38,440 bases of DNA, from the NCBI GenBank assembly GCA_015231295.1, contig JADGBU010000008.1, positions 1 to 38,440 on the forward strand, in the 5' to 3' direction. Source of the DNA: Magnetococcales bacterium. Its GTDB lineage: Bacteria; Pseudomonadota; Magnetococcia; Magnetococcales; Magnetaquicoccaceae. Both the position numbers and the translations under genes were made by a program. The notes beneath the pieces were generated by a model. It had not been told where the DNA came from. It saw nothing but the letters and a program-made list of their open reading frames with translations, and did not search any database. This document shows, one piece after another, positions 1 through 38,440 of the stretch. Each line of letters starts with the position of its first letter. Position 1 is the stretch's first letter.

Positions 1-73
1 TGCCATTTCCACCGGGAGGGCGCACCTCAATCAGGCTGTTTTGGACAAGTGTGAGTGATCTCATATATAAATA

Positions 74-469
74 TTAAACGGCGGATAAACAATGTAAAGT
101 CAAGCACGGGCTTTTATCCCTTCCAGAAGAGATTTTGATTGCCTCAGCCGCATCCATAAGACGAACCATCTCCTCCTGGGTGAAATTATTATGCTTCAAG
201 TAACGAACAAGATGAATGACATCTGGTTGATCATGGAGATAATCGGTCACTTCCGGATCGGTGGAAGAGGAGAGGCGGAACAGCACGTCTGGATCGGCAG
301 CCAGAATTTTGGCCATGGCCTTGATGATGTCAGGCCTGGGCGGACGTTCCTTTCCACGTTCGATTCGGCTGAGGTAGGCTGGAGAAATGCCGAGTTTTCC
401 GGCTGTCTCTCGCAGGCCGAGATCCTGAGCAAGCCGCAATTCGCGGACGATGTCGCCAAAGTTTTTCAT
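74..469 (-). CDS. mad1: XRE-family HTH regulator, MAD1-like
   Basis: A 131-residue protein with a classic Cro/C1-type helix-turn-helix in about residues 4-60: IVRELRLAQDLGLRETAGKL is followed by a recognition helix in GISPAYLSRIERGKERPP. The remainder is a short helical tail ending in a run of polar residues. It starts at the ATG at 469 and diverges from the seven-gene operon that begins at 698. An imperfect 22-bp inverted repeat at 490-511 lies just upstream of the start, as expected of an autoregulator's operator. Seen: the HTH, the divergent layout and the repeat. Known: many defence islands carry such a regulator as first gene. Inferred: it represses itself and possibly the operon, and corresponds to MAD1. 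The HTH call is secure; the MADS name rests on the neighbours. Confidence 0.85.
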   Translation of the reverse strand: MKNFGDIVRELRLAQDLGLRETAGKLGISPAYLSRIERGKERPPRPDIIKAMAKILAADPDVLFRLSSSTDPEVTDYLHDQPDVIHLVRYLKHNNFTQEEMVRLMDAAEAIKISSGRDKSPCLTLHCLSAV

Positions 470-489
470 GGAAACAGGATACCTGGCTG

Positions 490-511
490 TTTAGCGTAAT
501 GCAACACTAAA
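490..511. promoter_or_regulatory. Imperfect inverted repeat, candidate MAD1 operator
   Basis: The arms TTTAGCG (490-496) and CACTAAA (505-511) are complementary at six of seven positions and are separated by 8 bp. The element ends 20 bp before the regulator's start codon, in a position where it could cover its promoter. XRE regulators bind such dyads as dimers. No binding evidence is available. Confidence 0.4.
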
Positions 512-591
512 AATAAGGATGGCTTCCTTGGACGAATCATGGTAGCCTTTGACCTTCTATGCGACATTGAGGTGAATCCGTGATCTTGATG

Positions 592-603
592 TCCTGATCA
601 GGA
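592..603. promoter_or_regulatory. 12-bp perfect palindrome in the operon's upstream region
   Basis: TCCTGATCAGGA is a perfect palindrome about 95 bp before the methylase start. A TTGATG hexamer at 586-591 and an AT-rich ACTATT at 609-614, 17 bp apart, could be a weak promoter spanning it. It does not resemble the repeat at 490-511, so it may be a second regulator's site or chance. Confidence 0.25.
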
Positions 604-697
604 TATTGACTATTGAATTGAGAGCCAGAAACGGATGATTCACGAAGAGGACAAAAAAAATGCCAATAAACAGGGCACCCCGGCATAGGGGTTGGGT

Positions 698-2707
698 ATG
701 ATCAAAAAGGCGCAGCCAGAGCCGATGGAGGCCATCCCCAGCGGTTTCATGTTGGATTACGTCACCAACAAGCCGGTCAAGGAGACGCCGACGGAGTTGG
801 TGCGCCAACGCGTGGTACGAGCACTCATCCACGAATATGGATTTTCTCCCGAAGATATGGCCATCGATTTCCCCATCGGGGGACGCAAGAAGCTCGATAT
901 CGCCATTTTCCATCACGACAAACCACATACCCTGGAGAACCTGGGACGGGTCGTGCAGTGCCGCCCGGAACCCAAAGCAGGACGCAATGCCACCCGGATT
1001 CGGGAGTTCGATCAAGCTGCTGCCGATCTGGAAGGTCTTAAGACCGTCATGATGGAGATCAAGGCCATTCGTTATGGCCTTTGGACCAACGGTCTGGAAT
1101 TTTTCTTTCTTGAGAAAGATGACAAATCAAGCCGCTTTGAGGTTCGTCTCGACCCAGTCGGCGATTGGCCTGTCGCCGAGGAGTCCCAGGGAACCCGTGA
1201 TCTGCTTTCCGACGCCCACACCCGGGTGGCGGACAACGAGATGCTCAAGGTCACATTCCGTCGTTGTCATAACTATATTCATGGCAACGAGGGCATGCCC
1301 AAGGATGCGGCCTTCTGGCAATTTCTTTATTTGATTTTTTGCAAGATGCACGACGAAAATCTTCGATCCGAACAGCGGCAGGCATGGCAGCGCCGCTTTT
1401 GGGCGGGGCCGAAGGAGCAATTCGAGGAGAAGGGACGCAAGGAGATCCGCCGCAGGATCGATATCTTGTTCGCCGAAGTCAAACAAAGGTATGGAAATAT
1501 TTTCAGAGGCAACGAAGAGATCACCCTGTCGGATCGCGCTCTTGCGTTCATCGTCTCGGAACTGGCCAAATACGATTTCACCCGCACGGATGTGGATGCC
1601 AAGGGGATAGCCTACCAGGAAATCGTGGGAACCAATCTGCGGGGAGATCGGGGGCAATACTTCACCCCGCGCGGTGTGGTCAAACTGGTGGTGGAGATGC
1701 TTGCCCCCAAGGAGGGGGAGCGGGTTCTTGATCCGGCCTGCGGTACCGGAGGGTTTCTGGTGGCGACACTGGGGTACATGCTCAAGAAATTCCGCCACGA
1801 ACAGAACTCCACCATCGGGCAGGAGGACACGACGGAATTTCTGAATGTCCATGAACGATTGAGAAGCTATGCCAGCACCATGGTGTTCGGGGCTGATTTC
1901 GATCCCTTCCTGATTCGTGCCTCCCAGATGAACATGGTGATGGCGGGAGATGGTCGTGGACACCTCTATCACGTTAACTCCCTGGAGTTCCCGAATGGAC
2001 ATCTGCCGCAAGTGGCGGACGCCAAACGGGACATCCCCCTGGGCAGCATGGATGTGGTGATGACCAATCCCCCCTTTGGTTCCGATATCCCCATCACCGA
2101 CAGGAACATCCTCCAGCATTACGAACTGGCGCACCGATGGGAGCAGGATGGGGAGGGTGGTTTCCGCAACACCGGGACGCTGCAAGGCAGCGTCTCCCCG
2201 GAGATCCTGTTCGTCGAGCGCAGCCTTAAATGGCTCAAGCCAGGGACCGGGCGTCTGGGGATCGTCCTTCCCGATGGCCTCCTGGGCAATCCGGCGGCGG
2301 AATACATCCGCTGGTGGATCATGCGGGAGGCCCAGGTGCTGGCTTCGGTGGATTTGCCGGTGGAGGCATTCATCGCCGAGGCCAACGTCAACATCCTGAC
2401 CAGCCTGCTGTTTCTGCGGCGCAAGAGCGAGCAGGAAAAACGGGCCGAGGCCCTGGGCGGTGCGGAAGAGTATCCGGTTTTCATGGCCGTGGTCGAGAAA
2501 GTGGGCGTTGATCGGCGCGGCAACCGGCTCTTCAAACGCACACCCGACGGCGAGGAGATCGTCGTGCCCCGCGAGCATGTGGAACGGCTCCGCATTGGCG
2601 GTCGGATGGAGGAGCGGAAACTGGTCAGGAATGAGAAAGTAGAGGACAACGACCTGCCCGTGGTCGCGGAGAAGTATCGGGAGTTCCTTCAGGAGCATGA
2701 TCGATGA
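698..2707 (+). CDS. mad2: N-6 adenine DNA methylase with HsdR-N-like N-terminus, MAD2-like
   Basis: A 669-residue modification subunit that would transfer methyl groups from S-adenosylmethionine to adenine. Methylase motif I is DPACGTGGF at residues 345-353, and the catalytic NPPF (motif IV) is at 457-460; this is the HsdM family signature. The first 130 or so residues resemble the N-terminal domain of HsdR/N-6 methylase proteins (RQRVVRALIHEYGF, then KLDIAIF). The nuclease-type E-x-K appears replaced by Q87-C88-R89, so that domain is probably inactive. A TTG at 692 could also open the frame; I chose the ATG at 698 because TAGGGG lies about 7 bp upstream. The stop overlaps the next start (ATGA). 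It probably works with the HsdS-like protein at 4616-6019. No restriction subunit of HsdR type is nearby. Confidence 0.9.
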   Translation: MIKKAQPEPMEAIPSGFMLDYVTNKPVKETPTELVRQRVVRALIHEYGFSPEDMAIDFPIGGRKKLDIAIFHHDKPHTLENLGRVVQCRPEPKAGRNATRIREFDQAAADLEGLKTVMMEIKAIRYGLWTNGLEFFFLEKDDKSSRFEVRLDPVGDWPVAEESQGTRDLLSDAHTRVADNEMLKVTFRRCHNYIHGNEGMPKDAAFWQFLYLIFCKMHDENLRSEQRQAWQRRFWAGPKEQFEEKGRKEIRRRIDILFAEVKQRYGNIFRGNEEITLSDRALAFIVSELAKYDFTRTDVDAKGIAYQEIVGTNLRGDRGQYFTPRGVVKLVVEMLAPKEGERVLDPACGTGGFLVATLGYMLKKFRHEQNSTIGQEDTTEFLNVHERLRSYASTMVFGADFDPFLIRASQMNMVMAGDGRGHLYHVNSLEFPNGHLPQVADAKRDIPLGSMDVVMTNPPFGSDIPITDRNILQHYELAHRWEQDGEGGFRNTGTLQGSVSPEILFVERSLKWLKPGTGRLGIVLPDGLLGNPAAEYIRWWIMREAQVLASVDLPVEAFIAEANVNILTSLLFLRRKSEQEKRAEALGGAEEYPVFMAVVEKVGVDRRGNRLFKRTPDGEEIVVPREHVERLRIGGRMEERKLVRNEKVEDNDLPVVAEKYREFLQEHDR

Positions 2708-3984
2708 TCACCCGCATCGAGGCGACGCGCTACCGTTGCCTGGAACGGGTCGCCGTGGACCTGCCAACTTTCTGCGTGCTGGTCGGGGCCAATGGCGCGG
2801 GCAAGAGCACCTTCCTCGACATCCCGGGCTTGCTTGGCGACTGTTTGAAACAACGGGATGTCGCCAAGGCCTTCATCACCCGGCAGGATGACCACGCTCC
2901 CCGGTGTTCGACTCTGCGCGAACTGATCTTTTGCGGTCAGGGGGATGATTTCATTCTCGCCATCGAGGCGCGGTTGCCGGATGAGGTGATTCGTCGATTG
3001 CTCCCTTCCCAAAGCGCCGCCGTCCGGAACGACCCCAAACGGTGGCTGACCGGGCTTCGCTATGAGATCCGCCTGGAGTTGTTCAACGAGCGGTCGTTGG
3101 CCGTTCGCAATGAATATCTTTTCCTGTTCTCGGAATCCACCACTCCCGGACGCGGGGAGGCGCGGTTGCACGGCGAGGTGTCGCCCAGGCGAGAATGGCG
3201 CTTCATCATTCGGCGGGAGTATGGCGGTGAGGCCGAATTTCGGGTCGAATCCCAGACCCGGGGGCGCGCCAAAGCGGTTCATGTGGATGAAACCATGCTG
3301 GCCCTGCCTCGGGCGCAATTTGAATCCGACGAGGATTTTCCGGCTGCCTCCTGGATCCTGGATCTGCTGGTGGGCGGTACGCTCTTTTACCGTCCGGATC
3401 TTGAACGCCTCAAGCGGGCGAGTCCTCCCGGCCTGTCCTCAGGCCTGATGACGGACGCCGCCAACCTGCCTTGGCTGGCCATGGGGTTGATGCGGGAGGA
3501 TGCATCCCGGTATGCCCTGTGGATCGAGCATGTTCGCACGGCCTTGCCGCAAATCAGGGAGATCCGCGTCCGGGAACGGGAGGAGGACCATCACGCCTAT
3601 TTCGTGGTCACCTATGCCAGCGGCCACGAAGTGACCTCTTCCGGCCTGTCGGAAGGCACCTTGCAGATCCTGGCCCACACCCTGCTGCCCTATCTGAACA
3701 ACCTGCCCGCCCTCATCCTGACCGAAGAGCCGGAGAACGGCATTCATCCCCGCGCCATCGAGGCGGTGCTCCAGTCCCTCTCCTCGGTGTATGACGCCCA
3801 GGTGCTGGTCAGCTCCCACTCCCCGGTCGTGCTGGCCCACTGCAAGCTGGATCAACTGCTGTGCTCCCGCCTGGAGGAAAACGGGGCGGCGACCCTCATG
3901 GCCGGGACCAGACATCCGCGACTGGCCCAATGGCAGGGCCAGGTGGACCTGGGTGCCCTGTTCGCGGCGGGGGTGCTGGGATGA
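2704..3984 (+). CDS. mad3: AAA (AAA_21/OLD-like) ATPase, MAD3-like
   Basis: A 426-residue ABC/SMC-type AAA ATPase. It has a Walker A motif GANGAGKST at residues 28-36, right after a RecF-like opening (ITRIEATRYRCLERV). Walker B is in the LILTEEPENGIHP segment (E341, E342) and an H-loop is SSHSP at 370-374. The long insert between P-loop and Walker B suits the OLD/AAA_21 group seen in many phage-defence loci. It lacks a fused TOPRIM domain, but the next gene could supply a similar fold, as in two-gene OLD-like systems. It overlaps both neighbours by ATGA, so it should be made in step with the methylase and the small partner. Family call is firm; its role in sensing phage DNA is inferred from context. 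Confidence 0.87.
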   Translation: MITRIEATRYRCLERVAVDLPTFCVLVGANGAGKSTFLDIPGLLGDCLKQRDVAKAFITRQDDHAPRCSTLRELIFCGQGDDFILAIEARLPDEVIRRLLPSQSAAVRNDPKRWLTGLRYEIRLELFNERSLAVRNEYLFLFSESTTPGRGEARLHGEVSPRREWRFIIRREYGGEAEFRVESQTRGRAKAVHVDETMLALPRAQFESDEDFPAASWILDLLVGGTLFYRPDLERLKRASPPGLSSGLMTDAANLPWLAMGLMREDASRYALWIEHVRTALPQIREIRVREREEDHHAYFVVTYASGHEVTSSGLSEGTLQILAHTLLPYLNNLPALILTEEPENGIHPRAIEAVLQSLSSVYDAQVLVSSHSPVVLAHCKLDQLLCSRLEENGAATLMAGTRHPRLAQWQGQVDLGALFAAGVLG

Positions 3985-4619
3985 GGGACTGTGTGTTTCT
4001 TCTGGCGGACAGCAACATGAAGGGGGCCTTCGAGGGCTTCTTCTCGCGGGAGGCCTTTTATCACAGCATCGGTTGCGGCCCGTTCCGGTTCACGGCCAGC
4101 GAGGATCTGGTAGTCGCCGCCGGAGACAACGATCCCGGCCTTTTCACCCGAGGGCACGAACTGCTGCGCCCCTATCGGCAAACCCACCAGTATGCGCTGG
4201 TGGTGCTGGATGCCGCCTGGGAGGGATCCCCAGGGGCGGAACGAATCCGGCAAAAGGTCTCCACCAATCTGCTGGAATCCGGCTGGAGCCAGGATCGTTT
4301 CCATGTGGTGGTGATCGAACCGGAGCTTGAGACCTGGATCTGGCAACAGAATCCCCATGTGGCCACGGCATTGGGGTTCGATGATGTGGAAACCCTGATG
4401 GCGGATGACCTGCTGGCCAGGGCTTGGAGCGCGGGGCAACCCAAACCCAGCAATCCCAAGGAGACATTGGAAACCCTCCTCAGGAAGAAACGCATCCCCC
4501 GCTCTTCCGCGATTTACCAGAAAATCACCAGCAAGGTCTCGGTGCGCCAGTGTCAGGATGCGTCGTTTCTGGCCATGGTGGAAATCCTGCGCGGGTGGTT
4601 CCCGGAGGTGGTCCCATGA
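3981..4619 (+). CDS. mad4: DUF4276-like small protein, MAD4-like
   Basis: A 212-residue soluble protein. A hydrophobic strand followed by an acidic turn (VVLDAAWEG, D77/E81) and the acidic motif IEPELETWIW (E113, E115, E117, W119) resemble DUF4276-type proteins, which have a TOPRIM-like arrangement and often sit next to an AAA_21 ATPase. The C-terminal half is helical and basic (LRKKRIPRSSAIYQKI). A longer reading from upstream in the same frame is possible, but the ATG at 3981 overlaps the ATPase stop as ATGA, the rule in this operon, and it ends in another ATGA. The pairing suggests an ATPase-effector unit, with this protein as a candidate metal-dependent nuclease or accessory. The TOPRIM relationship is my reading of short motifs and is uncertain. 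Confidence 0.75.
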   Translation: MRDCVFLLADSNMKGAFEGFFSREAFYHSIGCGPFRFTASEDLVVAAGDNDPGLFTRGHELLRPYRQTHQYALVVLDAAWEGSPGAERIRQKVSTNLLESGWSQDRFHVVVIEPELETWIWQQNPHVATALGFDDVETLMADDLLARAWSAGQPKPSNPKETLETLLRKKRIPRSSAIYQKITSKVSVRQCQDASFLAMVEILRGWFPEVVP

Positions 4620-6019
4620 CCCGCAAATTCGCCTGCCGCACCGTGCCCAGCACCTGGATGGCGCAGAACGGGCGTCGCCTGGATTGCGGGCCATACATGT
4701 CCGGGGGAATTGAGGCGCGGGAGATTTTGAAGAAGCACCGGACGATTCCTCTCAATGAACTGACGGAAAAGCGTAAAGGAGGTATTTTCAACGGTCCCCG
4801 CTTTTCGAGGGATTACGTTGGGGATCCAGCCTATGGTGTACCATTCTTAGGAAGTACGGATATTCTTCATGCTGATCTTTCGAATATGCCTCTGTTGTCC
4901 AAAAAGCAAATCAGCAATATTCCCGATTTGATTATCAGAGAAGGCTGGACGCTGATCACTTGTTCCGGGACCATAGGCCGTATGGCCTATGCCCGTGCCG
5001 ATATGGATGGTATGGCGGGATCTCAACACTTCATGCGGGTTGTGCCTGATCAGAACAAGGTAAAGCCTGGGTATCTGTATGCTTACCTGTCGAGTCGATT
5101 TGGCGTTCCCATTGTAATTACTGGAACCTACGGCTCAATCATCCAAAGCATTGAACCCCACCACATCGCCGATCTGCCCGTGCCGCGCCTGGGCGAGGTG
5201 GAGGAGCAAGCGCATGCGCTGGTTCAGAGGGCGGCGGATTTGCGGACGGAGGCCAACCGAATGCTGGGGGAGCAAACAAAATCTCTTGAAAAAGAAATCG
5301 GTGGCGGTCCGGTGGAATGGGAATGTCGTCTACCACAGTCATTTGCAGTTGGAACAAGAACAATAAAATCAGCATTTATTAGATTGGACGCTTTCCATCA
5401 TATTGGATTCGTTGGAGAAGCAGAGAGTAAAGTCAAAGTTTCTCTTCAAGAAATCGGATCTGTAGCAAAAGCACTAAGACCACCCATTTTTAAGCGTGTT
5501 ATGGTTGATGATAGCGGGCATGAGTTTCTGGGCGGTGCAGATGTTATGACTCTTGATCAGAAGAGTGCTGACCATATATCAATCAAGACAAAAAATATTG
5601 ATCTATTCATCGTTAAACCAGGGCAGGTGTTGTTTCAGTGTGTAGGGCAGAGATATGGAATTTTTGGACGCCCCACATTGGCCAATCGCAATCTAATCGG
5701 AAAAGCTGTTTCCGAACACCAAATACGGATTATTCCACATGATCGAAACGATGCTGGGTTTATAAGCATTTTCTTGGCTACTGAGTTTGGGCGCAGATTT
5801 TTGATGAAGCATTCTTCTGGCACATCGATCCCTGTTCTTCAGGAGGAGGGTGCCAGGAAAATAATGATTTACTGGCCGTCACAAGAACATCGCCACAAGA
5901 TAGGCACGATTGCTGAACAAGCATGGGAAAACCGGGCATTAGCAACGGATCTCGAAGACCAAGCCCGCACCCTGGTCGAAGACGCCATCGAGGCCGGAGG
6001 CCGGTCATGGCGAAGGTGA
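4616..6019 (+). CDS. mad5: Type I specificity-like subunit (HsdS), MAD5-like
   Basis: A 467-residue protein with the two-fold plan of HsdS: target-recognition domain 1 at about residues 42-178, a helical spacer at about 182-225 (EVEEQAHALVQRAADLRTEA), target-recognition domain 2 at about 225-438, and a terminal helix. Each recognition domain ends in the usual pattern (YLSSRFG...GTYGSIIQSIEPHHIADLPVP; FLATEFGRRF...GTSIPVLQEEGARKIMIYWP). It would give the methylase its DNA target. Base composition is strongly mosaic: counted 60-base samples give 35% GC in domain 1 (4861-4920), 72% in the spacer (5161-5220) and 33% in domain 2 (5341-5400). This pattern is expected if recognition domains have been exchanged between lineages. 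It overlaps its upstream neighbour by ATGA and the kinase gene by 13 bp. Confidence 0.88.
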   Translation: MTRKFACRTVPSTWMAQNGRRLDCGPYMSGGIEAREILKKHRTIPLNELTEKRKGGIFNGPRFSRDYVGDPAYGVPFLGSTDILHADLSNMPLLSKKQISNIPDLIIREGWTLITCSGTIGRMAYARADMDGMAGSQHFMRVVPDQNKVKPGYLYAYLSSRFGVPIVITGTYGSIIQSIEPHHIADLPVPRLGEVEEQAHALVQRAADLRTEANRMLGEQTKSLEKEIGGGPVEWECRLPQSFAVGTRTIKSAFIRLDAFHHIGFVGEAESKVKVSLQEIGSVAKALRPPIFKRVMVDDSGHEFLGGADVMTLDQKSADHISIKTKNIDLFIVKPGQVLFQCVGQRYGIFGRPTLANRNLIGKAVSEHQIRIIPHDRNDAGFISIFLATEFGRRFLMKHSSGTSIPVLQEEGARKIMIYWPSQEHRHKIGTIAEQAWENRALATDLEDQARTLVEDAIEAGGRSWRR

Positions 6020-9000
6020 TCCCCATCGGCCAGCCGGTCAACGATGCGGAGCGGCAGGCCATTGCCTTTCTGCGGGACCATCTGCCCGATGACTGGAGCC
6101 TCTTCCATAATTTCGAGCTACGCCAGGGGGCGGAAGTCTTCGAGATCGACCTGGCGGTGCTGGCTCCCCACGCCCTTTATCTGGTGGATGTCAAAGGCAC
6201 GCGGGGGCTGATCGACGTTTACGGCTCCAAATGGTATCCCGAGGGTCGCCAGCCGTTTCACTCTCCCCTGGCCACCTTGCGCCAGCACGCCAAGGCCATG
6301 GCCACCCTGATCCGGGAGAGCAATCCCGGACTTGTCGAGTTGCGCCGCGCCCATGTCCACGCCACGGTGCTGTTGACGGCGGACGATGCCATCATCCAGG
6401 ATCAGGGTGGACTGGACAGGCCGGACGTCACCGATCTCAAGCACTGCCTGAAATATTTCCGCGACCTGACCCGCATCCCCTCCCAACGCGCCCAGGACAT
6501 TCGCAGGCTCCACCCCCAGATGGCCAAGGCCATCGCGGGCGCGGCCCGACCCCGCACCGCCGCCCGGGTTTTCCGGGACTGGCAGGTGGAGGAACGGTTG
6601 GGTGGTACGGAGCGTTTCACCGAGTACCGGGCCAAACACACCCTGATGGGCAAACGAGGCGGCATGGCCCGGCTGCGGGTCTATCATGTGGACGCCTACC
6701 AGGATGCCGCCAGCCGGGAGGCGGAACGCAAGCGCATCGGCAACGCCTTTCGCGCCGTGGCCCACATGCCGCCCCATCCCAACGTCCTCACGGTGCGGGA
6801 ATTCTTCGAGACCGACGACCAGGATCAACTGGTTTTAGTCACCGAGGATGTGGCCGGTCAGGCGTTGCGCCAGCATCTCAAAAAGCCCAGCCTGGCCCTT
6901 ACCTTCGACCAGAAGTTGCAGGTGATGCGGGATCTGCTGGATGCCCTGGACCATGCCCACCGGCACGAGGTGATCCACCGCAACCTGACCCCGGACGCCG
7001 TCATCGTCACCAGGGGCGGCCAGACCCGGGTGACCGCCTTCGACCATGCCCGAGTCGGCAAGCACCGCACCAGCACCATCGCCGATCAGATCGTGGATGA
7101 CCTGGAACCGGTCTATCAGGCCCCGGAGTGCTACCGCGACCCCGCCCAGGCCAGCATCGCCTCCGATCTCTACGCCGCCGGACTGATCCTTTACGAACTG
7201 CTCACCGGGGAGTTGCCGTTCGAGGATGTGGACCAGATGATGGAGGCGGATGGCAAGTTTCCCATTCCGCCCTCGACCCACAAACCGGATCTGCCCAAGG
7301 GAATCGACGGCTGGTTGCAGGCCTTTTGCGAGTTCGATCCGGAAGATCGCCACGCCAGCGCGGCCATGGCGCGCAAAGCGTTGGACGACCTGATCCTGCC
7401 TCCGGCCAAAGAGGCTCCGTCGGATCATGCGATGCGCCATCCTGTCCATGTCCAAGCCACTCCGGACGATCTGACCGACCTGCTGCCGGATTCCATCCTG
7501 GCGGATCGCTTTCGCATCCAGAAACGTCTGGGGGTCGGCGGCTTTGGCGTAGCCTACAAGGTGTTTGATTCGTTTGCGGATGTGGTGCGGGTGCTCAAAC
7601 TGGTGACCAGAGACCGGCACAGCGTTTTCGAGCGGCTGCGCCGGGAATACAAGACCCTCACCAATCTGCCAGACCACCCTCATGTCGTGAAGGTGATCTG
7701 GGCCGACCGTATGGGAGATTCCAAACAGACCCCGTATATCGTCTTCGAATATGTGGAAGGGTTGGATGTGACCGACCTGATCGAGACCAACGCCATCGGC
7801 CTGGAAGAGGCGGTGACCCTGATCCGGCAAGCGGCGGCAGGGCTGTCCCATCTGCATGCCAACGGGGTTTACCATCAGGACATCAAGCCCTCCAATCTGC
7901 TGCTGACCCATGGGGGTGTTCGCATCATCGACTTCAACGTTGCGGTCAGCGAGGCCGATGACGCTCATGGGGGCGGCACCCGGCGCTATCTGCCACCGGA
8001 CTACGACTATTCGACGGAACCGCAAGCCGCCGATCGCATCGACCGGGATCTTTACGCCTTGGGCATCACGTTCCATGAGTGCTTGACCGGCTGCTACCCC
8101 TTTGACGAACCGACACCACCACTGAAAACACCTCCCAGGGATCCCCGCAAGACCGCCCGCGCCGCCTTGGTCAGCCGGGAACTGGTGGAGATGCTGTCCC
8201 GCATGATCGCCCCGGAGCGGGTGAACCGCTTTTCGTCCGCCGACGAGGTGTTGCATGCCTTTGCCGCCATCAAACGGTTCCGGGAGGTGTTCTCCTCCAG
8301 CGAAACAGCCTCGGAGGTAAGATCGATTTCTCGGCTTGACCTATCCAGCTCGGCAAAACCGAACCACAACCCCTTCGTCACCCACCTGATGACCCTCTAC
8401 AGTCAGAGCAGGGTGACCAATGCCGGAACCCGGGGACTGGATGAGGTGGGAAAAGCCACCTACGTCTCCACCTGCCTGGATGAAAAACTGGGCCCGGCTC
8501 TGCTCACCGGTGAATTCCGGTTGGTGATCATCAGTGGGAACGCCGGAGACGGCAAGACCGCCTTCATCCAGCAGTTCGAGGCCCGAGCCGAAGGCAAGGG
8601 TGCCCAGCTCCAGCGCGGAGCCAACGGTGCGGTGTTCCGCATCAAAGGCCATACCTTCCAGAGCAACTACGACGGCAGTCAGGATGAGGGCGAAGAGCGC
8701 AATGATGCCGTGCTGGAGCGTTTCTTCGAGCCATTTCGGGGCGAAACGGCTGCGGGGTGGCCCTCGGACCAAACGCGAATCATCGCCATCAACGAAGGGC
8801 GCCTGGTGGATTTCCTCCTGGAACATGAGTCGGAGTTTCCTCTGCTTTCCCGACAGGTTCAGGACGGTCTGTCGGGTCGGCACCCACAAGATGGGCTGGC
8901 GGTGATCAATCTCAATCTGCGCTCGGTGGTGGCTGGCAAGTCGGATGGCGATTCCATCCTGGAACGGATGATGGCCGCCATGATCAAACGGGAGTTCTGG

Positions 9001-10146
9001 ACCGCTTGTGACTCCTGCGACCTGCAAGGGAAATGCTACGTCCGGCACAACGCCATGACCTTCCAGGATTCCACGGCGGGCTCCAAGGTGATGGAGCGGC
9101 TGAAAACGCTGTTCACCATCACCCATCTGCGTGGCCGCCTCCACATCACCATGCGGGATCTGCGTTCGGCGGTCGCCTACATGCTGGTGGGATCACGGGA
9201 TTGCGACGGTATTCACCAGCTTTACCAGCAGAGCGGAGAAGATGTCCAGAACCTGATCCTGGACGGTTTCTATTTCAACTCCTGGACCGGTGGCCGGGAA
9301 GGTTCCGCTGACCGTTTGCTTGCCCTTCTGCGGGAAATCGACGTAGCCCAGGTAAGCAATCCGGAATTGGACCGCGCTCTGGGCTTCGTGGACCCAGCCG
9401 AAAGAGGTATGAGCCGTTTTGGATTCGGCGAACGTGCCAACTACGACCAGGAGTTGATCGGCGCGCTATTCCGTGGTCTCCCTCGCGACTATACCGCCAG
9501 GAATCGTCCCAGGCTGATCGAGAAACACCGCAACTATGTCTCCCACCTGCGCCGCCGTCATTTTTTCGAACGCCGGGATACAGGTTGGCGATCCATGATT
9601 CCCTATGCGAGCGTGGAAATCTTCATGGCGGCCATTCAAAACCCGGGCGAGCCGAGGAGGATCGACGTGGCCGCCTTGATTCAGGCCATCAATCGTGGCG
9701 AGGGATTGACCGATCCTGACCGATTGGGCAACCAACTGGCCTTGCGCGTTCGTCGGGTGGAACGGGGGACCATCCGCAGCTATCGGTTGTTCAAGGGCGA
9801 GCACTTCCTTCTCCAGGCTGAACAGGGCGCAGAGGACAATCCCTTCCTGGAATCGCTCCCTCAGGCTTTGGTGCTTCGCTACGACTCCGGCGCGGGACAT
9901 CGGGCGGATCTGCGCATCACGCTGGACATCTTTGAAATGCTAAGGCGCATGGAATATGGCTACCGGCCCAGCGTGGAAGAGGAAAAAGGCTTCTATCTCA
10001 GTTTGGCCGTGTTCAAGAATGTCCTGTCCGCAGCGCCGTACCAGGAGGTTCTCCTGACCGAGAGCGGTTTTGACTTCTACCGCATCAGACGCAATGAGAG
10101 CGGCGTCCTCTATATGGAAAGATTGGGCGGGAGGGCCGAAGCATGA
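6007..10146 (+). CDS. mad6: NERD/pseudokinase/kinase/P-loop protein, MAD6-like (PglW-related)
   Basis: A 1379-residue multidomain protein. Residues about 10-120 are a NERD nuclease-related domain (EVFEIDLAVLAPHALYLVDVKG). Kinase-like domain 1 (about 190-490) has degenerate catalytic positions: HRN at 324-326 instead of HRD and AFD at 344-346 instead of DFG, so it is probably a pseudokinase. Kinase domain 2 (about 500-760) looks active: glycine loop GVGGFG from G509, ATP-binding K531, catalytic D625 in HQDIKPSN, and D642 in DFN. Beyond about 790 comes a P-loop module with GNAGDGKT at 844-851 and a Cys cluster (C1001, C1004, C1010). NERD plus kinase recalls PglW of Pgl/BREX systems. I chose the ATG at 6007, overlapping the specificity gene by 13 bp, over an upstream in-frame alternative. 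Phosphorylation targets are unknown. Confidence 0.88.
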   Translation: MAKVIPIGQPVNDAERQAIAFLRDHLPDDWSLFHNFELRQGAEVFEIDLAVLAPHALYLVDVKGTRGLIDVYGSKWYPEGRQPFHSPLATLRQHAKAMATLIRESNPGLVELRRAHVHATVLLTADDAIIQDQGGLDRPDVTDLKHCLKYFRDLTRIPSQRAQDIRRLHPQMAKAIAGAARPRTAARVFRDWQVEERLGGTERFTEYRAKHTLMGKRGGMARLRVYHVDAYQDAASREAERKRIGNAFRAVAHMPPHPNVLTVREFFETDDQDQLVLVTEDVAGQALRQHLKKPSLALTFDQKLQVMRDLLDALDHAHRHEVIHRNLTPDAVIVTRGGQTRVTAFDHARVGKHRTSTIADQIVDDLEPVYQAPECYRDPAQASIASDLYAAGLILYELLTGELPFEDVDQMMEADGKFPIPPSTHKPDLPKGIDGWLQAFCEFDPEDRHASAAMARKALDDLILPPAKEAPSDHAMRHPVHVQATPDDLTDLLPDSILADRFRIQKRLGVGGFGVAYKVFDSFADVVRVLKLVTRDRHSVFERLRREYKTLTNLPDHPHVVKVIWADRMGDSKQTPYIVFEYVEGLDVTDLIETNAIGLEEAVTLIRQAAAGLSHLHANGVYHQDIKPSNLLLTHGGVRIIDFNVAVSEADDAHGGGTRRYLPPDYDYSTEPQAADRIDRDLYALGITFHECLTGCYPFDEPTPPLKTPPRDPRKTARAALVSRELVEMLSRMIAPERVNRFSSADEVLHAFAAIKRFREVFSSSETASEVRSISRLDLSSSAKPNHNPFVTHLMTLYSQSRVTNAGTRGLDEVGKATYVSTCLDEKLGPALLTGEFRLVIISGNAGDGKTAFIQQFEARAEGKGAQLQRGANGAVFRIKGHTFQSNYDGSQDEGEERNDAVLERFFEPFRGETAAGWPSDQTRIIAINEGRLVDFLLEHESEFPLLSRQVQDGLSGRHPQDGLAVINLNLRSVVAGKSDGDSILERMMAAMIKREFWTACDSCDLQGKCYVRHNAMTFQDSTAGSKVMERLKTLFTITHLRGRLHITMRDLRSAVAYMLVGSRDCDGIHQLYQQSGEDVQNLILDGFYFNSWTGGREGSADRLLALLREIDVAQVSNPELDRALGFVDPAERGMSRFGFGERANYDQELIGALFRGLPRDYTARNRPRLIEKHRNYVSHLRRRHFFERRDTGWRSMIPYASVEIFMAAIQNPGEPRRIDVAALIQAINRGEGLTDPDRLGNQLALRVRRVERGTIRSYRLFKGEHFLLQAEQGAEDNPFLESLPQALVLRYDSGAGHRADLRITLDIFEMLRRMEYGYRPSVEEEKGFYLSLAVFKNVLSAAPYQEVLLTESGFDFYRIRRNESGVLYMERLGGRAEA

Positions 10147-11831
10147 GCATCAAAGGACGCGACAAGGAATTTCGCACCCCCAGGATCAGTTATCTGGACT
10201 TCAAGCATATCGAAATGGATCGGGTTCTGACCATGCTGTTCCCCCGTCTGAAATACGATGGGTACGGCAGCCGACGCCCGCCTCGCGGGGGAGATCTTTC
10301 CGTGGAAATGTTCCGGGAGGACTTCCTGGAACATCCGGAATGGTTCGCCGGGTTCGATGCCTTTCCCGAGGTGGTGTACCGTTGGATCGAAACCGACCTG
10401 ATGGATGTGGTGAATCGTGGCAAAGCCAATCAGGCCGTGGCCGCACCACGCCCTCTGCACGGGAACACCTACAAATTCCGCAACGCCCGTCATACCCGTG
10501 ATTACGGAGCCGCCGAACAGATCTACTGGATGCTCTTCTACGCCAGAAAAACCAAGGGTCAGGCTGCACGCGACGCCTTGAAGCAGTTTTTCTTTCCCGG
10601 CATCGATCTGGTCACGGACAGGTATGACCCTAACATTGCGGTTGATGTGGAGACCCAGGCCATCCTGCGGCTGGATCACCAGGTCACCCAAGACATGAAG
10701 GATTCGAAAGAGCCAGAGCGTCATCCACCCCTCTGCATCGGCCAAGCCGACCTGCTGGCGGATGATATCCTGCGTTTATTGGCTTACGAACCCTATATTC
10801 CCCGATCGGTGCTGGTGGACTATCTGAAGACACTGATGGCGTTTCATCTGGCCCTGCACCATATTCGGCTCCTGTTCATGCTGCCCAGGATGGTCAAACA
10901 ACGTTCGGGGGGTGATCCGTGCTCGCCGAGGGAATGTCCGGTCCATCCCGGAAACAGTATGGCGCTGGACGGGTGTCCCTATCAGGTTCCACTGATGGTG
11001 GATATGGGGGATCCCCTCAACGAGGAGATGCACGAACTGGCACGTCGATCCGCCGACCGGGTGTACCGTCAGATTCCCACGTTCGTTCAGGCAAACTTCG
11101 TCGTCAAAAAGCTGGATGAAATGGCGGAATATCTCAGCAGGAAGACGGGGAAACTGGCTGTTCCTCCTTCAGGGGATTTCCTGGTGGACGATCTGGTGTC
11201 GCTGCTCAAGCCCGAACACGACAACGAGCGCATGGCCTATTTCAAATTTCGATTGGCAAGTTTGATCGAAACAACCGGGAAAGGAGCGGACGATCTGGAC
11301 CCGGAGATCCGTAAAGCCACAGCCATGGGGTTGGATGAGTTCGAGACCTTCATCGAGATCCTGATGGCATATCGGGGCAAATATCACCGGCAGTACATCA
11401 CGGAATGTCTGGATTCCTTGTTGCTGAAAAATCGGGATAGCGGGCTATTGGCTCAGGCACGTTCCAAGGGAAGCCCGCGTCGATTTCAGTTGGGAAGTAA
11501 ACTTCTGGAGGTGCTGATCCAACTGGCGGTCCTGACCCAGGCCGGAGGCTGTTTCATGACCCGTGAAGTGCGCGTCGATGATCTGCTGGCCTTTCTGCGA
11601 GGTCGTTATGGGTTATATCTTGACCGATTCCCGGAAGCGAAGAAGGCTGGTGAAGGGACCAGCATTCTTGAGAGGCGCGCCCTTCGCCTGAATCTGGAGA
11701 CATTCAAAACCAGGCTGCGGGAGATTGGTTTCTTCGAAGATCTCTCGGATGCCTACGTGACGCAAAAGATATCGCCTCGGTATACCATCGAACGGCAGTG
11801 CCCCAGCACGAATGATGGAAGGCAGGCATGA
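10143..11831 (+). CDS. mad7: Defence-operon protein of unknown function, MAD7-like
   Basis: A 562-residue protein with no domain I can name. It is mostly helical and soluble, with a possible metal site: C260, C265 and C278, with H268 between them (CSPRECPVHP...DGCPYQ). It begins with an ATGA overlap with the kinase gene and ends with another into the large ATPase gene, so it belongs to the same translation-coupled operon. The C-terminal third (YVTQKISPRYTIERQ) is basic. Position between the kinase and the HerA-like ATPase matches MAD7 in the MADS gene order. It could be a kinase substrate or an adaptor for the ATPase; nothing in the sequence decides this. Confidence 0.8.
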   Translation: MSIKGRDKEFRTPRISYLDFKHIEMDRVLTMLFPRLKYDGYGSRRPPRGGDLSVEMFREDFLEHPEWFAGFDAFPEVVYRWIETDLMDVVNRGKANQAVAAPRPLHGNTYKFRNARHTRDYGAAEQIYWMLFYARKTKGQAARDALKQFFFPGIDLVTDRYDPNIAVDVETQAILRLDHQVTQDMKDSKEPERHPPLCIGQADLLADDILRLLAYEPYIPRSVLVDYLKTLMAFHLALHHIRLLFMLPRMVKQRSGGDPCSPRECPVHPGNSMALDGCPYQVPLMVDMGDPLNEEMHELARRSADRVYRQIPTFVQANFVVKKLDEMAEYLSRKTGKLAVPPSGDFLVDDLVSLLKPEHDNERMAYFKFRLASLIETTGKGADDLDPEIRKATAMGLDEFETFIEILMAYRGKYHRQYITECLDSLLLKNRDSGLLAQARSKGSPRRFQLGSKLLEVLIQLAVLTQAGGCFMTREVRVDDLLAFLRGRYGLYLDRFPEAKKAGEGTSILERRALRLNLETFKTRLREIGFFEDLSDAYVTQKISPRYTIERQCPSTNDGRQA

Positions 11832-14800
11832 GCGACCAGTTCAAAGAGTTGTTGCCAGGACAGTTGCATTCCGCAATCTCGGACTTTCTGTCGCCCAGAA
11901 TCGAGGCGACACTGAACGACCGTGGAGTCGGCCACTGCATGCGCATCACCGACTTGGACGAAGCCGTTATGGAAACGGTTTGTTCGGAGCTGAGGCGAGG
12001 AATGCCAGACGGCAATATCTTCATTCTGGGATCTCATGAAGATGAACGTCGTCCCTTCCGGATCACATCAACCAAGTTGGTTGAACTTCGGAACCCGGAA
12101 ACCAACGGGCGATTGCGGTCCCCGTTGCTGGTCTTCATCCCTGCTTCGCTCCGGACCAGTGCTGAAGACTCATTCGGCATTGCCACATTCGAAGAACTCG
12201 CCTTTCCACAACTCTATCGAGAACTGATTCAGATTCTGTTGCAACGTGTGCCATCATCTCTGGTGGGACAGGTGCGCAGTCTGTTTGAATTCTTGACGGA
12301 CGAAGGCTGGCCATTCGGGAATGACATGGCCAAGGTGAGGTTTCTGCTGACGGCACTATCCAATGGCATTGATGGCGAGACCCTGGGCGCAAGTCTGTAC
12401 GAGTTGACGCTCATTCCGGATTTCAAATTGTTCGTAGAACCGGCTGTCGTTCATGCCAGGCTTCGAAGGAATCTGCTTTGTGTTCGGCATCTCATGGGAT
12501 CTCCGGCCTCGACGCGGGGAAGGGTCGTCGACCTGGATCTTGAAGAGCGGTCGTTGGAGCAGACCCTTCACCGGTTTTTTATCAAATGGGATATTCAGGA
12601 ACCAGAAGTATGGACCAAGCCTGTTGTCCTGCAGAAGGAATGGTGGCCAATTTCATTCGATAACTGGGCGTTCAAGGAAGAGTCAACCCTGGGCAGGATT
12701 CAGTTATCTGTCATTGAGATTGATCTTCCGTTTGTAAAAAATGGAGAAAAAAATGAGTGTCTCATCGATTTGATTGGTCAGCAGATACTGGTCCCAAAAG
12801 AACGACAGAAATTGAATGTTGTATTCGAGGTTAATCCCCACCCAGGAAAGGTCCAGGGCTTGGACCATTTCACAGTTCAAATCATGGCCCAGGATGGGGG
12901 TCCTATTGGCAAGTCGAAAAAGGTCAAGGTCTGGAGATCAAACCGTAATAGATGCACCGTCGATTTGACCAACCTGAACAAAGTCGAGTTCAGCGAAGGG
13001 TGGCATTTCATCCGGGTTCTGCCATGGACTGCAGAAGGTGATCCCGTTCCCATGGAAAATGAGGATGATGCGGACGATATCTCCTCAAAACTTTACGATA
13101 GTCAACCATTCTTTGTGTTTCCCGGCGGGGTGTCTATTGACGTAGATCCTCCTCAACGAGCCATCCCAATTGAAAAAAGTCTGGAGCATGCCCGTCTGCG
13201 CTTGCAGATGACGGCACTTGGGAGTGACCGAGATCCCTGGGCAGTGCAGCCAACAAATGTTGCATGGGCCGAAGGAGCCAGAAGAACTTCCCGCCAGGAG
13301 ATGTTGCATGTGAAATTCGGCAGGGAAGGCATGGTCCAGATTCACCTTTCCCGAGTGTTGAAGAACATCGAGCAACGTATTCTTGCCAATCCCAACCATC
13401 CATCAGGATGGCGGATGCAAATCAATATGAACACAGCGGAGCATCCTTGCGAAATTGGTCTGATCACACCATCCAGCAACGCCATGAAATCCTTCCTGGC
13501 CGCCAGAGCGGATTTCTTTTCCCATGTCAGACATGGAGAATCTGAACTTGTGATCCAAGGATGTGCATTGCCAGAGGGTTCGGACAAATGCTTGCTGTAT
13601 GCCCAATCGTTTTTGGATCTGGTTTGCAGTCAGATGCGGCAAGCAGAAACATCAACCGGATCTGAACGTCAGGCCCATTTGCAAGCTTTAAAGAGTGTTC
13701 TGGCCGTTGACTCCATCCATGCCGTTTTGACTGATTACCGAGGCAAGTGCAGAGAAGCCTTATTGGTTGCGCCAACGCATCCTTTACGCGCCCTTTGGCT
13801 CTCCGGATGGGGATACCTGGGAAAGGAATGGATTGCCAGAATACAGTCCGGTGGACGTGACCATTTGCCAACCGTTCGAAGTGCTCTTCTGGAGGTACTC
13901 CAGCCGTCAGCATTCCCCATGGGGATTCCCGTCGATGATGGCCGGATTTTCATCAGTGTTGAGAATTTGAATGCATTCTGGGGGATGTACGCTCCAACCA
14001 CAGAGGATAACTCCAGAGGTTTGGTGTCGGATATCTGTGCAGCTCTCGGTATTCCTGAACCAGAAGCCGCTGGATCTGATGTCTCAGGCCAAATTCTGGC
14101 AGAGAAGCTGGAGCGATACCTTTCCCAACATCCCTATGTGAGAGAATTATCCATTAACGTTTTCAATCCGGGGGCTGGCAGTGACATCGCGAATGCTTTG
14201 GTTGCGCTTCAAGATAAGTCGGAATTTTCCGGCCTGCGCTATGATGTAAGGCTGTTCTCTGCGGATTCCACCGCACCAATTTTCGTAGATGCTTTTGATC
14301 AGCTTGTTCGACCTGAGAACATTGTCAACGAGGCAGCAGAAGCTTTTGCGTCATCATCAAGCAGTCACCTCTTCACCAAGTTGAAGGTGGCAAGGCACTC
14401 ATTGGACGCTTTTAAAGCTGTCCCAGAAGCCTACGCTGCGCATGTGAGCGTTCTTCTTGATGTCTTTCCAGCAGAGGAGTTGTCAGTAGCCGAGAAAGCC
14501 CATAGCCATGTCCCTCTGTTCGGTCTGATCCAGGATTATGAAACAACCTTCGTCGATGATGAATCGGGGACCTATTGGCGAAAGGCACCTGTCATCGGTG
14601 TAGTTGGGAATCCACCCGAAAAAGAAGAGACATTTGACCTGATTGCCAAACTGAATGCTCATGTCTGTATGGCAACTGCTGCGGTAGCCGCATCGGGGGC
14701 GAGCTTCAAGGCTGTTCCTGTCGTCACCTTGAAATTGGATGTTGAACAGCGAGAACTGATTTATGAGGTCCATCGAGTCAGCGACTGGGTATTTACGGTT

Positions 14801-17323
14801 GACCGCCACATGGGTATTGAATTTTTCGATCATGGAGGTCTCAAGGACAGACCAGACTACTTGATTGATTTTGTTTCTGGGGCCAGTTCTCTTTCTGCTT
14901 ACAACTTGATCGTTTCGTCTCGCTCTACGGAAGAACTGGAAATCATGCTGAGGCCAGTTCTTGAGAATCATGGCCTTTCCGCCACCGGGAAACATGCGAT
15001 CAAAGTGCTTTCATACCTCCGGTCGCTGTCAGGGCAACTGGCCTTGAAGCTCATTTCATCCCCAACGCAACAGACAGAAGCGCTTGGCCTCGCATTGGCC
15101 AGGCTTTACCTGGAATATCAGGGGGCATTGAGCAATCAGATCATACTTCCTCTCGATGCCCATACCGACCTGTACAGAGGCTCTGGCCAAACAGATGAAA
15201 TCGAAGATGCCATTAGCCTGCAACGTACTGATCTGGCGCTGTTCGATCTTGATTTAGCCAACCGGACCGTCACCTGCAATTTGGTGGAAGTGAAGTGCTA
15301 TTCTCAGGTGGGTGACTTTTCTGCATTCAATCAATTAAAGGAAAAGATCACCGGACAGATTTCCCAAAGTGAGCGCATTCTCCAGCGGCATTTTGACCCT
15401 GGCCTGAAGAAACCAGACCGACCTGACCGTTTGTTGAAGAGTCGTGAATTCGCAAAGACATTGCAGTTCTATTTGGAGCGCTCCTTGCGCTATGGCATCA
15501 TGGAACCAGTGACAGCACATGAAGCGCATCAGTTCTTGCAAAGCATTGAGCGTGGTTATGCGCTTCAGTTCCGACGTAGCGCAATCATATTCGATTTTGA
15601 CAAACAGGGAACCGAGCCGTTTGAAACAGAGGTAGGTATCGAATTTCACCGGGTGGGGAGGGATTTGATTCAAGCACTCTTGGAAGGCTGTGACACATCA
15701 ACTCGGAGTGAAGGTGGACAAGAGCCGGCATTTGAGAGATCCCTCAGCGAACTCAGTCTTCCTCATGTGCCAAAACTGGAATCGGCTGCTTTTATTGCTC
15801 CAAAACGCGAGCGTACTGGAACCTGGACGCTGACTGCAAACGATTTCCATCCTGAAGTGGCAGTGGAGAGCTTGCCCGTATCCGCCGACAAAGGCAGCTC
15901 TGCAGAATTTTGTGATGGCGCTCATGAAGAAGAGTTTTCCTTTTCTGCCACCACCAAGACGCCCGCTGCAGAAAACGCTTCCAAACCATATCGCTATGAC
16001 CTAAATATGAAAATTGCAGATCCTAAGGAAAAAGAGATATCAATTCTTGCTGCCATTACTCGCGATGCAGAACAAGCAAAAGTTGCAGGTCCACAGACAA
16101 ATGATCTGCATGATTCACAACAAGTTGCCTATGACGTCATGCTTGGGGTCACGGGAGAATCCCCTCAATACGGCCTTCTAGGGGAAGTGTCTGGCCGAAA
16201 GATCGCCTTGGATCTGAACCACACTCACACGATTAGCCTTTTTGGAGTTCAGGGGGGCGGCAAAAGCTACACCCTGGGTACGGTTATTGAAATGGCCTCA
16301 ATGGCTGTCTTGAATTTGAATGTCCTTCCAAGCTCTCTGGCCACAGTCATTTTCCATTACAGCCCCACTCAGGACTATGCGCCCGAGTTTACCTCCATGA
16401 TTCACCAAAATTCCGTGGTGGAGGAGATTCAAATTCTTCGAGATCGGTACCAAGCCAATCCGCAAGCCCTCAAGGATGTCGTGATTCTAACACCAGCAGA
16501 CAAGGTTGCGGAGCGCAAGGCCGAGTATCCTGATCTGGAGGTTTATCCCATCGCCTTTTCTGCAGGAGAACTCAAGGCAACCCATTGGAAGTTCCTTATG
16601 GGGGCAATCGGCAGTCAGAGCATGTACATGCGCCAAATCAATCTCATCATGAGGGGACTGCGAAGTAATCTGACATTGGATTCAATCAGAAGCGGAATTG
16701 AAAATTCTGGCCTTTCTGACCATCTGAAGGATTTGGCTAAAACTCGTTTACAGTTTGCTGGCGAGTATATCAGCGATGGACAACGCCTTCAGGATCTGAT
16801 ACGACCAGGTCGACTGATCATCGTTGACCTGCGGGATGAGTACATCGAAAAGGACGAGGCATTGGGACTGTTTGTGGTGATGCTGCAGATTTTTTCGGAG
16901 GCCACTTTCAACGGGCAGGCATTCAACAAAATGGTTGTCTTTGATGAGGCCCACAAGTATATCGAGAATGACGACCTGGTCACCGGCTTGGTTGAGGTCG
17001 TTCGAGAGATGCGGCATAAGGGGACGAGCATTATGGTGGCATCCCAGGATCCACCCTCCGTACCAATTTCGTTGATTGAACTATCTTCTCAGATCATCAT
17101 GCACAAATTTAACTCACCCGCGTGGCTCAAACACATCCAGAAGGCCAACGCTGCGCTTGGTGAATTAACCTCGGAGAAAATGAGCCGCTTAGGGACTGGG
17201 GAAGCATATGTTTGGTCGAGCAAGGCCAGCGATGACACCTTCTCCAAGGGAGCGGTCAGAGTAAAATGCCGACCTCGCGTAACCCAGCATGGTGGGAGTA
17301 CCAAAACGGCGATTGCAGGGTGA
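11828..17323 (+). CDS. mad8: Large HerA/DptH-like ATPase with PD-(D/E)XK-type motif, MAD8-like
   Basis: A 1831-residue protein, the last of the operon. The C-terminal 390 residues form a HerA/FtsK-type ATPase: Walker A GVQGGGKS at 1473-1480, Walker B VVFDEAHKY with D1706/E1707, then a HerA-like SQDPPSVP segment. In front of it, about residues 1095-1260 carry a PD-(D/E)XK-like core: D1135 in RTDLALFDLD, then E1154-V-K1156, followed by a helix with NQLKEKITGQISQ. The first 1000 or so residues are unrecognised. DptH of phosphorothioate-dependent restriction has a similar size and ATPase, so this may be the DNA-translocating effector. Some stretches are AT-rich (33% GC in 12,721-12,780) compared with the kinase gene. 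Start: ATGA overlap with the previous gene. Confidence 0.87.
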   Translation: MSDQFKELLPGQLHSAISDFLSPRIEATLNDRGVGHCMRITDLDEAVMETVCSELRRGMPDGNIFILGSHEDERRPFRITSTKLVELRNPETNGRLRSPLLVFIPASLRTSAEDSFGIATFEELAFPQLYRELIQILLQRVPSSLVGQVRSLFEFLTDEGWPFGNDMAKVRFLLTALSNGIDGETLGASLYELTLIPDFKLFVEPAVVHARLRRNLLCVRHLMGSPASTRGRVVDLDLEERSLEQTLHRFFIKWDIQEPEVWTKPVVLQKEWWPISFDNWAFKEESTLGRIQLSVIEIDLPFVKNGEKNECLIDLIGQQILVPKERQKLNVVFEVNPHPGKVQGLDHFTVQIMAQDGGPIGKSKKVKVWRSNRNRCTVDLTNLNKVEFSEGWHFIRVLPWTAEGDPVPMENEDDADDISSKLYDSQPFFVFPGGVSIDVDPPQRAIPIEKSLEHARLRLQMTALGSDRDPWAVQPTNVAWAEGARRTSRQEMLHVKFGREGMVQIHLSRVLKNIEQRILANPNHPSGWRMQINMNTAEHPCEIGLITPSSNAMKSFLAARADFFSHVRHGESELVIQGCALPEGSDKCLLYAQSFLDLVCSQMRQAETSTGSERQAHLQALKSVLAVDSIHAVLTDYRGKCREALLVAPTHPLRALWLSGWGYLGKEWIARIQSGGRDHLPTVRSALLEVLQPSAFPMGIPVDDGRIFISVENLNAFWGMYAPTTEDNSRGLVSDICAALGIPEPEAAGSDVSGQILAEKLERYLSQHPYVRELSINVFNPGAGSDIANALVALQDKSEFSGLRYDVRLFSADSTAPIFVDAFDQLVRPENIVNEAAEAFASSSSSHLFTKLKVARHSLDAFKAVPEAYAAHVSVLLDVFPAEELSVAEKAHSHVPLFGLIQDYETTFVDDESGTYWRKAPVIGVVGNPPEKEETFDLIAKLNAHVCMATAAVAASGASFKAVPVVTLKLDVEQRELIYEVHRVSDWVFTVDRHMGIEFFDHGGLKDRPDYLIDFVSGASSLSAYNLIVSSRSTEELEIMLRPVLENHGLSATGKHAIKVLSYLRSLSGQLALKLISSPTQQTEALGLALARLYLEYQGALSNQIILPLDAHTDLYRGSGQTDEIEDAISLQRTDLALFDLDLANRTVTCNLVEVKCYSQVGDFSAFNQLKEKITGQISQSERILQRHFDPGLKKPDRPDRLLKSREFAKTLQFYLERSLRYGIMEPVTAHEAHQFLQSIERGYALQFRRSAIIFDFDKQGTEPFETEVGIEFHRVGRDLIQALLEGCDTSTRSEGGQEPAFERSLSELSLPHVPKLESAAFIAPKRERTGTWTLTANDFHPEVAVESLPVSADKGSSAEFCDGAHEEEFSFSATTKTPAAENASKPYRYDLNMKIADPKEKEISILAAITRDAEQAKVAGPQTNDLHDSQQVAYDVMLGVTGESPQYGLLGEVSGRKIALDLNHTHTISLFGVQGGGKSYTLGTVIEMASMAVLNLNVLPSSLATVIFHYSPTQDYAPEFTSMIHQNSVVEEIQILRDRYQANPQALKDVVILTPADKVAERKAEYPDLEVYPIAFSAGELKATHWKFLMGAIGSQSMYMRQINLIMRGLRSNLTLDSIRSGIENSGLSDHLKDLAKTRLQFAGEYISDGQRLQDLIRPGRLIIVDLRDEYIEKDEALGLFVVMLQIFSEATFNGQAFNKMVVFDEAHKYIENDDLVTGLVEVVREMRHKGTSIMVASQDPPSVPISLIELSSQIIMHKFNSPAWLKHIQKANAALGELTSEKMSRLGTGEAYVWSSKASDDTFSKGAVRVKCRPRVTQHGGSTKTAIAG

Positions 17324-17542
17324 GGTCGTGGTTCAATTTATTGAACAGGGATGTGCCTCTTGATATCAACGAGATGATTGTTCCAGTATACAGATCAATA
17401 TGATGCAATTTCATGCTGTTTTGCTTGCCTACCGAAATGGAGTCGAAATTTCTCCATGCTGCACCGCAACAAGAGGTAGAGAATTTGGTTTGGAAATCCC
17501 ATTTTGGTTCACCATTAAAGTTTCACAAGGTATTCTCAGCAC

Positions 17543-17572
17543 AAAAGCCGCCCTTCCAGAGCGGCTTTTTTT
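17543..17572 (+). terminator. Rho-independent terminator after the defence operon
   Basis: AAAAGCCGC (17,543-17,551) pairs with GCGGCTTTT (17,561-17,569) around a 9-base loop, followed by a T run to 17,572. It lies 220 bp after the stop of the large ATPase gene and points the right way to end that transcript. Confidence 0.8.
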
Positions 17573-17702
17573 GTGGGAAAAATTCCAATATTTTCAATAG
17601 ATAGCTGACAGAGTTTGGAAACACACTTGGTTGGAAACCGGACCCGCAGGAGTCGAAAACCGGCCTTTCTCCCTTCTCCCTGGCGACATTCTCCAAAAGC
17701 TA

Positions 17703-17790
17703 TGGACCGTTCACCAGAAGTGGCCTGGAATTTTGGACCGAACTTTTACCTTTAAAATCAATGAACAACGCAGACCTGTTTTTTGGACCG
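17703..17790. repeat. TGGACCG repeat cluster, possible IS-end remnant
   Basis: TGGACCG occurs at 17,703, 17,734 and 17,784; the last two lie within exact TTTTGGACCG copies 50 bp apart. Arrays of such GGACCG/TGGCC-type repeats are found at the ends of some IS21-family elements. No transposase gene is present, so at most this is a relic. Confidence 0.3.
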
Positions 17791-18022
17791 TTCTGGAAAT
17801 GCCATTGGTCGGCAACAAAGAGTTGAACGTGTGTCTGGTTTGATGTTTCCTTGTCAAGCAATGCATTTTTATGTGTGATTTGCATATTTTATACCATAAG
17901 ATATTATTTTTCCGCCATGACCGTTCCACGCAAACACGATCCATCTTTGGGCCTTCCTCCCGTCTCTCCCGACGTTTATGATCCCTTTCTTCTGGGAGTG
18001 AAATGATGGTGTAAAACGCCAT

Positions 18023-18056
18023 CTCTCTTGATAAAAAGTGACGACTCTCTTGATAA
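18023..18056. repeat. Pair of 12-bp direct repeats, candidate prophage-end transposase sites
   Basis: CTCTCTTGATAA occurs at 18,023-18,034 and 18,045-18,056, exactly 22 bp apart, about two helical turns. Mu ends carry transposase-binding repeats at about this spacing, and this is the correct side for the right end because fibre genes lie just inside. The terminal dinucleotide and target duplication could not be identified. Confidence 0.35.
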
Positions 18057-18097
18057 CAGAATCGGAACTGGCGTAAAAATTTGACGCGCGTTTTGAC

Positions 18098-18131
18098 AAA
18101 AAAAGCCCGGATCAGTGCCGGGCTTTTTTTT
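18098..18131. terminator. Bidirectional hairpin terminator
   Basis: A run of seven A and GCCCGG (18,098-18,110) pairs with CCGGGC and a run of T (18,118-18,131) around a 7-base loop. The A and T tracts on both sides let it stop transcripts from either direction. It lies beyond the last prophage gene on the minus strand. Confidence 0.82.
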
Positions 18132-18258
18132 ATTGCCTCCCCCATCTTCGCTTCCGTCTTTCGACGAGTACTGCATACCATTTCTCAACCAACCAAGGCA
18201 ACGCACCCCGAGAAGATAGCATCCGATTGTCATAAAAAGATTATGGATGGCGTCCATC

Positions 18259-18537
18259 TCATTCCAACCCCAGCGCATGCTTGTAAAGATCGGTGAGCGT
18301 CTCCTCCTCCTCGATCTGATGAGGTTCCATGCTCCGCAGACGCACCACCTTGCGCACAATCTTGGGATCGAATCCCATCGCCTTGGCCTCGGCGTAGATG
18401 GCGCGAATATCCGCAGAAATCCCCAACTTCTCCTCTTCGAGACGTTCGATCCGCTCCACCACACGGCGCAGATCCTCGCTGGAGATCCCTCCCAGATCGT
18501 CCGCCGGGACACCCTTTTGACTATCAATTGGCTCCAT
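18259..18537 (-). CDS. GapR-like (DUF2312) DNA-binding protein
   Basis: A 92-residue protein with the DUF2312 signature: LRRVVERIERLEEEKLGISADI, then IYAEAKAMGFDPKIVRKVVRLR, ending in the helix LTDLYKHALGLE. GapR is a nucleoid protein of Alphaproteobacteria that clamps overtwisted AT-rich DNA; phages carry relatives. The ATG at 18,537 follows a good ribosome site (GGGGAGGG). A 20-bp perfect palindrome lies 18-37 bp upstream, and the gene has its own 59-bp leader. It is the last prophage gene before the bidirectional terminator. A role in shaping host or phage DNA is likely but inferred. Confidence 0.85.
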   Translation of the reverse strand: MEPIDSQKGVPADDLGGISSEDLRRVVERIERLEEEKLGISADIRAIYAEAKAMGFDPKIVRKVVRLRSMEPHQIEEEETLTDLYKHALGLE

Positions 18538-18554
18538 TGTCCCTCCCCTTATAT

Positions 18555-18574
18555 TCCATGATGATCATCATGGA
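18555..18574. promoter_or_regulatory. 20-bp perfect palindrome before the GapR-like gene
   Basis: TCCATGATGA is followed directly by its exact reverse complement. It lies between the Lar-like stop and the GapR-like start, next to a TATAAG that could be a -10 box on the minus strand. No T run follows, so it is not a terminator. A dimer-binding operator is the simplest reading. Confidence 0.5.
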
Positions 18575-18596
18575 TCATGACACTGCCACCAACGAT

Positions 18597-18986
18597 TCAG
18601 CGTTGAGCGTCATCACCTGCGCAACTCTTTCCCACCTCCACAGTTGCTTGGCGATAATTGGCGATAGCTGCTCTCGCTTCTTGAATCGCTTCAAAATCGT
18701 CCCAATAGGCGATATCATCATTCTTGTGCCACCCGGAGACTCCATCGGATGCTTCAACAATGGAAAGAATATCTCGCAGAGAGGACAGAAGACCCTGCGA
18801 GGCTGCAACCAATCTGTCGTTCGATTTATCCATCATATTCCATGAGCTCCCATTCCGATCCACACTGTCCCCAGATTCATGTCTACCCCCGCATTCAGTA
18901 CACGCGACAGTGCACGACTGGAATCTTGTTCCAAGCTGCTCAAATTCAGCTTTTCCCCCACAAAACGGGCACGGTCTAAGTTTCAT
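18597..18986 (-). CDS. Lar-like restriction-alleviation protein with extra C-terminal domain
   Basis: A 129-residue protein. The first 50 or so residues are a Lar-type zinc ribbon: CPFCGG (C6, C9), then C29 and C32, and the terminal W-N of the family in SSWNM. Lar of Rac and lambda-related phages reduces type I restriction. A second helical part follows (LVAASQGLLSSLRDIL ... AIQEARAAIANYRQ), like short modules seen at the ends of many phage proteins of unknown function, so this looks like a fusion. The start overlaps the previous gene by ATGA. It sits about 1.3 kb from a methylation-based defence system, an interesting but possibly chance neighbour. Confidence 0.75.
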   Translation of the reverse strand: MKLRPCPFCGGKAEFEQLGTRFQSCTVACTECGGRHESGDSVDRNGSSWNMMDKSNDRLVAASQGLLSSLRDILSIVEASDGVSGWHKNDDIAYWDDFEAIQEARAAIANYRQATVEVGKSCAGDDAQR

Positions 18987-19492
18987 TCGTCTGACCCAGC
19001 CACCAGCGATTCAGAGGCACCCAGCAACGGCTCCGGCCAGAAACGTCGCCAGATAAACGCCGCCAACGCCTCGTGCCCCGTCTCAGCCGCCAGGATGGCC
19101 GCCTCCGTGGCGTTGCAGGCGTCGCGATGGGTGCGAATGACCGATCGGATCGCCTCCGCCTCCTCGGGCGTATAGATCCCCAACGCGGCGTTGCGCTGCT
19201 TGTAATCCGGGGCGGCGGCCAGGATGAGCTCCTGAACCTCGTCCTTGAGTTGCGCCACCAGCGCGGCCCGCACCTCGGCAAGCGGCTTGTCATGGAGGCT
19301 TCTGGCGATCACCACCTCGGCCTCGGCGACGATCACCTCTTCCACGCACTCCTGGAGGCGACCGTCGTATTCAGGGTCATCCCGCCGGACAACGGGGAGC
19401 CAAACCCCTTTGCTGGAGGGCAACGCGGGGGGATGTTCAACAAATTCCTGCATCCGAACGACACCCCCATTCAACACCCATGCGTATCTCAT
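18983..19492 (-). CDS. Phage protein in tail-fibre-assembly position
   Basis: A 169-residue soluble protein, acidic and largely helical (ECVEEVIVAEAEVVIARSLH), with the segment THRDACNATEAAILAAETGH near the C-terminus. It has no domain I can name with certainty. It follows the putative receptor-binding protein, where tail-fibre assembly chaperones usually sit, and it has a strong AAGGAG ribosome site 7 bp before the ATG at 19,492. It overlaps the Lar-like gene by ATGA. Confidence 0.7.
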   Translation of the reverse strand: MRYAWVLNGGVVRMQEFVEHPPALPSSKGVWLPVVRRDDPEYDGRLQECVEEVIVAEAEVVIARSLHDKPLAEVRAALVAQLKDEVQELILAAAPDYKQRNAALGIYTPEEAEAIRSVIRTHRDACNATEAAILAAETGHEALAAFIWRRFWPEPLLGASESLVAGSDE

Positions 19493-19503
19493 GCTTTAAC
19501 TCC

Positions 19504-20400
19504 TTATAGATTAAGAAGGCTTGAGGCCAGATTCTTCCGGGTACGCCACGTTTCGCCATCCGTTGACGACTGCACGTCGAACCACGTCCACGGATACCCA
19601 CCGGAGGTAAAATGCAGCGTCATGGAGTGAATTTCGGTGGGCGTTCCAAAGTCGAAGACCGCGTAGACAGGCCCGGCCCACCCGGCCTGGGCCACGGCGA
19701 CCGACGTGCTGCCATCATTGAGCACGGTGTCGGTGATCAGGGTGGCACCGTGATAATATTTGACGACGGCAGGACTCACCGCGAGGTTGGTTCCGGTGCC
19801 ATTGCTTGATAGAAAGGCACGCAACTCCGCGAGATACCCCACCCGGCCCCATTGCGCCGACGGGAGCGCGATCCTCCAGTACCGATCGATCCCGGAGTGG
19901 CCAGGCTGGCCGGTCGCCTCGTCACCCACAAGTCCGAGATTCTGCACCGCCACCGCGCTCTGGGCTTGCGGATTGAAGTTCAAGGCGTGCGGGATCCACG
20001 TCACACCATCGTTGGACCGATAAATCGACATGGAGGTGATGTAATACCCATCTTCGTCCGTTTTGTTGACGCGAATCGAATGAATGCGGACAGGAGAATT
20101 GAACTGAGCGACAAAATATTTTCCCCCTCCGTTTGTTTGGGACCAGCGCGCCGTTCCGGTGGTTTTATTCAAGACATTCATCAATCCGGCGTAATCATTC
20201 ACCGTGTAATCCGTGACCGTGAACGCCCCCTTGACGAACAGATTCTCTCCACTCCCGTCTTTCGACGTGTACGCTTCAAAGATTCCCGTCCTTTGCGTCG
20301 TAGAGATCGACACGACTTCGATTACGAATTTCCAGAGAATGGCCGGGAGGTGATTCGAGTCCCCCGTACCAAAACCGACCAGATTCGTCAGCGAGAGCAT
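19504..20400 (-). CDS. Tail-fibre/receptor-binding protein with two discoidin-like domains
   Basis: A 298-residue protein. Two copies of an F5/8 type C (discoidin)-like beta-sandwich pattern can be seen: ARWSQTNGGGKYFVAQFNSP leading to SIYRSNDGVTWIPHA in the middle, and YAVFDFGTPTEIHSMTLHF leading to VQSSTDGETWRTRKNL at the end. Such domains bind sugars, so the protein probably contacts host surface polysaccharide. It begins at an ATG at 20,400 with GGAG 9 bp upstream, and follows a fibre/baseplate-like gene. The domain call rests on the W/S-N-D-G-x-T-W signature and is fairly good; the receptor is unknown. Confidence 0.72.
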   Translation of the reverse strand: MLSLTNLVGFGTGDSNHLPAILWKFVIEVVSISTTQRTGIFEAYTSKDGSGENLFVKGAFTVTDYTVNDYAGLMNVLNKTTGTARWSQTNGGGKYFVAQFNSPVRIHSIRVNKTDEDGYYITSMSIYRSNDGVTWIPHALNFNPQAQSAVAVQNLGLVGDEATGQPGHSGIDRYWRIALPSAQWGRVGYLAELRAFLSSNGTGTNLAVSPAVVKYYHGATLITDTVLNDGSTSVAVAQAGWAGPVYAVFDFGTPTEIHSMTLHFTSGGYPWTWFDVQSSTDGETWRTRKNLASSLLNL

Positions 20401-20406
20401 GGTTCA

Positions 20407-21438
20407 TCACTCCGAAAAGGAGTCGGCGGTATAGACGACGGTGACACCATGCAGCCGCGCATCAATGACCATAGTGTCATTTGCGTCAGAGACGTTCCGG
20501 GAAATCTCAAAAACGATGTAGTCGCTTTTGGACGGGGTGTTGGCGATCGTGAGCGATGCGGAAAGGGCGGTCGTGTACAGGCTTCCGGCAACCCCTCCCG
20601 TACAGTTGATGCCGACAGCCGCTCCAAAAGGCGTGTCGATCGCATCACCGTTGGCCAAAGCCACGGCCCGCACCTCCCATCTCACCCCGAAATTCACGCT
20701 GGTGGCCGCATGGCTCCACACAATTTTGAACGTCACGCTTCCGGCGTTCCACCCTTCCGGCATCCGCACGAAGAACTGAGCGAATTCAGCGGTCGCAGCA
20801 TCGAAATCGATGGTCTTGACCATGATTTTGTTGGTGGCGGTCTCGGCGGTGGTGAGCGATGGGCCGTTGGTGACTCTGGGCACCATACCGTGGGCCGGAA
20901 CAAAAACAGGAAATCGTGGCCCGGAGGCGGCCAGCAGGGCAAGCTGATCCGCAGCCGTCGCGGCGGCCATGATCAAGGCGCCAGCCTGGGACAACACCAA
21001 AACCTCGATCGCGCCGCTGCCAGGAGATGTGCGTCCCAAAACGGTCCCGGAGGCGACCGTCGCCTGTTTGAGATTTCTGCCGCCGGTCCCGTCGAACATG
21101 GCCACGGCTCCATCGACGGATGAGGCCGGGCCGATCATGAACCCCTCGGTCAGCGCGGCCAGCACCGCGCTGCACAGACGCAGTTCAACCCGCGCGCCGA
21201 TCCCGAACGCCAGAGCCGAGGTGCCACCCTGGGCGCGCACGACGGTGATGGTGTTGCCGGAGATGGCCGTGGCCTTGACGATCTCGCGACCGACGGCAGA
21301 GGCGAGGGTGAGGAAGGTGTAGTCGCCTGCCGACAAAACCGGAAACGAGGCCGAACTGGCCACGACAATCCCCGTGTCACCAGCACCGCAGGCGGCCACC
21401 AAAACGGAATAGGCCAGATCGGCAAGTCGGATGGCCAT
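20407..21438 (-). CDS. Tail fibre or baseplate structural protein
   Basis: A 343-residue, Ala/Gly/Ser/Thr-rich beta-type protein (GDTGIVVASSASFPV, GTGGRNLKQATVASGTVLGR), typical of phage fibre shafts. Its opening MAIRLA matches that of the small tail gene at 24,359-24,760, but the rest differs. The start codon overlaps the previous stop (TAATG). It lies between a short tail protein and the discoidin-domain protein, so it may link the tail tip to the receptor-binding part. No exact family is recognised. Confidence 0.68.
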   Translation of the reverse strand: MAIRLADLAYSVLVAACGAGDTGIVVASSASFPVLSAGDYTFLTLASAVGREIVKATAISGNTITVVRAQGGTSALAFGIGARVELRLCSAVLAALTEGFMIGPASSVDGAVAMFDGTGGRNLKQATVASGTVLGRTSPGSGAIEVLVLSQAGALIMAAATAADQLALLAASGPRFPVFVPAHGMVPRVTNGPSLTTAETATNKIMVKTIDFDAATAEFAQFFVRMPEGWNAGSVTFKIVWSHAATSVNFGVRWEVRAVALANGDAIDTPFGAAVGINCTGGVAGSLYTTALSASLTIANTPSKSDYIVFEISRNVSDANDTMVIDARLHGVTVVYTADSFSE

Positions 21439-21881
21439 TATTGTTGAACCTTGATGGACAAGACAAAAATCAATGAATCACCAGCCTCTTTGGGATAGGG
21501 CCCCTTGACGTTGCGCGAGATCAGCGTGCCGCCGCTGGCGGCGTCGAACAGGCCGATCTCGTTGACCGTGCCGGTCCCGACACCCGCCGGAAACTCGGCC
21601 TCGAAGGTGATGGTGTCGCCGGAGATCACCCCGCCAGGGGTGGTGAGCGCGACCCGCGCCGTCTCGACCACCAGGGCCGTATCGCCGAGAGCGGCAGTCG
21701 TCGTACCGCTGCCGACCGCCATATGGCTGACCTCACCCCCCTGGCCCTTCATGCGCTGGACGATCCAGGCAAACCCGGCAGAGGTGATCTTGTCGTCGAT
21801 CCGGTCGATGAGGGTGCGGTTGCGATAAACTTGCAGCGTGTCGCAAAATCTGACCAGACAGGGAGAATCAGGGGTGGACAT
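21438..21881 (-). CDS. Tail fibre-associated protein
   Basis: A 147-residue protein rich in beta structure, with the pattern AVGSGTTTAALGDTAL ... GTVNEIGLFDAASGGTLI common to phage tail-fibre or collar-type proteins. A TTG at 21,899 opens the same frame earlier, but the ATG at 21,881 follows AGGAG by 9 bp and is preferred. The stop overlaps the next start. It sits among tail-tip genes and probably forms part of the fibre base. Confidence 0.7.
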   Translation of the reverse strand: MSTPDSPCLVRFCDTLQVYRNRTLIDRIDDKITSAGFAWIVQRMKGQGGEVSHMAVGSGTTTAALGDTALVVETARVALTTPGGVISGDTITFEAEFPAGVGTGTVNEIGLFDAASGGTLISRNVKGPYPKEAGDSLIFVLSIKVQQ

Positions 21882-21911
21882 GAAAGAAAACTCCTCCAAA
21901 GTATGGGAAAC

Positions 21912-22238
21912 TCATCCCAGAAACGCGCCGCCGACCAGGGCGCGCCCAAACACGCTCGCGGCGACCAAATCACCTGTCACGCTTTCGGTCACGGCGACCG
22001 ATTCGGCAGGCACGACACCCGTCAGAGTCATCCGTGCCGACTCCACCAGCTCGGCCTCATCGGGTGCCAACAGAACCGACAGCGTGGCCGTACTCTCCAC
22101 GGAAACCGGCTCGGCACCCAGAATCTGGCGTCGGCTCAACGACTCGGAAAAACGAACGGCCTCGTCGGCCCGGCCAGCCGGTTCGATCCCCCAAAACAGA
22201 CCGGTCACATGAAGATGCGCCAAAGATTGCGGGATCAT
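21912..22238 (-). CDS. Small phage tail-region protein
   Basis: A 108-residue protein that starts with an ATGA overlap with the previous gene. It contains repeated short beta-like motifs with E-S/A-V elements (EPVSVESTATLSVLL, AESVAVTESVTGD), suggestive of a structural strand repeat. An earlier in-frame start exists, but the overlap supports the ATG at 22,238. No known family is recognised; the tail-tip context suggests a virion part. Confidence 0.62.
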   Translation of the reverse strand: MIPQSLAHLHVTGLFWGIEPAGRADEAVRFSESLSRRQILGAEPVSVESTATLSVLLAPDEAELVESARMTLTGVVPAESVAVTESVTGDLVAASVFGRALVGGAFLG

Positions 22239-22612
22239 CGAAGGCGCGCCTTGACGATGAACCGAAGACGCCGGTAGATCGTCACCACGGCTCCATCGAC
22301 ATATTCCAGGCTCAATTCGCCCTCGTAGCGGCCTGGAGTGGTAAAAAGTTCTGGCGGCCAGATCATCTGGCAAACCCCGTTGACATAAGGACTCACCTTG
22401 GTGGCGGTCAGAGGATACGGGCCTCGGGAGCGATCCAGAGGCTGGATCGGCACCCGGACGCCCACCACGCGGGTCAGATCGCAGGGGGCCCACGTGTCGG
22501 CGTTGTACGGGTCCAGTGAACAACCAGGCGCGGGTCTGAACCGGTCGCGAATCGTAAACCGCAACGGTCTGCCGTGATCTCCCACCACCAGCGGAATCGG
22601 AAAATCCATCAT
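22235..22612 (-). CDS. Baseplate/tail-tip protein with Ig-like or BppU-like fold
   Basis: A 125-residue beta-rich protein: a short opening (MMDFPIPLVVGDHGRPLRF), then the pattern TTPGRYEGELSLEYVDGAVVTIYRRLRFIV, reminiscent of the N-terminal domain of baseplate upper proteins that describe polynomial or Ig-like modules. GAGGGA precedes the double ATG at 22,612. It follows the hub-like gene with a 7-bp gap. The resemblance is only by strand pattern, so the name is tentative. Confidence 0.65.
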   Translation of the reverse strand: MMDFPIPLVVGDHGRPLRFTIRDRFRPAPGCSLDPYNADTWAPCDLTRVVGVRVPIQPLDRSRGPYPLTATKVSPYVNGVCQMIWPPELFTTPGRYEGELSLEYVDGAVVTIYRRLRFIVKARLR

Positions 22613-22619
22613 ATTTCCC

Positions 22620-24359
22620 TCACGGCCACCCCATCACCACGACCTCAGTCGAACCAAACCCGTTGCCGGTCAAATCCTTCCGCGTGGCAACCACCTGCCC
22701 GGCCAGATAGGTTCCAGACTGGGGATGATGGCCAATGATTTCCAGATCATGATGCACATCAACGCGATCCCCGATCTCGATCGGCAAACCTTCCAGACTC
22801 AACCGGGCAGTCACGCGCGCACCGTAACTTCCCTGAGAGCGCGCCATAATTTCCCCCCGCATCGGCTCTGCTTGGTCGCTGGTGTACAGAAACGGCAAAT
22901 CAAGCGCACCTTCACGGACCCCATACATCGCCTGGGAGTTTTGATCTTCCCGGTTCGCGACCAAAACCCAGGATCCGTCCGGTATCGCGCCATATCGAAA
23001 TACCAAACGATTGCGGATTGCGCCGATTTCAACGGTTGAGAACGCCACACTGCTCGATCCATCCTCGTTGCGTAGCGTATCCGCCTCCGTAATCGTAACC
23101 GCTGGAGACGAAAGATTGAGCACGTCGCTTTGAATTTTCCGCATAATCCAGCGATTGCCGGAATAGGTGATGACCGCACCGCATTGCCGGGCGATTTCGG
23201 CCAGAACTTCATGGACTTGAAACGGATCCGGCAGATAGATGCCGATCTCGACCCCGATGAAAGCATCGAAATCACCTGCGGCTGTTTCTGCGGCAGACGC
23301 CCCGCCGTAGGTGCGCAACAGATGACGGGCGACATGATCAGGTCTTTCGATCAGTGCCCATGGCGTGCCGGTAATACTCCCGGACGCGTCATCTCTCCAT
23401 CCACAAACATCTGCCAGACAGGTTTTTGCCGCGATGAAATCGCTGAACACCCCATACGACGACACCAAAATCTTGGAATGAAGATTCCCTTGCCCGCTGC
23501 CATAAAAATCGAATTTATCGCTTGCTATCGGGTAGTTATTATTGCCGTAGCGCACATTCGATACAGAATGGATCTCGTGCGCTGCCGGAATGAATGGATA
23601 GCTCCCTTCCACGACCATCACTTCGTCGCCATACGCATGGCTGGAAGGCAACCCCCCGACTGGAGCGGTCACACCGCGCAGACACCCCTGAAGCAGCCCG
23701 CCGCTACGGGATTGATAAATAATCGCCTCATCGCCGATCCTGATATAGCCGTTCGACGGAAAATCGGTTTGCATCCAGACATTGATCTCCGTTGCGCTGC
23801 CGGAGATATTGACCAATAACATGCCAATCAGATTATCGGCCTCTAAAAAACAGGGAACTCTCGGCACCTTCCCGTAAATGACAGCCTGATTCTTGCCAAT
23901 GGACAGACCGGCATCCGGAAAGACGCTCTCAAGAATCGGGCTATAGATTTTTCTGTTGTGGGTCCATCCATACGAGATTGCGTCGAACCGAATCTTGCCA
24001 TTGGCGCGAACGATAGGGCTGGAGATTGTCCCGACAAACAGAACATCTTCATCAGCAAGACCGCTATAATTTCCGGACACCGGCCATAAATAGACAGAAA
24101 TTTTCTGGGTGAGACGGACATGTGTCCGGTTTAATGGGGTGTCCACCACCTCCACCGTCGCATCGCCAAGTCGGTCATGACTCTCATCGATACTCAAAAT
24201 CCCCAACAGAGACGCGTCAACGACAACGCCGCCAATCGTCCAGGTGGAGGTGCTCAGGAATGACCGATAGGTGGGATACTCGAATACCAGCACCGGACGA
24301 AACGCCGCGCCATCGATGCGCTGCAACTGGGATGTCAGAGTCGCAGAAAAAGTGCGCAT
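22620..24359 (-). CDS. Tail-tip/baseplate hub-like protein
   Basis: A 579-residue protein that begins one base inside the previous stop (TGATG). Longer readings upstream are shadow. Segments such as RTFSATLTSQLQRIDGAAFR and the late GLPIEIGDRVDVHHDLEIIG recall tail hub or tail-tip proteins that follow the tape measure in B3/D3112-like and other long-tailed phages. A helical block with PDHVARHLLRTYGG ... FQVHEVLAEIARQCGAVI, followed by beta-rich elements, suits a ring-forming hub. It probably closes the tail end and carries the fibres. Exact family not determined. Confidence 0.75.
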   Translation of the reverse strand: MRTFSATLTSQLQRIDGAAFRPVLVFEYPTYRSFLSTSTWTIGGVVVDASLLGILSIDESHDRLGDATVEVVDTPLNRTHVRLTQKISVYLWPVSGNYSGLADEDVLFVGTISSPIVRANGKIRFDAISYGWTHNRKIYSPILESVFPDAGLSIGKNQAVIYGKVPRVPCFLEADNLIGMLLVNISGSATEINVWMQTDFPSNGYIRIGDEAIIYQSRSGGLLQGCLRGVTAPVGGLPSSHAYGDEVMVVEGSYPFIPAAHEIHSVSNVRYGNNNYPIASDKFDFYGSGQGNLHSKILVSSYGVFSDFIAAKTCLADVCGWRDDASGSITGTPWALIERPDHVARHLLRTYGGASAAETAAGDFDAFIGVEIGIYLPDPFQVHEVLAEIARQCGAVITYSGNRWIMRKIQSDVLNLSSPAVTITEADTLRNEDGSSSVAFSTVEIGAIRNRLVFRYGAIPDGSWVLVANREDQNSQAMYGVREGALDLPFLYTSDQAEPMRGEIMARSQGSYGARVTARLSLEGLPIEIGDRVDVHHDLEIIGHHPQSGTYLAGQVVATRKDLTGNGFGSTEVVVMGWP

Positions 24360-24760
24360 CAGCCGGGCTCCTGCCGCAGGGTCAGCGCAACCGACCACGA
24401 GTTGGGGGAGCGTTGCAACGGCTCCAAAACATCCTGGACAAAACGGACGGTCATGATCGCACCTCGGGAATCCTGGAATTGCCACGCGTTGGCGCGGCCA
24501 TTGACACCGGCAGCAGGAGAGGATGACGAGAAAAACGATTTGATCGCATCGGCCTGGGTTGCCGACAGCGGATACAGTGTCACGGTGAACACCGTCACCG
24601 ACGGGGGGCCGATGGTGTAAACCACCGCCGCTCCGGAGTCGGTCTCCAGCACGGTTTGCCGCATCCGTACAGGCCTGGAGGCGGGCAGTTGCTCCACATC
24701 CGGCAACACCACCTGACACGAGGGAGCCGCAATCGTCGGATAGGCGAGCCTGATAGCCAT
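24359..24760 (-). CDS. Small tail protein after the tape measure
   Basis: A 133-residue protein (MAIRLAYPTIAAPSCQVVLP) with a beta-rich body and the pattern RANAWQFQDSRGAIMTVRFV. Its ATG overlaps the tape-measure stop by one base (TAATG), and its stop overlaps the hub gene's start, so the three are translation-coupled. Position suits a distal-tail or tail-tip adaptor protein. No family is recognised. Confidence 0.7.
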   Translation of the reverse strand: MAIRLAYPTIAAPSCQVVLPDVEQLPASRPVRMRQTVLETDSGAAVVYTIGPPSVTVFTVTLYPLSATQADAIKSFFSSSSPAAGVNGRANAWQFQDSRGAIMTVRFVQDVLEPLQRSPNSWSVALTLRQEPG

Positions 24761-27705
24761 TACCGCCCCCCCAGATAGCCCAACTCCGGAGCGATGATGT
24801 CGCGGACGATGCGCCGCCACTCGTCACGGGAGAACCCGGAGCCGCCATTGCCTCCGTTGAGGTTCAGGGTGAAATCGCCGAAGGTCGTGCTGCTGCTGGC
24901 GTTGGAGATGACCTGTTCGCCCTGATGGAGCGCGTAAATGCCATTGCGTGGAATGTAGGTGGTGCCGGAGGCGTAGCCTTGATCGTAATACATTTCATCG
25001 ACTTGAGACGTTCCGCCGGACGAATCCTCGCCCCCACCGCCGCCGCCAGACACGCGATTCCAGGCGTTGATGATCCAACTGACCGTGGCGCGCACCCGAT
25101 CGGCCAACTGCGAAAATCGATTGGCGAGACCATCGACGATTCCGCCGATCGTATTGGAGACCCGATCAAACGACCGGGAAAACCAACCAAACGTATTGTC
25201 AACAATGTCTGCAATCGACGCCCTGATATTTCCAGCCATCTCCCTGGCCCTCTCCCGGATCTTTCCGAACCCTTGGGAGATTTTTTCATACGCGTACTCC
25301 GTATTGGCGACCATTCCGCCGAACCCAATCGCCAGGACATTAAAGAATCCGACCACCTCGCCACACAACAAGCCGATGATGGCCGCCGTAATCCCGATTA
25401 TCTTACCGATCAGGAGTAGCCCTGGTTGCATATCGTCCAGCCAGGTTTTGACATCGTTATAGGTCTTCAGAAACCCGTCCTTGAATTCGATCAATTGCCC
25501 CGCCGTAACCTTGAACGATTCCACGACGCTATCAAATCCCTCGATGAGGCTCCTGGATGTGCCCGCAGAAACAATCCTCAACCCTTCGAGCGTTTTGACC
25601 ATCCTGGCGATGGACGGAGATGCGGCCTCCATAAAATCCTGCTTGGCGATACTGCCGAGTTCCTTCAGAGTTTTGACGATGTGGTCAAACCATCCGACAA
25701 TCGCCCTGGAAACCGCTCCGGCGGTCAGATGCATGGCATTGAGTTCCCTGGTCATAATTTTCAGAGCATCCGGGGAGAGGCTGGCGACGGCAGAGACAAA
25801 ATCAAGGATGGATGATTTGGCCGTACCGACTGCCGTACCGACTGCCGTGCCAAATGTGGCGGCAAAGCCTTTGACGGCCTCCATCTCTTTCAACCGGCCA
25901 CCGATCTTTCCGAACGCATCGCCGATTCCGCTGCTCAGAATCCCCACAACCCGGAGCACTGCCTGGAATGCTGGACCGACGACCTGCCACCACTCCAGGA
26001 TGCGATTCTTGCTCCATACGATTGCCTCTCCAACCCAACGGAACCCATCGACGATTCCGGTGAGCACCGATTTCGTCGTCACTCCATTGGATTGCAGCGC
26101 GCTGCCAATGCCTGAGAAAGCGGTGCCTGTCACCACCCCGAGATCGACGAGCACATCCCGGATCCATCGGAACGTGGCCGCCAACCCCTTCCCGACACTC
26201 TCGCTGGTGACGCCGTTTTCCCGGAACGCAGCCCCAATGCTGACAAAAGCTGCGGTCGCGACTTGGCGCAACTCCCGCACCACATCCCGAACCCAGAGAT
26301 AGGCGTTGGCAATCCCCGTCGCCGCCTGAGAACCGGTCGTTTCCCAGCCGATCGTATAGCCGGTGATTTGAATGATGGACGAAACGACGAACGAGGCGAG
26401 ATCGCCAAAACCGGTGACCAGCTCGTCCCATATACCTCCCGTCAGGGTCGTCGCCGCATCGATGCGGTGGAACGCCTCCGTAAAAACCCACCCGAACCAG
26501 GAGACCGCCTCTCCCAGCCACCGGAATGTCCGGGTCTGCCCCAGCAGCGTGATCTGGTTGTGCAGCCAGATTCCGGCGTTGCCGACCTTCAGCAGAATCG
26601 GGACAACGTATTGCCCCAACGAGCCCACGGACTCACCGAGGGCCTTGGTTGCCCACACCACCTGGGGCAACTGTAAAAACCACGTCATCTGCTCGGCTGC
26701 CAGCTTCTGACCGGACGACACCGCCTCCCCCATTTTGAGGACCAGCGTATCATACGCGCCGGAGAGTCCGGTCAGTGCCGCCTTCAGACCGCTGTTTTGG
26801 GTCTCGGCTGCGCGGGCGGCCTGCCCGTTGGACTGGACCTTGGATTCCATTTCGCGCAGAGCGTCGGCCCCGGACGAGAGCAGAATCGCCAGCGTTGGGC
26901 CCGCGTCCGCCCCGAATTGAGAGACGGCTTTGTCCGCGTTCCATCCGGCCCGCGCCATCGACTCGATAATATCCACCAGAGGACGCACCTCTCCCTTGGC
27001 GGTCCGCATCTGGATTCCGAACTTTTCGGAATTCTGGTTCAGCTCGGCGAACAAGGATTTGAGCCCGGTCCCAGCCGCCTCGCCGCTGTTGAACGAGTTG
27101 CTGAGCACGCCCAAAGCGGCGGTGGTGGCCTCGAACGACTGGCCCATGGCGTGCGCGGTGGCCCCGGAGTTGCGGAACGCCACGGCGATCCGCTCCGCGC
27201 TGAGGGTCGAGGCACTGATCGCGGCGGTCAACGTGTCGGCAATCGCGGTGGTCTGTTCGGCCTTGAGGCCGAATTGCCCCATGATCATGGTGACGTTTTC
27301 CGACGTGCGACCCAGACTGGCATTGGTGGCCGCAGCCAGGGTCAGCACCGGATTGAGGGCCTCGATCGCCTGGGCGGCACTCAATCCGGCGGAAGAGAGG
27401 TCGTACAGCGCATCGACGGTTTCCGTAGGGTTGAACCGGGTCGAGCTGGCCGCCTCCATCGCGGCTACCTTGAGGGCATCGAAATCCTGTCGCGTGCCGT
27501 CGCTGGCGGCCTGGATGTTCAGAAGCCCCTGCTCGAACTCGGCAAAGGAGTCTCCGGCCAGCACGGCGGCGGCCACAGCCGCCGAAGCGATCGCGGCCAG
27601 AGCGATTCCGAGCCTTTTGGCCGCATCCCCGACGCCGCCCAGCACTTTGCTGGCCTCGTCGCGGGCCTTGACCACCATCTCCAACTCAAAATCTTTACAC
27701 GCCAC
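24760..27705 (-). CDS. Tail tape measure protein
   Basis: A 981-residue protein that sets tail length and is packed in the tube. The N-terminal third carries the TP901/PhageMin tape-measure signature (NPTETVDALYDLSSAGLSAA, then VTMIMGQFGLKAEQTTAIA and AFRNSGATAHAMGQSFEATT). The middle has long helices and hydrophobic stretches, plus two near-identical 43-residue repeats (about 465-507 and 508-550) and the start of a third. The end has the usual YASGTTYIPRNGIYALHQGE motif. I chose the GTG at 27,705 (MACKDFELEMVVKARDEAS), with AGAGG upstream, because it matches the usual opening; GTG 27,720 and ATG 27,678 are alternatives. Confidence 0.9.
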   Translation of the reverse strand: MACKDFELEMVVKARDEASKVLGGVGDAAKRLGIALAAIASAAVAAAVLAGDSFAEFEQGLLNIQAASDGTRQDFDALKVAAMEAASSTRFNPTETVDALYDLSSAGLSAAQAIEALNPVLTLAAATNASLGRTSENVTMIMGQFGLKAEQTTAIADTLTAAISASTLSAERIAVAFRNSGATAHAMGQSFEATTAALGVLSNSFNSGEAAGTGLKSLFAELNQNSEKFGIQMRTAKGEVRPLVDIIESMARAGWNADKAVSQFGADAGPTLAILLSSGADALREMESKVQSNGQAARAAETQNSGLKAALTGLSGAYDTLVLKMGEAVSSGQKLAAEQMTWFLQLPQVVWATKALGESVGSLGQYVVPILLKVGNAGIWLHNQITLLGQTRTFRWLGEAVSWFGWVFTEAFHRIDAATTLTGGIWDELVTGFGDLASFVVSSIIQITGYTIGWETTGSQAATGIANAYLWVRDVVRELRQVATAAFVSIGAAFRENGVTSESVGKGLAATFRWIRDVLVDLGVVTGTAFSGIGSALQSNGVTTKSVLTGIVDGFRWVGEAIVWSKNRILEWWQVVGPAFQAVLRVVGILSSGIGDAFGKIGGRLKEMEAVKGFAATFGTAVGTAVGTAKSSILDFVSAVASLSPDALKIMTRELNAMHLTAGAVSRAIVGWFDHIVKTLKELGSIAKQDFMEAASPSIARMVKTLEGLRIVSAGTSRSLIEGFDSVVESFKVTAGQLIEFKDGFLKTYNDVKTWLDDMQPGLLLIGKIIGITAAIIGLLCGEVVGFFNVLAIGFGGMVANTEYAYEKISQGFGKIRERAREMAGNIRASIADIVDNTFGWFSRSFDRVSNTIGGIVDGLANRFSQLADRVRATVSWIINAWNRVSGGGGGGEDSSGGTSQVDEMYYDQGYASGTTYIPRNGIYALHQGEQVISNASSSTTFGDFTLNLNGGNGGSGFSRDEWRRIVRDIIAPELGYLGGR

Positions 27706-28350
27706 TTTGCGCCTCTTCACGAACCTTCTGGAGACAGAACTCGATGATCTCCAGGGCGTCCATCACCACGGCAGGCTGATCCAGAATCCCCCCGGAGACG
27801 GGGAGATGTCCTTTCCGGTAGTGATGCCACACCTGGAAAAGCGGGTTGAATCTTGCCAAAAGCCTTACCGGACACTCTTCGGACGGCTCGACCCCGGCGA
27901 TCCACTCGACCGCCGTTTCCTCGCGGCACCGGTCCGGCCTTGAGAGGTACGGGCAGCGATCGCACACCCGACCGGAATCTGCGGTGCGGACTGCCCGTTG
28001 GAGTTTTTTTCCATCTCCCGTCCGACGCGGTTGTGGCTCACGATGGCGTTGACCAGCTCGGCAATCTCCTGGGGATCGGTCGCCAGATCCAGAATCCCGT
28101 CCACGCTCATGGACGCCGGAATACCCCCTCCGACGATCCCGCGAACGCCCAGCTTGCACAGATCGAGCATGATTCCGATCTGTTGAGGGGCGTTCTCCTG
28201 GGTGATATCCGCCGCCATACCGGCGGCCATGCTCGCGATCCGCACCCGCTCGGCCATGTTCAGTGTCTTGATTGTGAATACCGTCGGATCGGGCTTCCCC
28301 AAATCCGCCTTCAGGATGTACGAGGCATCGCCTCCCAGCGCGAATTGCAT
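27695..28350 (-). CDS. Tail chaperone -1 frameshift product (GT-type)
   Basis: A predicted 218-residue fusion: residues 1-116 of the chaperone, then a -1 slip on A AAA AAC (28,003-28,009) into a frame that runs on as LQRAVRTADSGRVCDRC and ends at 27,695, just at the start of the tape-measure gene. The extension has a Cys pair (CDRCPYL), a WI and a terminal helix MDALEIIEFCLQKVREE, so it looks like a coding domain rather than noise. Lambda G/GT uses the same arrangement. The slippery heptamer and the frame are seen directly; the efficiency and any stimulating structure are not known. Confidence 0.8.
27865..28350 (-). CDS. Tail assembly chaperone (zero-frame product)
   Basis: A 161-residue protein that begins MQFALGGDASYIL, with GGAG in good position before the ATG at 28,350 (a TTG at 28,371 is possible but less likely). 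The first 116 residues form the real domain (IGIMLDLCKLGVRGIVGGG, then DGILDLATDPQEIAELVNAI). The A AAA AAC slippery site at 28,003-28,009 is in the correct frame; beyond it the zero frame is a short basic tail. It lies between the tail tube and tape measure, where long-tailed phages encode a G-type chaperone. Known: such chaperones coat the tape measure during tail assembly. Confidence 0.85.
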   Translation of the reverse strand: MQFALGGDASYILKADLGKPDPTVFTIKTLNMAERVRIASMAAGMAADITQENAPQQIGIMLDLCKLGVRGIVGGGIPASMSVDGILDLATDPQEIAELVNAIVSHNRVGREMEKNSNGQSAPQIPVGCAIAARTSQGRTGAARKRRSSGSPGSSRPKSVR

Positions 28351-28363
28351 GAAATGTCTCCGG

Positions 28364-29296
28364 TCAGGCAAAGGTCAAAAGGAACTGATCGTCGCCGTCC
28401 ACCTCGCAGCACTCGAACACCCGTTCGTTCGAGATTCTGCCGGAGCGGTCCTTGGGATTGGATTCGACCAGCACTGCCTTCGGAATGTCCAGAACCAGAG
28501 CCCCTCCATTGAACGAGGCGTGAAGGGCAAAGCTGCTGGACGCCAGCAGCCGGTTCCAGTCGGAGAGCGTGGCCGTGGCAAACGGATCGATTTTCAGGGT
28601 CGGTTTGTGATCGAGCAGATAGACATTCACCCCGACACTGGAAACACTCACCTGAATCTCGGCGTTCAGAGAGAACTCGAACGCGCCGATATCGATCTCG
28701 TCCCCGTTCGAGGTAACGGCGGTCACACTGGAAAACGTCACCCGGTTTCCGGGATCTGGAGGAGCGGCGGGGATGGCGATGTTCGTGTCCGCCTCGCTCC
28801 ACGGGGCGGACAGGGTGAATTTGAAAACCAAACCATCCTTCGGCGCGCCGGTCAGCGTGAAGGTGCCGCGCACGCCAACCAGGCTGTATTGATGACCGGC
28901 AAAGAACAGCTCCGCGCTGGAGGATTGTGCGGTCTTGGGGTTGTCCGTGGTCTGGGGTTCATAGGTAACTTTGGTGTTGGCCGTCACGGTCTCTTTGAGC
29001 CCGCACGCAAACAGAAGCTCGGCCACGGTCGGTTTGGCACCGGGCGTGGCCGCCTTGAACGCCGGGGTGTCGATTTGCAACGAGATGTCCGATCCGTCCG
29101 GGTCGAACTCGGGCATGTCCGGCCCGAACGTGCGTTTGGCGACGTTCTTCTTGTCCACCCGCATCGGGCTGAGTTTGGGGGTGAAAGTCAAAATCGAGGC
29201 GACCCCGTTGGTCGCGTCCGGGGTGGACGACACGCCGGGCGTGACCTCGCGTTTGATCAACAGGGCCTTTCTGAGTACAGATGTGGATCCTGGCAC
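28364..29296 (-). CDS. Tail tube (major tail) protein
   Basis: A 310-residue beta-rich protein (LLIKREVTPGVSSTPDATNG at the start, then LVGVRGTFTLTGAPKDGLVF and SFNGGALVLDIPKAVLVE). It begins at a GTG at 29,296 supported by a strong AGGAGG a few bases upstream. It lies directly before the chaperone and tape measure, the usual place for a major tail tube protein in long, non-contractile tails. No tail-sheath gene is found beside it, unlike Mu itself. The name rests mainly on position and fold pattern. Confidence 0.78.
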   Translation of the reverse strand: MPGSTSVLRKALLIKREVTPGVSSTPDATNGVASILTFTPKLSPMRVDKKNVAKRTFGPDMPEFDPDGSDISLQIDTPAFKAATPGAKPTVAELLFACGLKETVTANTKVTYEPQTTDNPKTAQSSSAELFFAGHQYSLVGVRGTFTLTGAPKDGLVFKFTLSAPWSEADTNIAIPAAPPDPGNRVTFSSVTAVTSNGDEIDIGAFEFSLNAEIQVSVSSVGVNVYLLDHKPTLKIDPFATATLSDWNRLLASSSFALHASFNGGALVLDIPKAVLVESNPKDRSGRISNERVFECCEVDGDDQFLLTFA

Positions 29297-29305
29297 AGGA
29301 ACCTC

Positions 29306-29761
29306 CTAATAATAGACGGTTAATTTCCACTCCTGGCCCCAAACGACCAGGGATGGGCTGGAGGAGAGGAGCCACTCCCGACCCGGATACATCTCGGATG
29401 CGCGCTCCAGAATGCAGCGACCCATCAGGGCCGCCCGGGTTGCCGTCAGCAGGTCGTACACCCCGACCCGATCCGCATCCCCCCGGGCTGCCGCGTTGCG
29501 ATCTCGGAACGAGCGGGCGGCCAACAGCAGCGTGACGGTGTGAACCACGTCGTAATGATTGCCGGGGCGCAGCAGGGTGGGCTCGGCTGACGTGGCCACC
29601 GCCATGCACAGCGGAGCCGGACGACTGGACGACACCTGTTTCAGCTCCTCCAAACTGAACGCACCGCTGGCCTGCAATGTCCGCAACGGGCCGCCCTGGC
29701 TCTGATGCAGCGGGGCCAGGGCGGTCAGCAGGGCATCCTCGATGTCGGCGTGGTCGGCCAT
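29306..29761 (-). CDS. gp37-like (DUF1834) head-tail connector or tail terminator
   Basis: A 151-residue protein (MADHADIEDALLTALAPLHQ ... YDVVHTVTLLLAARSFRDRN) that resembles the Mu gp37/DUF1834 family, tail-completion proteins found after gp36. A TTG one codon earlier is possible, but the ATG at 29,761 overlaps the previous stop (ATGA). The last residues (WLLSSSPSLVVWGQEWKLTV) are hydrophobic strands. In the virion it would probably cap the tail at the head-proximal end. Confidence 0.75.
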   Translation of the reverse strand: MADHADIEDALLTALAPLHQSQGGPLRTLQASGAFSLEELKQVSSSRPAPLCMAVATSAEPTLLRPGNHYDVVHTVTLLLAARSFRDRNAAARGDADRVGVYDLLTATRAALMGRCILERASEMYPGREWLLSSSPSLVVWGQEWKLTVYY

Positions 29762-30201
29762 CAAAACCCCCGAAGCGTCCGGCTGTCGAAGATTCGCGGC
29801 GGGGCGACGAAAAGCGGAGACGCCCCCGAAACCGGGGTCGAGGAGGTGACGGCAGACGGCTGCGCATGCAGAACGATCACCCCTTGCCCGAGATCAACCA
29901 GATATTTCACCGCCTCGTCCCGCGCCTGCCGAATATGCGCCTCGATCGTCTCGCGACGGTTGCGGTGCAGATTGAAGAACGCCAGAGCCATCACGTGGGC
30001 CGCGAGGTCGGCTGGCACCTGCGCCAAGGGCAACGCATATCGGCGCGTCAGATAGCCGTCCACCAGTTCGCAGGCCGCATCGATGGCCCGTTGCAACAGC
30101 GCGTGATCGATCTCTCCCAGGGGAGGATCCGCACGATCCGTCAGATCCTGGATCGTCTCCTGGCCGTAAGCCTCGATCATCTCTGTCGTGGTCGTGTACA
30201 T
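29761..30201 (-). CDS. gp36-like (DUF1320) head-tail connector
   Basis: A 146-residue protein with the DUF1320 pattern: MYTTTTEMIEAYGQETIQDL, then ALLQRAIDAACELVDGYLTR RYALPL, DLAAHVMALAFFNLHRNR and RDEAVKYLVDLGQG. Mu gp36 and relatives join the head to the tail. The ATG at 30,201 follows the capsid stop by 2 bp, so a longer upstream frame is not needed. The neighbours on both sides are the major capsid and gp37-like genes, the standard order. Confidence 0.85.
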   Translation of the reverse strand: MYTTTTEMIEAYGQETIQDLTDRADPPLGEIDHALLQRAIDAACELVDGYLTRRYALPLAQVPADLAAHVMALAFFNLHRNRRETIEAHIRQARDEAVKYLVDLGQGVIVLHAQPSAVTSSTPVSGASPLFVAPPRIFDSRTLRGF

Positions 30202-30203
30202 GG

Positions 30204-31127
30204 TCACGCCGGATTCTGAATCAGATAGCCGGAGAGAATGCCGGACTGCACCGGCACCCGCTCGTAAGTCACGGGATAGATCCAGGATTTGGCGTTGTTG
30301 TCGTAATAGGGGGTCTCGACCATGGGATGACCCTGCATGGTGTAGGTGTAGCCATACGACGGATCTTCCTGGCTGCTCGCCCCATCGGGAACGTAAGCCA
30401 GGATGGCGTTGTTTCCCCAGATATCGATCTGCTGGGTACCGGCGGCGTTGAGGGCCACGGCCCGGCCCACCACCACGCGCCGAAAATCCCACATCGCGGC
30501 CAACATATCCGGCGTGACCGAATCGCGGCTGGTGTATTTGAACCGGTCGATCACATGGGGGTTGTTCTTGGCCGCGTTGAAGGCCTGGGCCGACAACAGC
30601 AGGGTGTTGGGATAGATGCCCACCGACGCCCGGACCGCTTCCCGTCCGGCGTCGATCGACGTGACCGGGTTGCAGGTGGCGTCGGACCATTTCGCGGTAC
30701 TGGTCAGGGCGATTTTGTGATCGGAATCGTAGTTGGCGGCGGTCGTGGCCAGGGTCGCCTGCTCATACTCCAGATTCAGCGACAACGCCCGCAGCACCGT
30801 GGTCACGGCGCGCTGTCCCAGATCGACACCGGGCACGCGGGAGGCGTCCCGCTGAATCTCCTGGGCCACCTTGCCCTCCAGGGCGTCCTGGACCAGGGAG
30901 TAGGATTTGCCGAGAAACCCGAGATCGATCCGTTTGGTGGCGGATCCGGGCGCACGGCGCGCCATGATCAACTGGAACGCCTCTTTGCCGAACTCCAGAA
31001 TCTGACCGCCCGCGACCGTCACGGGAACGGGCGGAAACAGGGTCATACCGACGTGCTCGGCATTGCGGTAGCCCTGAGCGACACTGGACAAAATCGGGTC
31101 GATGACCCGGGCCTGGGAAAGATTCAT
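30204..31127 (-). CDS. Major capsid protein
   Basis: A 307-residue protein (MNLSQARVIDPILSSVAQGY, EHVGMTLFPPVPVTVAGGQI, ending in VPVQSGILSGYLIQNPA). It has the alternating helical and beta elements of HK97-fold capsids of Mu-like and related phages, and it lies between the decoration gene and the gp36-type connector. AAGGGG precedes the ATG at 31,127. It is the main shell subunit; the pro-head is made with the protease/scaffold gene two genes upstream. Identity is based on length, pattern and position. Confidence 0.85.
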   Translation of the reverse strand: MNLSQARVIDPILSSVAQGYRNAEHVGMTLFPPVPVTVAGGQILEFGKEAFQLIMARRAPGSATKRIDLGFLGKSYSLVQDALEGKVAQEIQRDASRVPGVDLGQRAVTTVLRALSLNLEYEQATLATTAANYDSDHKIALTSTAKWSDATCNPVTSIDAGREAVRASVGIYPNTLLLSAQAFNAAKNNPHVIDRFKYTSRDSVTPDMLAAMWDFRRVVVGRAVALNAAGTQQIDIWGNNAILAYVPDGASSQEDPSYGYTYTMQGHPMVETPYYDNNAKSWIYPVTYERVPVQSGILSGYLIQNPA

Positions 31128-31139
31128 GAAACGTACCCC

Positions 31140-31559
31140 TTACCGACGCAGCAGGACTTCGATGAACTCACCCGCGCCCGAGGCCGTTTGCAGGGCGTCG
31201 GCGATGATGAATTCGGGAGGATCGCCACCGGCCAGGATGGCACCGTTGGCGGCGGAACTGGTGACTGCCGTGGAACCGCTGGCCACCCGCAGCCCACCCG
31301 TGGAGGGGATGAGCCGCCCCTGGGAATCGGCGATCAGGGCCGCACCCAACGTGATGGCCGCCCCGGTTTCCGCGATGGCGGTACCAACGACCGCCACAGG
31401 CACCACTGCGCCCTGGGCAGCGGCAGTTGCGGCGAGCCCCAGAGGTTTGGCCCCCTGGGTCGCGATCTGCACCCCGTCCACCCCAACGGCACGGGCCTCG
31501 GAGATGGCACCGGCAGCGACAATGCTCAAGGTCAAAACGGTGATCGACGGACGCATCAT
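31140..31559 (-). CDS. DUF2190-like capsid decoration protein
   Basis: A 139-residue small-residue-rich protein (IATQGAKPLGLAATAAAQGA, then ITLGAALIADSQGRLIPSTG and FIIADALQTASGAGEFIEVL), like the DUF2190 capsid-cement proteins that bind the outside of heads. The first 24 residues are hydrophobic, resembling a leader, but for a virion protein this is probably chance. The double ATG at 31,557-31,559 and 31,554-31,556 follows the protease stop by 2 bp. It precedes the major capsid gene, as decoration genes usually do. Confidence 0.72.
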   Translation of the reverse strand: MMRPSITVLTLSIVAAGAISEARAVGVDGVQIATQGAKPLGLAATAAAQGAVVPVAVVGTAIAETGAAITLGAALIADSQGRLIPSTGGLRVASGSTAVTSSAANGAILAGGDPPEFIIADALQTASGAGEFIEVLLRR

Positions 31560-31561
31560 GG

Positions 31562-32509
31562 TCAGACTCCCAGTGCCGCGATGGCGGCGGTGTAGGAAAC
31601 GTTGTGCTGTTGGGAATAGGCCAGAATCTGCCGATGCTTTTTCAGCCCCTCCGGATCCACCTGATAGCCCGGGGGAGCGGCGAACGAGATGAGAGGCGGC
31701 TCGCCTTCCGGCTTGGCGCGCTCGGAGAAATCGACCCGGACCGGCAAACCCTTCAGGAACCCCTGAAAAATCTTCACAGGAGGCTCCTGAAGCGAACTTT
31801 CGCCTTCGGCGAAGCTCATGACCTCCCGGCCATCCAGCGCGCCCAGAATGGCGATCACGCGGCCTTTTTGAACGGGAAGCACACGCCCCTCCTGAACCAG
31901 TCCCTCGGCGAACTCGGACAACTCTTTCGCGCGCGCCGCCTGCCGCTCTTTTTGAAACGCCGCCTGCTGCTCGGCAAATTGCGCCTCGCGCGCAGCCAAC
32001 TCCGCCGCACGTTTGGCAAGATCCTCCGGTGTCATCGTCACGTTTTTGGGCTCCTGGGTTTGCTGTTGAAATTCCATGGTGATCGCCTCTTCCCCGCTCT
32101 CGCGGAATTTCGCCTCGCCCAGACCCCTGACCGCCGGGGGGGTGGCTCCGAGAAATCCGACGTGACGCAGATAGAATGCGCCGGGCTTGGGGTTGGAAGG
32201 GGCGTTTTGGGGATAAAGGGAAACCGATACGTGTTTGAACTTTCCCTCGTTGACCATCCCGGCAAACTGAGGATCCACCTGTTTCGGGTGCGCGTAGAGA
32301 TCACCTCCGGCGACACTCAGCCGCTCCACCCAACCCCAGGCCGGGGCGTCGGTTGCGGGGTGGCCGATCACCAGCGGGGCCTCGTGGACCGACGGATCGT
32401 ACCCTGCGGCCACGGCCTGCAGATCGTCTGCGGAAAAGGTTCGGGTTGTGCCCGACATGTCGGTGTGGGTTCCGGCGCGGAAAATCCGGATCGGTTTGAT
32501 TGCGCTCAT
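31562..32509 (-). CDS. Mu I-like head maturation protease with scaffold tail
   Basis: A 315-residue protein. The first half matches the Mu-like I protein (IRIFRAGTHTDMSGTTRTFS, DPSVHEAPLVIGHPATDAPA, GKFKHVSVSLYP), with a His and Ser that are candidate catalytic residues. The second half is a long charged helix (DLAKRAAELAAREAQFAEQQ) typical of scaffold sequences, as in Mu I/Z. It would help build and process the pro-head. I chose the ATG at 32,509 with GAGGTGG just upstream over an earlier in-frame start. A 114-bp spacer with repeats separates it from the Mu G-like gene. Confidence 0.85.
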   Translation of the reverse strand: MSAIKPIRIFRAGTHTDMSGTTRTFSADDLQAVAAGYDPSVHEAPLVIGHPATDAPAWGWVERLSVAGGDLYAHPKQVDPQFAGMVNEGKFKHVSVSLYPQNAPSNPKPGAFYLRHVGFLGATPPAVRGLGEAKFRESGEEAITMEFQQQTQEPKNVTMTPEDLAKRAAELAAREAQFAEQQAAFQKERQAARAKELSEFAEGLVQEGRVLPVQKGRVIAILGALDGREVMSFAEGESSLQEPPVKIFQGFLKGLPVRVDFSERAKPEGEPPLISFAAPPGYQVDPEGLKKHRQILAYSQQHNVSYTAAIAALGV

Positions 32510-32576
32510 GTCCACCTCACAAAAAGTCAAGATGGAGAGAACTTAGACGGAAGAGTTTGATTTCTGAACAGGAAGC

Positions 32577-32618
32577 ACTTCACGAAGCGCAGGATGAACT
32601 TCACAAATCGCAGGACGA
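32577..32618. repeat. Tandem imperfect 21-bp repeat
   Basis: Two adjacent 21-bp units, 32,577-32,597 and 32,598-32,618, match at 18 positions (ACTTCAC-AA-CGCAGGA-GA). The unit's core, CAGGAAG-NN-CTTCACGA (32,569-32,585), recurs at 38,397-38,413. Both copies are in the few prophage spacers longer than 100 bp. Function unknown; a regulatory or packaging-related site is possible. Confidence 0.55.
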
Positions 32619-32623
32619 GGTGG

Positions 32624-33085
32624 TCATTTCATGGCGCGGCACAAATACTCGGCGACAATCTCCAGCGCACTCTCTTTGTCCCGATCGGAGATGCCGAGAA
32701 ATGGCCGGGCGGGCATGGTGTGACCACGGCCCGTCTCCCCCCCGAGCTGGTGAATGGCGGCGTAGATCACGTTCGTGCCCACCAGCAGCCCGTTGTGTTC
32801 GGTGGAATAGGTGATGGAGCGTCGCAACCGGCCCGAGTCGGTCAGAATCTTGCCCTCACCGAAACGGCCCTGCTTTTTCTCTTTCGTTTGCGGCGAGATA
32901 TCTTCCCACGGCGATCCTTCCGGAGAGAGGTGCTCATCAAATCGCTTGTCGGTGGAGCGCAACAGATCCTCGCCGATATCCTTCAGGCATGGCGTCAGAT
33001 TCCGGCAATGCTCGGCCAACCTGGTGAACGCACCCCGCAATTCATCCATGGTGTCCGCATCGATGCGAACCTGAACTCCGGCCAT
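32624..33085 (-). CDS. Mu G-like virion morphogenesis protein
   Basis: A 153-residue protein (MAGVQVRIDADTMDELRGAF ... DIGEDLLRSTDKRFDEHLSP ... GSPWEDISPQTKEKKQGRFG ... LTDSGRLRRSITYS ... IYAAIHQLGGETGRGHTMPA RPFLGIS). These are the hallmarks of the phage virion morphogenesis family (Mu G, P2 S), which completes tails or joins head and tail. It starts 1 bp after the portal/F stop. The motif string is complete, so the identity is firm. Confidence 0.9.
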   Translation of the reverse strand: MAGVQVRIDADTMDELRGAFTRLAEHCRNLTPCLKDIGEDLLRSTDKRFDEHLSPEGSPWEDISPQTKEKKQGRFGEGKILTDSGRLRRSITYSTEHNGLLVGTNVIYAAIHQLGGETGRGHTMPARPFLGISDRDKESALEIVAEYLCRAMK

Positions 33086-33086
33086 C

Positions 33087-35264
33087 TCACGTCCACCCCA
33101 GGCCGCTGCGGACCTGAGCGGCGAGTGCCGCAGGCAGAATCTTCAACTTCTCCTCCACCGCCCCCTTGGTCTGCGCGGCAGTCTGGCCAGGGGCATAGGC
33201 AAATCCTCGGTCCACCCCACCACCTCCCACGGGAGCCGTCCCCACCTTCAACCCCTCTCTGCGCAAATCCCGTGGAGCCAGGGTGAACACGGTGCAGTGG
33301 CAATTGAACCCGTTGGGCGGGTAGTGGGTGGACCACCAGGGATCCTGCGCGGGCAGCACCAGGCCGTTCCAGGATTTGTGCTCCTTGCGCTCGGACGGAG
33401 AGGAGTAGTGCTTGTATTGCCAATAAGGGCGGGATTTCAAGATGTCCGGGTCGGTCATCTGCGCGTAACGTCCGGCCTGATAGGCGTGCTGCATATTGGT
33501 ATTGAAGATCAGCGCGCTCCTCCACGCGCGTTTGCCGAAATAATCCCACCCGTGCTCCGCAACCGCCTCGTCGAACCGTTTGCGGAATTCCGACAATGTG
33601 GTGCCCTCGGAGATCGCCTGATCCATGGCGGATTGCAGGTCGTTCAGCAGATCGGCATTGGTGGCCCCGGCGGACATGAATCCCACATCGTGCTGCCCGT
33701 TGACCAAATCGTCCCATCGTTCGGTCGGAACCGGCACTTTGCCCCGGAAATAATCGATCGCCTCTTTGAACGGCAACCCTCCGTACTGGACCTCCGCATG
33801 ATCCGCCCGAATCTCTCCCGCCTCCTGCAACACCGCATGACGCCCGGCCATGTGGGTCGCCAAGGTAGCCCCGGTCAGCAGATCCGCCAGCGGTGCGGCG
33901 TCCATCTCCGGGTACAGGCCAAACAGCCGCTCCCGAGCCTCCCCCCAATCCCCAACCTCGTCCAGCATGCTCCGCACCGGTTTTAGCAATTGCTTCAGCA
34001 CCGGGCCGAACCGCTCCAGAGCCTGCCGGGCAAACCGGGCGGACGGGCTGTCCGGCAACTCGGCCTGTTCGGCAAAGGCCGCCGTCGCGGGAGCCTGGAC
34101 CGCAGATTGGACCGCAGACTGGGGGGCAGACTCCCAGTCGCCGCCGTAGGTCTGGAGAATGTATTTCAGGGTGGGCCTGAAGCCCAAGGCGAGAATATTT
34201 TTGTCGCGTGCGCTGCGCTTCAACAAATCCTCGGAATCGGTCGCGACGCGCACCGCCCGAGGTAGCGCGGCCTTGGGAAAATTCCATTCGGTCAGCCACG
34301 CGACCACGCTCCGATTGAACGAGGCGTTGACCAGATCGGAATCGGCCCGCACCACCTCATCGCGCACCCCTTTTTGGACATCGGCCTTGTACTGACCGCC
34401 CGCAGCTTCGGTGGTGAGGGACTGGGATAGCACCACTTTGGCGATGGCCCCGTCCATCGCTTTGAGCAGATCCGGATAGCCTGGCGTGCCACTGCGCGCC
34501 GCCTCGATCAGCTCGATCGTCATATCGTCCGGGATCGCGATCGCCCCCTCGGTCTGGATCGCCTCCAGCGCCTTGAGCAGCTTCTGTTTCTCTTCCTCGC
34601 TCGCCATTTTCGGAAACGTGCCGCGCGCGGTGGGCATGCCGAATTTCTCAAGAAAGATCAGCCAAGTCCGAATCCCGCCCCTCTTGAAATAGACCGGCCA
34701 GTAAAGCCAGTGGCCCAACCCCAGGCCGTAGGGCTCGTCGTCGTGGTGGGTGCCGGTCGAAAAATGCCAGAATTTGCGCTCCGGCAGCTCCTCGCCCAAC
34801 GGTTTGGTCATGGTCAACAACCGTAACCGGCCATCCCCGTCAAAGGCGAACCGTCGCTGCTGGCGCACTTTCAAAGCGTCCAGGACGATCCGGGATCCCT
34901 CCCGCGCCCACAGACACTCTGCGACCGAAAACCCGAAAAACACCCCGTAGAGCATCTTGTCCGTCACCGCGTCCCAACCGACTTGATGGAGCGTTTCGCG
35001 CAAGAAATCCGCAGCCATGCGCGAGTGCCGATCCTCGGCCCCGGCCACCACATCCCACGCCATGGAGGTCACAGCCAGCCGCCTTTGCTGAAAAGTGGCA
35101 GCAGCCTGATCGTCGCGCAGAATCTCCTCGTAAATCCGCAGGTCCGCTCTCTCGTTGCGCAGTACCGTGTCGGTGGGCAGCCGGAGCTGGTTCGGGTCAA
35201 GATAGCCCAGCGTGATGTCCCGGTTGCCCCGCGAGGGGGAGATCTCATCGAACGCAATCCCCAT
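33087..35264 (-). CDS. Fused portal (DUF935) and Mu F minor head protein
   Basis: A 725-residue protein. About residues 1-400 match the Mu gp29 portal family (SPSRGNRDITLGYLDPNQLR; WLIFLEKFGMPTARGTFPKM; ADSDLVNASFNRSVVAWLTE), which forms the ring through which DNA enters the head. About residues 560-665 match Mu gp30/F (RSALIFNTNMQHAYQAGRYA, then PNGFNCHC), an internal minor head protein. In Mu the two are separate genes; here they form one open frame, joined by an Ala/Gln-rich linker with repeated QSAV. I chose the ATG at 35,264, overlapping the terminase stop (TGATG); the longer 5' reading is shadow. The fusion may save an assembly step. Confidence 0.88.
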   Translation of the reverse strand: MGIAFDEISPSRGNRDITLGYLDPNQLRLPTDTVLRNERADLRIYEEILRDDQAAATFQQRRLAVTSMAWDVVAGAEDRHSRMAADFLRETLHQVGWDAVTDKMLYGVFFGFSVAECLWAREGSRIVLDALKVRQQRRFAFDGDGRLRLLTMTKPLGEELPERKFWHFSTGTHHDDEPYGLGLGHWLYWPVYFKRGGIRTWLIFLEKFGMPTARGTFPKMASEEEKQKLLKALEAIQTEGAIAIPDDMTIELIEAARSGTPGYPDLLKAMDGAIAKVVLSQSLTTEAAGGQYKADVQKGVRDEVVRADSDLVNASFNRSVVAWLTEWNFPKAALPRAVRVATDSEDLLKRSARDKNILALGFRPTLKYILQTYGGDWESAPQSAVQSAVQAPATAAFAEQAELPDSPSARFARQALERFGPVLKQLLKPVRSMLDEVGDWGEARERLFGLYPEMDAAPLADLLTGATLATHMAGRHAVLQEAGEIRADHAEVQYGGLPFKEAIDYFRGKVPVPTERWDDLVNGQHDVGFMSAGATNADLLNDLQSAMDQAISEGTTLSEFRKRFDEAVAEHGWDYFGKRAWRSALIFNTNMQHAYQAGRYAQMTDPDILKSRPYWQYKHYSSPSERKEHKSWNGLVLPAQDPWWSTHYPPNGFNCHCTVFTLAPRDLRREGLKVGTAPVGGGGVDRGFAYAPGQTAAQTKGAVEEKLKILPAALAAQVRSGLGWT

Positions 35265-36949
35265 CAGAACCCCCGCATGCCGCCGATCGTCCCCAGGCCA
35301 CCCCAGGCCCCACCGCCGCCCCGACCGGACATGAATCCGCCCGTGGCCATGCTGTCGCGCTGGCGACCGGTGGAGAGGAAATCGTAGTTGACCTGCCCGG
35401 AAACCGCCAAAGCCCACAGCATGTGCAAGGCGTCCGGTCCGTCGTCGTGACAATCCGGCTCACCCCAGTGACGCAACTGATCCAGCAGGGTGGTCTGATC
35501 CTGCCGAAACAAAATCAATCCGTTGGCGATGTGGGGTTGCAACGAGCCGATGCGCAAAACCTTCTCAGCCGTGGGCTTGACCCCGCGCGCCGGAACCGGC
35601 ACCCCGGCCAGGGCCGATTGACGTACCAGCTCATCCTTGAAAAACTCCTGAAACTGCACGGTCTCAACTGCCCAAATCTGGCACCGGTAGATTTTCTGCA
35701 ACGCCACCACGCGCGCAATGATCCGGTCCGGAGTGCGACGCAGAATATCGGCCTCGATCACATGCAGTCTGCCTGTGGCCCGGTCCAGTCCCCCGACCAG
35801 AATCGCCGACGGATCCCCACGCCTCCCGGCCTTGCCCATGGAGGGGTCCACGGCACCAAAATAGAGCAGATCGGGCATGTCATCTCTCCAGAAATGAAGA
35901 ACCGCAAACGCGGCGTTTTCGCTCAACGGGGTGTTCTGCAACTCGGAATCAAAGGCGTCCTTGCCATCGCGGGCGCGGATCCGCATCAGCGACACCAGAG
36001 GCCGCATCTTTGGCCAGGAGACCACAGCCCCGGCAACCATGTCGCCACGATTGGCAACATAAAAATCGTCGGCGGCCTGCTCCCCCTCGGTGCGCAGCAC
36101 CCCCTCCCACCGCTCCCACAAATCCATGCGATCCGGCCAGCGAATGATGGCCGAAAACCTCTGTGCCTCCCACATCGGATCCCGCAACAACCGGGAAAGC
36201 AGCGAATCGTGATGCAGCACCGTGCCCACCACCACGACCTGCATCGAGTCGTCCGGAGGGCCGAGCTTCAAGACCGCGCTCTTGAACCACCGCTCCAGCT
36301 TGTCCCGCTGGGTGCCGGAGCGAACATTCTCGTCATTCTCCAAATCGTCGCAAATCGCCAGATCGGGCCGGTGCGGGCCGTGGGAAAGACCACGCATCCG
36401 CTTGCCCGAGCCGAACGCCTGAACCTTGGTGCCGCCCCGCGTCACGATGACGCCCTCCTGCCACAACCTCCCCGGACCAGAGGCCTGGGGAAAGTCCATG
36501 GAGAGCCGTGGGTTTGAGTCCAGTTCCGCCTTGATCGATTCCAGCATCGTGGTGGCCTGGTCGTAGGCATCCATGATGAGGACGATGTAGTGACTGCGCC
36601 CGGTGACGATCCGCCACAAGACAAAAATGCGCGACACGATGGTGGATTTGGCCTCGCCGCGCGGAGCGGCAATGGCAAGGTGCGCACCAGACCGCCCTTT
36701 GGCCGCTCCCATTCCGGGCAGACGATCAAAGAGATACCGGTGCAAAACGCTAGGGTCGGACTGGACAAAGTGAGGAAAATAGCTTCTGGCGAAAAAGCCG
36801 AAATCCGTCATGGCGCGCTTGCACCGCTTGGCCGAAGCGGCGGGATCCGGGTCGAACCCGGAAACCTCGGCCTCGATGCGCTTCCGGAACGCCTCGCCAA
36901 CATCCGCGAGCCGCGCCACGAACTCCCGTTTGGTGATCCGGTCAGCCAT
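35264..36949 (-). CDS. Large terminase subunit
   Basis: A 561-residue packaging motor. It has an ATPase domain with Walker A-like APRGEAKST and Walker B LAICDD, followed by an RNase H-type nuclease domain (GAVDPSMGKAG, VIEADILRR, DDGPDALHML). Mu gp28 has this role: it cuts host-flanked phage DNA at the head and pumps it into the portal. The ATG at 36,949 overlaps the small-terminase gene's end by 8 bp; the longer start at 36,973 is less likely. The C-terminal tail is Gly/Met-rich. All motifs look intact. Confidence 0.92.
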   Translation of the reverse strand: MADRITKREFVARLADVGEAFRKRIEAEVSGFDPDPAASAKRCKRAMTDFGFFARSYFPHFVQSDPSVLHRYLFDRLPGMGAAKGRSGAHLAIAAPRGEAKSTIVSRIFVLWRIVTGRSHYIVLIMDAYDQATTMLESIKAELDSNPRLSMDFPQASGPGRLWQEGVIVTRGGTKVQAFGSGKRMRGLSHGPHRPDLAICDDLENDENVRSGTQRDKLERWFKSAVLKLGPPDDSMQVVVVGTVLHHDSLLSRLLRDPMWEAQRFSAIIRWPDRMDLWERWEGVLRTEGEQAADDFYVANRGDMVAGAVVSWPKMRPLVSLMRIRARDGKDAFDSELQNTPLSENAAFAVLHFWRDDMPDLLYFGAVDPSMGKAGRRGDPSAILVGGLDRATGRLHVIEADILRRTPDRIIARVVALQKIYRCQIWAVETVQFQEFFKDELVRQSALAGVPVPARGVKPTAEKVLRIGSLQPHIANGLILFRQDQTTLLDQLRHWGEPDCHDDGPDALHMLWALAVSGQVNYDFLSTGRQRDSMATGGFMSGRGGGGAWGGLGTIGGMRGF

Positions 36950-37436
36950 ATTTTTTCGCCAGTTCGGCCCCAAAAGGTTGCAGGATTTCCAGAATGGCCG
37001 CAGCCCCCTTGGGATGGTGCGTGCGCGCGAAATCGGCCAACGCGGTCAACACCTCCAGGGCAATGCCCAACTCGGAGAGCTTCGGGGCCGCCCGGCTCAA
37101 CGCCGACATGGTTTTGGCAAGCGAATCGGTCAGACTGGCCAGCAACGCCGCCTGCTCATCCGGAGGCTTGTCCGACCCCCGGACGTTGCGAATGGCCTCC
37201 TGATGCAGCTCCAGAAAATCACCCAGAATCTGCCGCACACGCTCTTCCCGGCCCTGGTCCGTCATCCCGCGCGCGGCGCGCAATTTGTCCCAATCCTCCG
37301 GACTCCCCGCCGCCCGCTGTTTCCAACCGCGCGCGGTCGCCTCGGATACCCCGGCCCGCCCGGCTGCCAAAGCCAACGGCGCACCGGAAATATAAGCGTC
37401 GCGCACAGCCAGGCGTGTTGCAGGGGAGTGCGCCAT
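36942..37436 (-). CDS. DUF1804 small terminase-like protein
   Basis: A 164-residue protein with an N-terminal helix-turn-helix (DAYISGAPLALAAGRAGVSE ATARGWK) and helical C-terminus (TDSLAKTMSALSRAAPKLSE), typical of DUF1804 in Mu-like phages. It probably recognises phage DNA ends for the large terminase that follows. CAGGG lies 7 bp before the ATG at 37,436; an upstream in-frame start is less likely. Confidence 0.85.
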   Translation of the reverse strand: MAHSPATRLAVRDAYISGAPLALAAGRAGVSEATARGWKQRAAGSPEDWDKLRAARGMTDQGREERVRQILGDFLELHQEAIRNVRGSDKPPDEQAALLASLTDSLAKTMSALSRAAPKLSELGIALEVLTALADFARTHHPKGAAAILEILQPFGAELAKKYG

Positions 37437-37437
37437 G

Positions 37438-37692
37438 TCACGACCCTGCAAACCGCGACTTGATCAACTCCACCCCCACGGCCACACACGCCGCCACCAC
37501 GCCGCCACCCACCACGGAATGGGTCTTGACCGACCCCTCCAATCCGTCCACCCGCTCGTCGAGCTTCATCAACTGATTGGTGTGGACCTTCTGGGTGTCG
37601 CGAATCTGCTCGACACTGCCCTGGATCCGACCCAGACCCAGCAGCACTTCGTGCAACAGCGCGCCGTGCGGATCCCCCTCGGCACCACTCAT
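37438..37692 (-). CDS. Membrane-anchored coiled-coil phage protein
   Basis: An 84-residue protein. It has a heptad-like helix (VEQIRDTQKVHTNQLMKLDE RVDGLEGSV) followed by one hydrophobic segment (VVGGGVVAACVAVGVELI). This is the shape of DUF2730/XhlA-like proteins found by Mu-like lysis genes, some suggested to act in cell lysis. The ATG overlaps the holin-like gene's stop (ATGA). The longer upstream reading is shadow. Confidence 0.68.
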   Translation of the reverse strand: MSGAEGDPHGALLHEVLLGLGRIQGSVEQIRDTQKVHTNQLMKLDERVDGLEGSVKTHSVVGGGVVAACVAVGVELIKSRFAGS

Positions 37693-37865
37693 TTCGCACC
37701 ATCCCCGGTCAACATGCCGATCAGACCGGAAAGGCCCGTGCCAGCGGCCACGATATACTCCATCGTCTCCGGAGAAACAGAGACGCCAGCGGCGGTCAGC
37801 AACATCACGACCCCGCGCCAGGTGGAGGGCTCCTTGGCCCGCTGAACCAGATATTGAGTGTTCAT
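37689..37865 (-). CDS. Small holin-like membrane protein
   Basis: A 58-residue protein: a short polar start (MNTQYLVQRAKEPSTWRG), a hydrophobic segment (VVMLLTAAGVSVS), and a second (YIVAAGTGLSGLIGML). The sequence PSTWRGVVMLLTAAGVSVSP is close to the pattern of small phage holins. It sits between the endolysin and the coiled-coil membrane protein, overlapping both by ATGA. Such proteins make pores that let the endolysin reach the cell wall. Confidence 0.7.
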   Translation of the reverse strand: MNTQYLVQRAKEPSTWRGVVMLLTAAGVSVSPETMEYIVAAGTGLSGLIGMLTGDGAK

Positions 37866-38332
37866 GCCCGCCCTCCCACCAGCCGACCCCAGTTGTGAAC
37901 GAACTCCGACACCGTACCCGCCCCCTGCGGGGTGTTGTAGTGCCGCTTCCAGTAGGCGGCCAACCCCGAAACGTCCCCCGCCTCCGGCAGGGGCGCGCTG
38001 ACACGCCGATAGTGCAGCCGACACATCACCGCCGCCAGCAGCAGATCGGTGATCATCTCCTCGGCCTTGGGCTGCACGGGCCACCGGCGCGCCAGACGTT
38101 GCGTGATCTCGGGATGGTATTTCAGGAAATTGTTCCAGATGTCGTGGTAGGTGGCGGGCTCCATCTGAAACACCCCCAAGGCCGGACCACCCCCCACTTG
38201 ACGCAGGTAGTGACCCAGCCCGGACTCCTGGGCCGCCGTGCCCAGCATCAACGCGCGGGCGGCGGGAGAGTCCAGGCCCAGCAGTTCAAGGGCGGGGGCG
38301 ATGACGTATTGCTCGAATTGTTTGGGATCCAT
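37862..38332 (-). CDS. Phage endolysin (lysozyme/transglycosylase-like)
   Basis: A 156-residue protein with a lysozyme-fold signature: LMLGTAAQESGLGHYLRQVG, then GPALGVFQMEPATYHDIWNN. The E in AAQESG is the likely catalytic acid. It would cut peptidoglycan at the end of the lytic cycle. There is no signal peptide, so it would depend on the holin-like protein encoded next. A strong GAGGAGA ribosome site lies 6-7 bp before the ATG at 38,332. It is the most upstream late gene in the window. Confidence 0.85.
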   Translation of the reverse strand: MDPKQFEQYVIAPALELLGLDSPAARALMLGTAAQESGLGHYLRQVGGGPALGVFQMEPATYHDIWNNFLKYHPEITQRLARRWPVQPKAEEMITDLLLAAVMCRLHYRRVSAPLPEAGDVSGLAAYWKRHYNTPQGAGTVSEFVHNWGRLVGGRA

Positions 38333-38396
38333 GACCGATCTCCTCTTGAGTGAGTGATGGGGGTCATGGATATCACGAGATCAGGGGAGATTTGAG

Positions 38397-38413
38397 CAGG
38401 AAGGGCTTCACGA
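38397..38413. repeat. Second copy of the prophage spacer motif
   Basis: CAGGAAGGGCTTCACGA matches the copy at 32,569-32,585 at 15 of 17 positions. It lies in the spacer upstream of the endolysin gene, close to the window edge, so more copies may exist beyond. Confidence 0.5.
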
Positions 38414-38440
38414 TGTTCAAGAGCGGGAGGGGCGCGCGGC

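Follow-up and report, generated by a model that had tools for sequence, protein, structure and literature searches.

Frameshifted tail assembly chaperones of the G/GT type are a well-known kind of recoded gene. In phage lambda, as described in PMC5009743, G is a short ORF between the tail tube and tape measure genes, ribosomes slip by −1 near its 3′ end, and the T frame runs on to the tape measure gene; the lambda heptamer is G GGA AAG. The Caulobacter phage phiCbK genes gp93/gp94 carry A AAA AAC followed directly by a zero-frame stop and are annotated as a programmed frameshift, and phage Colossus has GGGAAAC (PMC3556154). In Acinetobacter phage Loki, AAAAAAC lies just before the gp12 stop and a joined gp12/gp13 CDS is annotated (PMC5313236). 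For the D3112 group of Mu-like siphophages (PaMx73), with Mu-like head genes and a siphophage tail, a −1 slip at T TTT TTC has been proposed (PMC4378225); the annotated downstream ORF of D3112 itself has just 42 aa.

We examined a locus on the minus strand of a 38,440-nucleotide stretch of a Magnetococcales genome (contig JADGBU010000008.1; hereafter the window), which in all probability is a tail assembly chaperone gene of the lambda G/GT type using programmed −1 ribosomal frameshifting. It shares the gene order and the position of the slip with lambda, the heptamer with phiCbK and Loki, and the Mu-like head genes combined with a siphophage tail with PaMx73, but differs from lambda and PaMx73 in its heptamer. 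Its T part is distinct as well: lambda T is without sequence similarity to it (hhalign probability 0.1) and has no cysteine, phiCbK T also lacks cysteine and its homology is unsupported, and Loki T is unrelated by profile comparison, with a tail-completion gene preceding the tape measure gene in that phage.

Gene layout and reading frames at the putative slip site

The genes are ordered tail tube, G/T, tape measure, all on the minus strand. The tail tube protein is encoded upstream at 28364–29296 (PF18906, E 3.9e-09). The zero-frame ORF G (27865–28350) starts with ATG at 28350 and encodes 161 aa up to a stop at 27867–27865. Within it, the minus strand reads G-AAAAAAA-C, and the heptamer A AAA AAC occupies 28009–28003 in the zero-frame context GA[A AAA AAC] TCC, so that the coordinates and the phase given in an earlier note on this DNA were confirmed. 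Residues 1–114 of G lie ahead of the slip, and about 45–47 codons of zero-frame tail follow it (27865–28002; low-confidence model). From the slip, the −1 frame, referred to as T (27695–28009), is open for 104 codons (KK and 102 residues) and ends with TAA at 27697–27695, exactly the 102-residue extension that had been proposed. Its end overlaps the probable start of the tape measure gene (24760–27705; PF10145, E 6.8e-30, match within 24760–27720), a GTG at 27705–27703 picked by eye against relatives.

The heptamer as such is not informative. AAAAAAC occurs four times in the window compared to 3.90 expected, i.e., at chance level; it was, therefore, not used as evidence, and support for the frameshift is comparative.

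Conservation of the site and of the −1 frame

Relatives were collected with profiles of T. A phage search by DNA gave no match. Viral scans yielded no relative when the query was G or a three-row T profile (A1), but a five-row T profile (A3) did find viral relatives. The 58 HMM-detected loci include near-duplicates; 39 non-redundant loci (T similarity <0.9) and three phages make up the set of 42 used below, of which 17 are left at a 40% identity cut. All loci are related to each other and the counts are not independent events. L338C (L074) was excluded from the 42 as similar to RHph_I4, and P11VFA, a duplicate L338C record and three further Rhodobacter phages are also outside the set.

An in-phase slippery heptamer precedes the −1 domain in 57 of the 58 loci; the remaining one, L030, was dropped because its contig begins after the site. 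In 49 loci the heptamer lies exactly at the start of the HMM, and in eight it is found 42–108 nt upstream of a partial match. A script took as the site whichever in-phase AAAAAA came last around the beginning of the HMM match, except for L067 (GGGAAAA), which was picked manually. L015 and L029 have further in-phase heptamers upstream. As the search pattern of the profile included KKL, loci not dependent on this motif (unmatched, or matched only after the slip) are reported apart: all 24 of these non-redundant loci (14 viral, 7 genomic, 3 phages) have the heptamer. Any X XXY YYZ in G upstream of the junction is rare (15 of 4700 in-phase positions in the 42 loci). Two relatives of the same genus share the site at 44–47% identity in G and 53–65% in T.

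A AAA AAC is the most frequent heptamer (32 of the 42 loci), followed by A AAA AAG (5), A AAA AAA (3), G GGA AAC (1) and G GGA AAA (1); phiCbK and Colossus alternate in the same way between A AAA AAC and GGGAAAC (PMC3556154). Since RHph_I4 and L338C use G GGA AAC, another slippery heptamer, it is slipperiness that is conserved rather than two lysines. In 38 of 39 loci, A is the last base of the codon preceding the slip, although this codon encodes nine different residues; synonymous usage predicts 11.5 loci. A loss of the site or of the −1 frame in relatives had been named in the earlier note as the finding that would speak against a programmed frameshift. Instead, the phase, the −1 frame and its place before the tape measure gene are all conserved, and many loci have a hairpin too, which on sequence grounds supports the claim.

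One alternative is that the frames were split by an error of sequencing or assembly, the run being a homopolymer within a metagenome-assembled genome (84.65% complete), or by a mutation that disabled the gene as the prophage decayed. However, IMG/VR contigs, six named phages and the two further genomes from the genus all show both frames and the site, and a zero-frame stop directly 3′ of the heptamer in 20 of the 42 loci, where the window instead reads on, is hard to attribute to error. The chance of this explanation is practically negligible. That transcriptional rather than ribosomal slippage on the A run joins the frames would agree with seven A's in the window and six to nine in most relatives. 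Yet L004 and many other loci have six A's only, RHph_I4, L338C and L067 have GGGAAAC or GGGAAAA at the site and thus no homopolymer, and the hairpin tends to follow at the spacing usual for ribosomal slippage, so that this route appears very unlikely.

A further alternative is that T is a gene of its own, with a start codon within G or next to it, and in the window a GTG at 28159 indeed opens the −1 frame. For this reason, it is the relatives alone that speak against separate initiation. Depositors annotated internal-start ORFs in the −1 frame in five of the six named phages, and 22 of the 42 loci, the window among them, do have a possible T start codon. In the other 20, on the other hand, there is no ATG, GTG or TTG between the upstream stop of the −1 ORF and the first conserved Cys codon, and in Alteromonas phage P24 the earliest possible start is T codon 92. 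We consider an independent T gene extremely unlikely, and programmed −1 ribosomal frameshifting remains the preferred reading.

T looks like the constrained frame in the overlap, where changes are most frequent at its third codon position. In T codons 4–45 of three close relatives, third positions hold 60 of 124 changes (summed over three non-independent pairs; for L003 and L004, the counted codons extend a little past the overlap). Changes in the zero-frame G tail of these relatives are commonest at the second codon position, which is the third of T.

A putative stimulatory hairpin

A putative hairpin at 27949–27998 (minus strand) follows the window heptamer after a 4-nt spacer, with an MFE of −27.6 kcal/mol and a basal stem of 9 bp (27998–27990 paired with 27957–27949). 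Family-wide, codon usage does not account for how often a hairpin follows the site, and the excess is found mainly where the heptamer is A AAA AAC. Under a dinucleotide control, the mean z is −2.04 in 50-nt windows (n = 39) and −1.26 in 80-nt windows; under a synonymous-codon control it is −1.38 (negative in 35 of 42 loci, Wilcoxon p 2e-7), compared to −0.35 for a control window in T (p 0.25, n = 41). The window hairpin itself has a z of −2.79 against shuffles, of which 4 of 200 are equally stable, but with synonymous codons as the control it is no more than marginal (z −1.60, p 0.065), and over 80 nt it is weak (z −0.95). By the same synonymous-codon control, the L003 and L004 hairpins fall short of significance (p 0.33 and 0.19). 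In the alignments, pairs are disrupted in four groups out of six, and covariation amounts to 1–4 pairs in five groups and to none in the sixth; given such disrupted pairs, and conserved residues encoded by both arms, this covariation is weak evidence.

Heptamer class and hairpin are associated (Mann–Whitney p 0.0002, 32 vs 10 loci), although relatedness confounds this comparison, with L064, L066 and L068 as well as L056 and L058 being look-alike loci. Possibly, the classes are tuned, with a hairpin accompanying the weaker A AAA AAC and no hairpin at A AAA AAG and A AAA AAA sites. In E. coli, A_AAA_AAC has been reported to be much less shift-prone than A_AAA_AAG (PMC5009743) and, hence, the frameshift rate could be low at the window locus. 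The natural variation of heptamer and hairpin in this family offers a means to measure how phages set the G:GT ratio.

Two other candidates were rejected. An internal Shine-Dalgarno stimulator upstream was not supported (mean anti-SD pairing −5.9 kcal/mol, synonymous controls −4.7; p 0.60 in the window and 0.40 as the median), and neither was a lack of queuosine as the reason for A AAA AAC, given a TGT homologue in the genome. The sole Rfam match had an E-value of 4, far below the gathering score.

The two proposed products and a four-cysteine domain

Under this reading, the majority of ribosomes would read G through to its stop. A minority, delayed by the hairpin starting 4 nt past A AAA AAC while tRNA-Lys and tRNA-Asn occupy this heptamer, would slip back one base and append the 102 T residues, giving a GT fusion of 218 aa (116 + 102). 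If the analogy with lambda holds, the tape measure protein from the next gene downstream may be bound by both G and GT, T may recruit the tail tube protein encoded just upstream, and neither product would remain in the finished tail.

The role of G as a chaperone is suggested by its gene position and by modest structural similarity. The predicted fold of G is similar to tail chaperones of solved structure: Foldseek matches of the G model rescored by VIA-align gave, at the top, Z 6.8 for 3klu, 5.9 for 5ir0 and 4.6 for the HK97 tail assembly chaperone 2ob9 (84 aligned, rmsd 4.4, 5% identity), all under the VIA caution level of 8, with 2ob9 ranking below the other two. PHROG chaperone matches are weak and confined to few of 28 G members (phrog_344, E 0.0012; phrog_313 in three; phrog_8233, E 0.0037), and G of the window matched only phrog_35536 (E 0.013). 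Nothing credible was found for G in Pfam or NCBIfam.

T is a new domain family with four near-invariant cysteines and no credible match in Pfam, PHROGs or NCBIfam. Counted from the slip, the cysteines of the window are C16, C19, C28 and C46, and at least four are present in T of 41 of the 42 loci. The AF2 model of T has a pLDDT of 87.1; no PDB match was found by Foldseek at E 0.001 or better, the best VIA row had Z 3.4, and the best BFVD match was V9QJJ1 (E 0.02). Searches with 32 T members gave no credible match, only weak single-member ones (best PHROG phrog_412, E 0.0073; Pfam at best E 0.07; NCBIfam at best E 0.034), among them one member matching phrog_9001, ‘tail assembly chaperone’ (E 0.042). 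Further, none of the six named phages examined has the joined gene annotated. This bears out the expectation that annotation would miss the gene and suggests that the domain family went unrecognised because gene callers do not see T as part of one gene.

The cysteines may bind metal. Whether T, which would be made by frameshifting alone, is an undescribed zinc or iron-sulphur domain, such that only recoding adds a metal centre to the tail-initiation complex, we regard as an evenly balanced question. In any case, the four-Cys domain provides a testable handle on the role of T in tail initiation, and a classic example of recoding gains a well-supported case, found in a Magnetococcales prophage and in a wide range of phages, most of them uncultured. 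In several relatives, one arm of the hairpin sits around the first conserved Cys codon.

Layout of the G/T locus

The window is a single complete contig of a metagenome-assembled genome (84.65% complete), in which a Mu-like head module on the minus strand (Portal_Mu, Mu F, Gp37) is followed by a siphophage-type tail. The tail tube gene (28364-29296, minus) directly precedes the G/T locus in gene order. G, the zero-frame chaperone ORF, starts with ATG at 28350 on the minus strand and encodes 161 aa. The heptamer A AAA AAC at 28009-28003 (minus) has the phase that tandem -1 slippage requires. The open frame after the slip, T, comprises KK plus 102 codons, ending with a stop at 27697-27695 (minus). 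The coordinates, phase and length which the earlier note had read from the sequence alone for a programmed -1 frameshift are thereby found correct. The tape measure gene (minus strand, PhageMin_Tail domain) overlaps the end of T with its probable GTG start at 27705-27703, which was picked by eye in comparison with relatives.

Upstream, 29306-29764 (minus) matches Phage_Mu_Gp37 in Pfam (E 4.5e-09) and, weakly, Phage_tail_terminator (E 0.094); the matching PHROG carries the label “portal protein”, perhaps a mislabel. Adjoining the prophage tail module on the opposite strand, genes at 692-17323 (plus) match mad2 to mad8, in order, of the PADLOC proteins for MADS, the methylation-associated defence system; for the first of these genes, a type II methyltransferase model outscores mad2.

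Conservation of the slippery site and the -1 frame

The heptamer alone is not above chance, as AAAAAAC occurs four times in the window (3.9 expected). At the sequence level, comparison with relatives settles that the site is beyond chance. Two same-genus genomes, with G identities of 44-47%, both share with the window the position of A AAA AAC and retain the -1 frame (-1 domain identity 53-65%). A tblastn search with the -1 domain led to two phages of approx. 30% identity, Microcystis phage Mae-JY22 and Alteromonas phage P24, each having an in-phase heptamer at the start of the match. The five sequences (three Magnetococcales loci and the two phages) were combined into a profile, which retrieved 46 IMG/VR contigs and matched nine of 398 genomes, including the first three. 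A further search led to alphaproteobacterial phages, four of which were read: JP1 has A AAA AAC, RcTiptonus A AAA AAG, and RHph_I4 and L338C G GGA AAC. The -1 domain was detected by HMM in all 58 loci examined and is preceded by an in-phase heptamer in 57, located exactly at the HMM start in 49; in eight, the HMM match is partial and the heptamer lies 42-108 nt ahead of it. The 58th contig starts past the site.

One IMG/VR search pattern contained KKL and is thereby biased towards AAAAAAC. Of the 39 non-redundant loci, 21 do not match this pattern. An in-phase heptamer is present in every one of them and in the three added phages, whose matches began at query residue 9 or 13 (24/24 loci in total). 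The codon before the slip encodes nine different residues across the 39 loci and ends in A in 38; given the synonymous usage of each locus, 11.5 would be expected. Elsewhere in G, any X XXY YYZ occurs at only 15 of 4700 positions in phase. The 17 loci left after an identity cut at 40% include five heptamer types.

We regard the observation of a frameshift site and its -1 frame as confirmed and ordinary in kind, and the locus as a very well supported new member of the frameshifted tail-assembly chaperones, for which lambda G/GT is the model. The available excerpts of PMC5009743 describe G-T frameshifting as widely conserved in long-tailed phages despite low sequence similarity, call the lambda G:GT molar ratio of 30:1 crucial, and state that both products are absent from the mature virion. 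As far as excerpts of the respective papers go, A AAA AAC is the tail-chaperone site of phiCbK (Colossus has GGGAAAC; PMC3556154), of Loki, where it adjoins a stop (PMC5313236), and, tentatively, of Paenibacillus phage Dragolir (PMC6003738), T TTT TTC was proposed for the Mu-like siphophage PaMx73 (PMC4378225), and -1 rates of 6% and 7% were measured for two HK97-type tail-chaperone genes (PMC3711429).

The predicted G and T products

Less ordinary is the T family, an unrecognised one with four cysteines. At least four cysteines occur in 41 of 42 T domains (L047, the exception, is without that segment), and the four aligned columns hold C in 41, 41, 38 and 41 domains; these cysteines suggest that T may bind metal. 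The predicted structure (pLDDT 87) has no convincing PDB match, and only weak single-member hits, but no credible family, were found in Pfam, PHROGs and NCBIfam. Profile comparison shows no relationship of this T to those of lambda, Loki and phiCbK. Such a domain is not described in the available parts of PMC5009743 and PMC5313236 on tail chaperones, our coverage of subscription journals being small. In the excerpt available, the PRFect authors suspect frameshifted tail chaperones behind many “hypothetical” annotations (PMC10885494). A joined G-T gene is annotated in none of the six named phages read. The deposited P24 record has no CDS over the -1 extension (L013 5011-5304), and in those of Mae-JY22, RHph_I4, L338C, JP1 and RcTiptonus the sole annotation is a separate hypothetical ORF that begins within the extension.

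For the G model (pLDDT 73), the top three of eight listed structures are 3klu (Z 6.8, 91 aligned, 5.0 Å), 5ir0 (Z 5.9, 93 aligned, 3.7 Å) and the HK97 tail assembly chaperone 2ob9 (Z 4.6, 84 aligned, 4.4 Å). These modest Z values and the gene order fit a predicted tail chaperone.

In 20 of 42 loci, each with A AAA AAC, the heptamer is followed immediately by the zero-frame stop; in the three Magnetococcales loci, the zero frame runs 47, 37 and 34 codons past the slip. Over T codons 4-45, summed for the three pairs of these loci, 60 of 124 changes fall in T third positions; for the zero-frame tail, 42 of 94 fall in second positions. Over this stretch, T is 49-63% identical and the tail, whose model has low confidence, 45-53%. 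Judging from these substitutions, T seems to be the frame under constraint, far more than the G tail. In the window, this tail (27865-28002, minus) has approx. 45 residues and is basic and apparently little constrained.

Proposed slip mechanism and downstream hairpin

T can hardly be a separate gene in 20 of the 42 loci, since the -1 frame there lacks any start codon from its upstream stop up to the first conserved Cys codon. Slippage could be transcriptional instead of ribosomal, but the relatives with G GGA AAC at the site speak against this. An upstream Shine-Dalgarno stimulator was not supported.

The RNA that follows the heptamer is unusually well folded across loci. Mean z is -2.04 in 50-nt and -1.26 in 80-nt windows under dinucleotide shuffles (39 loci), and -1.38 under synonymous codon shuffles (42 loci, negative in 35; Wilcoxon p 2e-7), versus -0.35 for a control stretch further along T (synonymous shuffles; p 0.25, n = 41). 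The window's hairpin (27998-27949, minus) begins 4 bases past the heptamer and has a folding energy of -27.6 kcal/mol (z -2.79); under synonymous shuffles, it reaches only z -1.60 (p 0.065). One arm encodes, in several relatives, the residues right after KKL; the other is located around the first conserved Cys codon.

Hairpin z averages -1.83 in A AAA AAC loci (n = 32), 0.02 in A AAA AAG loci (n = 5) and 0.42 in A AAA AAA loci (n = 3), and is -1.17 in the sole GGGAAAC locus; A AAA AAC differs from the other ten with p 0.0002, a comparison confounded by the relatedness of loci. According to the available part of PMC5009743, A_AAA_AAC is less shifty than A_AAA_AAG in E. coli. Possibly, the hairpin compensates for this lower shiftiness; the pattern is as would then be expected, with the same confounding by relatedness. 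Such a trade-off between heptamer type and hairpin would also be less ordinary. Five genome loci (L062, L063, L064, L066, L068) have A AAA AAG or A AAA AAA and no downstream hairpin signal. Among similar-looking loci, L051 (A AAA AAC) has z -2.36, versus -0.08 and -0.41 for L056 and L058 (both A AAA AAA).
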